DNA of 64,000 nt, taken from a bacterium (GTDB lineage Bacteria > Actinomycetota > Thermoleophilia > Solirubrobacterales > Solirubrobacteraceae). The translations under genes were made by a program, and so were the position numbers. Shown here in pieces: positions 1 to 64,000 of this stretch; the first letter of the stretch is position 1; every line of letters starts with the position of its first letter. The notes under the pieces were generated by a model, which saw only the letters and a program-made list of their open reading frames with translations, searched no databases and was not told the origin of the DNA. Location: the NCBI GenBank assembly GCA_021323635.1, contig JAJPKQ010000022.1, positions 1 through 64,000 of the forward strand. Reading direction: 5' to 3'.

Positions 1-139
1 CGTCAACCTCCATCACGGCGTCGTAGACCGTCTCGCAGGCAACCGGCGCCACGCGCTCTGCGATCAGCGCCGAGAGCAGCGCCTGCTCGCTGAATGTCCC
101 GCGCGGGCCCAGATAGCCCACCGCTATGCGCTCAGCCAC
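1..139 (-). CDS. pheA: Prephenate dehydratase, N-terminal fragment (runs off window start)
   Basis: Minus-strand GTG start at 139 gives VAERIAVGYLGPRGTFSEQALLSALIAERVAPVACETVYDAVMEVD; GPRGTFSEQAL is the typical prephenate dehydratase N-terminus. Confidence 0.85.
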   Translation of the reverse strand, partial: MAERIAVGYLGPRGTFSEQALLSALIAERVAPVACETVYDAVMEVD

Positions 140-154
140 GGTGCCCTGGTCGCC

Positions 155-685
155 TCAGCGGGGCGCTCCCGGAGGCGAGTGGCGCTCCGGCACGGCTGCG
201 AGGCGCACAGCCTCCGCCTCCTCCGGAGAGAGCTCGAGCTCGCCGCGCCCGTTGACCACCTGCTTTGCATAGACACGCGCCTGCTCGCGATGGTGGATGC
301 AGGTCAGCACGATGCCCGAGTGCTCCGCGTCAAGCAGGGCGAGCGAGAGCGACTGGCGGCCGGACTGCTCGTTGTAGGCGTCGTAGCGCACCAGCGCGCG
401 GTTTGCGATCGCCCCGGCAAGCGCGCGCTCGACGGACAGCACGCGCTGATCGACGTTCGCGGAAGCCTCCTCGACGTACTCGCGCAAATCCGCGAAGGAG
501 CGCTGCAGGGCAAGCGCGTGCTCGGCCAAGTCGCGTTTGCCCGATGCGCCAAGCAGCGCACGCTGCGCCTCAAGCAGCGCGCGCAGCCTGAATGCAAGGT
601 AGGCGGCTCCGAGCAGCGCGATCACCGCGACCGCCGCGGCAGCGATCGCGATGACCCCCTGGGTGTCGGTGATCGTCGCGCTCAT
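155..685 (-). CDS. DUF4446 family protein with N-terminal TM segment
   Basis: N-terminal TM, then RYDAYNEQSGRQSLSLALLDAEHSGIVLTCIHHREQARVYAKQVVNGRGELELSPEE, typical of DUF4446. Confidence 0.75.
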   Translation of the reverse strand: MSATITDTQGVIAIAAAAVAVIALLGAAYLAFRLRALLEAQRALLGASGKRDLAEHALALQRSFADLREYVEEASANVDQRVLSVERALAGAIANRALVRYDAYNEQSGRQSLSLALLDAEHSGIVLTCIHHREQARVYAKQVVNGRGELELSPEEAEAVRLAAVPERHSPPGAPR

Positions 686-730
686 CGACGAGCAATTCTG
701 CCGCCTTGGGCGGCGTCGCGCTCCACCACC

Positions 731-1876
731 TCAGCTGAAGACCGCTTCGTAGGTTGCCTTAGCGCCTTCCGGCGTCGCGCCGCCGGGCGGCGGCTGCACC
801 TGCACCGTCACCTTTGCGCCGGCGTTGAGCGGCACCCCTTCGATCGGCACTTCTACGGTCGCGTTGCCTTCGGGCGAGACCTTGCCGATCACGTTGAAGG
901 AGCTGTAGCGCTTGCCCGCCGCTTCGACCGCCGCTTCGACGGTCACGTTGGTGTCCTGCACCGATGTCGGGTTTGTGACCTTGACCGTGAAGATCGGGTT
1001 GGGGCCGGAGTGGACGTGGTTGAGTTCCGGCGGCGCCGCCAGCACGTTTGACCCCACAGCGACGCTTTCGATCGTTGCCGCCTCGCTGCCGGTAGCGGCG
1101 CTCGACTGGCGCCCCGCGGAGAGGTGGCTGCCGGTGCGTTCGACGACGGTCGCGGTTTCGAGCCAGCCGAGGTTGGGCAGGAAGCGCGATGGGCCGACGC
1201 TCTGGCCGGAGGCCCCCGCCTGGGCGAGCGCTTCGTCGATCAGCGGCACGACGCGCTGGGAGTAGATCACGTCCGAGGCGAGGAAGATCTCCATCGCGCC
1301 GGCGATCTGCTTGTAGGCGGTCAGCGCTTCGCCCTGTCCGGAGAGCGCCGTGCCGATGCGCGCGGCGATCTTGCGGATCCCTTCCGAGCGCATGTCAAGC
1401 GCCATCAGCAGTGCCCGCTGCGCCCCTTCGACAGAGCCCGGGACGCTCAGTCGCTGCGCACGCGCGGCCTCCTGTTCAGATTCCTGGGCCAGTTCGTTGA
1501 GCTTCTGTTCGACGCTGCCGCCGCCGCCCTGTTCGGAGCGCGTCCCCGCCAGGGCGGCAAAGAGAGGCGTGCCGACGCCTTCGGCCGATTCCCTGCCGAT
1601 GCGGCTGACTTCGCGCGTGTACGCGGCCACCGCTTCCCCTTCGCCGCCGCTCAGCGCCCCTGCCAGCGCGAGGATGATCAGGATGAGGATGAGGGCGCCC
1701 GCGCCGGCAAGGATGCGCCGGCGAACCATCAGCGCATGGGGATCGGGGCGCGCCGGGTGCGCCCGCGCTCGCGTGGGCGCCCTGGGCGGCGTGCGTGCCC
1801 CCACGTGTACCCGATGCGGGCGGGTGCGCTGCTCCCGCGGCTGATCGGCCTCCTCATCGAAAAACGACAAAGTCAA
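731..1876 (-). CDS. Membrane-anchored hypothetical protein (Arg/Pro-rich cytoplasmic N-terminus, one TM, large extracytoplasmic domain)
   Basis: 381-aa ORF; TM ILAGAGALILILIILALAGAL; cytoplasmic Glu codons GAG, extracytoplasmic mostly GAA. Confidence 0.7.
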   Translation of the reverse strand: MTLSFFDEEADQPREQRTRPHRVHVGARTPPRAPTRARAHPARPDPHALMVRRRILAGAGALILILIILALAGALSGGEGEAVAAYTREVSRIGRESAEGVGTPLFAALAGTRSEQGGGGSVEQKLNELAQESEQEAARAQRLSVPGSVEGAQRALLMALDMRSEGIRKIAARIGTALSGQGEALTAYKQIAGAMEIFLASDVIYSQRVVPLIDEALAQAGASGQSVGPSRFLPNLGWLETATVVERTGSHLSAGRQSSAATGSEAATIESVAVGSNVLAAPPELNHVHSGPNPIFTVKVTNPTSVQDTNVTVEAAVEAAGKRYSSFNVIGKVSPEGNATVEVPIEGVPLNAGAKVTVQVQPPPGGATPEGAKATYEAVFS

Positions 1877-2000
1877 GCTCCTTGTACGCTCTGCAAAGGC
1901 TCAGTATGACTATCCTGCGGCGCCTGGCGCGATCAAGCTGCAAGCTCGCTGCCAGCGCGAACGGGCAGGGAACGGAGCGCGGCAGGCGAAGGCCGATGCG

Positions 2001-3854
2001 ATGCAGACCACGAGGACCCTCTCAGCGCGGGAGGCGCCGGGCGGCAATGCGGCGGGCGCGCAAAGCGCGCGCAGAGCGCCCGCGCCCGATCAGGAGCGGC
2101 GTATCCTCGACGGGCGCTACCGCCTGCTTGAGACGCTTGGCGCGGGCGGCTTCGGCGTCGTCTACCGCGCCTACGACGAAGAGCTCGGCCGCGAGGTCGC
2201 TGTCAAGCAGATCGAGCTGCCGCGGTTGACCGCGCACGCCGGCGGCGCGCTCGCGCTCGCGCGGGCGCGCCAGGAGGCGCTTGCCGCCGCGCGCCTCTCT
2301 CACCCGGCGATCGCTGCACTCTATGAGGCACGCGTCGAGGGCGCCGCCCTGTTCCTGATCTCTGAGCTTGTCGAGGGCGCCTCGCTGCAGGAGCACATCC
2401 GTGATCGCTCACTTGACGAGCGCGCGATCATCGCGGTGGGGATTGCGCTCTGCGAGGCGCTCGAGCACGCCCATGAGCGCGGCGTGGTCCACTGCGATGT
2501 GACCCCTGCAAACGTGCTCGTGACGCCCGCGGCGCTGCTTGGCCGCGCCGAGCGCGGCGCTCGGCCGGCTGCGAAGCTGACGGACTTCGGGAGCGCCCTG
2601 ATCGAGTGGCGCAGCGGCCCCCCGCCGACTCCGGCAGCGACGCTGCGGGAGCCCTCGGCGGTGGTCGGGACGCTCGCGTACATGGCGCCGGAGCAGCGCG
2701 GCGGCAGGCCCTGTGGGCCCGCCACAGACCTCTTTGCCGCCGCGCTCGTGATCTACGTGGCGCTCGCGGGAGAGAACCCGCTGCGCTTGCACGAGCGCCG
2801 GGCGGGCTCCGGCGTCTGCGGGTACCTTCCCCCGCTGGCGCGCCGGCGCAGCGACCTTCCCGAGCCCCTCGCCGCAGCGCTCGAGCGAGCGCTCGCTGGC
2901 GATCCGCAGCTGCGGGGCGGCATCGGCGAGCTGCGCGCAGCGCTGCATCGCGCTGCGGATCAGCTTGAGGCCGCCGGCAACCCGATCGCCCTGGGGAGAT
3001 CGGCTGAGCGCGCTGCGCAGCGGCGCGCGCCATCGGCGGCTGCAAGCGAGGCGGTGCCGCTGACGCGAGTGGTCCCGCGCGAGGCCGTGAAGCGCGCAGG
3101 TCGCCACAGGCCGATCGCAGCGCCGGCGACCGCCGCCGCGCCTGCACCCGCGTCTGCGCCCGTGCTCGCGCGGGAGCACACGCAGAACGCTCTGCGCAGC
3201 GGGCCCAGGATCCACCGGCGCTTGTGGTGGGTAGCCGCCCTGAGCGCAGTGATCCTCACGGCGCTCGCAGGCGAGAGCGCGCTTGCCCTCCTCTGCCTGG
3301 CCGGAGCGTTGCCGCTCGTAGCGCTGCCGCGACGCACCACGCCGGCGCCCGCGCTTGCGCTGCTTGCGCCTGCTCTTGGCGTCGTCGGCCTGGCCGGCGC
3401 CTTTCCGGCGCTGGCAGGCCAAGCGCGCCGGTGGGTCAGCCGCGCGGCGATCGCGCTGCTAGGAGCCTGGTGGACGCTCGCGCTTCAGCCTCTGGCACCA
3501 AGGCTGCTGTGGGTCTGGCCGCCCCGCCCCGACCATCCACCGCGTCTGCACGCAAGCTCCGGCGGGAGCGCTGCGCTGCACTCGCTGGCAGCGTTGGCCA
3601 GCCCGGTGACCGCGGAGGTGCTGGCCGTGTGGGTGCTGGCCGCGGTCCTGCTGCCCTGGGTCGTGCGAGGACGCAGGCCGCTGCACGACCTCGCTGCGGC
3701 GATCGTGTGGTCGGCGCTGGTGGTGGGCGGGACCGGGGCGATCGCAGGCGGAACGATGCCCCGCGGCGCTCTGCTCGGCGCAGCAGCGGCCGCGCTGATT
3801 GCGATTGCCGGGCGAGCGCTGCGTCCCCGGGTGCGCGAAGCGTGCAATGTGTGA
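2001..3854 (+). CDS. Serine/threonine protein kinase with multi-TM C-terminal region
   Basis: GAGGFGVVYRAYDEELGREVAVKQ, HCDVTPANVLV, LTDFGSAL, GTLAYMAPEQR; hydrophobic C-terminus. Confidence 0.88.
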   Translation: MQTTRTLSAREAPGGNAAGAQSARRAPAPDQERRILDGRYRLLETLGAGGFGVVYRAYDEELGREVAVKQIELPRLTAHAGGALALARARQEALAAARLSHPAIAALYEARVEGAALFLISELVEGASLQEHIRDRSLDERAIIAVGIALCEALEHAHERGVVHCDVTPANVLVTPAALLGRAERGARPAAKLTDFGSALIEWRSGPPPTPAATLREPSAVVGTLAYMAPEQRGGRPCGPATDLFAAALVIYVALAGENPLRLHERRAGSGVCGYLPPLARRRSDLPEPLAAALERALAGDPQLRGGIGELRAALHRAADQLEAAGNPIALGRSAERAAQRRAPSAAASEAVPLTRVVPREAVKRAGRHRPIAAPATAAAPAPASAPVLAREHTQNALRSGPRIHRRLWWVAALSAVILTALAGESALALLCLAGALPLVALPRRTTPAPALALLAPALGVVGLAGAFPALAGQARRWVSRAAIALLGAWWTLALQPLAPRLLWVWPPRPDHPPRLHASSGGSAALHSLAALASPVTAEVLAVWVLAAVLLPWVVRGRRPLHDLAAAIVWSALVVGGTGAIAGGTMPRGALLGAAAAALIAIAGRALRPRVREACNV

Positions 3855-3873
3855 CGTAGCATGATGGAAGCGC

Positions 3874-4668
3874 ATGAGCATCCTGCAGTCGATCGAGTCC
3901 ACGCTTGGCGGCCTCCTGGAAGGCACCTTCGGGCGCCTATTCCGCTCCGAGGTGCGGCCGATGGAAATCGCCCACAAGCTCGCTCGCGAGATGGACGAGC
4001 ACCGCACGACCTCGGTCTCGCGGGTCTATGCGCCGAACGAGTTCCTGGTCTGGCTCTCGCCCGAGGATCGCGCCCGCTGGGCGGCGGTCGAGGAGGACCT
4101 GATCGATGAGCTCTGCGCCTACCTGCTCGAGCACGCCCGCCGCGAGTCCCTGACGCTTGCCTCGCGGCCCACTGTTAGCTTCAACACCGACGCGGATCTG
4201 CGCCTCGGCGAATTCGGCATCCAGGCGCGGCTGGTGAAGCTGAGCGACGACGGCGAGCCCGAGCCGCCCGCAGCAGGGGCCCGCATCGATCGGTCACCTG
4301 CGCCAGTCGAGGCGCCCCCGTCCGGCGGGACGATGATCTACAGCTCCGCAGAGCGGCTGGCCGCTCCCCTCGCGCAGCGACAGGCGCCCACGCGCGCGGT
4401 GCTGCTCGTTGCGGGCAGGAGGATCGAGATCGGCCCGACCGCGGTGCTGATCGGACGCTCGAGCGGCTGCGACATCGCCATCGACGACCCGGGCATCTCC
4501 CGCCGCCACGCGGAAATCAGGCCCGCGGCGGGAGGCTTTGAGATCCACGACCTGGGCTCCACAAACGGCGTCTACGTCAACCGCGCCCCGATCGCCGGCA
4601 GCACGCTGCTGGCGCCCGGCGATCGCATCGAGCTCGGTGCAACGGAGCTCGTCTTCGAGGGGTCGTGA
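3874..4668 (+). CDS. fhaA: DUF3662 and FHA domain protein (FhaA-like)
   Basis: N-terminal MSILQSIESTLGGLLEGTFGRLFRSEVRPMEIAHKLAREMDEH and C-terminal FHA (IGRSSGCDIAIDDPGISRRHAEI...LGSTNGVYVN). Confidence 0.9.
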   Translation: MSILQSIESTLGGLLEGTFGRLFRSEVRPMEIAHKLAREMDEHRTTSVSRVYAPNEFLVWLSPEDRARWAAVEEDLIDELCAYLLEHARRESLTLASRPTVSFNTDADLRLGEFGIQARLVKLSDDGEPEPPAAGARIDRSPAPVEAPPSGGTMIYSSAERLAAPLAQRQAPTRAVLLVAGRRIEIGPTAVLIGRSSGCDIAIDDPGISRRHAEIRPAAGGFEIHDLGSTNGVYVNRAPIAGSTLLAPGDRIELGATELVFEGS

Positions 4669-5177
4669 ACACGCTTGAGCCGCTCGCGGTCGCTCTGAAG
4701 TACGGCTTCCTTGCGATCCTCTACCTGTTCCTGCTCTGGGTCGCACGCTCCGCGCTGCGCGACATCTACGGCTCACGGCGCGCGCGCGGCGCCGGTGGGG
4801 GCGCTGGCGGCGCCCCGGCCGCGGACGCAACCGGCATGTATCCGGCGGCGGCGCTGCACCGCTACGACATCGGCCGCCATGCGCCGCGCCTGGTCGTCGA
4901 GCGGGCGCCAGGGCACGAGCCGGGGATGATCTACGACCTCGACGGCTCCGAGCTGCTGCTCGGGCGGGGACCGCGCGCCCAGATCCGGCTCGAGGATCCC
5001 TACGCCTCGGCAAGCCACGCGCGCATCTTCGTGCAGGGAGGCATACTTGCAATCGAAGACCTTGGCTCGACAAATGGGACATACCTCAACGAGGAGCTGC
5101 TCGAGACGCCCCGGCCGCTGCACCCTGGCGATCGCTTGCGCATAGGGGAAAGCGAGTTCGCCTTCGAGACCGACTGA
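4665..5177 (+). CDS. fhaB: FHA domain protein (FhaB-like)
   Basis: TM N-terminus plus FHA: LLLGRGPRAQIRLEDPYASASHARIF...LGSTNGTYLN; overlaps fhaA stop. Confidence 0.88.
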   Translation: MNTLEPLAVALKYGFLAILYLFLLWVARSALRDIYGSRRARGAGGGAGGAPAADATGMYPAAALHRYDIGRHAPRLVVERAPGHEPGMIYDLDGSELLLGRGPRAQIRLEDPYASASHARIFVQGGILAIEDLGSTNGTYLNEELLETPRPLHPGDRLRIGESEFAFETD

Positions 5178-6358
5178 TGGTGCGCGTCAGCGAGCAGTAC
5201 GCAGGCACCGACACGGGCCGCCAGCGGCGGGCCAACGAGGACGCCTTGCTTGCGCGTCCGCCGCTGTTCGTGGTCGCGGACGGCATGGGGGGCGCGCGCG
5301 CCGGCGAGGTCGCCTCGCGCATCGCCGTCGAGAGCTTCCGCAAGGGCGCCGAGACGGACGCCGAGCGCGACCCCGGTGAGACGCTGCGCCGGTGGATCGA
5401 GCAGGCTAACGCTCGCATCCATGAGCTCTCTCGGCGCAACGCCGACCAGGCCGGCATGGGCACGACGCTGACCGCGCTGTTCGTCGGGCCCGAGGAGGTC
5501 ACGCTCGCGCACGTCGGCGACAGTCGCGCCTATCTTCTGCGTGAGGGCCGGCTGAGCCGGCTGACGGAGGATCATTCGCTTGTCGACGAGCTGATCCGCC
5601 AGGGGCGGATCACGCCGGAGGAAGCCCAGGAGCATCCCCAGCGCTCGGTTATCACCCGCGCGCTTGGCCCCGAGCCGGAGGTGCGCGCGGATGTGCGCGT
5701 GCTGCAGGCGCGCGCGGGCGACATCTACATGCTCTGCTCAGACGGCCTCACGACGATGCTCGAGGACAGGGAGCTCGAGCGGATCTTGACCGCGCATGCC
5801 AGCCTGCGGGCGGCGGGCGAGGCGCTGCTGGAGGCGGCCAACGAGGCGGGTGGGCGCGACAACATCACGGTGATCCTGCTGCGGCTGGAGGAGGCGGGCT
5901 CGGACGCCGCTGCGAGCGCCGGCAGGCTGGCGGCGCTCGCGCCCGCGGGCGCCAACGGCGCCGCCGGGCGCCCTGGTCGGCTGCATCCGCGAGCGCCGAT
6001 GCAGAGCGCAGGGGCACACGGCGGGGCGCGTCGCGGCCGTGCGGCGCGGCGGCTTGTTCCCGCCGCGATCGTGCTCCTGGCGCTCATCGGCATCCTTGTC
6101 GCGGGCGGCTACCTGGCCAGCCAGTCGGTCTACTTCCTGGGCACCAACGGCCGTGGGCTGCTGACGATCTACTCCGGCGTTCCCTACAGCCTCCCCGGCG
6201 GCCTCGATCTCTACTCCAAGTACTACGTCTCGGGAGTGCCCGCGAGCGCCATCCCGCCATCGCGGCGAGCGCGCCTGCTCGACAACTCCTGGCGGTCCCA
6301 GGAAGACGTCAGCGCGCTCGTGCGCGAAGTCGAACTTGAAGTCGGGGGCGTGCGGTGA
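5177..6358 (+). CDS. pstP: PP2C-family Ser/Thr protein phosphatase with C-terminal TM and short extracytoplasmic tail
   Basis: TDTGRQRRANEDALL, VADGMGGARAGEVAS, HVGDSRAYLL, LCSDGLTTM, GGRDNITVILL; TM VLLALIGILVAGGYLA. Confidence 0.9.
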   Translation: MVRVSEQYAGTDTGRQRRANEDALLARPPLFVVADGMGGARAGEVASRIAVESFRKGAETDAERDPGETLRRWIEQANARIHELSRRNADQAGMGTTLTALFVGPEEVTLAHVGDSRAYLLREGRLSRLTEDHSLVDELIRQGRITPEEAQEHPQRSVITRALGPEPEVRADVRVLQARAGDIYMLCSDGLTTMLEDRELERILTAHASLRAAGEALLEAANEAGGRDNITVILLRLEEAGSDAAASAGRLAALAPAGANGAAGRPGRLHPRAPMQSAGAHGGARRGRAARRLVPAAIVLLALIGILVAGGYLASQSVYFLGTNGRGLLTIYSGVPYSLPGGLDLYSKYYVSGVPASAIPPSRRARLLDNSWRSQEDVSALVREVELEVGGVR

Positions 6359-7785
6359 ACCGCCCGATCGCGCGGGTCTTCGCCTTGATCGTGGCGCTCT
6401 TCGCCCTGCTGATCGCCTTTGCCTCGCGCTGGACGGTCTTTGAAGCAAGCGCGCTGCGCAGCAACCCGCTCGACCGCCGTCCGCTGATCCTCCAGGAACG
6501 GATCGCACGCGGCTCGATACTCGCCGCCGACGGCGCCGTGCTGGCGCGCTCTGTCCGCAACCGGGAAGGCTTCTACGAACGCTCCTACCCCTTCGGGTCG
6601 CTCTTTGCCACCCCGGTCGGCTACGCCTTCACCGACCTCGGCGAGACTGGCATCGAGCGCTACCGCAACGGCCAGCTCAATGGGCAGACGGGGACAACCA
6701 TTCAGAGCTTCCTGAACGCGCTTCAGGGCAAGGAACCGGAAGGCGACACGGTCGTCACGACTCTCGACGTCCACGCGCAGCAGGTCGCCGCCGAAGCGCT
6801 GCGCGGCTACCGCGGCGCGGTGGTGGCGATCGAACCGCAGACCGGCGCAGTGCGCGTGATGGCCTCCTCGCCGAGCTTCGATCCCAATGCGCTGCGCAGC
6901 AGCGAAGGCTACTCCCGCATCGCCGCCGAAAGCGGCTCGCCGCTGGTCGACCGCGCGGTCCAGTTCGGCTATGCGCCCGGCTCGACATTCAAGGTCGTCA
7001 CCGCCACAGCCGCGTTCAGCTCCGGTCTCTTCACACCCTCCTCGATGCTCTCGGGGCGCAATGGAATCCCGATCTCCGGCGTTCCGATGCACAACGACAA
7101 CAATGAAAGCTTCGGTGAAGTGACGCTCACCAAGGCGCTCGCGCTCTCGATCGACACCGTCTGGGCGCAGGTCGCGGTGCGCGTGGGCAAGGCGCTGATG
7201 GCCAAGTACATGGCCCGCTATGGCTTCGACGCCAAGCCGCACATCGAACTGCCCGCAGAAGAGCTCTCAGCCAGCGGGGAGTACTACGAAGAACACCTGC
7301 TTCCCGTCACAAGCCCGCTCGTCGACGTCGGGCGCATGGGCATCGGGCAGGACAAGCTGAAGGTCACGCCGCTGCAGATGGCGGAGGTCGCGGCGGCGGT
7401 AGCCAACCATGGCACGCTGATGGTGCCACGCCTGACAGAACGCGTCCTAAGCTCGGAAGGCGCGACGATCGAACGCATCCGGCCGGAAGTGCAGTCGCAT
7501 GTGATGAGCGCGAGCACGGCAGAGCAGATAACGGAAATGATGGAAGCTGTCGTGAGGGAAGGGACGGGAGTGCCGGCCCAGATACCGGGCGTCCAGGTCG
7601 CGGGGAAGACCGGCACCGCCGAAACGCAGTTCGGCTCGGCGACCAACAACGCCTGGTTCATAGCGTTCGCACCGGCACGCGCGCCCCGCGCTGCGGTCGC
7701 GGTGACGGTCGAACGGGTCCCGGGCTACGGCGCGACCTACGCTGCGCCTGTGGCCAAGCGCGTGCTGGAAAGCCTGATCGGATGA
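6355..7785 (+). CDS. pbpA: Penicillin-binding transpeptidase (PbpA / class B PBP)
   Basis: N-terminal TM; YAPGSTFKVVTATAAF (SxxK), KTGTAETQFG (KTG box), SIDTVWAQVA region. Confidence 0.9.
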   Translation: MNRPIARVFALIVALFALLIAFASRWTVFEASALRSNPLDRRPLILQERIARGSILAADGAVLARSVRNREGFYERSYPFGSLFATPVGYAFTDLGETGIERYRNGQLNGQTGTTIQSFLNALQGKEPEGDTVVTTLDVHAQQVAAEALRGYRGAVVAIEPQTGAVRVMASSPSFDPNALRSSEGYSRIAAESGSPLVDRAVQFGYAPGSTFKVVTATAAFSSGLFTPSSMLSGRNGIPISGVPMHNDNNESFGEVTLTKALALSIDTVWAQVAVRVGKALMAKYMARYGFDAKPHIELPAEELSASGEYYEEHLLPVTSPLVDVGRMGIGQDKLKVTPLQMAEVAAAVANHGTLMVPRLTERVLSSEGATIERIRPEVQSHVMSASTAEQITEMMEAVVREGTGVPAQIPGVQVAGKTGTAETQFGSATNNAWFIAFAPARAPRAAVAVTVERVPGYGATYAAPVAKRVLESLIG

Positions 7786-7792
7786 GGTCGAC

Positions 7793-9760
7793 ATGAGCGT
7801 GATCGCGCCGGAAACGATGATCGACGGGCGCTACCGGGTGATCGACCGCATCGGCGCGGGCGGCATGGCCGACGTCTACCTCGCCCATGACGAGCTGCTC
7901 GGACGCGAGGTTGCGGTGAAGATCCTCCACGAGCGCTTCGCCAGCGATGAGGAGTTTGTCGAGCGCTTTCGGCGCGAGGCCTCGGCGGCCGCACAGCTCT
8001 CGCACCCGAACATCGTCGCGATCTTCGATCGCGGCAGTTGGAACGGCACCTACTACATAGCGATGGAGTACGTGCCCGGCCGGACACTCAAGCAGCTGAT
8101 CAGAGAGCGCGGGCCGCTGCCGGCCGAGGAGGCGATCGAGATCGCAATCCAGGTGCTACGCGCCGCAAGCTTTGCCCATCGCCACGGCGTGATCCATCGC
8201 GACATCAAGCCGCACAACGTGATCCTCGGCGAGGAGGGTCGGGTGACCGTCACCGACTTCGGGATTGCGCGCGCGGGCAACTCCGAGATGACCCACACGG
8301 GCTCGATCATGGGGACCGCCCAATATCTCTCCCCCGAGCAGGCGCAGGGCGCTGAGGTGACGGCCGCAGCGGACATCTACGCCGTCGGCGTCCTGCTCTA
8401 CGAGCTGCTCACGGGCGTCGTCCCCTTCGAGGGGGAGAGCGCGGTCGCGATCGCCCTGCAGCACCTCTCGAGCGCTCCAGCGCGCATCGCCGAGCGCAAC
8501 CCCGCTGTCAGCCCACAGCTTGAAGCGGTCGTGATGCGCGCTCTTGCGAAGTCTCCCGGAGACCGCTACGCGAGCGCCGAGGAGCTGATCGCCGCGCTGG
8601 CGCAGGCGCGCTCGGGCGCGCCGGCGGGCGCCGCCGCCGCGGAGCCTCCGACCGCTGCGCTGCTGCTGCCGCCGGAGATTCCCAAGCAGGCATATGCAAG
8701 CGGGATGGCGAGCGCTGAGGCAGCGGCCGCCAACGGCCGCTCCACGCCCGCGGAGAGAGCGCAGGCCACAGGGGGATCCTCCTGGCGAAGGCGGCGCACC
8801 GCGATCGCGCTTGTCCTCGCTCTGCTGGCGGGCGGCGCGATCGCGGCCGCGCTGCTGCTCTCCGCGCCCGCGGAATCGGTCAGCGTCCCGGCGCTCGCCG
8901 GCCAGTCCCAGGCGGTCGCCGTGCAGACGCTGCGCGCGCTGCACCTGGTGGCGATCGCCGAACCGGCGGCTTCAACCGCGCCGCCGGGCACGGTCGTGAG
9001 CCAGCGCCCGGCGCCCGGCACGACGCTGTCGGTGGGCAGCCGCGTATACCTGACGATCTCCACCGGCGCCGGCACGGCGCTGATCCCGAAGGTCGCAGGG
9101 CTCGCCGAAAGACGTGCGCTCGCCCTGGTCTCCGCCGCCGGCTTCAAGACTACGGTCGCGCGCCAGAGCAGCCCGAGCCGGCGCGTGGGAACGGTAATCA
9201 GCACCAGCCCGCCCGAAGACGTCGAGGCGCAGCGTGGCGCTCTTGTCACTTTGTATGTCTCAAGCGGACCCTCCTCCTCGGAAGCGCCGGCGCTGGTCCA
9301 TGTCCCGGACCTGATCGGGATGAGCGAAGGCAGCGCCGAAGAAGCGCTCAGCGCAGCGGGCCTTGCGACCGGAGCGATCAGCAGCCGTGAAGCGCCGGGC
9401 AAGGCCGCGGGAACGGTGGTCGCCCAGCGACCGGCGGCAGGCAGCGCGGTCGCGGGCGGGACGGCTGTGGCGCTTGTGATCGCGGCGGCGCCCCGCCAGC
9501 CGACCGTGCCCAACGTGATCGGCAAGAGCGAGACCGCGGCCGCAGCCGCTCTGGGCGCGGCGGGCTTCTCGCCGGTCGCGCGCAGCGAAGCGGTGAGCAG
9601 CCCCGGTGAAGCGGGCATCGTGATCGAAGAGATCCCACCCGCTGGACGCCGCGCCGCGCGGGGATCGACCGTGACGATCGTGATCGGCACGCTCAGCAGC
9701 ACCCAGAGCACAACCACCACTGGCACCGCCGGCGAAGCGCCTGCGGCGCACGAACACTGA
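7793..9760 (+). CDS. pknB: PASTA-domain Ser/Thr kinase (PknB-like)
   Basis: Complete kinase motifs (HRDIKPHNVIL, TDFGIARA), TM, and repeated PASTA units (VPDLIGMSEGSAEEALSAAGL, VPNVIGKSETAAAAALGAAGF). Confidence 0.93.
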   Translation: MSVIAPETMIDGRYRVIDRIGAGGMADVYLAHDELLGREVAVKILHERFASDEEFVERFRREASAAAQLSHPNIVAIFDRGSWNGTYYIAMEYVPGRTLKQLIRERGPLPAEEAIEIAIQVLRAASFAHRHGVIHRDIKPHNVILGEEGRVTVTDFGIARAGNSEMTHTGSIMGTAQYLSPEQAQGAEVTAAADIYAVGVLLYELLTGVVPFEGESAVAIALQHLSSAPARIAERNPAVSPQLEAVVMRALAKSPGDRYASAEELIAALAQARSGAPAGAAAAEPPTAALLLPPEIPKQAYASGMASAEAAAANGRSTPAERAQATGGSSWRRRRTAIALVLALLAGGAIAAALLLSAPAESVSVPALAGQSQAVAVQTLRALHLVAIAEPAASTAPPGTVVSQRPAPGTTLSVGSRVYLTISTGAGTALIPKVAGLAERRALALVSAAGFKTTVARQSSPSRRVGTVISTSPPEDVEAQRGALVTLYVSSGPSSSEAPALVHVPDLIGMSEGSAEEALSAAGLATGAISSREAPGKAAGTVVAQRPAAGSAVAGGTAVALVIAAAPRQPTVPNVIGKSETAAAAALGAAGFSPVARSEAVSSPGEAGIVIEEIPPAGRRAARGSTVTIVIGTLSSTQSTTTTGTAGEAPAAHEH

Positions 9761-9764
9761 GCGC

Positions 9765-10892
9765 TTGAGCAGGCGATTTGTGAGAGCCCCAGGCGCAGCA
9801 GAGAGCGAGCCCTCCGGCCTGCGCGCAGGAGGCCTGCGCGTCGCCCTGCTTCAAGGGGGGACCTCCGCCGAGCGGGAGATCTCGCTCGCCTCCGCTCGCT
9901 GCATCCGCGAAGGACTTGAGGGGGCCGGCCACCGCGTGATGCCGATCACCATCACTGAGGAGGGCAGCTGGCTTCACCGCGGCGAGCGCCTGGCGCTTCA
10001 CCCGGGCGAGGGGCTGCTTGACGCCGACCTCGCCTTCCCCGCGCTGCACGGGCCCTACGGCGAGGACGGGACCGTGCAGGGGGTGCTCGAGACGCTGCGC
10101 ATCGCCTACGTCGGCTCGGACCTGCCCGCCTCGGCGATCTGCATCGACAAGATCCGCTTCAAGGACCTGATGCGCGCCTACGGCGTGCCGCAGGTTCGCT
10201 ACGTCGGCATCGAGGGCGCCTGGGCGCAGGCCCTGGCCGGCGCGGCGCCGCCCAAGGGCGCCTCGGATCCCGCCGAGGCTGCCGAGCGCCTCAGCGCGCT
10301 GCGCGCCTCGATCGCCGATCTCGGGCTGCCGCTGTTCGTCAAGCCTGCGCGGATGGGCTCGTCGTTGGGCATCGCACGCGTCGATCATGAGCGCGAGCTG
10401 CCCGGCGCGATCGCGGGCGCACTGCGCCACGATCGCCGCGTGATCATCGAGCAGGCGGCGAGCGGGGTCGAGGTCGAGTGCGCGCTGCTGGAGGACCCGG
10501 CCGGAGGGCCCCCGCTGGTCTCGACGCCCGGCGCAGTGCACCCGCAGGGAGACTGGTATGACTTTGGCGCCAAGTACTCGGCGGGGGGCATGGAGCTGAG
10601 CGTCCCGGCGCCGCTGCCTGAGGCGCTGCTGGCATCTGTGCGCCGGCAGGCGCTGGCGGTGTTCGAGCAGGTCGGTGCCGCCCACCTGGCGCGGGTTGAC
10701 TTCTTCGTCTGCGGCGAGGAGGTGCTTGTTAATGAGCTCAACACGATGCCCGGCTTCACGCCCACGAGCGTCTACCCGCGGCTGCTCGAGCACGAGGGGC
10801 TGCGCTACGCAGGGCTGCTCGAGCGCCTCTGCGCGCTGGCGCTCGCGCGAGAGGATCGCAGCAGCACGCCCGCTCCAAGCAGCCCGCGATAG
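9765..10892 (+). CDS. ddl: D-alanine--D-alanine ligase (TTG start)
   Basis: VALLQGGTSAEREISLAS, FPALHGPYGEDGTVQGVLE, YVGSDLPASAICIDKI, FVKPARMGSSLGI, VNELNTMPGFTPTSVYP. Confidence 0.93.
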   Translation: MSRRFVRAPGAAESEPSGLRAGGLRVALLQGGTSAEREISLASARCIREGLEGAGHRVMPITITEEGSWLHRGERLALHPGEGLLDADLAFPALHGPYGEDGTVQGVLETLRIAYVGSDLPASAICIDKIRFKDLMRAYGVPQVRYVGIEGAWAQALAGAAPPKGASDPAEAAERLSALRASIADLGLPLFVKPARMGSSLGIARVDHERELPGAIAGALRHDRRVIIEQAASGVEVECALLEDPAGGPPLVSTPGAVHPQGDWYDFGAKYSAGGMELSVPAPLPEALLASVRRQALAVFEQVGAAHLARVDFFVCGEEVLVNELNTMPGFTPTSVYPRLLEHEGLRYAGLLERLCALALAREDRSSTPAPSSPR

Positions 10893-11641
10893 ACCGCGTA
10901 AGGGATCAGGTTCCCAGCCGCACCTCGGCCGATCCGAGCACGCGCACAGAGTGCTGCGGAGCCGAACGCGCCAATCGCCCCGGCTGCGAGCGCCGGCGCG
11001 GCGATCGGCGTCGCGCGCGCCTTGAGCAGGCGGCGCGCCTTGAGCAGGGTGGCGCCGGCGATCACCGGGAGCCCGACCGTCCATGAGAGGGCGCCGGCCT
11101 CGATCGGGGCAAACCCGCGCGCTGCCGCGACGCTGAGTACGGCGCCGTGACGCGAGACTCCCGGCGCCAGCGCGAGCGCCTGCGCCACCCCGAGCGCCAG
11201 CCCGTCGCGAACACCCGCTTCGCTGATGCGCCGCTGCCTGCGCGCGCTGGAGGGCGCCCGCAACTGCACCGCGACCATCGCGGCGGCCCCCGCAAGCAGC
11301 CCCCATGCGATCGGCAGCTCGCCGCCGTGCGCCCGGTCGATACGGTCCTCCAGCGCATAGCCGGCCGCGGCGGGGAGCAGCAACGCAGGCAGGAGCGCGC
11401 GCGGCGGCGTGCGGGCGGCAAGCGCGCGTGACTGCGTGAGCAGACCGAGCGCGCTCGCTCCGTGCAGCGCCACCTCGAACGTGCGGCGGTCTGTGAGCGG
11501 CAGGGCGCCGGCGGGCCAGCGCAGCAGCGCGGGCAGCAGCGCGGTGTGCGAGGAGGAGGAGACCGGCAGCAGCTCGGCCGGTCCCTGCAGCAGCCCCAGC
11601 GCGAGCGCCCGCGATCGGCTCAGCGTCTCACTCGGTGGCAT
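10805..11641 (-). CDS. uppP: Undecaprenyl-diphosphatase (UppP/BacA-like), divergent
   Basis: Start MPPSETLSRSRALALGLLQGPAELLPVSSSSH (QxxxE and PVSSSSH motifs) and APGVSRHGAVLS; polytopic; 3' end overlaps ddl 3' end. Confidence 0.8.
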   Translation of the reverse strand: MPPSETLSRSRALALGLLQGPAELLPVSSSSHTALLPALLRWPAGALPLTDRRTFEVALHGASALGLLTQSRALAARTPPRALLPALLLPAAAGYALEDRIDRAHGGELPIAWGLLAGAAAMVAVQLRAPSSARRQRRISEAGVRDGLALGVAQALALAPGVSRHGAVLSVAAARGFAPIEAGALSWTVGLPVIAGATLLKARRLLKARATPIAAPALAAGAIGAFGSAALCARARIGRGAAGNLIPYAVYRGLLGAGVLLRSSRASASAQRRSSSPA

Positions 11642-12311
11642 CGAGCGCAGCTGCGCGCGTCGCGCGCACGCTCCTGCGTCGGCGCACCACCGCATAGACG
11701 AGCGCCAGCACGATCGCCGCAACGACCACATAGTCGACGTACTCGAAGCCGCGCCGCACCGACTGCCATTCGCTGCCCAGGGCGTTGCCCGCATAGGCGA
11801 GCGCGGCAGCCCAGATCGCCGATGCAAGCGCTGTGAGCACGCTGAAGCTGATGATCCCCATCCGCGCAACTCCCGCCGGCAGCGAGACAAAGGCACGAAC
11901 GAAGGGCACAAAGCGTCCGAAGAAGACCGTCGCCTTGCCGAAGCGCCCAAACCACTGCTCGGCTCGGGCGATCTGCGCGGGCGAGATGTGCAGCAGCCGC
12001 CCGTGCCTTTCAATCAGCTCGATGCGCCCGCCGTAGCCGATCGCATACGCGACCCACGATCCCACCAGCGCGCCGAGCGTGCCTGCTGCAATCGCTGCGG
12101 CCATCGTCAGCTGCGCATGTGCCCCCGCGCGCCCCGGATCGGCGACCGCAAAGCCGCCGAAGAGCATCACGACCTCGGAGGGGATCGGGATGCAGGCGGC
12201 GCTTGCGGCCATCAGCACGAAGATCGCCGGCCACCCGCCTTCGCGGACGAAGTCCGAGATGCCGTTGACGATCCCTTCGGTGATCGAGGCGCTGATCAGA
12301 GCGGCTGCCAT
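11628..12311 (-). CDS. DedA family membrane protein
   Basis: MAAALISASITEGIVNGISDF..., IPIPSEVVMLFGGF, FGRFVPFVRAFVSLPAGVARM. Confidence 0.88.
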   Translation of the reverse strand: MAAALISASITEGIVNGISDFVREGGWPAIFVLMAASAACIPIPSEVVMLFGGFAVADPGRAGAHAQLTMAAAIAAGTLGALVGSWVAYAIGYGGRIELIERHGRLLHISPAQIARAEQWFGRFGKATVFFGRFVPFVRAFVSLPAGVARMGIISFSVLTALASAIWAAALAYAGNALGSEWQSVRRGFEYVDYVVVAAIVLALVYAVVRRRRSVRATRAAALDATE

Positions 12312-12357
12312 AGGCACTTCACGATAGCCGCTCGCAGGTATCCGGCGGGCAGGTAGC

Positions 12358-13428
12358 GTGCAGGCTGTGAACGTCTGGATCGACCTCACAAACTCCCCCC
12401 ACGTGCTCGTGATGCGGCCACTGATCGCAGCCCTGGAAGGAGAGGGTCATAGGGTGACGGTGACCGCGCGCCGCTATGCGCAGACGGTGGAGCTGCTCGA
12501 GCGCTTCGGCATCGAGCACACGGTGATCGGCGCCCACCGCGGCGCCCGCGCGAGCGCGAAGGCGGCGGGCCTGCTGCAGCGCTCGCTCGCGCTCGTGCGC
12601 TTCGCGCGCGCGCACGGCCCCTTCGCGATCGCCCTTGGGCACGGCTCGAATGACGTCACGATCGCAGCCGCGCTGCTGCGCATTCCCTCCTCGACCGCCT
12701 TCGACTACGAGGCGGCGGCGCTTCAGCATCACATCAACTGCCGCCTGGCGCAGGCGGTGGTCGTGCCGGCCGCGATCCCACAGCAGCGACTGCGTCGCTA
12801 TGGGGCGGCCGGCAAGATCCATCCCTACGAGGGGCTCAAAGAGGAGTACTACCTGGCCGACTTCGAGCCCGATGCAGCGGTCCTGGGCGAGCTTGCAATC
12901 GAGGCGAGCCGACCGCTGGTGGTGGTGCGCACGCCGCCCGCGGCCGCGCTCTACCACCGCTTTGAGAACGAGCTCTTCAGCGCGCTGATCGACGAGCTCG
13001 CCCGCGCTCAGCAGGCCGAGGGCGTGCAGAGCGTGGTGCTGCCGCGCACCGCAGAGCAGCGCGCGCAGCTTGCGCGGGCGCCCGGCCTGATCGTTCCGCA
13101 GCGCGCAATCGACGCCCAGTCCCTGATCGCCTACGCGAGCCTTGTGATCTCCGCGGGCGGAACGATGAATCGCGAGGCTGTGGCGCTTGGCACGCCCGTG
13201 GTGAGCACCTTCGGCGGAGCCCTGGGAGCGGTCGATGAGGCGCTTGTCCGCGAAGGGCGCATGCGCCTGGTGCGCGCGCCTGGCGAGCTGCGCGGGCTGC
13301 TTGAAGGGCTGCCTGCGCTCGAGGAGCGCGGCGCCGCAGCGCCCAGGGTCAGACGCGACCCGCACCGGCTGCTTGAGCTGCTGCTGGCGCCGCTGCAGGC
13401 TGCGACCGGCGCTGGCGCGCAGGCGTAG
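12358..13428 (+). CDS. DUF354 family protein (glycosyltransferase-like fold)
   Basis: NVWIDLTNSPHVLVMRPLIAALEGEGHRVTVTARRYAQTVELLERFG typical of DUF354. Confidence 0.8.
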   Translation: MQAVNVWIDLTNSPHVLVMRPLIAALEGEGHRVTVTARRYAQTVELLERFGIEHTVIGAHRGARASAKAAGLLQRSLALVRFARAHGPFAIALGHGSNDVTIAAALLRIPSSTAFDYEAAALQHHINCRLAQAVVVPAAIPQQRLRRYGAAGKIHPYEGLKEEYYLADFEPDAAVLGELAIEASRPLVVVRTPPAAALYHRFENELFSALIDELARAQQAEGVQSVVLPRTAEQRAQLARAPGLIVPQRAIDAQSLIAYASLVISAGGTMNREAVALGTPVVSTFGGALGAVDEALVREGRMRLVRAPGELRGLLEGLPALEERGAAAPRVRRDPHRLLELLLAPLQAATGAGAQA

Positions 13429-13555
13429 GATGAAGCGACCTGGCAGGCGCGTGCAGCCGCCGGGAAGTTGTCGGCGAGCGCCCTGACCCAGGGTGGCTGC
13501 ACCCCCTACCGACGTCCAGACCTTGATGTTCAAAGAGCAAAGGAGAAGCAGAGAG

Positions 13556-14158
13556 ATGACCGCGCACAAGAGCTGTTGGCTGCTGGCGGTGGCTGCGGCC
13601 GCAGCGCTGATCGCCGGCTGCGGCTCAAGCGAAAAGAAGGCCGCCGCAAGCACGAGCACCAGCTCGAGCGCCTACGCCAAGGCGACGACTGGTGCATACG
13701 CGCCGACCTACGCCACGACCACGAGCGCAAGCAGCATGACCAAGGCCGCCGCGGCGGCGAGCAAGACGACTGCGGCGCCGGCGGGGGTGCGGATCGCCAC
13801 CGCCTCGGTCTCCGGGCTTGGCAAGGTGCTTGTCGACAGCAGCGGGCGCACCCTCTACACCTTCAGCCCCGACAACGCGAGCAAGGTGACCTGCACCTCC
13901 TCATGCGCAGCGGTCTGGCCCCCGCTCAAGCTTGAAGCCGGCGCAAAGCCGGTGGCCACCGGCGTGGTCAAGCAGTCGCTGCTCGGCAGCGACCCCGACC
14001 CTGAAGGCGGGAGCGTGGTCACCTACAAGGGCTGGCCGCTCTACACCTACGTCGCAGACTCCGCGGCGGGCATGGCAAGCGGCCAGGCGCTGCCGCTCAA
14101 CGGCGGCATCTGGTACGTGATCGCACCGTCGGGCGAAATAATCACGAAGAAGCCCTGA
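13556..14158 (+). CDS. Secreted lipoprotein with Lipoprotein_15 repeats (COG4315-like)
   Basis: RBS aggag; MTAHKSCWLLAVAAAAALIAGCGSSEKK lipobox; two repeats (VLVDSSGRTLYTFSPDNASKVTC..CAAVWPP; YKGWPLYTYVADSAAG). Confidence 0.85.
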   Translation: MTAHKSCWLLAVAAAAALIAGCGSSEKKAAASTSTSSSAYAKATTGAYAPTYATTTSASSMTKAAAAASKTTAAPAGVRIATASVSGLGKVLVDSSGRTLYTFSPDNASKVTCTSSCAAVWPPLKLEAGAKPVATGVVKQSLLGSDPDPEGGSVVTYKGWPLYTYVADSAAGMASGQALPLNGGIWYVIAPSGEIITKKP

Positions 14159-14175
14159 GCGAGGAGGGCGCCGGC

Positions 14176-14203
14176 GGAGCCCGGGCGCAGGCGCCCGGGC
14201 TCC
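14176..14203. terminator. GC-rich hairpin downstream of lipoprotein gene
   Basis: Perfect 12-bp arms GGAGCCCGGGCG / CGCCCGGGCTCC with 4-nt loop CAGG, 18 nt after the stop codon. Confidence 0.65.
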
Positions 14204-14231
14204 TCTCGCCCCGCTCGCCCTTAGAATCCTC

Positions 14232-16253
14232 GTGATGCGCCGAGCAATCAACGCAGCGGCCCTGCCTCTGCACCGGCACTCACTGCCCCAGCTGGCCGCC
14301 GACGCGGTGGCGCTCGCGCTCGCCTACTTTGCCGCCTTTGCGTTGCGCTTCGAGAACGGCCTGCCCTTCCGCTACGCGGTGCTGCGCGATCGCACGATCT
14401 GGTGGGCGACCCTGGCGGGGCTCTTGATCCTGATCCTGCTGCGCGCCTACCAGCGCGCGCCGCGCTTCTCCTCCCATCGCGACTACATGGCGATCGCGCG
14501 CGGAATCCTCCTGACGACGATCCTGCTGGTCGGGCTGATCGCGGTCGTGCGCCCGGTGCAACCTGAAGAAGGCCACCGCCTCGTCGCGGTCTCGCTGCCG
14601 GACTCCGTGACGGCGCTCTTCTTCCTGCTCGCGCTGTTGTTCCTGGTCGGCTGGCGCGTGCTCGTGCGCACGCTGCATGAGCGCCGCCTGCTCTCGGGCG
14701 TGCGCGGCGGGCCGCAGGGCAGCCGCACCGTGCTGATCGTCGGCGCCGGCGACGGCGGTCGCCTCGTGCTGCGCGAGATCCTGCGCAACCGCGAGCTGGG
14801 CCTGGTGCCGCTCGGCTTCCTGGACGATGACCCGCGCAAGCGCGGCCTGCGCATCGACGATGTGCGCGTGCGCGGCAACACCGAGTCCGACCTGCCGCGC
14901 ATCCTCGAGGAGTCCGAGCCGGACGAAGTCCTGATCGCAATCCCCTCGGCGCCCGGCGCGACGCGCGCGCGGGTGGTCAGGGAGTGCCGCAAGCGCTCGA
15001 TCCCGGTCCGCACCCTGCCGACGGTCTTCGAGCTGCTGCAGACGCGCGGCGCCTCGCCGCTGGCCCGACAGATGCGCGAGGTGCGCGTCGAGGACCTGCT
15101 CGGGCGCGAGCCGGTGCACATGGAGCTCGAACGCGTCGGCGCCTACCTGGCGGGCGACTGCGTGCTCGTAACCGGCGCGGGCGGGTCGATCGGCTCAGAG
15201 CTTTCTCGGCAGATCGCGCGAGTGGCGCCGCGACGGCTCGTGCTCGTCGACCACGCCGAGGGCAACCTCTTTGCGATCGAGCGTGAGCTGGTCGAGGAGC
15301 GTCACATTCACCCGGACGCGCTCGCTGTCGCGCTCGCCGACTGCCGCGATCGCGCGCGCATGGAGGAGCTATTTGCCGAGCACCGCCCCGGCGTGGTCTT
15401 CCATACCGCCGCCTACAAGCATGTGGGGCTGATGGAGGGCAACCCGGACCAGGCGATCGCAAACAACGCCCTTGCCACCGGCTTCATCGCCGAATGCGCC
15501 GGCCGCTTCGGGGCACGCTGCTTCGTGCTGGTCTCGACGGACAAGGCGGTCGCGCCGGCGACGGTGATGGGGGCCTCGAAGATGCTTGCGGAGCTGGCGC
15601 TGGACCTCGCCTCCGCGCGCCATCCGCGCACCACCTACAAGGCTGTGCGCTTCGGCAACGTGCTCGGCTCCTCAGGCAGCGTCGTGCCGATCTTCTCGCG
15701 CCAGATCGCCCGCGGCGGCCCGGTGACCGTCACCGACCTGCGCATGCGGCGATACTTCATGACGATACCGGAGGCCGTGCAGCTGATCATCCGCGCGGGG
15801 TCGCTCGACCCGACGCCGGGAGAGGAGGCGGCGCCCGCGCTCGGCCGTGCGGCACAGGTGCTGGTGCTCGACATGGGCGAGCCGGTCCGCATCATCGAGC
15901 TGGCGCGGACGATGATCGAGCTCTCCGGGCTCGAGCCCGAAAAGGACATCGAGATCGAGGTCGTCGGGCGCAGGCCCGGCGAGAAGCTTGACGAGCAGCT
16001 CTTCAACAGCTATGAGCACGCCCAGCCCACACCCGCGGAGCGCCTCCTGCTCGCCCGCCGCCGTCCCTTCCCGGCCGCACGGGTTGAGGCCTGGCTGGCT
16101 GAGATCGAGGCGCTCGCGGGGGCAGGGGACCAGGCTGCGCTCTGCAACCGCCTCTTTGAGCTGGTGCGCGAATGCGACGAGCTTGCCGGCGCAATCCACC
16201 TAGACTCGCTGGAGGCCCCGATCGAGCACCGCACGGAGGCGCTTCCCAGATGA
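14232..16253 (+). CDS. Polysaccharide biosynthesis nucleoside-diphosphate-sugar epimerase/dehydratase (CapD/PglF-like)
   Basis: Four TM N-terminus; NAD domain VLIVGAGDGGRLVLREI; catalytic domain VLVTGAGGSIGSELSRQIA, FHTAAYKHVGLMEGNPDQAIANN. Confidence 0.92.
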   Translation: MMRRAINAAALPLHRHSLPQLAADAVALALAYFAAFALRFENGLPFRYAVLRDRTIWWATLAGLLILILLRAYQRAPRFSSHRDYMAIARGILLTTILLVGLIAVVRPVQPEEGHRLVAVSLPDSVTALFFLLALLFLVGWRVLVRTLHERRLLSGVRGGPQGSRTVLIVGAGDGGRLVLREILRNRELGLVPLGFLDDDPRKRGLRIDDVRVRGNTESDLPRILEESEPDEVLIAIPSAPGATRARVVRECRKRSIPVRTLPTVFELLQTRGASPLARQMREVRVEDLLGREPVHMELERVGAYLAGDCVLVTGAGGSIGSELSRQIARVAPRRLVLVDHAEGNLFAIERELVEERHIHPDALAVALADCRDRARMEELFAEHRPGVVFHTAAYKHVGLMEGNPDQAIANNALATGFIAECAGRFGARCFVLVSTDKAVAPATVMGASKMLAELALDLASARHPRTTYKAVRFGNVLGSSGSVVPIFSRQIARGGPVTVTDLRMRRYFMTIPEAVQLIIRAGSLDPTPGEEAAPALGRAAQVLVLDMGEPVRIIELARTMIELSGLEPEKDIEIEVVGRRPGEKLDEQLFNSYEHAQPTPAERLLLARRRPFPAARVEAWLAEIEALAGAGDQAALCNRLFELVRECDELAGAIHLDSLEAPIEHRTEALPR

Positions 16254-17740
16254 GGACCGCAACGATCGCCCTCTCTCTAACCCATTCGCTCAGCGAGCTT
16301 GGTGCGCTCGTTGCGCTCGCCGGCCTTGCGGCAATCGCGCTGCTGGTCCTGATCTTCACCGTTCAGGGCCGGGAGATCCGGCGTCTGCGCGAGTGGGCTG
16401 GACGCGCCCCTGAGCGCGCCGCTGAGCGCTCCGCGCAGGTCGCGCCCGCCGGCGCGCAGCAGATGGCGCCCGCCGACGCTGCGCAGCGCCTGCAGGCGCC
16501 CGCATCGCAGCCTCCACGCGTGGTCGTCAAGCCGGTAGCGGCAGCGGCCTCCGCGCCCGCCGTGGCCGTGGCCTCCGCTGCGGCAGCTCCCGCGGCGGCC
16601 GAGGTCGGGGGAGCGCAGGAGGGCTCGCCCGCGGAGAACGGAGCGCTCCAGCCCTCAACAGACGGCGAGCAGGCGGAGGCGCCCGCAGCTGCCGATGAGG
16701 CCGGCAAGGCCGCAGAGGAGTCCGCCCCTGAGAGCTCACAGCCGGCCGATCAGCAGGCCCCGGCGCCGCTGACGGCCGCCGCTTCGGCGCGCAGCCAGGA
16801 GACGCCCGCCACGGCAGCGCCCTCGGCGGGCGAGTCAGCGGGTGCGCTTGCCGATGGGATCGCAGCGCCCGTCGCTGTGGGGGTCGCCGCGCTTGCCGCC
16901 CCGGCACAGACCGGGGGCTCGCAGGTCGCCGACAGGCCGCCCGAACGCCCGCGCTTCCCGCCTGCGCCCGAGCGCTCCGGCAGTGCGGCCAGGGCGCAGC
17001 GCGGTGCCTTCGGGGCACCGTCCGCACGTGCTCGCCAGCGGCGTCGCGAGCTGCCCGACCCCTCCGAATTCCGCTTCCTCCGCGATGAGCCACCGCCACG
17101 GCGCAGGGGGCTTCTGATCGCGCTCACGGTGGGCGTGATCATCGCTGCGGTGGCGATCGCGGCGGCGCTGATCGGAGCCAACAGCAGCGCGCCATCGGGC
17201 GCAACCGGCCAGCGGCACCCGACAGCGGGCGCCTCCAAGGGCCAAGCCTCCTCCAGCTCAGCACCCTCCCAGTCGCCCGCGAGCGTGCGCGTCGCGGTGC
17301 TCAACGCCACTGAAATCAACGGCCTCGCGCACCGCCTCGCCTCGCGCCTGCAGGGCGAAGGGTACGCCCACGCCGAGGCGCTGAGCTCGCGACCGGCGGG
17401 CAGCTTCTCCACGAGCGCCGTCGAGTATGCCCCCGGCTACCGCACTGCGGCCGAACGGGTGGCGCGTGAGCTTGCGATCGAAGGCGGCGCGGTGAAGCCC
17501 TTTGAAGGCGAAACCGGCGGTCTTGCGCCCGGCGCAGATGTTGTCGTGATCGCCGCCAGCTCCAGCACAGCCGGGGAAGCCACGCAGAGCGGCTCCGAAG
17601 GCAGCGCCGAAGGCGCGTCGAGCGCAACCCCGGCGCCGGGCGCAGAAACCGGTCAGGAAGCGACGGGCAGCGCTGAAGGCACGCCGACCGAAGGCTCCGC
17701 CGGTGCGCCGCGTGAAGGCGAAAGCACCACCGGTGGCTAG
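16250..17740 (+). CDS. LytR_C domain membrane protein (two TMs, Ala/Pro/Glu-rich cytoplasmic loop)
   Basis: ATGA overlap with preceding stop; LytR_C region SVRVAVLNATEINGLAHRLASRLQGEGYAHAEALSSRPAG...VVVIA. Confidence 0.78.
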   Translation: MRTATIALSLTHSLSELGALVALAGLAAIALLVLIFTVQGREIRRLREWAGRAPERAAERSAQVAPAGAQQMAPADAAQRLQAPASQPPRVVVKPVAAAASAPAVAVASAAAAPAAAEVGGAQEGSPAENGALQPSTDGEQAEAPAAADEAGKAAEESAPESSQPADQQAPAPLTAAASARSQETPATAAPSAGESAGALADGIAAPVAVGVAALAAPAQTGGSQVADRPPERPRFPPAPERSGSAARAQRGAFGAPSARARQRRRELPDPSEFRFLRDEPPPRRRGLLIALTVGVIIAAVAIAAALIGANSSAPSGATGQRHPTAGASKGQASSSSAPSQSPASVRVAVLNATEINGLAHRLASRLQGEGYAHAEALSSRPAGSFSTSAVEYAPGYRTAAERVARELAIEGGAVKPFEGETGGLAPGADVVVIAASSSTAGEATQSGSEGSAEGASSATPAPGAETGQEATGSAEGTPTEGSAGAPREGESTTGG

Positions 17741-18539
17741 CGAGCAGTCGGGCTCCGCCGGCAGCGCTGGGCACCCCGCGATCGAGCTGCGCAGCCGCCC
17801 GGCAAAGCCGCGCAAGAACGGCCTCACGCACGTGATCGACCGGGGCATGTCGCTGGCGGAGGTCGAGGGCATGCTCGAAGTCGCCGCCCCGCACATCGAC
17901 TTCGTCAAGCTTGGCTGGGGGACAGCGCTGGTGAGCGCCAACCTGACGGCGAAGCTGCGCCTCTATGCAGAGCGCTCGATACCGGTCATGCTGGGGGGGA
18001 CACTGACCGAGCTTGCGATCCGTCAGGGACGCCTCGCTCCCTATGTCGAGTGGCTGCACACGCTGGGGCTGCGCCACATCGAGGTCTCTGACGGCACGCT
18101 CGCGCTCGAGCAGGAGCGCAAGTGCGAGATCATCGCGCAGCTTGCGCAGGAGCTGACGGTCCTCTCGGAGGTCGGCTCCAAGGACGCGCGCACGATCATG
18201 GCCCCCTACCGCTGGGTGGCGCAGATCCAGGCGGAGCTTGAGGCGGGCGCCGCGCGCGTGATCACAGAGGCGCGCGAGTCGGGAACGGCGGGAATCTTCC
18301 GCGAAAACGGCGAGGTCAGGAGCGGCCTGGTCGATGAGATCGTGCACGCGGTCGACCCGCAGCACCTGATCTTCGAGGCGCCGCGCAAGGATCAGCAGGT
18401 CTGGTTCCTGACGCAGCTGGGCCCGGAATGCAATCTCGGCAACATCGCGCCCTCCGACGTCGTCGCGCTCGAGACCCTGCGCCTGGGACTGCGCTCGGAG
18501 ACGCTCCCCCACTTCGCCCCGGGAGCCGGCTCGGCGTGA
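17733..18539 (+). CDS. comA: Phosphosulfolactate synthase (ComA-like)
   Basis: KPRKNGLTHVIDRGMSLAEVEGMLEVAAPHIDFVKLGWGTA...GGTLTELAIRQG...SEVGSKD...EARESGTAGIFRENGEVRSGLV...FEAPRKDQQVWFLTQLGPECNLGNI. Confidence 0.88.
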   Translation: MASEQSGSAGSAGHPAIELRSRPAKPRKNGLTHVIDRGMSLAEVEGMLEVAAPHIDFVKLGWGTALVSANLTAKLRLYAERSIPVMLGGTLTELAIRQGRLAPYVEWLHTLGLRHIEVSDGTLALEQERKCEIIAQLAQELTVLSEVGSKDARTIMAPYRWVAQIQAELEAGAARVITEARESGTAGIFRENGEVRSGLVDEIVHAVDPQHLIFEAPRKDQQVWFLTQLGPECNLGNIAPSDVVALETLRLGLRSETLPHFAPGAGSA

Positions 18540-19120
18540 GCGCGCCCGACGCCCGGCAGCGGATCACCGCGGCAGCAACCGACGGCGCCGGGAGCGCCTC
18601 GCCGCGTGCGCTGAGCGCCCTGAAGACGGTCGTCTTTGCAGCGCTTGTCCTGCTCACGATCGCAGCGCTCTTCATCGCCCAGCGCGCCAAGCACGTGCCG
18701 ACGCCGGCGCAGCGCTTCATCCTGAGCCCCAGCGCGCTGACGCTCTCCGAGAGCGCGCCAGGCGCCGCTGAGCAGCTCTCCTTTCAGGTCACGCAGCGCG
18801 AACGCGTCTCGGTCGAGATCGTCAACAGCCAGGGCGAAGTGGTTGCGCAGCTCGTTCACGAAATCCCTGTGACCCCGTACCTGCGCCTGTGCCTGCAGTG
18901 GAACGGCCGTCGGGGCATCGGCCATGCCATCTATAGGGATGGGGCGCTGGTCATGCACCCGCTCGCGCTCTGCCAGGAAGCGCCCGTGGCGGCGCAGCCT
19001 CGGGGGCGGCTTGCCGAAGCGGGCGAATACCGCGTGCGAGTGGACCTGCGCCACGAAGGGCGGACGATCATCTCCCCGGTCGCCTTCACAGTGCGCCGCG
19101 CCGGGAGCGCGAAGGGCTGA
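18536..19120 (+). CDS. Hypothetical single-TM protein with Ig/FlgD-like extracytoplasmic domain
   Basis: GTGA overlap; TM KTVVFAALVLLTIAALFIA; beta-rich domain ending GEYRVRVDLRHEGRTIISPVAFTVRR. Confidence 0.65.
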   Translation: MSAPDARQRITAAATDGAGSASPRALSALKTVVFAALVLLTIAALFIAQRAKHVPTPAQRFILSPSALTLSESAPGAAEQLSFQVTQRERVSVEIVNSQGEVVAQLVHEIPVTPYLRLCLQWNGRRGIGHAIYRDGALVMHPLALCQEAPVAAQPRGRLAEAGEYRVRVDLRHEGRTIISPVAFTVRRAGSAKG

Positions 19121-20784
19121 TGGCGATCATACCTGCGGCGATAACCGGCTCTGCGGCGGCCGGAGAGAAGGTCGGCGTGATCGCGCTGGTCGCGCTCTGC
19201 GCCGCTCTGCTGCTTGCGCGCCCGAGCGCCTCGCCGCGCCTGCGCGCCGGGCTGATGGCGGCGGTGCTCCTGCTGGCGCCGGTGCTGCTGGTGATCGACA
19301 TCTGGCACAGCTCGCAGCTTGCCCATCTGCGCCGTCACCCGGCGCTCGCGGCAGCAGCGCTCGCGGCAGCAGCGATCGTTGTCGTTGCGCTCGCGTCGCT
19401 GATGCGCGCACGGCCACAGCTGCTGGCGCTGCTTGCCTTCATCGCCCTGCCCTTTCGCGTCCCGATCGCCGCGGGCGGCTCCACAGCCAACCTGCTCGTG
19501 CCTCTCTATGTCGTGATCGGCGCGGGCACGCTGGCAGCGGCGGCAAGGATGCTCTCCCCCCGCCGCCGGGCGGCGGCGGAGCGCTCCGAGGCTCATGCCC
19601 AGCCGCAGCCGGGCGAGCACTCCGGGGCGGGGGGCTTGCGGTGGGCGCTGACCCCGCGGGCGCTCGAGCATGCGCTCGCTGCGGTGCTGGCGCTCTACGG
19701 CCTGCAGGCGGCCTACTCCGCGGACTTCGCCAAGGCGCTTGAGAACGTGACCTTCTTCTACGCCCCCTTTGCGCTGCTCTTCGTGCTGCTGCGCGAGGTG
19801 CGCTGGACGAGCGCGTTGCTGCGGGGCTGCCTGGGCGCGCTCGGGGCGCTGGGGACGATCTTCGCGCTGGTCGGCTTTGTCGAGTACGCTCGCGGGCGCC
19901 TGTTCCTGAACCCGAAGCTGATCGCCGCAGACCAGTACGAGGCGTTCTTCCGCGTCAACTCGGTCTTCTTTGACCCGAACATCTACGGGCGCTTCCTGGC
20001 GCTGGTGATGATCGCGCTGATGGCGGCGCTCTTTGCCACCCGCAGCAGGCGCCTGCTGCTCGGGTTCGCTGTGCTGCTGGCGATCCTCTGGGGCGGCCTG
20101 CTGACGAGCTTCTCGGAGACGAGCATGGCCGCGCTGCTGCTCGGGCTGGCGATACTCGCTGCCTGGCGCTGGGATGCGCTCACAACGGCGCTCGTGACGA
20201 TCGCGAGCGGGATCCTGGCGCTTGCAGTCGTGCTGCTCGCGCCGGCATCGGCGCACTTTGGGCTCTCGGGCGAAGGCGGCTCGGCAAACAATGCCACGAG
20301 CGGACGCGTGAGCCTGATCACGGGCGGGATCGACCTCTTTGCGCAGCGCCCTCTCTACGGCTATGGGTCCGGTTCCTTCGAGGTTGCATACAAGCGCCAC
20401 CGCAAGGGCGACGAAGCAAGCGCCGTCTCCGCCTCCCACACGATCCCTGTGACGGTCGCCGCCGAGCAGGGGACCATCGGGCTGCTCGCCTACCTCGCCC
20501 TGATCGTGATCGCGCTGATCGTGCTCTTCCAGGGCGCCGGGCGCTCGCCGCCGCGGCTGGCGATCGCAGCGTGCTTTGCGGCGCTGGTGCTGCACACATG
20601 GGCATATGCGGACTTCCTCGAAGATCCCACGACCTGGGCGCTGCTGGCGATCGGGCTCTCGCTTGCGCGCCGGGCGCTGGCGCAGCGCGCGCTCGCCACC
20701 CGCCCGCAGGGCCTTGCCGGCGTGGACGGGGAGCAGCGGCAGAGCGCACAGGGGCTCGGCCCTCAGCTTGCGCCGCAGAGCTGA
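19120..20784 (+). CDS. O-antigen ligase/polymerase family protein (Wzy-like)
   Basis: Polytopic; NPNIYGRFLALV-like region, periplasmic loop RPLYGYGSGSFEVAYKRHRKGDEASAVSASHTIPVTVAAEQGTIGLLAYL. Confidence 0.82.
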   Translation: MAIIPAAITGSAAAGEKVGVIALVALCAALLLARPSASPRLRAGLMAAVLLLAPVLLVIDIWHSSQLAHLRRHPALAAAALAAAAIVVVALASLMRARPQLLALLAFIALPFRVPIAAGGSTANLLVPLYVVIGAGTLAAAARMLSPRRRAAAERSEAHAQPQPGEHSGAGGLRWALTPRALEHALAAVLALYGLQAAYSADFAKALENVTFFYAPFALLFVLLREVRWTSALLRGCLGALGALGTIFALVGFVEYARGRLFLNPKLIAADQYEAFFRVNSVFFDPNIYGRFLALVMIALMAALFATRSRRLLLGFAVLLAILWGGLLTSFSETSMAALLLGLAILAAWRWDALTTALVTIASGILALAVVLLAPASAHFGLSGEGGSANNATSGRVSLITGGIDLFAQRPLYGYGSGSFEVAYKRHRKGDEASAVSASHTIPVTVAAEQGTIGLLAYLALIVIALIVLFQGAGRSPPRLAIAACFAALVLHTWAYADFLEDPTTWALLAIGLSLARRALAQRALATRPQGLAGVDGEQRQSAQGLGPQLAPQS

Positions 20785-20793
20785 TCGGCGGCC

Positions 20794-22305
20794 GTGGTCG
20801 AGTACCTCAAGCGCCTGCTGCGAGCTGGAGCGGCCTACCAGGCGGCCGAACTGATCGCCAAGGCGATCGCGCTGATCACGCTGCCGATCTACACGCGTCA
20901 TGTCGATCGCGCCGGCTACGGCGCCTACCAGGCGCTGTTCACCGCTGTGATCCTCGCGAGCATCCTGCTGCGCGCAGGCATCGGCGAGGCGTTCGTGCGC
21001 TTCTACTTCAACGATCGGGATCGCGCCCGTCGAGAGCGCGTCGCGCGCAGTGCGACTGCCGCTGTCGCCTGGAGCACCACGCTTGCCGCGCTGCTGTGCG
21101 CGATCTTCGCGGGCGATCTCTCACGGCTGCTGCTGGGCGCATCGCGCCCGACGCTCTTCGACGCCGCGGTGCTCGGCCTGTGGGCGTTCACGAACCTGGA
21201 GATGGCCTATGCCCAGCTGCGCGTCGACGAGCGCGCGCTGACCTACCTGAAGGCCTCGGGCGCGAACGTCGCGCTCACGGTCGCGCTCACGGTCGGCCTT
21301 GTCGTCTTTGCGGGGCAGGGCGCGCGCGGCCTGCTGCTCGGGAACTTCGGCGCCTCTGCGCTGGTCGTGCTCGCCCTCTGGTGGGTGCTGCGCGATCGCT
21401 TCTCGCTGCGCATGCGCATCGCCGACCTGCGGCCGATGCTCGCATTCGGGCTGCCGACCGTGCCCGCCGACGCGAGCGTGTACGCGCTGCAGGTCGCCGA
21501 CCGGCTCTTCCTCTACCGCGACTACAGCCCCGCCGCCGCCGGGGAGTACTCGGTCGCGCTGCAGCTTGCAGCCGCGGTATTTGTGATCGTGCGCGGCTTT
21601 CAGTACGCGTGGCCACCGCTTGCCTACTCGGTCCGCGACGAGCGCGAGGCCGCGCGGCTGTATGCGCTCGTGACAACGTACTTCACGCTGCTGACGGGAG
21701 TTGTGGTCAGCGCCGTGGCGCTGCTCGGGCGCTACCTCGTGCGCCTGCTCGCCGCGCCTGAATACGGCGGCGCCTATCGCGCGCTGCCCTGGCTGGCACT
21801 CGCCTGGAGCCTCTATGGCCTCTACCTGGTGATGATCACGATCACCGCGAGGGCGCGCAGCACCGCGCGCAACCTGCCTGCGGCCCTGCTCGGGCTGGCG
21901 CTGAACGTGGGGCTGCTCTTCGCGCTCGTGCCGAGCTCTGGCGCGCACCTTGGCATCGCGGGGGCGGGAATCGCGCTCTGCGGCGCCTACATCGCGATGC
22001 TGGTGGCGATGGTGGCGCTAACGCGCTCGCTGATGCCCGTGCGCTTCGAGTGGGCGCGACTGTCGATGCTGATCGCGCTGCTCTCCGGCGTCGCGGTCTC
22101 CGGCGCGCTGCTGCTGCCCGCCACCTCGCTGTTGGGATTGCTTCTGCGCCTACTGTGGCTTGCGCTGATCCCGCTCGGGCTGGCGCTGACGCGCTTCTTC
22201 AGCGCGGGCGAGCTTGCTCGTGCGCGGGCGCTCTGGCGCTCTTGGCAAGCGCGCGGTTATGGGCCTCAGCCCGCTCGCGCAGGCCGCTCCCGCGGCCGGG
22301 CATGA
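20794..22305 (+). CDS. Polysaccharide flippase (Wzx/MATE-like)
   Basis: LKRLLRAGAAYQAAELIAKAIALITLPIYTRHVDRAGYGAYQAL; polytopic. Confidence 0.85.
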   Translation: MVEYLKRLLRAGAAYQAAELIAKAIALITLPIYTRHVDRAGYGAYQALFTAVILASILLRAGIGEAFVRFYFNDRDRARRERVARSATAAVAWSTTLAALLCAIFAGDLSRLLLGASRPTLFDAAVLGLWAFTNLEMAYAQLRVDERALTYLKASGANVALTVALTVGLVVFAGQGARGLLLGNFGASALVVLALWWVLRDRFSLRMRIADLRPMLAFGLPTVPADASVYALQVADRLFLYRDYSPAAAGEYSVALQLAAAVFVIVRGFQYAWPPLAYSVRDEREAARLYALVTTYFTLLTGVVVSAVALLGRYLVRLLAAPEYGGAYRALPWLALAWSLYGLYLVMITITARARSTARNLPAALLGLALNVGLLFALVPSSGAHLGIAGAGIALCGAYIAMLVAMVALTRSLMPVRFEWARLSMLIALLSGVAVSGALLLPATSLLGLLLRLLWLALIPLGLALTRFFSAGELARARALWRSWQARGYGPQPARAGRSRGRA

Positions 22306-23203
22306 GCGATGCGCGCGCGTGGCGCAGCGCGCGCGTGGGCGAGCGTCCGGGCGTGAGCGCCGCCGGGAGCGCTCGCAGCAGGTAGCCCAGCGCGCTCAGC
22401 ACGCGGACCGCGAACGCCCCCGCGCGCGAGTGGTGCTTGCGCATGTAGCGGTCGCGGTTGCGCGCCAGTTCGACGATCCGCGGGGCGGAGTCCTGCGCGC
22501 TTGAGAGCTGCTCGTGGTGGATCGCGCGCGCGGCGGGCACGTAGAGGGTGTGGTAGCCGGCAACGCTCAGGCGCTTCTGGAAGTCGACCTCGTCGGAGTA
22601 GACGAAGAACTGCTCGTCGAGGTACCCCACCGCTGCGGCCGCATCTCGGCGCACCAGCAGCGCCGAGGACTGGCACCAGTCGACGCGCCGCGTCTGCTCG
22701 CCGCGGCTCTGCACCACCAGCGCCCGGGCCAGCCCGAGCGCCGCCAGCAGGCTCGTCCAGGGCGTCGGAAAGCGCCATGCGCAGGCCTGGGCGCTGCCGT
22801 CGGGGCGCAGCAGCGCCGCACCTGCCGCGCCCGCCCACTGATCGGCGCTCAGCGCCTCCAGCAGCGCCCGCGTCGCGCCGGGCAGGAGCTCGGAGTCCTC
22901 GTTCAGCAGCAGGGCGAAGCGCCCGCGCGCGCTGCGTAGGAGCAGCGAGTCGCAGTGCGCCTTGCCGCGCCGCTCTGCCAGCGCGATCACGCGCTCCACC
23001 GCGGGGTGGGCGCGCGCCAGCGCGGCGGAGCCGTCGGTCGAGGCGTTGTCGATGACAAGCGCCTCGCAGCGCACAGGCAGTTCCGCACGCTCGCGCGCGA
23101 TCGCGTCAAGGCCGCGCGCGAGCAGGTCGCGCTGCTGCGTGTTGACGACGCAGAAGCTGACCTCGATCGGCGGCGAGGAGCCGGTCTCTCTGCTCACCCC
23201 CAT
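22199..23203 (-). CDS. Glycosyltransferase family 2
   Basis: MGVSRETGSSPPIEVSFCVVNTQQRDLLARGLDAI..ALVIDNASTDGSAALARAH...DEVDFQKRLSVAGYHTLYVPAARAIHHEQ. Confidence 0.85.
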   Translation of the reverse strand: MGVSRETGSSPPIEVSFCVVNTQQRDLLARGLDAIARERAELPVRCEALVIDNASTDGSAALARAHPAVERVIALAERRGKAHCDSLLLRSARGRFALLLNEDSELLPGATRALLEALSADQWAGAAGAALLRPDGSAQACAWRFPTPWTSLLAALGLARALVVQSRGEQTRRVDWCQSSALLVRRDAAAAVGYLDEQFFVYSDEVDFQKRLSVAGYHTLYVPAARAIHHEQLSSAQDSAPRIVELARNRDRYMRKHHSRAGAFAVRVLSALGYLLRALPAALTPGRSPTRALRHARASLMPGRGSGLRERAEAHNRALAKSARAPAHEQARPR

Positions 23204-23217
23204 ATTTTGTCCGGAAG

Positions 23218-24384
23218 ATGCGCGTTCATGTGATCGACCCGGCCTCCTACACGCCACCCTACGACGATGCCCTCTGCCGGGCGCTGGCGGCGCTTGGCGC
23301 GCAGGTGGAGCTGCAGACCGGACGCTTCGCCTACGCCCCCCTGCCGCCCCCTGAGGGGTATGTCCGCAACGAGCGCTTCTACCGCCACGCGCGCTCGCGC
23401 GCGGCCAAGCTGGCCTGGCACCTGCCGGAGATGCTCCGCTACGGCGCGGAGCTGCCGCACGTGGATGTCGCCCACTTCCAGTGGCTCCCCGCCCAGCCGC
23501 TCGACCTGATCGCGCTGCGCTCCTGGCGGCTGTTGGCGCGTAGAGGCAAGCGGCGCCTGCCACCGCTGGTGCTGAGCGCCCACGACATCCTCCCGCGCGA
23601 GGCGCTGCCAGGGCAGCGGGCGGCGCAGCGTGCGCTCTATGCCTGCTTTGAGGCGATCGTCGTCCACAGCGAGCAGGGTCGCAGGCGCCTGCTCGCAGAG
23701 CTGCCCGACGCAGCCGATCGCGTGCACGTGATCCCCCACGGCGCGCTGCAGGTGCGCCTGCCCGCCGGCGAGCAGGTGCGCCTGCCACGCGAGCTCGGCA
23801 GCAGGCCGGCGGTGCCGCTGGTGCTCTTTGCCGGCCTGCTGCGCCCCTACAAGGGCTTGGACGTGCTGCTTGACGCCTGGCGGATGATCCAGGAGCGCCC
23901 GCAGGCGCCACCCGGCGAGCTCTGGATCGCGGGCATGCCGCGGATGGAGCTGCGAGCGCTCTCCCGCTCGCTGCCGCAGCGCACGCGGCTGCTCGCGCGC
24001 TTTCTAACCGACGCAGAGCTGGCGGGCCTGCTGCAGGCTGCCGACCTCGTCGTCCTCCCCTACCGCGAGCTTGAGTCATCGGGCCTTGCGATGCTCGCGC
24101 TCGGCCTGGGCAGGCCGATGCTGTGCAGCGACCGCGGCGCCTTCCCGGAGCTGGAGCAGGCGGGCGCCGCGCGCTGCGTGGGGATCGAGGCGCCTGAGCC
24201 CCTCGCGGAGGCGCTTGCGCAGCTGCTCGGCGATGAGGGCGCAAGGGAGCGCCTGGCGGCCGGCGCGCGCGCGGCGGCGGCGGGGCGCTTCTCCTGGCAG
24301 CGCATCGGCGAAGCGACGCTCGCCCTCTACCGCTCGCTGCTCGAGGAGGGCGATCGACACGGGCGTGAGGGCAAGCAGCGATGA
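23218..24384 (+). CDS. Glycosyltransferase family 4 (GT-B)
   Basis: VPLVLFAGLLRPYKGLDVLLDAW...LLQAADLVVLPYRELESSGLAMLALGLGRPML. Confidence 0.85.
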   Translation: MRVHVIDPASYTPPYDDALCRALAALGAQVELQTGRFAYAPLPPPEGYVRNERFYRHARSRAAKLAWHLPEMLRYGAELPHVDVAHFQWLPAQPLDLIALRSWRLLARRGKRRLPPLVLSAHDILPREALPGQRAAQRALYACFEAIVVHSEQGRRRLLAELPDAADRVHVIPHGALQVRLPAGEQVRLPRELGSRPAVPLVLFAGLLRPYKGLDVLLDAWRMIQERPQAPPGELWIAGMPRMELRALSRSLPQRTRLLARFLTDAELAGLLQAADLVVLPYRELESSGLAMLALGLGRPMLCSDRGAFPELEQAGAARCVGIEAPEPLAEALAQLLGDEGARERLAAGARAAAAGRFSWQRIGEATLALYRSLLEEGDRHGREGKQR

Positions 24385-25544
24385 GGGGCGCGCTCGAGCT
24401 GCTCTTCTGGGTCTCTGCCGGGCTGATCCTCTACACCCAGCTCGGCTACTTCCTGCTGCTGGCGGCGATCGCCGCGCTGGCGCGCGCGCCTGAGCCAGGG
24501 GGAGCGCTCGCAGCACCGGAGGGCGCCGATCGGCAGCTGCCGCTGGTCTCGCTGATCGTCGCTGCGCACAACGAGCAGGCGGTGATCGAGCAGCGCGTCG
24601 CGAACCTGCGCGCGCTGCGCTGGCCGCGCGAGCGCCTGGAGCTGATCGTCGCCTGCGACGGCTGCGAGGATCAGACCGCCGCCCGTGCGCGCGCGGCGGG
24701 CGCCGATCTTGTCCTTGAGCTCGAGCGCTGCGGCAAGGTGCGCGCGCAGGACCAGGCGGTGGCGCGAGCGCGCGGGGAGATCCTCGCCTTCTCGGATGCC
24801 AACTCCAGGTGGGAGCCGGACGCGCTGGCGCTGCTGGTCGGGGCGCTTGCGCAGGAGCGCACAGGCTATGTCTGCGGCCAGGTCCGCTACAGCACAGGCG
24901 AGCCGGACGCAACGAGCCAGGAGGGCGTCTACTGGCGCTATGAGCTTGCCCTGCGCGCGCTGGAGTCGCGGCTTGGCTCGATCACGGCCGGCAACGGCGC
25001 GATCTATGCGCTGCCCCGCTCCGCCTATATCGTCGTCGACCCGATCATGGGGCACGACCTCGCCCTCCCCTACCGGATGGTGAAGCGCGGGCTGCGCGCC
25101 CGCTACCTCCCCGCCGCGGTCGCGGTCGAGAAGATGGTGCCGACGATCGAGGGCGAGCTCGCGCGCAAGCGGCGGATGATGGCGCACACCTGGCCGATCG
25201 TCGTGCGCGGCGGGCTGCTCTCCCCGCGCGGCTATCCCCTCGGCTACTACCTGATGATCATCTCCCATCGCCTGCTCCGCTACGCGACGCCCTTCCTGCA
25301 CCTGATCGCGCTCGGGGCGAACATCGCCGCGGTCGCGCTCGGCTCCGGAGCGCCGCTGATCGCGACGCTCTGCCTGCAGGGCGCGATCCTGCTCGGCGCA
25401 GCGCTCGGCGGCAGGCTGGGGTGGCGCCCTCTGCGCCTGGCCCGCCACTATGTGCTCTCGACCGCCGCGATCGCGCTCGGCCTCTACGACTGGCTGGCGC
25501 ACGGCACCGCGCCGGGCTGGACGCCGGCGGAGGGGACGCGATGA
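24381..25544 (+). CDS. Glycosyltransferase family 2, membrane-associated
   Basis: LPLVSLIVAAHNEQAVIEQRVANL...LIVACDGCEDQTAARARAAGADLVLELERCGKVRAQDQAV...FSDANSRWEPDAL. Confidence 0.87.
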   Translation: MRGALELLFWVSAGLILYTQLGYFLLLAAIAALARAPEPGGALAAPEGADRQLPLVSLIVAAHNEQAVIEQRVANLRALRWPRERLELIVACDGCEDQTAARARAAGADLVLELERCGKVRAQDQAVARARGEILAFSDANSRWEPDALALLVGALAQERTGYVCGQVRYSTGEPDATSQEGVYWRYELALRALESRLGSITAGNGAIYALPRSAYIVVDPIMGHDLALPYRMVKRGLRARYLPAAVAVEKMVPTIEGELARKRRMMAHTWPIVVRGGLLSPRGYPLGYYLMIISHRLLRYATPFLHLIALGANIAAVALGSGAPLIATLCLQGAILLGAALGGRLGWRPLRLARHYVLSTAAIALGLYDWLAHGTAPGWTPAEGTR

Positions 25545-26134
25545 TCCGCCGCGCGATCGATATCGTGGTCGCCCTGACCCTGCTGGTGCTCTCAAGCCCG
25601 CTGCTGGCCGCGGCGGCGATCGCGATCCGCCTGGAGAGCCGCGGCCCGGTGATCTATCGCCAGCGGCGCGTGGGGCGCGGCGGTCGCCCCTTCCAGCTGT
25701 TGAAGCTGCGCACGATGGTGGTCGGGGCCGAGCGCCTGGGGGCCGGCCTCAAGGTCGATGCGGGGGATCCGCGCATCACCCGCGTCGGCGCGATCCTGCG
25801 GCGCACCTCGCTTGATGAGCTGCCCAACCTCCTCAACGTTCTGCGTGGCGAGATGTCGATCATCGGCCCCCGCCCGACGATCCCGGAGCAGGTCGCCCGC
25901 TACAGCCCCCGCCAGCGCAGGCGCCTGGAGATCCGCCCTGGCATCACCGGCTGGGCGCAGGTCAACGGCCGCGCCTCCCTGCCCTGGGCGGAGCGGATCG
26001 AGCTTGACATCTACTACATCGAGCACCGCAGCCTGGCGCTCGACCTGAGGATCATCTGGCGCACGATCTTCCTCGTGCTCGGTGGCTCGGGCCTCTACAA
26101 GGGCAAGCGCGGCGGATGGGAGGGCAGCCTGTGA
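25541..26134 (+). CDS. Polyprenyl-phosphate sugar phosphotransferase (initiating, WcaJ/CpsE C-terminal type)
   Basis: PVIYRQRRVGRGGRPFQLLKLRTMV...RTSLDELPNLLNVLRGEMSIIGPRPTIPEQVARY...PGITGWAQVNGR. Confidence 0.92.
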   Translation: MIRRAIDIVVALTLLVLSSPLLAAAAIAIRLESRGPVIYRQRRVGRGGRPFQLLKLRTMVVGAERLGAGLKVDAGDPRITRVGAILRRTSLDELPNLLNVLRGEMSIIGPRPTIPEQVARYSPRQRRRLEIRPGITGWAQVNGRASLPWAERIELDIYYIEHRSLALDLRIIWRTIFLVLGGSGLYKGKRGGWEGSL

Positions 26135-27249
26135 GCGACCCGCGCGCCCGCCGCCCCCCGGCGGTGATACTGACGGGGGTCGGAAAGCGCTACGACATCG
26201 TCGCCTGCTTCGCGCAGCTGACGGAGACGATCGCGGCCGACCCCAACCCGCTCGCGCCGGCGCGCTATGCCGCCCACCGGCACTTCGCGCCGCCGCCGAT
26301 CTCAGACCCCGGCTACGTTCCCGTGCTGCAGGAGCTCTGCGCAGAGCATCAGGCGGGCGCGGTGCTGCCGCTGACCGACCTCGACATCGAGGTGCTCGCG
26401 ATCGCGCACGAGCGCGGTCAGCTGCCCGCGCTCGTGCCCTCCGCTGAGGTCGCGCGCGCGACCTTCGACAAGTACGAGGCGCACCTGCTGCTCGGCCGGC
26501 TGCAGCTGCCCTCCCCGCCGACGATGCTTCCCGGCGATGAGCTCGATCGCCTGCGCTATCCGGCGGTCGTCAAGCCGCGCCGCGGATCGGGGGCACGCTC
26601 GATCCACCTGGCCCGCAACTGCGAGGAGGCGCGCTTCTTCGTCGACTACCTCGAAGGGCGCGCCCACGGTCAGGAGCCGATCAGCACGCCCGCGGGCGTG
26701 CTGAACGCGGACGTGCGCGCGCCGGTGGGCGAGCCGGTGATGGTGCAGAGCGCGCTCTTCGGCGAAGAGCTCTCGATCGACTGCCTCGGCGACCAGGAGG
26801 GTCGCTGCATCAATGCGATCCCGCGCAAGATGCTCGAGTCCCGCGGCGGAGAGTCGATCAAGGGCACCGTGATCGCCGATCGCGAGCTGATCGAGCTGGG
26901 GGTGCGCGCGATGGAGGCGCTGCGCGTGCGCGGCCCAGCCACGATCCAGGTCTTTCGCGACCCCGAGCTCGGGCTTGCGATCACCGACTTCAACACGCGC
27001 TTCGGCGGGGCCTTTCCGGGCCCCGCATATGCGGCGCTGCCCGGGCGCAGCTATCCGGAGCTGATCGTGCGGATGGCCGCGGGCGAGCGCATAGCACCCC
27101 ACCCGGGGCGCTTCCGCGCGCCGCTGACCTTCAGCCGCTACTACTGGCAGCTCGAGCTCGACGAGCGGCTGCGCCCGACCGGCCGCGAGCTGGTGCCCGG
27201 GGGCCCGCCGTCTCCGCAGGCAAACGCTGCAAGAATGGATCGGCGATGA
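26131..27249 (+). CDS. ATP-grasp ligase (CarB/PylC-like)
   Basis: GTGA overlap; ILTGVGKRYDIVACF, YPAVVKPRRGSGARSIHLARN, MVQSALFGEELSIDCL, FNTRFGGAFPGPAYA. Confidence 0.8.
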   Translation: MSDPRARRPPAVILTGVGKRYDIVACFAQLTETIAADPNPLAPARYAAHRHFAPPPISDPGYVPVLQELCAEHQAGAVLPLTDLDIEVLAIAHERGQLPALVPSAEVARATFDKYEAHLLLGRLQLPSPPTMLPGDELDRLRYPAVVKPRRGSGARSIHLARNCEEARFFVDYLEGRAHGQEPISTPAGVLNADVRAPVGEPVMVQSALFGEELSIDCLGDQEGRCINAIPRKMLESRGGESIKGTVIADRELIELGVRAMEALRVRGPATIQVFRDPELGLAITDFNTRFGGAFPGPAYAALPGRSYPELIVRMAAGERIAPHPGRFRAPLTFSRYYWQLELDERLRPTGRELVPGGPPSPQANAARMDRR

Positions 27250-28274
27250 GGATCTTCCCGCAGCGCAAGGGCGATCGAGGCGCCGGGGCCTCCGCCGAGC
27301 AGGCGGGCGCCCCCGCGCAGGCGCCCGCAAGGGCATGCCCGACCTGCAAGGCGCCGATGGCCGCAGACCAGGACTGGTGCGTGCAGTGCGGCACGAACCC
27401 CTCGCGAAGCATGCGCGTGCGCGCCTCCTGGTACTCCGCAGGGGCGCTCACAGGGCTGAGCGCACTGCTGGCAAGCGGCGCTGCAGCGGCGGGCGTGGCG
27501 GCGCTCACGCAGGGCTCCGCCAAGGAAGGGCCGCACAGCGAGCTTGCCCTCCAGCGCCCGACGAGCACGCCCGTCGCTCCGCCGCCGAGCACGCCCCCGG
27601 CCACCTCCAAGCCGGTCAACCCGGGCAAGCCCGAAACGCTCAAGCTGCCGCGTCGGGCGGGCACGGGGGTGCCGCTGACCAGCACCCAGACGAGCAGCGC
27701 TGAATCGAGCTCCCGCGCCGAAAGCGCCGCAAGCAGCCAGACGAGCACCACCACGAGCGAAGCGAGCGAAGCGAGCGGCTCGACCGGCGCGACTGCGGGC
27801 TCCGAAGCGATCGAACTGCAGGGCTCTGAGCTCTCCAACTACGACCCCCGCGGCAGCTACCCCGCAAGCGCCCTCAACAACCCCAGGAAGGCCTACGAAG
27901 AAGCCGAAAGCGTGCTCTGGCAGGTGACGGTCGAGCCGGGCGGCTCGCGCAAGGTCGGCGTCGGGCTGTTGGTTGACCTCAAGCAGGCGATCAGCATCGG
28001 TGCGGTGGAAGTGCGCACGCAGACGCCCGGCTTCGCGATCGAAGTGCTCGGGGCCACGCAGCCGCCGCTGCCGAGCAAGCGCACGAGCAATCGCTGGCTG
28101 AGGCTCGGCGGCACAAAGGCGATCAAGGCGACCGAGACCTTCCACATCCACCAGCAGCGGCAGCTTCGCTACCTGCTGCTGTGGGTCAAGAGCGTTCCCG
28201 CCGCGCTTGCCGGCAGCACAGCTGAGCCGGGGCATCTGAAGCTCGAAGAAGTGGCGGTCTTCCCGGCCGCCTGA
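27246..28274 (+). CDS. Zinc-ribbon / TM / Ser-Thr-rich linker / discoidin-like protein
   Basis: CPTCKAPMAADQDWCVQCG ribbon, TM, low-complexity SEASEASGS linker, C-terminal F5/8C-like beta domain. Confidence 0.6.
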   Translation: MRIFPQRKGDRGAGASAEQAGAPAQAPARACPTCKAPMAADQDWCVQCGTNPSRSMRVRASWYSAGALTGLSALLASGAAAAGVAALTQGSAKEGPHSELALQRPTSTPVAPPPSTPPATSKPVNPGKPETLKLPRRAGTGVPLTSTQTSSAESSSRAESAASSQTSTTTSEASEASGSTGATAGSEAIELQGSELSNYDPRGSYPASALNNPRKAYEEAESVLWQVTVEPGGSRKVGVGLLVDLKQAISIGAVEVRTQTPGFAIEVLGATQPPLPSKRTSNRWLRLGGTKAIKATETFHIHQQRQLRYLLLWVKSVPAALAGSTAEPGHLKLEEVAVFPAA

Positions 28275-28278
28275 ACGC

Positions 28279-29184
28279 TCAGGCGCCGAGCGAGCGGTCG
28301 GCGCGCGGGCGCTCGCTGCTGCGGGGGGCTCGCCAGATCTCATCCAAGAAGGCGGAGATCTCCTCGCTCAGGCGCTCCGGTCGCAGTCGCAGCTCGAGCA
28401 CCGAGGAGGCCTCGATCAGCCGCCCGTTGGGCATCTCGGAGGCAAGCATGCCGGCATCGGAGAAGGCGTGAATCGGGTCGCGGCGGTGGCCCAAGATCAG
28501 CGCGGGCGTCTCAAGCCGGCGGCGCACATCGCGATCGGGGCCGAGGCGGCCGTAGAAGAGGCCCTGCAGAACCGCCGCCGCGCAGGCGGGGTCCTCGGGG
28601 ATCGAGTCCAGCAGCAGATTGCCGTAGTGGGGCAGCAGCCGGCGCGGCAGCAGCCGGCGCGCGCGCGCGAGCGCGCTCACCGCAGGCGCCGCAAAGCGGT
28701 AGGCGACGACCAGCGGGGTGAAGGCGATCGCCGCGCCAAGCAGGGCGTTCTCGAGCACGGGCATCTCGATCACCAGACCGCGTATGCGCTCGGGGGAGCG
28801 GTAGGCGAGCTCGAGCGCGGCGTTTGCGCCCATCGAGGTGCCCATGATCGCCGCCTCGGGGATCTCGAGATGGTCGAGCAGCGCCTCCAGCTGACGGCTG
28901 CAGGAGCCGATCGTGCATAGGGAGAGGTCGCGCGCGCGACTGGAGTCGCCGTGGCCGAGGAAGTCGATCGTGATCACGCGGTTGCCGTGCGCAGCGAGGT
29001 ATTCGGCAAGCGGCCAGTCCATCTTCTGGGAGAGCAGAACGCCGTGGGCCATCACCAGCGGACGCGCCAGCGCCGGCGAGCTGGCCGCGGTACGCCCGCG
29101 CTTTCCCGACGGCGTCAGCGCTGCGGGGCCGCCTCCGAAGTCGCGGTAGGCGATCTCCCATCCGTGGTACTCGAAGGCTCCCAT
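28279..29184 (-). CDS. Alpha/beta hydrolase
   Basis: VMAHGVLLSQKMDW, VITIDFLGHGDSSRARD, IMGTSMGANAALELAYRSPERI. Confidence 0.82.
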   Translation of the reverse strand: MGAFEYHGWEIAYRDFGGGPAALTPSGKRGRTAASSPALARPLVMAHGVLLSQKMDWPLAEYLAAHGNRVITIDFLGHGDSSRARDLSLCTIGSCSRQLEALLDHLEIPEAAIMGTSMGANAALELAYRSPERIRGLVIEMPVLENALLGAAIAFTPLVVAYRFAAPAVSALARARRLLPRRLLPHYGNLLLDSIPEDPACAAAVLQGLFYGRLGPDRDVRRRLETPALILGHRRDPIHAFSDAGMLASEMPNGRLIEASSVLELRLRPERLSEEISAFLDEIWRAPRSSERPRADRSLGA

Positions 29185-29271
29185 CGCGCCCTGATGCTAG
29201 CGGCGGCGCCGGAGCGCAGCGCGCAGCCGAACACGCTAGCGTTCAGGAATCGACGACCGGAAGGAGCATTG

Positions 29272-30171
29272 ATGGCAAAGCATCCACGCAACCTGGCGGG
29301 CAAGGTGATCGCGATCTCAGGCGGCGCACGCGGCATCGGGCGCGAGACCGCGGCAGCCTGCGTCCAGGCGGGCATGAAGGTTGCCATCGGCGACGTCGAC
29401 CCGCAGGCCGCTGAGCGCACCGCGCAGGAACTGGGCGGCGGTACGCTCGCGCTCGAGCTGGACGTCACCAAGCCCGCCTCCTTCCGCGCCTTCCTCGACA
29501 GCGTCGACGAGCGCCTGGGGTCGCTCTACGCGCTGGTCAACAACGCCGGGATCATGCCGCTCGGGCCGTTTCTGGACGAGGATGAGGCGACCGCCAGGAG
29601 GATCCTCGACATCAACGTCCACGGGGTCATCAACGGCATGAAGGCGGCGCTGCCGGGGATGATCGCGCGCCGCTCCGGGCACATCGTCAACGTCGCCTCC
29701 CAGGCGGGCAAGTACGGGCTGCCGGGCGGCGCCACCTACTGCGCGAGCAAGGCAGCGGTGATCAACCTGAGTCGTGCTGTGCGCAAGGAAGTGCGCGGCC
29801 AGGGCATCGAGCTGACCGTGATCAGCCCGGTTGCGGTCAACACCGAGCTCGGCCTCGGCCTCTCCGAACCGCGCCAGCGCCAGTTCCGCAAGATCGAGCC
29901 GCGGCAGGTCGCCGAGGCGATCGTCCAGGCGCTGCGCGAGCCGACCTTCGATGTGCACGTGCCAAAGGCGCTCAAGGTGAGCGAGCGCCTCAATAGCCTG
30001 CTGCCGATCGAAGCCCAGGACGTCTTTGCACGCCTGACCAAGGCAGACGCGGTGCTCTCCCAGATCGACCGCGGGGCGCGCGCCGAGTACGAGCTGCGTG
30101 CCGCCCGCTCAGAGCCGGGGCTGGAGGCGCCGCCCGCTCAGCCGCGCATCAGCGAGCGCACCGGCTCTTAG
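29272..30171 (+). CDS. SDR family oxidoreductase
   Basis: RBS aaggag; LAGKVIAISGGARGIGRETA, NNAGIMPLGPF, YCASKAAVINLSRAVRKE. Confidence 0.9.
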   Translation: MAKHPRNLAGKVIAISGGARGIGRETAAACVQAGMKVAIGDVDPQAAERTAQELGGGTLALELDVTKPASFRAFLDSVDERLGSLYALVNNAGIMPLGPFLDEDEATARRILDINVHGVINGMKAALPGMIARRSGHIVNVASQAGKYGLPGGATYCASKAAVINLSRAVRKEVRGQGIELTVISPVAVNTELGLGLSEPRQRQFRKIEPRQVAEAIVQALREPTFDVHVPKALKVSERLNSLLPIEAQDVFARLTKADAVLSQIDRGARAEYELRAARSEPGLEAPPAQPRISERTGS

Positions 30172-30662
30172 CGCCGCGGCGGCGCAAGCTGAGCTGCCGC
30201 GGCGCTTCTGCCGGTCAGGTAGAGGACGGTCGCATAGCAGCCGACCGCGCCCAGCGCCAACAGCGCCATGATCAGCGAGTTGACGTTGTGGCCGTAGTCG
30301 AGGAAGCTCGCGCCGTTGAAGCCCGCGGCGACCACAAGCAGGGCGGCAAGAGCCGACCAGGCGACCGTGGCGCGCTGCCCGCTGCGCGCGCAGACGGCCA
30401 CCACGTGCAGCGAGAAGAGCCCGATCAGCAGCCCGAGCAGCACGTGCGCGACAAGCGCGCCGGCGCCGTGGCCGATCGCCCAGCCGACGCTTTCGATCGA
30501 CCCGCCGACGTAGTCGGAGGCCCGCGCCCCGGGGTGATGCGCGGGGATCGTGACGAAGAGGTTGACCACCATCCCGAGCGCCGCCTGCAGCAGCAGCAGC
30601 AGCGCCGCGGCAAGCGCAGAGGCCTGCAACCTTCTGTCGTGGCGGGTGGGCGAGGCGTCCAC
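30168..30662 (-). CDS. Hypothetical polytopic membrane protein
   Basis: Four hydrophobic segments from a likely GTG start at 30662 (VDASPTRHDRRLQASALAAALLLLLQ). Confidence 0.55.
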   Translation of the reverse strand: MDASPTRHDRRLQASALAAALLLLLQAALGMVVNLFVTIPAHHPGARASDYVGGSIESVGWAIGHGAGALVAHVLLGLLIGLFSLHVVAVCARSGQRATVAWSALAALLVVAAGFNGASFLDYGHNVNSLIMALLALGAVGCYATVLYLTGRSAAAAQLAPPRR

Positions 30663-31450
30663 GAGAGCGAATTCATACAGCCACGGCGAGTGCCGCGCCC
30701 AGATGAGCTCGCCGCGCGGCCAGATGGACGAGGCGCCGTGAGTCGCAGACCGCCGCCGAGCGCAAGAGCAGCTCAATGGCAAAGCACCCTGCAAGGGCGA
30801 CGTGGGAGGCAATGGCGCCGTCCGTGAAAGCGCTTGGGGATCGGTGGTGGCATCGGCGGCGGGGGCGCCTCGTGGCTCGTGTCCGAAGCGGGATTCAAGT
30901 CGGCCGCGCTGCTCGTGGTCGCCAGCGCTGGCGGTAGCTCGAGCTATGTCGCGCAGGGCACGCTCGCCATAGCTGCGACAACCAAGGGCGCACGCGTGAC
31001 CATCGAATCCGAAAGCGCCACATCGATAGCTTCGACGACCTCATCCCCAACCACGACCGCGAGCTCATCGACCATCACCTCCAGCTCCCCCACCGCCGCC
31101 ATGTCGACCTCCGCCACCACTTCGACCGCCGTCTCAGCCTTCACCACGACGGGGTCATCGAGCGTGCTGTCCACCGCATCCCCTGGATCGCTCGGATCAG
31201 CCACACGGACGGCCGTGGGCGACCTGTGCGAGTCCCGCAGCCGCTGGCGAGAGGGCCGTCTTCTCCCGCGCCTTGTTGCGAGCGTCAGTCGTGGGGCCGC
31301 GGCGAGGGTCGCGGTCGTGTCCGCTTGGCGGGGCGCAGCTCCCGCCGGCATGCGCTTGGGGCATGGCGCCACAGCGTGCTTGTGAGCGCCGGTGACGACG
31401 CCGCTCGCCGTCGGCGCCGCACTCCTTGCGCCTCACGATCCCGCGCCGAG

Positions 31451-32338
31451 TCAGCGCCCGCGCCGGTCAGAGAGCCACTCGGCGATCCGCGCGCCGATCT
31501 CCTCGCCGCGGTCCTCCTGCAGGAAGTGCCCGGCGCCTGCGATCGGCAGTGGCGGCTCCAGGCCGAGCGCCTGCGCGAACGCCGCGCCGGTCCTCGCCGG
31601 CAGCACCGGGTCCGCGTCGGCCCAGAGCATCAGCTTCGGGCGGGAGTCCACGCGCAGCGCATCGAGCACAGCCCGCCCCGCAGCTGCGCCTGGCGCATCC
31701 TCGCTGAGGGGGATGAGCAGCGGCAGGGCGCGCGCGCCGGCCTTCGCGGCGGGGCTGGGAAAGGGCGCCTCGTAGGCGGCGACCACCTCGGCCGGCGGCT
31801 CGCTTGCGCAGCCGCGCGCGACCAGCAGCCCGATCGGCAGGTCCTCGGTGCGCGCGACGAAGTCGCGAAAGGCAAGCCACGCCTCTGACATCCGCTGGCG
31901 GCCGGTGAAGAGGCCGGTGTCCATGATCACGATGCGCGCGAAGCGCTCGGCGTGCTCGACGGCGACGCGCAACCCGATCGGACCGCCCCAGTCGTGGACG
32001 ACGATCGTCGCGCCCTGCAACTCCAGCGCCTCGACAAGCGCGCCGAGGCTCGCGCAGAGGCGATCGTAGGTGTAGAAGGAGATGTCGGTGGGCTTGTCGG
32101 AGCCGCCGAAGCCGATCAGGTCCGGCGCGATGCAGCGGTATCCGGCCGCCCGCAGGGGAGGGATCACCTTGCGCCAGAGGTAGGACCAGGTCGGCTCCCC
32201 GTGCACGAGCAGCACCGGCTCCCCGTCGCCCTCATCGACGAAGAGCTGGCGCAGGCCGCCGATCTCGAGGCTGCGCCTCGTGAGGTCGTAGCCGGGCAGC
32301 CCTTCCAGGCGCTCGGGGTCGACGCGCACGAGCTCCAT
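31451..32338 (-). CDS. Haloalkane dehalogenase-like alpha/beta hydrolase
   Basis: VLLVHGEPTWSYLWRKVIPPL, CIAPDLIGFGGSDKP, VVHDWGGPIGLRVA nucleophile elbow, late GAGHFLQED. Confidence 0.8.
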   Translation of the reverse strand: MELVRVDPERLEGLPGYDLTRRSLEIGGLRQLFVDEGDGEPVLLVHGEPTWSYLWRKVIPPLRAAGYRCIAPDLIGFGGSDKPTDISFYTYDRLCASLGALVEALELQGATIVVHDWGGPIGLRVAVEHAERFARIVIMDTGLFTGRQRMSEAWLAFRDFVARTEDLPIGLLVARGCASEPPAEVVAAYEAPFPSPAAKAGARALPLLIPLSEDAPGAAAGRAVLDALRVDSRPKLMLWADADPVLPARTGAAFAQALGLEPPLPIAGAGHFLQEDRGEEIGARIAEWLSDRRGR

Positions 32339-32369
32339 GCGCGGAGGCTATCAGGGCGCCCGCCGCATC

Positions 32370-33365
32370 TCAGGGGCGCCTCCTGGCGGTGCCGGTCGGC
32401 GCAGGGGTCGGCCTCGTGGCGCGCTGCAGCCGGGCGCCGAGCACGCGCAGATGCTCGATCAGCTCCGGGGGCTCATGGGCTTCAAAGGGGATGCCGAGCA
32501 TCAGCAGGCGCAGCGCAAGCCAGCGGATGTCATCATCGACGATGCGCAGCCGGCAGCGCGTCTCGTCGATCTCCTCGAGCGTCGCGGCAGAGGCACCCCA
32601 GAGCCGTCCCTTGATCTCCGCCGCTGGCGCGTGCAGAGTCAGTACCGCAGCGAGGCGAGCCTGCATACCGGCCAGCGAGCGCGCCACGAACGTCGCGGCG
32701 TCGCTTGCGGGCAGCGCGCGGCGCTCGAAGCGCGCTCCTGCGGGCTTCGGGCTCGTGGCGCGATCGACCCTGAAGGTCCGCCAGTCACCGCGCGCGAGGT
32801 CCCAAGCGACCAGGTACCAGCGGCGCCCGTGGTTGACGAGCGCGTGCGGCTCGACGTCGCGCGTGCTCTGCGCGCCGTCGCGGCGGATGTAGTCAAAGCG
32901 CAGGCGCTCGCGATCGCGACATGCGGCGGCGATCTGTACGAGGTCGCGCGGCTGGACGTCAGCGCCCCCGACCGGCAGGGTCGAGATCGCGCGGTCGAGC
33001 GCGCTCACGCGTCGGCGCAGGTGTGACGGCAGAACCTGCTCGAGCTTGACGAGCGCGCGCACCGCGGTCTCCTCGATGCCCGCCAGCGCGCTGCCGGCGG
33101 CGATCCGCAGCCCGAGCGCGATCGCGGTCGCCTCCTCGTCGTCGAGCAGCAGCGGCGGCAGCGCGCTGCCGGCGCGCAGGCGGTAGCCGCCGGCGATGCC
33201 GGCGTCGGAGCGCACCGGGTAGCCGAGGCCGCGCAGACGCTCGATGTCGCGCCGCAGCGTTCGCCTGGATACGCCGAGGCGACGCGCGAGCTCCTCGCCG
33301 CGCCACTCACGACGTCCCTGCAGGAGCGAGAGCAGCTCGAGCAGCCTGCCTGCGACCTCACTCAC
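32370..33365 (-). CDS. WYL-domain transcriptional regulator (YafY family)
   Basis: HTH ELARRLGVSRRTLRRDIERLRGLGYPVRSDAGIAGGYRL; WYL region NHGRRWYLVAWDLARGDWRTFRVDR. Confidence 0.9.
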   Translation of the reverse strand: MSEVAGRLLELLSLLQGRREWRGEELARRLGVSRRTLRRDIERLRGLGYPVRSDAGIAGGYRLRAGSALPPLLLDDEEATAIALGLRIAAGSALAGIEETAVRALVKLEQVLPSHLRRRVSALDRAISTLPVGGADVQPRDLVQIAAACRDRERLRFDYIRRDGAQSTRDVEPHALVNHGRRWYLVAWDLARGDWRTFRVDRATSPKPAGARFERRALPASDAATFVARSLAGMQARLAAVLTLHAPAAEIKGRLWGASAATLEEIDETRCRLRIVDDDIRWLALRLLMLGIPFEAHEPPELIEHLRVLGARLQRATRPTPAPTGTARRRP

Positions 33366-33461
33366 CGGAGCTCCATGATCTGAGCATTGCGGCCAGATAT
33401 TGACCTAATTGCTCCTTAGCCTGCTGCGCGACGAAGTCAACGATGAGCGAAAGGAGCAGCA

Positions 33462-34358
33462 GTGCCAGAACGAGATGAATACATGCCCGGGGTGCCCTGC
33501 TGGGCGGACTTGGCCCACGCCGACGCCGATGCGGCCGCAGCCTTCTACGAAGGGCTCTTCGGCTGGGAGACGCAGAACGTGATACCGCCGGAGATCCCCG
33601 CCAAGTACCTGATCGCACGCCTGCGCGGCGGCACCGTCGCCGGGATCGGCACGCCGGCACCGGACGGGCTGCCGGCGGGCACCTGGTGCACATACATCCG
33701 CGTGGAGAGCGCCGATGAGGCGGCCGAGCGGGCGCACGCGGCGGGCGGCGCCGTCCTCGTCGCAGCGAAGGACGTCTTCGACGCCGGTCGCAGCGCGATC
33801 CTCGCCGATCCCGAGGGGGCGGCGTTTGCGGTCTGGGAGCCACGAGCCCAACGGGGCGCGCAGATCGTCAACGAGCACGGTGCGGTGAACTTCAACACCC
33901 TTGCGACGCGCGACGTCGAGCGCGCTGCCGCCTTCTACGGCGCCATTTTCGGCTGGGAGCTCAAGAGCTTTGGGCCGGGCGCGGAGATGTGGACGCTACC
34001 CGGCTATGGCGATGAGCTCGAGCGGGACAATCCCGGGCTGCGCAAGATGACAGCCGAGTACGGCGTGCCCGGATTCGAGGATGTCGTCGCGCAGGTTCGC
34101 CTGATCCCCGAGGAGCAGGTCGCGGCGCCGGCCGGCTGGAGCGTGACCTTCGCAGTCGACGACGCCGACGCGGCGGCAGAGCGCGCGCAGTCCCTCGGCG
34201 GGAGGGTCATCGCGCCTCCATTCGACGCTCCCTGGGTGCGCCTGACCGTGCTCGAAGACCCGCAGGGGGCGGAATTCCTGGCAAGCCACTTCAGGCCGCC
34301 CGCGGGCGTCGGCGAGCCCGCAGGCGGGAGCGCGGTCGGGGCGGGCGGCGACGACTGA
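33462..34358 (+). CDS. VOC family protein, two glyoxalase-like domains
   Basis: PGVPCWADLAHADADAAAAFYEGLFGWE and FNTLATRDVERAAAFYGAIFGWELKSF. Confidence 0.88.
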   Translation: MPERDEYMPGVPCWADLAHADADAAAAFYEGLFGWETQNVIPPEIPAKYLIARLRGGTVAGIGTPAPDGLPAGTWCTYIRVESADEAAERAHAAGGAVLVAAKDVFDAGRSAILADPEGAAFAVWEPRAQRGAQIVNEHGAVNFNTLATRDVERAAAFYGAIFGWELKSFGPGAEMWTLPGYGDELERDNPGLRKMTAEYGVPGFEDVVAQVRLIPEEQVAAPAGWSVTFAVDDADAAAERAQSLGGRVIAPPFDAPWVRLTVLEDPQGAEFLASHFRPPAGVGEPAGGSAVGAGGDD

Positions 34359-34385
34359 GCCCAACGCGGGTCGAGGCGCAACGCT

Positions 34386-34428
34386 GACCCTGCGCGGGCT
34401 CGCCTCTTCAGAGCACCCGCGCAGGGTC
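34386..34428. other. Long perfect inverted repeat (13-bp arms, 17-nt loop)
   Basis: GACCCTGCGCGGG - CTCGCCTCTTCAGAGCA - CCCGCGCAGGGTC between VOC and PspC-kinase genes. Confidence 0.8.
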
Positions 34429-34460
34429 GCCCGGACCGCCGGCGCTGTCATCATTGGGAC

Positions 34461-35696
34461 ATGACGTCGCCAGCTGCCCGGCGCGGCGCGAGGCCCCTGC
34501 GCCGCGTCCCTGACCGCGCGGTCCTTGGCGGCGTCTGCGCGGGGATCGCCGAGCGCTTCGACTTAAGCCCGCTTGCCGCTCGCTTTCTGGTGATGGTCAC
34601 GCTTGCCGCGAGCGGCGTCGGCGTGGCCGGCTACGCTCTCGCCTGGGCGCTGATGCCGAGCGCCGAGAGCGAGGGTGAGGCGCACGCTTCGGGCCGCGAT
34701 TTGGCTGCAGCAGCTGCGCTGATCACGGCGCTGATCGCGATGATGGTGTTCATCGGCGTCGGCGCCCTGCCGATCGGCGACTGGTTCATGTGGTCGATCC
34801 CAATCGGGCTGATCGCGATGGCAACGATCTGGCGGCGCGAGCTCGGCCTCTATCGGCCGGCAGGCATGGAGCGCACAGCCGCGCAAGGCAGCGCCGGCGC
34901 GCGTGCACGCCTGCTCGAGCGACTGCGGGCGCTGATCGCGCTGCTCCTCGCCGGAGCGATCGCGGTATCGCTGCTGCACGGCTTCGGCGTGCAGCGCAAC
35001 CTTGGCCGTGCGCTTGACAGTGCGCTGATCATCGGCTCGGTGCTTGCGCTCGTGGTCGCGCCGCGCGTGATCGCGCTCGGGCGCAGCCTTGCCGCCGAAC
35101 GCGCGGTAAGGATCCGCGAGCAGGAGCGAGCCGAGCTGGCAGCGCACCTGCACGACTCGGTGCTCCAGACGCTCGCGCTGATCCAGCGGCGGGCTCCCGA
35201 CGCCCGCGAGGTCGCAGCGCTCGCACGTCGCCAGGAGCGCGAGCTGCGTCACTGGCTCTACGGCGGCCCACCGAGCGCTGCCGGCGGCTCGGCCGAGGAT
35301 GCGCTCCGCGCAGCGGCCGAGGAGGTGGAGCAGCGCCATCGCGTCCCGATCGAGGTCGTGATCGTGGGCCAGAGGCCGTTGGACGCGAAGGCTGAGGTGC
35401 TGGTGGCAGCCGCGCGCGAGGCGATGACCAACGCGGCAAAGTTCTCCGCCGGCGCACGGATCGACCTCTTTGCCGAGCTCTCGCCCGAGGGCATGGAGGT
35501 GTTCGTGCGCGATCGCGGTCCCGGCTTCGATCCCTCCCTGATCGCGCCCGATCGCCGCGGCGTGCGCGAGTCGATCCTCGCCCGCATGCAGCGCAACGAG
35601 GGCGAGGCTTTGATCCGCAGCGCACCCGGAGCCGGGACGGAGGTCGAGCTGAGAATCCCGGCCGCGCCCGCAGGTGCGAGGTCGGCCGTCCGATGA
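34461..35696 (+). CDS. PspC-domain sensor histidine kinase
   Basis: RRVPDRAVLGGVCAGIAERFDLSPLAARF (PspC), AHLHDSVLQTLALIQRRA (HisKA_3), AAREAMTNAAKFS / DRGPGFDPS ATPase boxes. Confidence 0.88.
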   Translation: MTSPAARRGARPLRRVPDRAVLGGVCAGIAERFDLSPLAARFLVMVTLAASGVGVAGYALAWALMPSAESEGEAHASGRDLAAAAALITALIAMMVFIGVGALPIGDWFMWSIPIGLIAMATIWRRELGLYRPAGMERTAAQGSAGARARLLERLRALIALLLAGAIAVSLLHGFGVQRNLGRALDSALIIGSVLALVVAPRVIALGRSLAAERAVRIREQERAELAAHLHDSVLQTLALIQRRAPDAREVAALARRQERELRHWLYGGPPSAAGGSAEDALRAAAEEVEQRHRVPIEVVIVGQRPLDAKAEVLVAAAREAMTNAAKFSAGARIDLFAELSPEGMEVFVRDRGPGFDPSLIAPDRRGVRESILARMQRNEGEALIRSAPGAGTEVELRIPAAPAGARSAVR

Positions 35697-36346
35697 GCGC
35701 GTGCGTGCGGGTCGTGATCGTTGACGATCACGACCTCTTTCGCGCGGGCGTCCGCGCCGAGATAAAGGATCGCGTCGACGTCGTCGCGGAGGCGCGCAGC
35801 GTCGAGGAGGCGATCGCCGAGATCGCGGCGCAGCGCCCGGATGTCGTCTTGCTCGATGTCCACATGCCCGGCGGCGGCGGGGCTGAGGTGATCGCTGCGA
35901 CACTTGCCGAGAACCCGCAGGTGCGCTTTCTGGCGCTCTCGGTCTCCGACGCCGCCGAGGATGTGATCGCGCTGATCCGCGCGGGCGCGCGGGGATATGT
36001 CACCAAGTCGATCTCCGCGCAGGAGCTATCCGAAGCGATCGTCCGCGTAGCCGAGGGCGATGCGGTCTTTTCGCCGCGCCTTGCCGGCTTCGTCCTCGAC
36101 GCCTTCGCGCAGGAGGGCGCGATCGCGCAGACAGGCGAGGAGCTGCGGCGGCTGACGCCGCGCGAGCGGGAGATACTGCGTCATATCGCGCGCGGGTACA
36201 TGTACAAAGAGGTTGCGCAGCAGCTGGGGATCTCCGTCAAGACGGTGGAGGCGCACGTCTCCGCGGTCCTGCGCAAGCTGCAGCTCTCAAGTCGTCATGA
36301 GCTCAGCCGCTGGGCGCACCAGCGCAGGCTGGTGAGCTGGGACTGA
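35693..36346 (+). CDS. LuxR/NarL-family response regulator
   Basis: VVIVDDHDLFRAGVRAEI, DVVLLDVHMPGGGG, LTPREREILRHIARGYMYKEVAQQLGISVKTVEAHVSAVLRKL. Confidence 0.93.
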   Translation: MSACVRVVIVDDHDLFRAGVRAEIKDRVDVVAEARSVEEAIAEIAAQRPDVVLLDVHMPGGGGAEVIAATLAENPQVRFLALSVSDAAEDVIALIRAGARGYVTKSISAQELSEAIVRVAEGDAVFSPRLAGFVLDAFAQEGAIAQTGEELRRLTPREREILRHIARGYMYKEVAQQLGISVKTVEAHVSAVLRKLQLSSRHELSRWAHQRRLVSWD

Positions 36347-36425
36347 GGCTGGTCTCCTCCAAGCGCGCACGCTCAGCGCCCTTAGGGGACATTCCCAGTT
36401 GGCCTGGATGGGGAGCGCGGGCACA

Positions 36426-37478
36426 ATGACGCCGATGAGCCAACAACCACCTATCGAGCAGGGCGCCGCAGGCGCGCCGCGGGCGCTCGCGATCGAGACC
36501 CGCGCCCTGACCAAGCGCTTCGGTGAGCGGACGGCGATCAACGGCGTCGACCTGCGCGTCCCTGCCGGCAGCGCGTTTGGCTTCCTCGGGCCCAACGGCG
36601 CGGGCAAGACGACGATGATCCGGATGCTGCTCGGCCTCACACAGGCTGACTCCGGCACGATGGCGCTGCTCGGACGGCCCCTCCCCGCCCAGCGCGCAGC
36701 GGCGCTCGCCCAGGTCGGGGCGATCGTCGAGGAGCCGCGCTTTCACCCCCAGCTCTCCGGCGAGGAGAACCTGCGCATCATCGCCGCTGCGCGCGGCGCG
36801 CAGGTGCGCGCACGCATCGGCGGGGCCCTTGAGCGCGTCGGGCTCGCCGCCCGCGGCGATGAGAAGGTCAAGCGCTACTCGCTGGGCATGCGCCAGCGCC
36901 TGGGCGTCGCGCGCTGCCTGCTCGCAGACCCCAAGCTGCTGATCCTCGATGAGCCGACCAACGGCCTTGACCCCGGCGGCATCCAGGAGTTCCGGCAGAT
37001 GATCCGAGCGATGGTCGAGGAGGAGGGCCGCACCGTCTTCCTCTCCTCGCACCTGCTCGATGAGGTTGAAAAGATCTGCGACGCCGCGGCGATCGTCGAC
37101 CGCGGCCGGGTCGTCGCTCAGGGGCCGATCGCCGAGCTGGCGGCAGGCGCAAGCCGCCAGGAGCTGATCATCGGCGTCGATGACCAGGCGCTTGCGCTGC
37201 GCGCGCTGCAGGCAAGCGCGCTGGTCGCCGATGTGCGTTCCGAGGAAGGCGCCCTGCGCGTGGCGCTCAGCGGCGATCCCTCCTGCGCTGCGGCGCTCAA
37301 TGCCGAGCTGGTGAGAGCGGGCGTCGGCGTGATGCGCTTGGAGCCGGTGCGCCAGAGCCTCGAGCAGCGCTTTCTGGAGGTGGTCTCTGGACTGCGCGCC
37401 CCGGAGCAAGGCGGCGCGCATGAGGTCCGGGCAGCTGAGGGGCTGCAGCGCTGTGAGGACGGAGGGGCAGGGCGATGA
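36426..37478 (+). CDS. ABC transporter ATP-binding protein
   Basis: GPNGAGKTTMIRMLLGL, YSLGMRQRLGVARCLLADPKLLILDEPTNGLDP. Confidence 0.93.
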   Translation: MTPMSQQPPIEQGAAGAPRALAIETRALTKRFGERTAINGVDLRVPAGSAFGFLGPNGAGKTTMIRMLLGLTQADSGTMALLGRPLPAQRAAALAQVGAIVEEPRFHPQLSGEENLRIIAAARGAQVRARIGGALERVGLAARGDEKVKRYSLGMRQRLGVARCLLADPKLLILDEPTNGLDPGGIQEFRQMIRAMVEEEGRTVFLSSHLLDEVEKICDAAAIVDRGRVVAQGPIAELAAGASRQELIIGVDDQALALRALQASALVADVRSEEGALRVALSGDPSCAAALNAELVRAGVGVMRLEPVRQSLEQRFLEVVSGLRAPEQGGAHEVRAAEGLQRCEDGGAGR

Positions 37479-38344
37479 GCACGGAGCCCTCCGCCGTGCA
37501 GGCTACAGACCAGCAAGCGAGGCGCTCGGCAGGGCGGGGCGGGGCGCCTGGACGCCCCTCCTATGTGGCCGTGGCGGCACAGATGGTCGGCGCCGACGTG
37601 CTCAAGCTGCGCAAGAAGCTGGGCATAATGATCTGGTCGTCGGTGCTTGCGCTCGGCCCGCTTGTGATCTTCTTCATCGTCAGGGCCGCACAGCACGCCT
37701 CAAACGCAGCCAAGTACCCGCCTGCAGGCGGCATGAGCGGCTTTCATGACAGCATCCGTCTGCTGGCGCTCTTCTTCGGTCCGCTTGCCGCGATCCTGAT
37801 CGGCGTCGAGGCGGGCGCCGGCGACGTTGCCGCCGGGGTCTTTCGCGACCTTGTCGCCACCGGGCGCTCGCGCCTGGCGCTCTTTGCCTCGCGCGTCCCC
37901 GCCGCGTTGCTGATCGCGCTGCTCATCACGACGATCTCCTACGCGCTGCTTGCGATCTGCACCTATGCGCTGGCCTCCGGCTCCGCGACCCCTGATGCGA
38001 CGCTGATGCTCAACGGCTACGGCTTCTCGGTGCTTGCGACGCTGGTCGTCGCGACGGTCGCTGTCGGCTTCGGCGCGCTCAGCGCCTCACGGCCGGCGGC
38101 ACTGACGGTGCTGATCGGCTGGCAGTTGGTCGCCAGCCCGATCCTCGCCGCCGTCAGCTCGCTTGGCAGCGCGCGCAAGCCACTGCTCAGCGAGGCGATC
38201 GCCAACTTCAGCCCGATCGCGGTCGGCGGCGCTCATGGCGGGTCGGTGGCGATGTCAGAGGGCACGGCCCTGGCGGTGCTCGCTCTCTGGCTTGTCGTAT
38301 TCACCGCCCTGGGCGCCTGGCGCACGCGCACGATGGACGCCTGA
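37475..38344 (+). CDS. ABC transporter permease
   Basis: Polytopic ORF overlapping the ATPase stop codon. Confidence 0.78.
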   Translation: MSTEPSAVQATDQQARRSAGRGGAPGRPSYVAVAAQMVGADVLKLRKKLGIMIWSSVLALGPLVIFFIVRAAQHASNAAKYPPAGGMSGFHDSIRLLALFFGPLAAILIGVEAGAGDVAAGVFRDLVATGRSRLALFASRVPAALLIALLITTISYALLAICTYALASGSATPDATLMLNGYGFSVLATLVVATVAVGFGALSASRPAALTVLIGWQLVASPILAAVSSLGSARKPLLSEAIANFSPIAVGGAHGGSVAMSEGTALAVLALWLVVFTALGAWRTRTMDA

Positions 38345-38356
38345 GGGCCCCGGCGC

Positions 38357-39825
<1,469 letters not shown>

Positions 39826-39849
39826 GATCGTTTCGACTGCTGACGCTGC

Positions 39850-40506
39850 TCATGGTGACACAACGCCTGCGCCCTCCCCTGCGGCGCCCTGCTGCAGCGC
39901 GCCGGCAGCGATCGCGATCAGCTCGACGCAGCGCTCCAGCGCAAGCGCCGTGGAGTCGATCATCAGCTGGTAGAGGGATGGGTCGCGCATGTCTGCGCCG
40001 TAGAAGCGCTGGGCGTATGCGCCGTGCGCGCGGTCGCTCTCGCGCAGCCGACGCTCGGCGTCTGCGCGGTCGAGCCCCTCGAGCGCCATCGCCTGAGCCA
40101 CCCGCCGCTCGCGCGGCCCGTCCAGCCGCACGCGCAGCACGCCGGGCTCCTCGCGCAGGATGAAGGCGGCGGCGCGACCGAGGATCACTCCCTGGCCGCT
40201 CGCCGCCTGGCGTCGCACGACCTCCTCGGTGGCCTGCTGGAAGTCCTCGGCGAGCGGCCCCTCCGCGGGCAGGGCGGCCGGCACATAGGCGTCCGCCGCG
40301 CGAAAGGAGGCAAGCAGGCGCGCCAGCAGACCCGCCTCGGCGCGCTCATCGCAGCGCTCGGCCTCATCGAGCGGAACCTGCAGCTGAGCGGCGACCGAGG
40401 CTGGGATCGCGCGATCAAGGAAGGGCACGCCCAGGCGCCTGGCGAGCGCCGGGGCGATGCGGCTGCCGCCGGCGCCATAGCTCGCTGAGATCGCGACCAC
40501 CGTCAT
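39850..40506 (-). CDS. Cytidylate kinase-like family protein
   Basis: VVAISASYGAGGSRIAPALARRLGVPFLDRAI; GVILGRAAAFILREEPGVLRVRLDGPRERR. Confidence 0.82.
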   Translation of the reverse strand: MTVVAISASYGAGGSRIAPALARRLGVPFLDRAIPASVAAQLQVPLDEAERCDERAEAGLLARLLASFRAADAYVPAALPAEGPLAEDFQQATEEVVRRQAASGQGVILGRAAAFILREEPGVLRVRLDGPRERRVAQAMALEGLDRADAERRLRESDRAHGAYAQRFYGADMRDPSLYQLMIDSTALALERCVELIAIAAGALQQGAAGEGAGVVSP

Positions 40507-42281
40507 CTTCCCCTCCTCGCGGGGGCTCTCGCGCGCGCGCTGCGCTCAGGCTGCGAGCCGCCCGGACCGGCGGCGATCGCCGCGTCCGCGGGGATCTGCA
40601 TGCCCCTTTTGCGCTCTGCATCCGGCCCGTAGTGGTAGCGGCCGCCGCGCAGCCAGAAGGCGCCGGCGGCGATCAGGCAGCCTGCCGCGGCAAAGGCGAA
40701 GACCGCGCCCAGCGCGCTTGCGAAGGGGCCGGTCAGCAGGTGGGGAAAGAACGCGCGCCCGGTCAGCGTCGCGAGCTGGCCGGCGGGCAGCGAGTGCGCA
40801 AGCGAGCCCCCAAGCAGGATCTTGACCGGGTTGTAGCCCAGAAAGGCCGCAAAGAGGCTTGCGACGGGCGGCAGGTGGGCGAGCGCCGCCGCCTGCGTCG
40901 CGGGCACGCCATGTGCCTGCAGGCCGCTGCGCAGCGCACCCGGCAGGCTCGATGAGAGCGCGGCGATCAGGATCGAGAAGAAGATGCCGATCGAGAGCAC
41001 CATCGCGGCATTCTGAAAGGTTGCGTTCATCCCCGCGCCCGCGCCGCGGTCGGAGGGCGGCAGGCTGTTCATCACCCCGGCGCGGTTCGGAGAGGCGAAG
41101 AGCCCCATGCCGATCCCGTTCACCACCAGCAGCGCCGCGAAGTCGGGGTAGTAGAAGCTCACGGGCAGCAGCGTCAGCAGGGCGAAGGAGAGCGCCGCGA
41201 GGAGCATGCCACCGGTGGCAAATGGCCGCGCGCCGAAACGGTCGGAGAGATAGCCCGAGAGCGGCCCCGCGAACAGGAAGCCGACCGTCAGCGGCAGCAT
41301 GTAGATGCCCGCCCACAGCGGCGTTTCCGCGAAGGAGTACCCGTGCAGGGGCAGCCAGATCCCCTGCAGCCAGATGATCAGCACGAACTGCATGCCGCCG
41401 CGGGCGATCGCGGAGAGCAGCGTCGCCAGGTTGCCGGCGGCGAAGGCGCGGATGCGAAAGAGACGCAGGTGGAACATCGGCTCTGCCACCTTGAGCTCGA
41501 TCATGCCGAAGAGCGCCAGCACCGCCACGCCGCCGATGATCTCACCGAGCACGCTCGGCGAGCTCCAGCTCATGCTCTGGCGGCCATAGGGCTGGATGCC
41601 GTAGGTGATGCCCACCATCAGCGAGATCAGGCCGGCCGCAAAGGTCAAGTTACCCGCCCAGTCGATGCGCACATGCGAGCGTGGACGCAGGTCGCGCAGC
41701 TTCAGGTAGGCCCAAGCCGTCCCGAACAGCCCGACCGGGACGGAGACCAGGAAGACCAACCGCCAGTCCACGGGCGCCAGCACGCCGCCGATGATCAGCC
41801 CCAGGAACGAGCCCGCGATCGCCGCGACCCCGTTGATGCCGAGCGCGAGCCCGCGCTGGTGCACCGGGAAGGCATCGGTGAGGATCGCTGCGGAGTTGGC
41901 GAAGAGCATCGCGCCGCCCACCCCCTGGCCCACACGCATCCCGATCAGCCACAGCGCACCGCCCGATCCGCGCATCGGCGTCGCGGCAAGGAGAATCGAG
42001 AAGAGCGTGAAGACCGCAAAGCCGAGGTTGTAGATGCGCACCCGCCCATACATGTCGCCGAGGCGGCCGAGCGCGACGACAAGCACGGCGGTGACGATCA
42101 GAAAGCCAAGGATCATCCACAGCAGGTAGTTGGTGTTGCCGGGCGCAAGCGGGTCGATGTGGATGCCCCGGAAGATGTCGGGCAGCGCAATCAGGATGAT
42201 CGAGGAGTTGATCGTCGCCAATAGCATCCCGATCGTCGTGTTGGAGAGCGCAATCCACTTGTAGTGGGGCGCTCCCGCCAT
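40503..42281 (-). CDS. MFS transporter (DHA2/EmrB-type)
   Basis: MAGAPHYKWIALSNTTIGMLLATINSSIILIALPDIFRGI; LGRLGDMYGRVRIYNLGF; about 14 TM. Confidence 0.9.
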   Translation of the reverse strand: MAGAPHYKWIALSNTTIGMLLATINSSIILIALPDIFRGIHIDPLAPGNTNYLLWMILGFLIVTAVLVVALGRLGDMYGRVRIYNLGFAVFTLFSILLAATPMRGSGGALWLIGMRVGQGVGGAMLFANSAAILTDAFPVHQRGLALGINGVAAIAGSFLGLIIGGVLAPVDWRLVFLVSVPVGLFGTAWAYLKLRDLRPRSHVRIDWAGNLTFAAGLISLMVGITYGIQPYGRQSMSWSSPSVLGEIIGGVAVLALFGMIELKVAEPMFHLRLFRIRAFAAGNLATLLSAIARGGMQFVLIIWLQGIWLPLHGYSFAETPLWAGIYMLPLTVGFLFAGPLSGYLSDRFGARPFATGGMLLAALSFALLTLLPVSFYYPDFAALLVVNGIGMGLFASPNRAGVMNSLPPSDRGAGAGMNATFQNAAMVLSIGIFFSILIAALSSSLPGALRSGLQAHGVPATQAAALAHLPPVASLFAAFLGYNPVKILLGGSLAHSLPAGQLATLTGRAFFPHLLTGPFASALGAVFAFAAAGCLIAAGAFWLRGGRYHYGPDAERKRGMQIPADAAIAAGPGGSQPERSARARAPARRGR

Positions 42282-43954
42282 CACTGCCGTCCGCGTGCTC
42301 GCCGATAGCGGCGGATCAGCTCGCTCGTGGAGGAGTCGTGGCGCTGGTCTGAGCCCTCGGCGGCGCTGAGCTCTGCCGCGATGCGCCGGGCAAGGATCTT
42401 GCCCAGCTCCACGCCCCACTGATCAAAGGAGTCGATGCCCCAGAGCACCCCCTGGGTGAATACGGAGTGCTCGTAGAGGGCAACCAGCCGCCCGAGGTTG
42501 CGCGGGTCGAGGCGCTCCAGCAGCAGCGTGCTGGTCGGGCGATTGCCCGCGCAGACGCGGTGTGGGATCTGCTGCTCGGGGGCGCCTTCCTCGCGCAGCT
42601 GTTGCGCGGAGCGCCCGAAGGCAAGCGCCTCCCCCTGGGCGAAGAGGTTTGCGATCAGCAGGTCGTGCTGATCGGCGTGCTCTGAGAGCGGCTCAGCGAA
42701 GCCGATCAGGTCGCAGGGCACGATCCGCGTGCCCTGATGCAGGAGCTGGTAGAAGGCGTGCTGTCCGTTCGTGCCCGGCTGTCCCCAGACGATCGCGCCG
42801 GTGCCGTGAGCGACCGGGTCGCCAGCGAGCGTCACGTGCTTGCCGTTGCTCTCCATCTCCAGCTGCTGCAGATAGGCCGGAAAGCGCTCCAGGCGTGCCG
42901 CATAGGGGAGGATCGCTCTGCTTTCGGCACCCACGATGTCGGCGTTCCAGACGGCAAGCAGCCCCATCAGCGCAGGAATGTTGCGCTCCAGCGTCGTGCT
43001 GCGGAAATGCTCGTCCACGTCGCGGAAGCCCGCGAGCATCTCCGCGAAGCGCTCGGGGCCGATGAGGGCCATCAGCGAGAGGCCGATCGCCGAGTCGTAG
43101 GAGTAGCGCCCGCCGACCCACTCCCAGATCGGGAGCATGTTGCGCTCCTCGATCCCGAACTCCCGGACGCCCTGCGCGTTGGTGGAGACCGCGACAAAGT
43201 GCGCAGCTACCGCCTCCTCGCCCGCGCCGAGGCCCTCAAGCAGCCAGCGACGCGCAGCGGTCGCGTTGACAAGCGTCTCCTGCGTGTGCCAGCTCTTGGA
43301 GCAGACGACAAAGAGCGTCCGCGCCGGATCGAGGCCGAGGAGCGCGCGCCGCAGGTCCGCGCCATCGACGTTGGAGACGAAGCGCACCGCGATCTCAGCG
43401 ACTGCGAAGTCAGCAAGCGCTTCGCAGGCCATCGCCGGGCCCAGATGCGAGCCGCCGATGCCGATGTTCACGACGCTCGTGATGCGCTCGCCGGTGTGTC
43501 CGCGCCAGCTGCCGGTGTGCAGCGCGCGCACGAGCTCCTCGCAGCGGGCGCGCACGGCGTGCACCTCGGCCACGACATCGCTGCCATCGACGAGGATCGG
43601 CTCGCTCGCGGGCGCGCGCAGCGCGATGTGCAGCGCCGGGCGATCCTCGGAGACGTTGATCCGCTGCGCGGCGAACATCGCCTCGATGCGCTCCGGCAGG
43701 CCGCTTGCGCGCGCCAGCGCGCAGAGGGAGTCGATCGCCTCAGCGTCGATGCGCTGCTTGGAGTAGTCGAGGTAGATGCCCGCTCCCTCCGCCGTCAGCC
43801 GTCTGCCGCGCTCCGGCTGCTCGGCGAAGAGCTCAGCGAGCGTCTTCGCGCGCAGCCTCAGCCAGTGGCGGGCGAGCGCATCCCACGCTGCGCTCGTGGC
43901 GGCTGATTCGGTGGCTGCTGCGGAGAAGCTCAGCGTGCTTGCCTGCGCTTTCAC
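42281..43954 (-). CDS. pgi: Glucose-6-phosphate isomerase (GTG start)
   Basis: VNIGIGGSHLGPAMACEAL, VCSKSWHTQETLVNA, VGGRYSYDSAIGLSL, WGIDSFDQWGVELGK. Confidence 0.95.
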   Translation of the reverse strand: MKAQASTLSFSAAATESAATSAAWDALARHWLRLRAKTLAELFAEQPERGRRLTAEGAGIYLDYSKQRIDAEAIDSLCALARASGLPERIEAMFAAQRINVSEDRPALHIALRAPASEPILVDGSDVVAEVHAVRARCEELVRALHTGSWRGHTGERITSVVNIGIGGSHLGPAMACEALADFAVAEIAVRFVSNVDGADLRRALLGLDPARTLFVVCSKSWHTQETLVNATAARRWLLEGLGAGEEAVAAHFVAVSTNAQGVREFGIEERNMLPIWEWVGGRYSYDSAIGLSLMALIGPERFAEMLAGFRDVDEHFRSTTLERNIPALMGLLAVWNADIVGAESRAILPYAARLERFPAYLQQLEMESNGKHVTLAGDPVAHGTGAIVWGQPGTNGQHAFYQLLHQGTRIVPCDLIGFAEPLSEHADQHDLLIANLFAQGEALAFGRSAQQLREEGAPEQQIPHRVCAGNRPTSTLLLERLDPRNLGRLVALYEHSVFTQGVLWGIDSFDQWGVELGKILARRIAAELSAAEGSDQRHDSSTSELIRRYRRARGRQ

Positions 43955-45467
43955 GGTCGCTCAGGTCGGGAACTGCCGGCGCCAACTCTACTAGCGGCTC
44001 CTGCGTGGCAGCACGGGGCGCGCCGGCGCTCGGCGCTGCGGGGTGGCGCAGGAAGCGCGCTGCGATCAGCGCGCCGGCGAGGGAGAGCGCTGCTGCAAGC
44101 AGGAAGGCGCGGTCGAAGCCCGCGCTGAGCGCGGCGCCGGCGCCTCCAGGAGCGCTCGCGGCGGGCGCCGCTACGCTCGCTAAGACAGCTAGCCCGACCG
44201 CGCCGCCCATCAGCCGTGCGGTGTTCAGCAGCCCCGAGCCGAGCCCCGCCAGGGAGGCGGGCAGCCCAGCCGTTGCCAGGAGCGTCGTCGGCACGAGCGC
44301 AAGCCCCATCCCGATCGCCGCCAGCATCGAGCCGGGGAGCACCGCGAGCAGGTAGTCGGCGTGGGGGGCGAGATCGCGCAGCAACAGCATCCCGAGCGCG
44401 GTGAGCGCCAGCCCGGCGACGATCGGCGCACGCGCGGGCAGCGAGCGCAGCAGGCGCGGGGCAAGCGCTGAGGCGGTGAAGATCGCGAGCGTCATCGGCA
44501 GGCACGCCAGCCCGGTCAGCAGGGGGTCGAAGCCGCTGACGTCCTGCAGGAAGAGCGTCAGGAAGTACCACAGCGGGAAGGATGCGGCGTAGAGGAGGAA
44601 CATCACGGCATTGGCGCCGCGCAGGCGGCCGTGGGTGAGCGCGTGCAGCGGCACGAGCGGCGCGCTTGCGATACGAGCCTCCACAAAGAGGAAGGCCAGG
44701 AGCGTGCCGAGCGATAGCGCCAGCGGGATCAGCACCGCTGCTGCCCCGAAACCGAGCGTCGCCGCGCGCGTGGCGCCGTAGGTGGCAAGCGCCAGGCTTG
44801 CCGTGATCAGCACCGCACCTGCGAGGTCAAACCCGCCCCTGCGCTCGCTTGGGCGGTCGCGCTCGATCACGATCAGCCCGGCGATCAGCACCGCGGCGCC
44901 GATCGGGACGTTGACCGCAAAGATCGCGCGCCAGCCGAGCGCCTGCGTGAGGATGCCGCCGAGCAGCGCGCCGCTTGAGCCGCCCAGGCCGCCGACCGCG
45001 CCCCACAGGGCGACGCCGCGGTTGCGCTCCGGACCCTCCGGGAGCGAGCTGGTGATGATCGAGAGGCTTGCCGGCGAGAGCAGCGCGCCCGCGAGCCCCT
45101 GCAGCGCGCGGGCGGAGACCAGCGTGGCCTGAGAGTCAGAGAGCGCGCAGACGATCGAGCAGAGCACGAACATCGCGACGCCTCCGAGCAGCAGGCGGCG
45201 TCGCCCAAAGAGGTCCGCGGCGCGCCCGCCAAGCATCAGAAAGCCCGCGAAGCCGATCGTGTAGGCGTTGACGACCCACTGCAGGGCGCCCGGCGAGAAG
45301 CGCAGCCCTCGCCCGATCGAGGGCAGCGCGATGTTGACGATCGAGACGTCGAGGATGACCATGAACTGGGCGACGCAGACAAGCGCGATCAGGAGCGTCG
45401 TGCTCGTCCCCGGGCGCTTCGCGCCGACGCCCTCTGTCAAATGATGTTGCTCTGCCCGTGCATTCAT
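43833..45467 (-). CDS. MFS drug-efflux-type transporter (DHA2/QacA-like)
   Basis: VAQFMVILDVSIVNIALPSIGRGL, GRAADLFGRRRLLLGG, LQGLAGALLSPASLSII; polytopic. Confidence 0.9.
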   Translation of the reverse strand: MNARAEQHHLTEGVGAKRPGTSTTLLIALVCVAQFMVILDVSIVNIALPSIGRGLRFSPGALQWVVNAYTIGFAGFLMLGGRAADLFGRRRLLLGGVAMFVLCSIVCALSDSQATLVSARALQGLAGALLSPASLSIITSSLPEGPERNRGVALWGAVGGLGGSSGALLGGILTQALGWRAIFAVNVPIGAAVLIAGLIVIERDRPSERRGGFDLAGAVLITASLALATYGATRAATLGFGAAAVLIPLALSLGTLLAFLFVEARIASAPLVPLHALTHGRLRGANAVMFLLYAASFPLWYFLTLFLQDVSGFDPLLTGLACLPMTLAIFTASALAPRLLRSLPARAPIVAGLALTALGMLLLRDLAPHADYLLAVLPGSMLAAIGMGLALVPTTLLATAGLPASLAGLGSGLLNTARLMGGAVGLAVLASVAAPAASAPGGAGAALSAGFDRAFLLAAALSLAGALIAARFLRHPAAPSAGAPRAATQEPLVELAPAVPDLSDRESAGKHAELLRSSHRISRHERSVGCARPPLAEAAREDAR

Positions 45468-45490
45468 GCGAGGCAGTATGGCCTCTTTTC

Positions 45491-45524
45491 TATCCGGGTA
45501 GAAGATGTTTTGTTATCCTGGTAG
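45491..45524. promoter_or_regulatory. Putative operator: two direct copies of TATCCnGGTAG
   Basis: TATCCGGGTAG at 45491-45501 and TATCCTGGTAG at 45514-45524 (23-bp register), each near-palindromic, between divergent MFS and HTH genes. Confidence 0.6.
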
Positions 45525-45529
45525 TCGCT

Positions 45530-46465
45530 GTGTCAGGATCACCCCCTCAGGCGAGCGCGCACAGCGCCCGCGCGCGCAAGCACGCGCGGCGGCGCGACGA
45601 GCTTGCGGACTTCCTGCGCCGCCGGCGCGAAGCGCTGCGTCCAGAGGAGCTCGGGCTGCCCGCGCTCGGGCGACGGCGCACGCCGGGGCTGCGCCGCGAG
45701 GAGGTCGCCCAGCTGGCGGGCGTGGGCGTCACCTGGTACACCTGGCTTGAGCAGGGGCGCGACGTCCGCGCCTCACTGGATGTGCTCGAGGCGATCGCGC
45801 GCGCGCTGCGCCTGACCCCGGCGGAGCGCACGCACCTGATCGTTCTCGGCCGCGGCGAGCCGCCGCCACCGCAGCCGGCCGGCTGCGAGCGCCCTTCGCC
45901 GGTGCTGCGGCGGATGCTTCGCAGCCTCGAGCCCTCCCCCGCCTTCATCCTCGGTCGCCGCTGGGACTACCTTGACTGGAACCGCGCCGCGTGCGCCCTC
46001 TTCGGTGATCTTGATCGGATCCCGCGCGAGCGGCGCAACCACATCTGGCTGAACTTCACCGACCCGGCAAGGCGCGAGCTGATCGCCGATTGGGAGCGCT
46101 ACGCACGCCACATGGTCGCGAAGCTGCGAGCGGACACCTCCCAGCTGGTGGGCGACCCGCAGTTCGAGGAGCTGATCGGCGCGCTGCGCAGCGCCAGCCC
46201 GGAGTTCTGCCGCTACTGGAGCCGCCACGAGGTCGCCTGGCGCGGCGAGGGCGTCTCCGAGCTTCGCCACCCCAAGCTGGGTGCCCTGCGCTTTGACCGC
46301 GCCGTCTTCAGCCCGCTGGAGGCGCCTGAGCAGCGGCTCGTCCTCTACACCCCCCACCCGCAGAGCGACACCGCCGCCAAGATGCGTCGGCTGCTTGCGC
46401 GCCAGCTGGCGCAGCGCCGGCGCGAAGGCGTGCTCGCCGCGCGCTGCGCGCCCCAGACGGCGTAG
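45530..46465 (+). CDS. HTH transcriptional regulator with MmyB-like ligand-binding domain
   Basis: LGLPALGRRRTPGLRREEVAQLAGVGVTWYTWLEQGRDVRAS; ILGRRWDYLDWNRAACALFGD; NHIWLNFTDP; HPKLGALRFDRAVF. Confidence 0.9.
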   Translation: MSGSPPQASAHSARARKHARRRDELADFLRRRREALRPEELGLPALGRRRTPGLRREEVAQLAGVGVTWYTWLEQGRDVRASLDVLEAIARALRLTPAERTHLIVLGRGEPPPPQPAGCERPSPVLRRMLRSLEPSPAFILGRRWDYLDWNRAACALFGDLDRIPRERRNHIWLNFTDPARRELIADWERYARHMVAKLRADTSQLVGDPQFEELIGALRSASPEFCRYWSRHEVAWRGEGVSELRHPKLGALRFDRAVFSPLEAPEQRLVLYTPHPQSDTAAKMRRLLARQLAQRRREGVLAARCAPQTA

Positions 46466-46474
46466 GATCGCCTG

Positions 46475-46981
46475 ATGGCAGCCGCAAGCGCAACGCTCGT
46501 CAAGTGGATGTCGGTGCTGGACGCCAACAACGCCGGGCGCATCCACGGCGGCACCGTGATGAAGCTCTGCGACGAAGCCGCGGGGCTCGCGGCGATTCGG
46601 CATGCCCGGCGGCCTGCGGTCACCGCTGCTGTCGACCGCCTGACCTTCCTGCATCCGGTCTTCATCGGCGAGGTGCTAACGCTGCGCGCATCGGTCAACG
46701 CGGCGTGGGAGACCTCGATGGAGGTCGGCGTGCGCGTGGAGTCCGAAAACCCGCTCACAGGCGAGGTTCGCCACACCTCCTCCGCCTACCTGACGATGGT
46801 CGCGGTCGATGAGCACGGGAACCCCGCAACCGTGCCGCCGCTGGTGGCCGAGGGCGAGGAGGAGGCCCAGCGCGAGCGCGCGGCACAGGAGCGGCGCGAG
46901 CGGCGGCTGGCCGAGCGGGCACGCGAGCGCTCGCGTGAGGATCAGTCGGCGGAGCGCCGCCAGCACACCCAGCCGACGTAG
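46475..46981 (+). CDS. Acyl-CoA thioesterase, hotdog fold
   Basis: DANNAGRIHGGTVMKLCDEAAGLAAIRHARRPAVTAAVDRLTFLHPVFIGEVLTL. Confidence 0.87.
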   Translation: MAAASATLVKWMSVLDANNAGRIHGGTVMKLCDEAAGLAAIRHARRPAVTAAVDRLTFLHPVFIGEVLTLRASVNAAWETSMEVGVRVESENPLTGEVRHTSSAYLTMVAVDEHGNPATVPPLVAEGEEEAQRERAAQERRERRLAERARERSREDQSAERRQHTQPT

Positions 46982-47490
46982 GGCTCCGGGAGCTCAAGCT
47001 CGCGCGCGGCCCAAACGCCGGCTAGGCGCAGCGCGGGGTCCTGCTCGCTGCAGGGCCAGCGCAGCGGCGATTCCAGCCGGCGGGGGTCATACGCAAGCGC
47101 GTCGCCAAGCGCCTTGGCGAGCGCCTCCTTGGCCGACCACAGGCGCGTCGCGGCGCGCGCGCTCTCGCTGCCGCGCAGGCCCAGCTGCAGCGCATCGGCG
47201 CTCTCCTGGGGCGTGCAGATCGAGTCCGCGAAGCCCTCCGGAACGGGCGCGATCTCCTCGATGTCGATGCCCACAGCGCTGCTGTGGCTTGCGATCAGGG
47301 CATACGGGTAGCTGTAGGAGCGGGATCGAAGGGCACCAGCGGCGTGCTCGCAGCGTCTACGCGTGATCTCGCGCAGGCCATCGGCGGCAAGCTCACGCCC
47401 GGCGCGCAGCAGCGTCACCAGCGGCTCCTGAGCACCGAGCGGCAGCTCGGTGGCCTCCAACAGCGCCTCAGGCTGCGACAACAGGCGCAC
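46942..47490 (-). CDS. Sfp-type 4'-phosphopantetheinyl transferase
   Basis: AIASHSSAVGIDIEEIAPV and RLWSAKEALAKALGDAL; start overlaps end of the NRPS gene. Confidence 0.85.
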   Translation of the reverse strand: MRLLSQPEALLEATELPLGAQEPLVTLLRAGRELAADGLREITRRRCEHAAGALRSRSYSYPYALIASHSSAVGIDIEEIAPVPEGFADSICTPQESADALQLGLRGSESARAATRLWSAKEALAKALGDALAYDPRRLESPLRWPCSEQDPALRLAGVWAARELELPEPYVGWVCWRRSAD

Positions 47491-50400
47491 CGTGCCAGCG
47501 GGTTCCTGCGGGAAGGCGCTCGCCGCGCATCACGACCGAGCGCCCAGCGACGCTCGCGCGCTCCCCGATCTCTGTCTGCGGCAGCGCTGCCGCGCTTGGC
47601 CCGAGCGTCGCCCCGGCGCCGATCCGCGTCGGCCCGATCTGCATCACGCGATCATGGAAAAGGTGCGTCTCAACGACCGCGTGGCGGTTGATCGCGCAGC
47701 CCTCGCCGAGCGTCGCCTGCTCGAACTCCGTGATCGTCAGCGTTTCGCACCAGACATCGCTGCCGACCCGCGTGCCCATCAGGCGCAGGTAGGCCGTCAT
47801 CAGCGGGCTGCCGAGAGCCAGATTGAGCAGCCAGGCGCCGGCTAGCTGCTCCTGGCAGGAGTTGACGATCTCATCGCGCCAGACAAAGCTCGACCACAGC
47901 GGATGCTCGCCGGCCTGATAGCGGCCGATCAGAAGCCATTTGGCGGCGATCGTCAGCGCGCAGGCGACGATGCCCCCCGCAAGGATCAGCGCCGGGCCGA
48001 CCGCAAACATCGCCGCCAGACCGAGGTGCACGCCCGTGCTGTCAAGCGCCCAGAACTCAAGCGATCCGATCGCCGTTGCAAGCATCGCGGGCCCGAAGAT
48101 GCGCACGAGCTCGATCGCGCCGCGCGCGATCACCAGCCGCCTGGGCGGATCGGTGGTGCGTGCGCGGTCGCTCTGCACGGGCGCGCGCGGGATCTCGAGC
48201 GCGGGCGCCCCGAACCAGGCCGTGCCCTCGGGCGGGCGCCTGGGCGGCGTCGACTGAACGCCGACGAGGCTGCCCGGTCCGATCCGCGTGCCGCCGGAAA
48301 GTATCGCGCCGTTGCCGAGGAAGCTCTGTGCCCCGATCGCGATCGGGGCGATCTGAAGCCAGCCGGAGCGAGCGCGCGCGCCTGCGAAGACGACGTCGTC
48401 GGCCGCAAAGCTCTTCTCCGCAAAGGTCGTCTGGCGGGTCAGCCCAACCGCTGTCGAGATCTCCGCGCGCCGGCCGACCTTCACGCCCGCGAGGCGCAGC
48501 CAGTAGGGGGTGTAGATCGAGGAGTAGAGCGGGAAGAGGATGTCGCGAGCGCCTGCCATCAGCGACTCCGCAAGCCACGAGGCCCACGCAGCGGCGCCAT
48601 CCGCCGCGTGTGTGCCTGGCCTGATCAGCGGGGAGAGCGCCCGGAAGATCAGCGCGACAAGCAGCGCATAGGTGAGGATGAAGAGCACGGTCATCGCCGG
48701 CACCAGCTCGAGCGCAAGCACCACGACGTTGGTGGGCGTCGTTTCCGCAGGGCGCAGCAGCAGCAGCAGCGCAAGCCCCGGGATCGCCGCCGCGAGCACG
48801 ATCAGGCTCTCGCCGAGCATCGCGACCGCGAACATCGCCTTCCAGAAGCCGCGGTGGCGCCCGGCCGGCGGATCGCCCTCCGGCCAGCCCTCGCCTGCCG
48901 CGCCGACCCTGCGCGCCGGGCAGCCCGCCCAGCGCTCGCCTGCAGGCACCTCGCCGCTGATCAGCGCACCGGGCTCCACCTCCGCGCCGGCGCCGACCCG
49001 TGCTCCGGGCATCAGCAGCGCGCGCGTGCCGATGCGCGCGTGAGCCCCGATCTCGATCTCGCCGATCACCAGCTCCGATCCCTCGATCCACCAGCCGTGC
49101 ACGTCGCAGTCGTCCTCGAGCGTGGCGCCGGGCCCGATCCTCACGAGGCTCGTCGGCGGGGGAATCGTTCCCAGGCGTGCGCCCGCGCCGATGCTGTGCC
49201 CGAGCAGCCGGGCGTAGCGCGCCGCCCAGGGGGTGCCTGCAAGGCCCTCGAGCGCAAAGCCCTCCGCGAGGCGCTCTAACGTCCAGACGCGAAGCGTCAG
49301 GAAGGAGTGGCGCGGGTAGCGGCCGGGCTTCAGATTCGCCAGCAGCAGCCGTCGCGCGATGGCGAGGATCAGCGCGCGGCCGGGGCGGGAGGCAAGCAGC
49401 AGCCAGCCGCCGACCAGCAGCGGCCAGCTGATCTGCGGGCCGAGCGCGCCGGGGTAGATGCGGTCGAGGATCAGCGCGCCCAGAATCCACGGCGGCGTGG
49501 TGAAGACAATGAGAGCAAAGAGCGCGCTCAGATGGGCGGCGGCGAACCCACGCCTGCGTGCGAGGCCCGCCCCATGCGATCGGGCGTGCCGATCGGAGCC
49601 GATCTCCTCCAGCCGCTGTGCGAGCGCTGCGATCGTGCGATGGTTGTAGATGTCGGCAACCGCGGCTGCGGGGTAGCGTGAGCGCAGCGCCGATGCGAGC
49701 TTCGCCGCCGCCAGCGAGCCGCCGCCGAGCTCGAAGAAGTCGCTCTGCGCAGAGAGCGGGATCGGCCCGAGCTGCTCGCGAAAGCGCTCCGCCAGCCACG
49801 CCTGCGCAGGCGTGAGGCCATCCTCGGCAGGCGGCTGCCTGCCGTCGACCTGCTCAACCGCTCCGCCGCCGCCGTGCGCGGCGCGATCGCGCCCGTGAGC
49901 GTCCGTCGCTGCGGGCGGCGGCCAGGGCAGCGCCCTGCGGTCGACCTTGCCTGAGGTCGAGCGGGGGAGCTCCTGCAGGCGCACGATCTGCGGGACGATC
50001 CCGGCGGGGAGGCGCTCTTGCGCGAAGCGGCGCACCGCGCCGGCGTCGAAGTCGCCGAGCAGGTAGGCGACAAGGACCCTGTTGCCGGCTGCGCTCTCGC
50101 GCACCGCGCAGGCTGCGGCCTTCACGCCCGGCGCCGCTGCGAAGCAGGCATCGACCTCGCCCAGCTCGATGCGCCGCCCGCCGATCTTCACCTGGTCGTC
50201 GCGGCGCCCGACGAACTGCAGCCCGTCGATCGTCTCGCGAACGATGTCCCCAGAGCGGTAGGCGCGCTGGAAGCCGACCGCGGGCAGCGGAGCAAAGCGC
50301 TCGGCGTCAAGGTCCCGGTCGAGGTAGCGCGCGAGGCCGACGCCTGCGATCACCAGCTCGCCGGCCTCGCCGATCGCAACCGGGCGCCCCTGCTCGTCGA

Positions 50401-51427
50401 CGATCGCGGTCTCCCAGCCGGGCAGCGGCCAGCCGATCGTGACCGCCCGCGCAGGCTCGCAGCGCGCCGCCGTGCTGACGACGGTCGCCTCGGTCGGGCC
50501 GTAGGTGTTCCATACCTCGCGGCGCTCGGCAAGCCGCCAGGCCAGCTGCTCCGGGCAGGCCTCCCCACCCAGGATCAGCAGCCGCACCGTCTGCAGGTCC
50601 TCCTCAGCGAGCAGCGCGGCAAGGCTGGGCACGGTCGAGAGCACCGTGATCTGCTGCTCGCGCAAAAACGGCCCGAGCTCCGCTCCCGCCCGCACGAGCG
50701 CGCGCGGCGCCGGGACGAGCGTCGCACCGTGGCGCCACGCCAGCCAAATCTCCTCACAGCTTGCGTCGAAGGCGATCGAGAGGCCCGCGAGCACGCGATC
50801 TCCGACCGACAGCGAGAAGAGCTGCGCCTCGGCGTCGACGAAGGCGGCGGCGGCGCGATGGCTGACAGCGACGCCCTTGGGCGCGCCGGTGGAGCCGGAG
50901 GTGAAGATGACCCAGGCGTCATCATCGGGCGTCGGCTCGCGCGCCTCCCCGTGCGGCTCGCCCGTCCACTCGATCGCAAGGCCATCGCGCACCACCGCGC
51001 AGACCTCAGCGGTGGCGATTATCTCCTTGGCGCGCGCAGGCGGCTCCTCGGCGTCGATCGGAACATATGCGGCGCCCGACCAGAGCGTGCCGAGCACGGC
51101 GATGTAGAGCTCTGCGCCGCCGCTGGCAAGCTGAACAGCTACGCGATCGCCGGGGCCGACGCCCTGATCCGCCAGGCGGCGCCCGAGCGTGGCGGCGGCC
51201 TCCGCAAGCTCCCGATAGGTGAGCGTCTGGTCGGGCGCCTGGAGCGCGGGTGCCTCGCTGCAGCGCACGGCGCTCGCTCCGAAGATGTCAAGCAGCGTGC
51301 GCGGTCGCGGAGCGCTCGCCCCGCCGGCGGGTATCGGCGAGGCCTGCGTGGAGTGCAGCGCCCGCGCAGTGAGCTTTGTCGAGGATGAAGAGAGGGGTTT
51401 GCCCATGGCGCCGTTTCCAACACTCAT
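47468..51427 (-). CDS. Pls/PosA-type membrane nonribosomal peptide synthetase (A-T-[TM pair-LbetaH] x3)
   Basis: Adenylation motifs (VIFTSGSTGAPKGVAVSH, NTYGPTEATVV, YRSGDIV, GRRDDQVKIGGRRIELGEVD, STSGKVDRRAL), carrier FFELGGGSLAAAKL, then three hydrophobic TM pairs alternating with three hexapeptide-like domains. Confidence 0.92.
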   Translation of the reverse strand: MSVGNGAMGKPLSSSSTKLTARALHSTQASPIPAGGASAPRPRTLLDIFGASAVRCSEAPALQAPDQTLTYRELAEAAATLGRRLADQGVGPGDRVAVQLASGGAELYIAVLGTLWSGAAYVPIDAEEPPARAKEIIATAEVCAVVRDGLAIEWTGEPHGEAREPTPDDDAWVIFTSGSTGAPKGVAVSHRAAAAFVDAEAQLFSLSVGDRVLAGLSIAFDASCEEIWLAWRHGATLVPAPRALVRAGAELGPFLREQQITVLSTVPSLAALLAEEDLQTVRLLILGGEACPEQLAWRLAERREVWNTYGPTEATVVSTAARCEPARAVTIGWPLPGWETAIVDEQGRPVAIGEAGELVIAGVGLARYLDRDLDAERFAPLPAVGFQRAYRSGDIVRETIDGLQFVGRRDDQVKIGGRRIELGEVDACFAAAPGVKAAACAVRESAAGNRVLVAYLLGDFDAGAVRRFAQERLPAGIVPQIVRLQELPRSTSGKVDRRALPWPPPAATDAHGRDRAAHGGGGAVEQVDGRQPPAEDGLTPAQAWLAERFREQLGPIPLSAQSDFFELGGGSLAAAKLASALRSRYPAAAVADIYNHRTIAALAQRLEEIGSDRHARSHGAGLARRRGFAAAHLSALFALIVFTTPPWILGALILDRIYPGALGPQISWPLLVGGWLLLASRPGRALILAIARRLLLANLKPGRYPRHSFLTLRVWTLERLAEGFALEGLAGTPWAARYARLLGHSIGAGARLGTIPPPTSLVRIGPGATLEDDCDVHGWWIEGSELVIGEIEIGAHARIGTRALLMPGARVGAGAEVEPGALISGEVPAGERWAGCPARRVGAAGEGWPEGDPPAGRHRGFWKAMFAVAMLGESLIVLAAAIPGLALLLLLRPAETTPTNVVVLALELVPAMTVLFILTYALLVALIFRALSPLIRPGTHAADGAAAWASWLAESLMAGARDILFPLYSSIYTPYWLRLAGVKVGRRAEISTAVGLTRQTTFAEKSFAADDVVFAGARARSGWLQIAPIAIGAQSFLGNGAILSGGTRIGPGSLVGVQSTPPRRPPEGTAWFGAPALEIPRAPVQSDRARTTDPPRRLVIARGAIELVRIFGPAMLATAIGSLEFWALDSTGVHLGLAAMFAVGPALILAGGIVACALTIAAKWLLIGRYQAGEHPLWSSFVWRDEIVNSCQEQLAGAWLLNLALGSPLMTAYLRLMGTRVGSDVWCETLTITEFEQATLGEGCAINRHAVVETHLFHDRVMQIGPTRIGAGATLGPSAAALPQTEIGERASVAGRSVVMRGERLPAGTRWHGAPVVAA

Positions 51428-51590
51428 TTTCGCCGTTCGATGCTCTGGCCCGCTTTACGATTGCAGGGTCCGAGCCGTGCTCGGATTGTGTTCGCAGAGC
51501 ATTTCCTGTGGCGGGCAAAAGGCTAATCGCATTCAGCGTTTGTCAGCGCCTGCAAATGCGGTGTGAGCGTTAGCTTATGTTGCGAATCTG

Positions 51591-53204
51591 TTAGGCAGCG
51601 TGCGAGCGCAGCGCGGCTGAGCCGAGCGGCTGCTCGACACGCGCGGCCGGCGGGCTCTCCGGCTGCTCGAAAGCGGCCGGCTCCGGGGCGCCATCGGCCG
51701 GCAGCGCCCATGGCAGCGGCGACCCTGACTTCTGTAGGCGCAGCACGCCGTCAGCGAAGTCAAAGCGCCGAAAGTCGATGAGGTCGCGGAGGTAGTTCTG
51801 ACGCAGCCGCCAGGGCGGCCTGGCGCCCTGCTTGGGAAAGCGGTCGATCGCGCGCTGCACGTAGCCGGCGGCAAGATCGATCAGCGGCTCGCGCGCGAGC
51901 GCCGGATCCTCATTGTGCGGGTAGCAGATCGCGTCGCGCCCGCGCTCCATGCGCGCAAGCAGGCGACAGACGAAGCTCGCCACCAGATCGCTCTTGAGCG
52001 TCCAGGAGGCGTTGGTGTAGCCGACGATGAAGGCGGCGTTGGGTACGTCTGCGAACATCATGCCGCGGTAGGCGAGCTGCTTTGAGAGCTCAAGGCGCTC
52101 GCCGTCGCGGTAGAGCTCGACGCCGCCCAGCGCAAGCAGGTTGAGCCCGGTCGCAAGCACGACCAGCTCAGCCTCCAAGTGGCGCCCGGAGCGCAGCAGG
52201 ATTCCCTTATCGGTGAAGCGCTCGATGCGGTCGGTGACGACCTGTGCCGATCCGTCTGCAAGCGCCCTGAAGAGGTCGCCGTCGGGCACCAGGCACAGAC
52301 GCTGATCCCACGGCTGATAAGGGGGGCGAAAATGCTCGTCGATCGGGAAGCCCGCGGGCAGCTGGCGCTCGAGCCCCTTGCGGATCAGCGCCTTCGCGAG
52401 CGCGGGGCGGCGGCGCGCAAGCTGGAAGGATCCGATCGTGAGCAGGATGTTCTTGGCGCGCACAAGGCGATATGCGAGCCCGCGCGGAAGGCGGGCGCGC
52501 AGGCGGCGCGCGATCGGGTCGCGCTCGGGCAGCGAGAGGATGTAGGTGGGGGTGCGCTGGAGCATCGTCACCTGCGCGCCGCGCTGCGCGAGCGCGGGAA
52601 CGAGCGTCACCGCGGTCGCTCCGGAGCCCACCACGATCACGCGCTTGCCCGTACAGTCGAGATCCTCGGGCCAGTGCTGGGGGTGGATCACCGTGCCGCC
52701 GTAGGAGGAGAGGCCCGGGAGCTCCGGGGTGAAGCCTTCCTCATAGCGGTAGTAGCCCGTGCAGAAGAGCAGGAAGCGGGCGCTGTAGCGCTCGAGCACG
52801 CCCTCCCCCTGCCCGGCGACCTCGAGCTCCCAGCGGGCCTCGCGCGAGGACCAGCGCGCGGAGCGCACGCGCCTGCCGAAGCGCACCTTGGCGTCGACGC
52901 CGTGCTCGCGCGCCGTCTCCTTGATGTAGGAGCGGATGCGCTCGCCCGGGGCGATCGAGAGGTCGTCATCCCAGGGCCGGAAGGGATAGCCGAGGGTGTA
53001 CATGTCCGAGTCTGAGCGGATCCCCGGGTAGCGAAAGAGATCCCAGGTCCCGCCGATCGCAGCGCGCGCCTCCAGAATCGCAAAGCTTTCGCGCGGCCGC
53101 TCGCGGGCAAGACGACACGCGGCGCCGATCCCTGAGAGCCCGGCGCCGATGATCAGCACGTCGAAGTCCTCACGGGCACGTGTGGAGGCTGCAGCTGCGC
53201 TCAA
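51591..53204 (-). CDS. Flavin-containing Baeyer-Villiger-type monooxygenase (EthA-like), TTG start
   Basis: DVLIIGAGLSGIGAACRLARE, GGTWDLFRYPGIRSDSDMYTLGYPFRPW, VIVVGSGATAVTLVPAL, YTNASWTLKSDL; RBS ggaaaggaac. Confidence 0.9.
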   Translation of the reverse strand: MSAAAASTRAREDFDVLIIGAGLSGIGAACRLARERPRESFAILEARAAIGGTWDLFRYPGIRSDSDMYTLGYPFRPWDDDLSIAPGERIRSYIKETAREHGVDAKVRFGRRVRSARWSSREARWELEVAGQGEGVLERYSARFLLFCTGYYRYEEGFTPELPGLSSYGGTVIHPQHWPEDLDCTGKRVIVVGSGATAVTLVPALAQRGAQVTMLQRTPTYILSLPERDPIARRLRARLPRGLAYRLVRAKNILLTIGSFQLARRRPALAKALIRKGLERQLPAGFPIDEHFRPPYQPWDQRLCLVPDGDLFRALADGSAQVVTDRIERFTDKGILLRSGRHLEAELVVLATGLNLLALGGVELYRDGERLELSKQLAYRGMMFADVPNAAFIVGYTNASWTLKSDLVASFVCRLLARMERGRDAICYPHNEDPALAREPLIDLAAGYVQRAIDRFPKQGARPPWRLRQNYLRDLIDFRRFDFADGVLRLQKSGSPLPWALPADGAPEPAAFEQPESPPAARVEQPLGSAALRSHAA

Positions 53205-53228
53205 TGCTGTTCCTTTCCGCAGATTCAG

Positions 53229-53265
53229 ATTCTGACCGGTATGCGAGTAGTATACTGCCCGGTAT
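53229..53265. promoter_or_regulatory. Putative tandem operator in BVMO/P450 divergent promoter
   Basis: ATTCTGACCGGTAT (53229-53242) and ATACTGCCCGGTAT (53252-53265), 12/14 identical, 23-bp register; second is an ATAC-N6-GTAT inverted repeat. Confidence 0.65.
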
Positions 53266-54607
53266 GCCAGTTGCCGACCAGAGGGCGCATGCCGCTCTGC
53301 CCCCCGGGCCGCAGCTGCCGCGGGCGCTGCAGACCGCGATCTGGATGCGTCGCGCCCAGGGCTTGCTCGCGTGGTCGCGCCGGCGCTATGGCGACACCTT
53401 CACACTGCGCATCGCCCATGAGGGCACCTGGGTCGTCACCTGCAACCTGGAGGCAGTCAAGAGCGTCTTCACCGGCGACCCGCGGATCCTGCATGCGGGC
53501 GAGGGCAACAGCGTGCTGCTGCCGGTGCTCGGGCCCAACTCCGTGCTGCTGCTCGACGAGGAGGAGCACATGCGCCAGCGCAAGCTGCTGCTGCCGCCCT
53601 TCCACGGCGCGCGCATGAAGCGCTATGAGGCGCTGATGCAAGAGATCGCCGCGGCGGAGATCGAGCGCTGGCGCCCGGGCGAGGTGCGCCAGCTGCGCCC
53701 CCGCATGCAGGCGCTCACGCTCGAGGTGATCCTGCGCGCGGTGTTCGGCGTCGCCGAGGGGCAGCGCCTGGAGGAGCTGCGGCGCGCGCTGCGGCGCCTG
53801 GTCGCCTATGCGACCAACCCACGGGCGGGCATCATGCTGGCGGTTGTCGGGCCCGCTCGCGGCGAGCGCATCCGCGGTTTCCGCGAGCGCCTGCGCACGG
53901 TGGACGAGCTGCTGTTCGCGGAGATCGCCGAGCGGCGCGCGCTCGCGGAGATCGCCGAGCGCGAGGACATCATGTCGCTGCTGCTCCAGGCTCGTGACGA
54001 GGATGGCGCGCCGATGAGCGACAAGGAGGTGCGCGACGAGCTCTTGACGCTGCTGCTCGCAGGACATGAGACGACCGCCAACGCGCTTGCCTGGGCGGTC
54101 GAGCGCCTCGCGCGCCACCCAGATGCCACAGCGCGCCTGCAGGAGGAGGTCGACGCCGGCGAGAGCGCCTATCTGCAGGCGGTGGTGCAGGAGATCCTGC
54201 GCCTGCGACCGGTCATCTCAGTGGTGGCTCGACGCCTGAAGGCTCCGTTCCGGATCGGCGCGTGGGAGCTGCCCGCAGGTGTCGGGATCGTGCCCTCCAT
54301 CTACCTGATGCACCGACGCGCGGACATCTACCCGGAGCCCGAGCGCTTTCGCCCGGAGCGCTTCTTGGAGCAGCCCCCGGGGACCTACACATGGATCCCG
54401 TTCGGCGGTGGCGTCCGCCGCTGCCTGGGGGCGGCCTTCGCGCAGTTTGAGATGGAGGTGGTGCTGCGCGAGCTGATCGCCAGACGCAGCCTTGCGCCTG
54501 CCCGCGCGCAGAGCGAGCGCGTCCTGCGCCGTGCCTTCACGGAGACCCCCTCCCGCGATGCGGAGGTTCTGATCGGCAGCGCAGAGCGCATGAGGGTCGC
54601 CCGGTGA
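53264..54607 (+). CDS. Cytochrome P450
   Basis: LLLAGHETTANALAW I-helix, EILRLRP (ExxR), PERFRPERF, FGGGVRRCLGAAFA heme loop. Confidence 0.94.
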   Translation: MPVADQRAHAALPPGPQLPRALQTAIWMRRAQGLLAWSRRRYGDTFTLRIAHEGTWVVTCNLEAVKSVFTGDPRILHAGEGNSVLLPVLGPNSVLLLDEEEHMRQRKLLLPPFHGARMKRYEALMQEIAAAEIERWRPGEVRQLRPRMQALTLEVILRAVFGVAEGQRLEELRRALRRLVAYATNPRAGIMLAVVGPARGERIRGFRERLRTVDELLFAEIAERRALAEIAEREDIMSLLLQARDEDGAPMSDKEVRDELLTLLLAGHETTANALAWAVERLARHPDATARLQEEVDAGESAYLQAVVQEILRLRPVISVVARRLKAPFRIGAWELPAGVGIVPSIYLMHRRADIYPEPERFRPERFLEQPPGTYTWIPFGGGVRRCLGAAFAQFEMEVVLRELIARRSLAPARAQSERVLRRAFTETPSRDAEVLIGSAERMRVAR

Positions 54608-55272
54608 GGGGACGCAGGCGCGAGCGCAAGCTCGCACCGACCCGCCAGGAGCGCAAGGCCGCAACACGCGCGGCGCTGCTTGCCGCCGCCGGGGAAGCGA
54701 TCTGCGAGCGCGGCTTCGACGGCGCATCGGTCGAGCTGATCGCCAAGGCCGCGGGCTACACCAAGGGCGCCTTCTACGCCAGCTTCAGCAGCAAGGAGGA
54801 GCTCTTCCTGGCGATCCTCGATGAGCGCTTTGCAGCGCAGATCGCGCGTCTGGAGCGCGCCCTGCAGGGCGCGGGCGACCCCGCTACGGAGGTTCGTGCC
54901 GCAACCGAGGGATTTCTGGAGCAGGTGAGCTCCGATCCGAGCTGGCCGCGCCTCTACCAGGAGTTCGCAACGCACGCCGCCCGCAACCCGGCGTTTCGCA
55001 AGGAGCTGGTCGCCCGCCAGCGACGGCTGCGCGGGGCGATGGCGGAGATCTTCGCGCGCTGGAGCGCTCGCCGCGGCATCGAGCCGCCGCTGCCGCCCGC
55101 CGAGATCGCGGCGATGAGCTATTGGATGGCCGAGGGCTTCCTGCTTCAGCGCACGCTCGACCGCGAGCTCGAGGATCGGCTCTACGTCGAGCTGGTCGAG
55201 ACCTTCCTGGCCGGGCTGATGGCCAAGGTGGCGGAGTCCGACCGCGGCGAGCGGCCGCTCGCGCAGGTCTAG
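54604..55272 (+). CDS. TetR family transcriptional regulator
   Basis: RQERKAATRAALLAAAGEAICERGFDGASVELIAKAAGYTKGAFYASFSSKEELFLAIL; overlaps P450 stop codon. Confidence 0.93.
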   Translation: MRGRRRERKLAPTRQERKAATRAALLAAAGEAICERGFDGASVELIAKAAGYTKGAFYASFSSKEELFLAILDERFAAQIARLERALQGAGDPATEVRAATEGFLEQVSSDPSWPRLYQEFATHAARNPAFRKELVARQRRLRGAMAEIFARWSARRGIEPPLPPAEIAAMSYWMAEGFLLQRTLDRELEDRLYVELVETFLAGLMAKVAESDRGERPLAQV

Positions 55273-55323
55273 GTGCAACAGCGTGGAAGCTCTATAAGCG
55301 TCGGCGCGAACTGATAGAAACGG

Positions 55324-55338
55324 TCACTGGCGCAGTGA
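55324..55338. promoter_or_regulatory. Perfect 6-3-6 inverted repeat upstream of secreted PKD protein gene
   Basis: TCACTG-GCG-CAGTGA, about 40 bp upstream of the ATG. Confidence 0.35.
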
Positions 55339-55377
55339 TGTGCCTCACGGGTGTAGCGCCACACCGCACGTGAAGCG

Positions 55378-58300
55378 ATGATGGAGCAGCTGCACACAGG
55401 GGGAGGAACAAGCCGCAGGGCACAGGGACGCCGGCTGCTGGCGGCGCTTGCGACAAGCACTGGGCTGCTGCTCGGGCTGGGCGCCCCGGCTGCGCTGGCG
55501 AGCCAGCTTGCGGTCGAGATCGTCAAGCCGGGCAAGTCGCCGAGCGGCGAACCGCTGCCCGGCGAAGGGGCTGAAGGCAAAGCGACGGTGCCGGCGCATG
55601 AAAAGGTCCCCTTCAAGATCGAATTCACGGACGTGCTTGAGAACCCCGAACCGTGCCCTCCCTGCACATCTGAAGCGACGGTCGAATGGCACTTCGGCGA
55701 CGGCAGTGAACCGGCACTCGAGCATGTGACGGTGAACGCCAACCCGAACGAAACCTACTACGCAGAAACCACGCACGAATTCTCGACCCCCGGCAAGAGC
55801 TACACCGCCGAAGTGCTTGTCAAGGTCCCATATGGAGGAGAATCCACCGAGCGGATAACGATTGAAACCGGCGCGGCGCTGCTCACCTCGCTGGCGGCCA
55901 GCCAATACTTCCCATACGTCGGCGAACCGGTCACCTTCACGGCCAAGCAGGAACTAAACGACTACAAGCCGCCGCTCTCCTACCACTTCCTGCTGAACGG
56001 CAACCCGGTGCAGGAAGTCACGATCGACGAAGGCGCGCCTGCCCCGGGGACCTACGAACAAACCTTCACGAGCACCGGCGCCCAGACGGTCGCGGTGAAG
56101 GCGAGCGCGGAAGCAAGCACCGAAGCCAAGCGACTTGAAACTGAAGCGGCCACGACGGTCGATGTCGTGCCGCATCTCGGCGGGGCGGTGACGGTCAGCC
56201 CGCCCAACCCCTATGTCGGCGAAACGGTCACCTTCTCGGCGCTTGCCGAAGGAGGCGAGCCGCCCTACACCTACTCGGGCTGGCTGCTCGACGGCGGCCC
56301 CTTCCCGGGCGCAGGCACAGCCACCGCGCCGGAGGGCACGCGCGCAAGCGAGCAGGCCAAGTTCACGACCACTGGCACGCACACGGTCACGCTTGGCGTC
56401 AGCGACTCGAGCAGGCCGAAGCGCAGCGAGAGCCTCACCGCGAGCGTGAGCGTGGATCAGCCGCTTGTCGCCTCGATCACGCCCGCCGGCGAAGCCTACG
56501 ACGAGAACCGCCCGCTGAGCTTTGAAGCGCACGTTGCGGGGGGCACCCCGCCTTATGAAGAGCGCTGGCGTCTTTTCCCGATCGGGTACCCCGAATACAC
56601 GACGGCTGCGGGCGCCGGCGCAACCTTCTCCCACACCTTCAACAGTCATTTCGAATCCTCTGGCGCCTACGGCCTGGTGCTCTCCGCGAACGACTCCGAC
56701 GGCCACATCACGACGATCGAAAAGCGCATCCTGGCGCAGCCGTGCATACCGACGGTCGAATTCGGCCTGATCCAGCTCGCCTCGAAGACAGGCTGCCTGC
56801 AGCAGAGCACCGGCGCTGAGGGCGTGAAGCGCTGGTCAACAGAAACGGAAGTGCTGCTCAACGGCATCCCGCTGCAGCCGATCGCCGGACATCCCTTGGT
56901 CCTGGAAGCGCCGAGCAGCGCGCACCCGGGAGGCCTGCTTGAAGTGGGCAACGTCAACCTCACGATCGTCGGCACCGAGCTTGACTTCGCGCTGCTGCAC
57001 GAAAAGCCGCTCAAGTGGGAGCTGCCGAAGGGCGAAAAGGGCGAAGAAAAGTCGCTTGTGACGCTGTCGGTGCCCGCGGGCCTCAAGCTGCTGGGGCTCT
57101 CGGTCGGCGGCTCCATCGGCGTCAAGCTCGGCTACGGCACCGATGGCGAACACTTCGCGACCTTCCCGCTGACGATCGAACTGCCGAAGATCTTCAAGAG
57201 CGGCCCGAACAAGGAAGCGGGCGGTCTGACAAGCGAAGCGGCGCTGTCCGTGGGCGTGAGCGCGAGCGGGCTCGCCGCGGTGCACTTCAAGGGGCTGCGC
57301 GTCGAACTCAACGAAGCGTGGCTCGGCAAGCTGCAGATCAAGGATCTCTGCCTGGCCTTCATACCCGGTGGCAGCGAAGCGATCTCCGAATGCGCCAAGC
57401 CCAGCGTCGGCGGCAAGGAATTCATCGAATGCCAGAACACGAGCACCACCGCCGATCGCTGGTCGGGAACCGCGGTCGTCGTGCTGCCGACGACGTCAAA
57501 GACCGAAATCGGCCTCTTTGGCGGCCTCGTAGGCAGTCAGATCGCCTACCTGGGTGGATTTGTCGAAACAAACCCGGGGCTGCCGATCGTCGATGACGTC
57601 TTTCTCGACCGCGTGGGGATCGGCGTCTGCATCAACCCGCCGCCCTTCAAACTCAAGGGCGAAGTGGGAGTCGATGCGATGCCGGTCGGAAGCAAGCCGA
57701 CGCTGAAGGTCGACGGCTACTTCCAGTACACCAACTCCTACACCGACTCCGAAGGCCACGAACATCCCTGGTCGGTTGAACTCGGCGGCTCGGTGGCGGT
57801 GTATGAAAAGGAAATCGGCGGCGGTGACGTCGTCGTGAACTCAACCGGCGAACTTGAATTCGCCCTGCATGCCGAGCTTGAGCTCTACAGCGTCGTGTCG
57901 ATAAACGGCCATGTGGACGGCTGGATCGAGCCCACCGAAAAGCTCTTCAACATCAACGGCGGCATCGAAGCGTGCCTGCTGGGCGCGTGCATCGGCGCAG
58001 ACGGGGAGGTCTCCTCGACGGGCATCGCCGGCTGCGGCAAGATCCTGGGCCTCGAAGCGGGCTTCGGCTATCGCTGGGGCAGCGGCCATGTGAGCACCTT
58101 TGACGGCTGCTCCTTCGGCGAATACGAAGCTACAAAGGCATCGCTGGCGGACTTCGCCCCCAATCTCACCCGGACGCTTGCGATCGCGCCGCACACCAAG
58201 GCGATCGCGCTGCGCGTGGGCGGCCTCGGCGGCCCGCCCGGGATAACCTTGCGCGGCCCTGGCGGGCAGACGATCGTGATCCCAGCGGGCGCGAGCAAGG

Positions 58301-59103
58301 CGCTGCGCGGCCCAGACTACATGGTGATCGAGAACCGCAGCGAAGCGGCGACCGACATCCTGCTTGCCGATCCTGCCGCCGGCAGCTGGCAGATCCAACC
58401 GGCGCTCGGCTCCTCGGTCACGAGCCTTGCCATCGCCCGCTACTACGGGCCGCCGAGCGCCAGCGGGCACGTGCGAAAGGCGCCCCACGGCCGCCGGCTG
58501 CTACGCGCCACATACCACCTGCAGCCGGGCGAGACGATGGCCCTCTACGAACGCGGCAGCGAAGTGGCGCGCACCCTGCGCGCGCACGTCGCAGGGGCCG
58601 CGTGCTCGAGCAGCAAGCGCGGCCGCCGCGGCCACAGGGCGCCAGCCGGTGCACGCTGCCTGCGCGTCGCCTTCTCGCCCACCTTCGGACCGGGCGGCGA
58701 GCGCTCGATCGTCGCCGTGGTCAGCCGCGGGGGGATCCCGCAGCGCACGATCACGATCGCGCGCTTCCACGTGCCAGCGCCACGGGCGCTCTCGCGCCCG
58801 CGCCTGCAGCTGCTGCGCACGCGCAAGGGCGTGCTGCTTGCCTGGTCGCATCTGGCGGGCGCTGCGCGCTACACGATCTCGGTGCGCACCTCCAGCCGCA
58901 AGAAGCTCGGCTTCAACCCGCCCGCGCGCTGCGGTGCGCTGCTGCTGCGGGGCATCGCCCGCAAGGAGATGGTTACCGCGAGCGTCGGCGGTGTGCGGCG
59001 CAACCTGGAAGCCGGCCCCGCGCGCAAGCTCCTGCTGCGCTCAAAGCGCAAGCGCGCCGGTGTGCGGCGGCTGCGCCACGGGCGGATCTGCCGCGCCGGA
59101 TAG
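55378..59103 (+). CDS. Large secreted protein with PKD/Ig-like repeats
   Basis: Signal peptide LLAALATSTGLLLGLGAPAALA; EWHFGDGSEPALEHV..HEFSTPGKSYTAEV; repeated PYVGEPVTFTA / PYVGETVTFSA modules; Arg-rich C-terminus. Confidence 0.78.
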   Translation: MMEQLHTGGGTSRRAQGRRLLAALATSTGLLLGLGAPAALASQLAVEIVKPGKSPSGEPLPGEGAEGKATVPAHEKVPFKIEFTDVLENPEPCPPCTSEATVEWHFGDGSEPALEHVTVNANPNETYYAETTHEFSTPGKSYTAEVLVKVPYGGESTERITIETGAALLTSLAASQYFPYVGEPVTFTAKQELNDYKPPLSYHFLLNGNPVQEVTIDEGAPAPGTYEQTFTSTGAQTVAVKASAEASTEAKRLETEAATTVDVVPHLGGAVTVSPPNPYVGETVTFSALAEGGEPPYTYSGWLLDGGPFPGAGTATAPEGTRASEQAKFTTTGTHTVTLGVSDSSRPKRSESLTASVSVDQPLVASITPAGEAYDENRPLSFEAHVAGGTPPYEERWRLFPIGYPEYTTAAGAGATFSHTFNSHFESSGAYGLVLSANDSDGHITTIEKRILAQPCIPTVEFGLIQLASKTGCLQQSTGAEGVKRWSTETEVLLNGIPLQPIAGHPLVLEAPSSAHPGGLLEVGNVNLTIVGTELDFALLHEKPLKWELPKGEKGEEKSLVTLSVPAGLKLLGLSVGGSIGVKLGYGTDGEHFATFPLTIELPKIFKSGPNKEAGGLTSEAALSVGVSASGLAAVHFKGLRVELNEAWLGKLQIKDLCLAFIPGGSEAISECAKPSVGGKEFIECQNTSTTADRWSGTAVVVLPTTSKTEIGLFGGLVGSQIAYLGGFVETNPGLPIVDDVFLDRVGIGVCINPPPFKLKGEVGVDAMPVGSKPTLKVDGYFQYTNSYTDSEGHEHPWSVELGGSVAVYEKEIGGGDVVVNSTGELEFALHAELELYSVVSINGHVDGWIEPTEKLFNINGGIEACLLGACIGADGEVSSTGIAGCGKILGLEAGFGYRWGSGHVSTFDGCSFGEYEATKASLADFAPNLTRTLAIAPHTKAIALRVGGLGGPPGITLRGPGGQTIVIPAGASKALRGPDYMVIENRSEAATDILLADPAAGSWQIQPALGSSVTSLAIARYYGPPSASGHVRKAPHGRRLLRATYHLQPGETMALYERGSEVARTLRAHVAGAACSSSKRGRRGHRAPAGARCLRVAFSPTFGPGGERSIVAVVSRGGIPQRTITIARFHVPAPRALSRPRLQLLRTRKGVLLAWSHLAGAARYTISVRTSSRKKLGFNPPARCGALLLRGIARKEMVTASVGGVRRNLEAGPARKLLLRSKRKRAGVRRLRHGRICRAG

Positions 59104-59182
59104 GGCCAGCTGCGGCGCGCGGCAAGTGCCGATGCGCCTACGGACGTCCTGCTGCCTCCGACGCTTGAGCGCCGCCGGAGGT

Positions 59183-59209
59183 GGTCACACTTTCCCCTGC
59201 TACGTCGTC
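59183..59209 (+). promoter_or_regulatory. Putative ECF41-type promoter
   Basis: GGTCACA - 16 nt - CGTC ending 8 nt before the ATG at 59218. Confidence 0.55.
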
Positions 59210-59217
59210 CTTGGGAC

Positions 59218-60531
59218 ATGATCAGCAAACGGATACTCATCGTGGGCGGCGGGATGGCGGGCGTGCGGGCGGCGATCGGAGCGGCTAGAAGCCTGCGCAG
59301 CGCTGGCGGGCAGATGGAGCTCACCATCGAGCTGATCAGCCCTTCGCCCTGGATGGTCGTGCGCCCGCGCCTCTATGAGGCTGACCTTGCCGGCGTCCGG
59401 GTGCCGCTGGATCCCCTGCTGGCGTCGATTGGCGTCAGGCTGCGGCGCGGACACGTCGCGGAGATCGACGCGAGAGCGCGCACCGTCCGACTCGCGGAGC
59501 GCGCTGAGCCGATCCACTACAACCAGCTTGTGCTGAGCGCGGGCAGCCGCCTTCAACATCCGTGGCAGGAGCTGGTGCACACGGTTGACACCTACTCTGA
59601 GGCGCTCGCGCTTCACGAGCGCATAGCCGAGCTTGCAGCAAGGCCGGGTGCGCAGATGAGCGCGGTGGTCGTTGGGGGCGGCTTCACGGGCATCGAGGTC
59701 GCCGCGGAGCTGAGCGGGATGCTCGAGCAGGTCGCGCCCGGCCGCCAGCGCGGCCCGATCACGCTGATCGAGCGCGCGCCGAGCGTCGCGCCTGAGTTCG
59801 GCCCGCATGCACGCGCGCTGATCGAGCGCGCGCTGCGCTCGCTCGGCGTCGAGCTGAGGACAGGCGCGGCGGTGCGCGAGGTGCGTGAGGACGGCGTCGT
59901 CCTTGCCGATCGGGCGTCGGTCGATGGCGAGCTCGTCGTGTGGGCGAGCGGGCCGCGCGCATCGGAGCTCACGGAGCAGGTTGCAGGGGCGCGCGATCCG
60001 CTCGGTCGCCTGATCGTCGATTGCGATCTGGCCAGCCAATCAGAGGGGGTATGGGCAGCCGGTGACAGCGCCTGCGCACGCGCCGACCGTCAGCACACCG
60101 CGCTGATGTCCTGCCAGCATGCGCTCGCTCAGGGCGCCGTCGCGGGCGCAAACGCCGTCTCCCTCGCGCTCGGGCGGCGCCCGCAGCGCTACCGGCAGCC
60201 TCTTTACCTCACCTGCCTCGATCTCGGCCCTGCGGGCGCCCTGTTGACATGCGGCTTTGAGCGCAACCGGGTGCTCGCCCACGGCGCAGAGGCAAAGCAC
60301 TTCAAGCGCTACATCAACCGCTCCCTGATCTACCCGCCGGCGGATGCGCAAGCGGCTGCGATCCTCGCCCTCGGCAGACGCGCGCGCGGGCGGCGCAGCG
60401 CCGCCCGGCTGAGTGGGCTTGCGCTGCGCAGCGGGCGCGTAAGAGCGATCGTGTGCGACAGAGCAGAGGATCGTGCGGCGCAGTTCGCCGAAATCGCCGA
60501 TCAGCTGCTCGGGCGCGAGGCGGCTCTGTGA
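59218..60531 (+). CDS. NAD(P)/FAD-dependent oxidoreductase (NDH-2-like)
   Basis: ILIVGGGMAGVRAAIGAARSL, AVVVGGGFTGIEVAAELSGML, GVWAAGDSACAR. Confidence 0.87.
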   Translation: MISKRILIVGGGMAGVRAAIGAARSLRSAGGQMELTIELISPSPWMVVRPRLYEADLAGVRVPLDPLLASIGVRLRRGHVAEIDARARTVRLAERAEPIHYNQLVLSAGSRLQHPWQELVHTVDTYSEALALHERIAELAARPGAQMSAVVVGGGFTGIEVAAELSGMLEQVAPGRQRGPITLIERAPSVAPEFGPHARALIERALRSLGVELRTGAAVREVREDGVVLADRASVDGELVVWASGPRASELTEQVAGARDPLGRLIVDCDLASQSEGVWAAGDSACARADRQHTALMSCQHALAQGAVAGANAVSLALGRRPQRYRQPLYLTCLDLGPAGALLTCGFERNRVLAHGAEAKHFKRYINRSLIYPPADAQAAAILALGRRARGRRSAARLSGLALRSGRVRAIVCDRAEDRAAQFAEIADQLLGREAAL

Positions 60532-61442
60532 GCGACCGAGCGGCGCTTGCAGCGCGCTTCGAGCGCGAGCGCGCACACCTGCAGCGGGTCGCCTATGCGC
60601 TGCTCGGCTCGCTGAGCGAGGCGGAGGACGTCGTCCAGGAGGCATGGCTGCGCCTCGAGCGCGTGCGCGATGCTGCTGCGATCGGCGACCTGCGCGCGTG
60701 GCTGACACGGACGGTCGCGCGCCTTGCGCTCGACGTGCTTGGCAGCGCGCGCAGAAGACGCGAGCAATACGTCGGCCCCTGGCTGCCTGAGCCGCTCATC
60801 GGCCGTGCGGAGCCGGTGGCGGCCGGCTCTGGGGGCGCGCTCGCGCAGGACCCGGCCGATCGGGTCACCCTCGACGAGTCGATCTCGATGGCGCTTCTGA
60901 TCGTGCTCGAGCGCCTGACCCCGGCCGAGCGTGTGGCCTTCGTGCTCCATGACATCTTCGGGCTGACCTTTGAGCAGGTTGCGGAGGTGAGCGGTCGCAG
61001 CGCTCCTGCCGCGCGCAAGCTCGCGCAGCGCGCGCGTCGCCACGTGGAGACGGGCCGCCCGCGCAAGCCCGCCTCCGCGCCCCAGCAGCGCGAGCTTGCC
61101 CTGGCCTTCGCTACGGCATGCAACGAGGGCGACCTCGAGCGGCTGATGGCGCTGCTCGATCCGGAGGTCGTATGGCGGACTGACGGCGGCGGGGTCGTGG
61201 GCGCAGCGCGCAAGGTCCACCGTGGCGCGCAGCGGGTGGCGCGCGCAATGATCGCGCTGGCTGCGCGCGGCAACGCCAGCGCTGCCCGGCTGGCGGAGGT
61301 CAACGGCGCGCTTGGCCTGCTGACGCGCGGTGAGGACGGCGTGCTGAGCGTCATCTCGCTGACGATCGACGCCGACCGGATCATTGCGATCGACATCATC
61401 CGCAACCCCGACAAGCTGCGGCTGCCCTCGAGCCTGCTGTGA
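60528..61442 (+). CDS. ECF41/SigJ-type sigma factor with fused SnoaL-like C-terminal domain
   Basis: LGSLSEAEDVVQEAWLRLERV, HDIFGLTFEQVAEVSGRSAPAARKLAQRAR, DGGGVVGAARKVHRG and terminal NPDKLRLP; GTGA overlap. Confidence 0.9.
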   Translation: MSDRAALAARFERERAHLQRVAYALLGSLSEAEDVVQEAWLRLERVRDAAAIGDLRAWLTRTVARLALDVLGSARRRREQYVGPWLPEPLIGRAEPVAAGSGGALAQDPADRVTLDESISMALLIVLERLTPAERVAFVLHDIFGLTFEQVAEVSGRSAPAARKLAQRARRHVETGRPRKPASAPQQRELALAFATACNEGDLERLMALLDPEVVWRTDGGGVVGAARKVHRGAQRVARAMIALAARGNASAARLAEVNGALGLLTRGEDGVLSVISLTIDADRIIAIDIIRNPDKLRLPSSLL

Positions 61443-61454
61443 GCGAAGCGGCGC

Positions 61455-62129
61455 TCATCGGGGCTCAAGCTGCCAGTGGCGGACGACCGCGGCGTCGCGC
61501 TCGCCTGCCTTCATCCGCGCCCGGTCGCTCGCATCGGCGGCCTGGATCGGGGTCAGCGCAAAGCGGCTGACCGTCCGTTGGGCGCCCGCCTGGTCGGTGT
61601 AGTGCAGCTCGATGCGAATCGGCTCTTGGGAGGAGATCGCGCGTGCAACCTCACCGTGGCGCTCCTCCTCTGCATCGCGCAGCGCGCCCTGCCAGAGCCC
61701 GACGTCGCCGGGCGGGATGTAGAGGTCGCGCCGCTGGGCGCGCAGCTGCTCGAGCGGCGCGTGCTCGCGCTCACCGCCGGCCCCGGCCGCGCATGCATGC
61801 CAGCCGGTCAGCACCGCGATCCCCGAGCCGATGTTGCGCAGGCTGAGCGCAAGGTATACGACGCCGTCCCTGTGCAGGGCGACGCCTGCTCCGCCCGGCA
61901 CGGAGACCCATTGGCCGTCGCCGAACATGATGCGCTGCGCAGCGTCCTGCGTGCGCGAGTGCATGAGCAGCGCGCGGCGCTGGTCGCGCAATGCCTGCTC
62001 GGCGATCCGTGCGCTGCGGTTTGCCGAGCGCACGCTTGCAAAGGTGGCGATCGCCAGGACGAGGGTCCCGAGCGCAGTCGCAAGCGAGGCGATCGTCGAC
62101 CAAGCGCTCGCGCTGAGGGCGAGGGTCAT
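61455..62129 (-). CDS. Hypothetical single-TM protein
   Basis: MTLALSASAWSTIASLATALGTLVLAIATFASVRSANRSARIAEQALRDQRRALLM. Confidence 0.65.
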   Translation of the reverse strand: MTLALSASAWSTIASLATALGTLVLAIATFASVRSANRSARIAEQALRDQRRALLMHSRTQDAAQRIMFGDGQWVSVPGGAGVALHRDGVVYLALSLRNIGSGIAVLTGWHACAAGAGGEREHAPLEQLRAQRRDLYIPPGDVGLWQGALRDAEEERHGEVARAISSQEPIRIELHYTDQAGAQRTVSRFALTPIQAADASDRARMKAGERDAAVVRHWQLEPR

Positions 62130-62214
62130 GGCATCAGATCCTAAGTGGCGGACCACGCCGAGGGCCCCTGCTCTGCTCGGGTGCCATCGATGCTGCTCAG
62201 CTAGGATCGCTGCC

Positions 62215-62430
62215 GTGCGCAGAGTGATCGTGGAATGCACGCGCGGCGGGCGCTACTCGACGATCTGGCTGCCGTTCGGGTCGCTGAAGGCGATCCGGCT
62301 CGGTCGCACGCGCATCCAGTACTGCCCGATACACCGTCGCTTTGAGCGCGTGCGCAAGGTCGATCCACGCTCGCTCTCCCGGCGGGCGCGCCGCCGTGCC
62401 CAGGCGCTGCGCGACCTGCCGATCCCCTGA
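62215..62430 (+). CDS. Small basic Cys/His-containing protein (about 71 aa)
   Basis: GTG start; VRRVIVECTRGGRYSTIWLPFGSLKAIRLGRTRIQYCPIHRRFERVRKVDPRSLSRRARRRAQALRDLPIP. Confidence 0.5.
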   Translation: MRRVIVECTRGGRYSTIWLPFGSLKAIRLGRTRIQYCPIHRRFERVRKVDPRSLSRRARRRAQALRDLPIP

Positions 62431-62627
62431 GCGGGGGCCGCCCGCCTCGCATCGCCGCCGGCCTCGCGGCGCTCTCCACCCGTGTCCGGAACCCCGGAGC
62501 GATCGTTCGGGGCTATGCTCGCTTCATGGCCATCAAGCGGCCTATGCGCCCTTGCATCAGCGCTGCAGGCAGAGCGGCCCGGCGGTTGGGTGTCGGGAGA
62601 GGGAGCCGCGCGGGCGGGAGCTGAGCG

Positions 62628-63386
62628 GTGGGCGAGGAGCAGACAGTTCGCGTGATCGTGGAGCGCCGGCGCCGCCGCAGCGGGGTCGGCAAGGCGCTCC
62701 TCGCGATCCTCGTCGTCGCCTTCGCCGTCCACTACTGGTACGTCTCGCTGGCGCTGCTTGGCACCGCCGCACTCAGCGGGCTGCTGGTGCGCTCGCGAGG
62801 CTCCAAGCGGCGTGGGATCGCAGCGAGCGGACCGCAGGATCCGTGGCTGAACGAGGTGGCGGTCGCGCTTGCGGAGCTTGACCTGAGCGAGGTCGCGCGC
62901 AATACCGGCGCGCAGCTCGGGGGAGCGCCGGTGGAAGGCGACATCGGCCTCTCCGACCAGCGGATGACGATCTACGCCAACCTCTTTGCCAGCGACGCCC
63001 TCGCCCGGCAGGCGGAGATGGGCCTGCGCGCGCAGCCCCAGGTGCGCCAGTCAAGCGCGAACGGCCGCACCGCAATCGTCGCGGATGGGCGCATCCTCTA
63101 TGTGGCAAGCGCCAAGTCCGGCGTGGTGGACGAGTTTCGGCTCGAGGAAGTCAGGCGTGCGGTCGACCAGATCGCCCTGCCGCCCGCGCTCGCGAATCAA
63201 TCTGCCGCCCGCGCTCGCCCGCTCGGCGCCGCAGCGGCGCCCGCGCTCGCCGAAGCTCACCAGCAGCCCGCGGTCGCTCCTGACGCGCTCGAGCAGCTGC
63301 ATCGCCTCGGCGAGCTGAGGGAGCGTGGGCTGCTTACCGAGGAGGAGTTCGCCGCCAAGAAGGCTGAGCTGTTGCGACGCATCTGA
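62628..63386 (+). CDS. Membrane protein with C-terminal SHOCT domain
   Basis: TM segment near N-terminus; C-terminus LEQLHRLGELRERGLLTEEEFAAKKAELLRRI. Confidence 0.72.
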   Translation: MGEEQTVRVIVERRRRRSGVGKALLAILVVAFAVHYWYVSLALLGTAALSGLLVRSRGSKRRGIAASGPQDPWLNEVAVALAELDLSEVARNTGAQLGGAPVEGDIGLSDQRMTIYANLFASDALARQAEMGLRAQPQVRQSSANGRTAIVADGRILYVASAKSGVVDEFRLEEVRRAVDQIALPPALANQSAARARPLGAAAAPALAEAHQQPAVAPDALEQLHRLGELRERGLLTEEEFAAKKAELLRRI

Positions 63387-63421
63387 GCGCGCGCGGCGGG
63401 CTGCTGAGGCGTTATCGCCGC

Positions 63422-64000
63422 CTATCCCGCGATCGCCGGCGCCTCGGGGAGGTGGGAGAGCGCCTCGCGCAGCTGCGACTCGGAGAGCTCGAGGTCCGCG
63501 AGCTCGCCGGCGCGATAGGCCTGATAGGCGGACATGTCGAAGTGCCCGTGACCGGAGAGGCCGATCAGGATCACCGGTGCCTCCCCCGCCTCCTTTGCGG
63601 CCTCTGCAAGGTCGAATGCCGCGCGCAGCGCGTGCGCGGCCTCCGGGGCTGGGATGATGCCCTCGGCGCGTGCAAAGGCGATCGCCGCCGCAAACGCATC
63701 GGATTGGCGGATCGCGCTCGCCTCGACGATGCCCTCGTGCACGAGCTGGCAGAGGCTTGGCGCGTCGCCGTGATAGCGCAGCCCGCCTGCGTGCAGCGGC
63801 GGCGGGATGAAGTCGTGCCCGAGCGTATACATCGGCATCAGCGGCGTCATCCCCGCCGAGTCGCCGAAGTCATAGCGGTACTCGCCGCGGGTCAGCGTCG
63901 GGCAGGCTGAGGGCTCTGCGGCGATGTAGCGGGTGCTGCTCCCGGCGCGCATGTCGCGGCGGATGAAGGGGTAGGCGAGCCCTGCAAAGTTGGAGCCGCC
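63422..64000 (-). CDS. TrpB2-like tryptophan synthase beta subunit, C-terminal part (runs off window end)
   Basis: [84 protein letters not shown]. Confidence 0.85.

What the first reader, a model, noticed from the sequence alone, without database searches (positions are those of the whole stretch)
47468..51427. Pls-type membrane NRPS with a lysine-like adenylation code: candidate poly-lysine (or basic homopolymer) synthetase outside the usual hosts
The architecture matches the epsilon-poly-L-lysine synthetase family: one adenylation domain, one carrier protein, then three TM pairs alternating with three soluble LbetaH-like domains, and no condensation or thioesterase domain. Aligning by eye to GrsA positions 235/236/239/278/299/301/322/330/331/517 gives D-A-E-S-I-G-T-V-V-K. 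This differs at two positions from the bacitracin-synthetase Lys code as I recall it (DAESIGSVAK). E239 fits a basic side chain. If correct, this lineage makes a cationic isopeptide homopolymer or a related product.
Basis: partly seen in the sequence, partly recalled or inferred. Interest (0 to 1): 0.85.

Follow-up and report, generated by a model that had tools for sequence, protein, structure and literature searches.

The report
Poly-lysine synthetase with its own activator
This is an ordinary-looking relative of the Streptomyces enzyme that makes the food preservative epsilon-poly-lysine. It sits in a poorly studied soil lineage of actinobacteria, where it is always followed by the small enzyme needed to switch it on.

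Summary
ORF 47468-51427 (- strand, 1319 aa) is a full-length Pls/PosA-family synthetase: A domain, carrier protein, then three repeats of a membrane-helix pair plus a left-handed beta-helix lobe. Its A-domain code is DAESIGTVVK. That is not two changes away from the lysine code: it is identical at all ten positions to S. albulus epsilon-poly-L-lysine synthetase (PDB 7WEW), and differs from poly-ornithine PosA (DMEHNGTVSK). The tree places it in a Thermoleophilia clade, sister to Actinomycetes Pls. "Outside the usual hosts" is only partly right: same phylum, different class, and antiSMASH NAPAA clusters are already reported for Solirubrobacter. A compact Sfp-type phosphopantetheinyl transferase (46942-47490, -) overlaps the 3' end of pls by 23 bp. 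In 299 class genomes the two genes co-occur exactly (12 with both, 0 with one), always adjacent; the M1 peptidase (PldII) that follows pls in 71 of 73 Actinomycetes loci is absent. Most likely the operon makes epsilon-poly-L-lysine, with its own carrier-priming enzyme and without the usual degrading enzyme. New member of a known kind, with a clade-specific operon. No product was tested.

The parts
47468..51427 (-). pls: epsilon-poly-L-lysine-synthetase-like NRPS, 1319 aa
   Evidence: TIGR02353 544 bits; best PDB hit 7wew at E 1e-161; tree
49907..51319 (-). adenylation domain, residues 37-507; code DAESIGTVVK, identical to S. albulus Pls
49610..49798 (-). carrier (PP-binding) domain, residues 544-606; Ser in DFFELGGGSL
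   Evidence: PF00550 40 bits; motif
47471..49594 (-). C-terminal membrane polymerase part: three units of membrane-helix pair plus left-handed beta-helix lobe; lobe 3 carries THLFHDR
   Evidence: TIGR02353, alignment A1, AlphaFold2 pLDDT 88, Foldseek, motif count
46942..47490 (-). compact Sfp-type 4'-phosphopantetheinyl transferase, 182 aa, GTG start, overlaps the 3' end of pls by 23 bp
   Evidence: PF01648 58 bits; GIDIE and WSAKEALAK motifs; AlphaFold2 pLDDT 90; Foldseek best hit Sfp-CoA-PCP complex 4MRT at E 1.8e-8; adjacency and co-occurrence

Best explanation
A two-gene operon for epsilon-poly-L-lysine. The translationally coupled phosphopantetheinyl transferase puts the phosphopantetheine arm on the Pls carrier domain. 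The A domain adenylates L-lysine and loads it as a thioester. The membrane part, with three beta-helix lobes, joins the carrier-bound lysyl carboxylate to the epsilon-amine of another lysine over and over and releases the chain, probably across the membrane. Shown by sequence: family, code, domain anatomy, gene overlap and co-occurrence. Inferred from characterised Pls: lysine activation, isopeptide linkage, polymer product, export. Inferred here without a direct precedent: that this transferase is dedicated to Pls.
For: The ten code residues equal those of S. albulus Pls; PMC10522769 reports that lysine-activating members have Ala at the second code position. The A domain is 57.6% identical to 7WEW, against 37-41% between 7WEW and the PosA, Rhizobium and Azospirillum enzymes. 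TIGR02353 is over its cut-off. In the tree 14 Thermoleophilia rows form one clade (support 100), sister to the Actinomycetes Pls clade (99), with the proteobacterial PosA-like enzymes outside. A Corynebacterium Pls only 51% identical to Streptomyces Pls made epsilon-poly-lysine when expressed in S. coelicolor (PMC8117764). No lysine 2,3-aminomutase was found in the genome, and no diaminobutyrate aminotransferase over cut-off, so a supply of beta-lysine or Dab is not evident. The transferase gene is directly 3' of pls in all 16 Thermoleophilia loci with 3' sequence examined (for 15 of them, for the window). In 299 class genomes 12 have both genes and none has a strong match to only one (Fisher p about 1e-21, not corrected for relatedness).
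Against: No product, expression or activity data. The code is a correlate of substrate; chain length and linkage are set by the membrane part, which is 40% identical or less to most Actinomycetes members. No PldII-type peptidase is adjacent or found elsewhere in the genome, so the usual self-protection partner is missing.
Confidence: 0.8

Rival explanations
1. The enzyme polymerises another diamino acid, such as ornithine, Dab or beta-lysine, into a related cationic isopeptide.
For: Family members with these substrates exist (PMC10522769), and PosA also activates lysine weakly.
Against: PosA has Met at the second code position and DMEHNGTVSK overall, whereas this enzyme has the lysine code. 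No aminomutase, and no Dab aminotransferase over cut-off, were found. It falls with Pls in the tree.
Confidence: 0.1
2. The enzyme is a Pls homologue by descent but makes only short oligomers or attaches lysine to another acceptor, so that it does not act as an antimicrobial homopolymer synthetase.
For: The partner PldII peptidase is absent and the membrane part is diverged from Actinomycetes Pls.
Against: All three repeat units and the THLFHDR motif are kept, the frame is intact, and the operon is conserved across the class.
Confidence: 0.08
3. For the neighbour only: the transferase next to pls is a general housekeeping carrier-protein transferase that is merely linked to it.
For: It has the standard catalytic motifs.
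Against: It is present only where pls is present, and the genome has a second, full-length Sfp-type transferase elsewhere.
Confidence: 0.07

Closest known systems
epsilon-poly-L-lysine synthetase Pls (Streptomyces albulus; A domain PDB 7WEW)
   Same: Same domain order, same ten-residue A-domain code, 57.6% A-domain identity, TIGR02353 C-terminal part.
   Different: Sister clade from class Thermoleophilia; 45% identical over the whole protein to a Streptomyces Pls (L129); followed by a phosphopantetheinyl transferase rather than by the M1 peptidase PldII.
delta-poly-L-ornithine synthetase PosA (Acinetobacter baumannii)
   Same: Same architecture and same family.
   Different: 32% identity overall; code DMEHNGTVSK against DAESIGTVVK.
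Rhizobium Pls/PosA-like gene with adjacent PPTase (Rhizobium sp. CCGE532 plasmid, L131)
   Same: A phosphopantetheinyl transferase gene directly follows the synthetase.
   Different: Code DLEDIGTVVK, 31% identity, alphaproteobacterial, longer transferase (205 aa).
Sfp-type 4'-phosphopantetheinyl transferase
   Same: Predicted fold and catalytic motifs; best fold match is the Sfp-CoA-PCP complex 4MRT.
   Different: Only 182 aa, with 73 residues before GxDxE; no match to the Pfam 4PPT_N domain that the other transferase of the genome has.

Membership tests
Pls/PosA family (TIGR02353) | C-terminal NRPS_term_dom above curated cut-off | tested here: met
   544 bits against 423
Pls/PosA family (TIGR02353) | A-T-TM/C1-TM/C2-TM/C3 order, no condensation or thioesterase domain | tested here: met
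epsilon-poly-L-lysine synthetase (Pls) | A-domain code of the characterised enzyme | tested here: met
   DAESIGTVVK at all ten positions in both
epsilon-poly-L-lysine synthetase (Pls) | Groups with characterised-type Pls and apart from PosA-type enzymes | tested here: met
   Sister clade to Actinomycetes Pls including L129, whose A domain is 89% identical to 7WEW
epsilon-poly-L-lysine synthetase (Pls) | Operon with an M1-type epsilon-PL-degrading peptidase (PldII); usual context, not part of the enzyme and not a defining feature | tested here: not met
   No peptidase adjacent, none found in the genome
epsilon-poly-L-lysine synthetase (Pls) | Activates L-lysine and makes epsilon-linked polymer | not testable with these tools
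   needs biochemistry
delta-poly-L-ornithine synthetase (PosA) | Code DMEHNGTVSK with Met at the second position | tested here: not met
Sfp-type PPTase | PF01648 with GxDxE and WxxKEA motifs; Sfp-like fold | tested here: met
Sfp-type PPTase | Full N-terminal half (4PPT_N, PF17837) | tested here: not met
   No Pfam match; the N-terminal part is short. Filed as Sfp-like, not as a typical Sfp

The most novel reading that the evidence does not exclude
Thermoleophilia carry a self-contained poly-lysine operon in which a compact, Pls-dedicated phosphopantetheinyl transferase takes the place of the degrading peptidase. Polymer making would then be controlled by carrier priming, and self-protection would work differently from Streptomyces.
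Probability: 0.4. Interest if true: 0.45.

Novelty: new member of a known kind. Interest (0 to 1): 0.33.

Why it matters
It extends experimentally understood poly-lysine synthesis, by sequence, to a deep soil lineage with few cultured members. It also supplies a two-gene cassette (synthetase plus its presumed own priming enzyme) that could ease heterologous expression. The lack of PldII raises a concrete question: how these cells tolerate a membrane-active polycation. The enzyme itself is not surprising.

Tried and rejected
Reading the + strand of the coordinates gave only interrupted frames. The + strand ORF 46809-47366 has no family match and lies over the - strand transferase gene, so I reject it as a gene. 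A PldII homologue in the genome was looked for and not found. Lysine 2,3-aminomutase (TIGR00238) was not found, and diaminobutyrate aminotransferase (TIGR00709) not above cut-off. A PDB sequence search with the C-terminal part gave only short hexapeptide-repeat matches, and Foldseek only single-lobe acetyltransferases, so no solved structure of the polymerase part was found. Weak PPTase matches 1.7-3.0 kb beyond pls in 23 Actinomycetes loci are too weak to call the same gene. The flavin monooxygenase and P450 genes 5' of pls have no same-family neighbour in the other pls loci and are left out of the system. The promoter and terminator scan found nothing above chance.

Full report
Observation. 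The ORF 47468-51427 is on the minus strand, starts with ATG and encodes 1319 aa without a stop. Pfam gives AMP-binding, PP-binding and Hexapep. NCBIfam gives TIGR02353 (Pls/PosA family) at 544 bits over a cut-off of 423. [quoted passage not shown] It is the only Pls/PosA gene of the genome over the cut-off (the other hits are weak and short).

Specificity code. The GrsA sequence was confirmed in PDB numbering and used to pick positions 235, 236, 239, 278, 299, 301, 322, 330, 331 and 517 in an alignment of the window protein, 7WEW and 92 relatives. The window code is DAESIGTVVK, identical to 7WEW and to nearly all relatives (two have V for I; one is a fragment that lacks the region). In a separate alignment Acinetobacter PosA gives DMEHNGTVSK, which is the code printed in PMC10522769, and Rhizobium and Azospirillum members give DLEDIGTVVK and DLEDIGSVVK. 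PMC10522769 reports that the second code position (Ala in lysine enzymes, Met in PosA) helps set substrate length, and that D217 and E221 are essential in PosA. All these features point to lysine here.

Anatomy. An AlphaFold2 model of the C-terminal 708 residues from 22 aligned relatives has mean pLDDT 88 and pTM 0.88. It shows three tandem units, each with long helices (hydropathy peaks at residues 633-655, 861-936 and 1131-1168) followed by a strand-rich lobe. Foldseek against the PDB matches single lobes to maltose, galactoside and serine acetyltransferases, which are left-handed beta-helix enzymes (own knowledge). The third lobe holds THLFHDR, kept in 87 of 93 sequences, with THLFEDR or THLYEDR in the three proteobacterial enzymes. 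That it is a catalytic site is inference.

Phylogeny and host. The closest named relatives are Solirubrobacterales MAGs, Patulibacter and Conexibacter. A tree of 39 sequences puts 14 Thermoleophilia rows in one clade (100), sister to 22 Actinomycetes rows (99), with three proteobacterial enzymes outside (quick method, SH-aLRT support only). L129 in the Actinomycetes clade has an A domain 89% identical to 7WEW. The gene is patchy: 11 of 101 related genomes hold a match over the cut-off, and 12 of 299 genomes drawn from the class do by a profile of the C-terminal part. Close relatives with the same operon, and a tree that follows class, argue against contamination of this draft genome.

The missed neighbour. 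In the window a 182-aa gene (46942-47490, minus strand, GTG) overlaps the 3' end of pls by 23 bp. It matches PF01648 (58 bits), keeps GxDxE and WxxKEALxK, and is modelled at pLDDT 90, with Sfp in complex with CoA and a carrier protein as best fold match. It is short: 73 residues precede GxDxE in the window protein, about 50 in some relatives, and the N-terminal Pfam domain of ordinary Sfp-type enzymes is not detected, whereas the second transferase of the genome has it.

Linkage. All 16 Thermoleophilia loci with sequence 3' of pls (the window, and 15 others) have this gene directly downstream on the same strand, and none has the M1 peptidase there. Of 73 Actinomycetes loci with 3' sequence, 71 have the M1 peptidase. 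In related genomes strong matches to the transferase occur only in pls-positive genomes, next to pls (G010 has pls cut off at a contig end and no match). In 299 class genomes the same 12 carry both genes, always adjacent, and no genome has a strong match to one alone (two others have weak matches near 1e-11). One genome (G282) has a second copy at a contig end where a second pls would be cut off. G006 has two pls genes, each with its own transferase. The count treats related genomes as independent, so the Fisher value of 1e-21 overstates significance. A Rhizobium Pls/PosA-like gene is also followed by an annotated transferase, so the pairing arose more than once or is old.

What is missing. 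A PldII-type peptidase was not found anywhere in the genome. PMC8117764 describes PldII as an epsilon-PL-degrading enzyme with a postulated self-protection role. Lysine 2,3-aminomutase is not found, and diaminobutyrate aminotransferase not over its cut-off, which disfavours beta-lysine and Dab polymers.

Literature. Pls homologues across phyla are described in PMC10522769 and, in coryneforms, in PMC8117764. antiSMASH NAPAA clusters are listed for Solirubrobacter in PMC10722151. I found no paper in the held open library that describes a phosphopantetheinyl transferase paired with pls; subscription papers were not searchable.

Verdict. A genuine Pls-type synthetase, most likely for epsilon-poly-L-lysine, in a class where this was already predictable; new member of a known kind. 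The modest new element is the clade-wide pls-transferase operon without PldII.

Noticed in passing
window 51591-55272: A flavin monooxygenase-like gene (-) divergent from a cytochrome P450 gene (+) and a TetR regulator gene (+), just 5' of pls; not conserved next to pls in relatives.
   Followed up: partly
window 40503-45467: Two MFS transporter genes that cluster together by BLAST flank a phosphoglucose isomerase gene, all on the - strand, beside an MmyB-like regulator gene at 45458-46465 (+).
   Followed up: no
window 55378-59103: A 1241-aa protein with PKD domains, probably a surface or secreted protein.
   Followed up: no
genome G006 (L118, L119): One relative of the same genus carries two distinct pls genes, each with its own transferase gene.
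   Followed up: partly
plasmid records H13-H17 and H3: Pls/PosA-type genes occur on plasmids of Mycobacterium avium and Rhodococcus opacus; the R. opacus copy (L134) has no M1 peptidase match within 4 kb 3' of it.
   Followed up: partly
L017, L022, L041 and 20 other Actinomycetes loci: A weak phosphopantetheinyl transferase match lies 1.7-3.0 kb beyond pls, after the M1 peptidase and mostly on the opposite strand.
   Followed up: no
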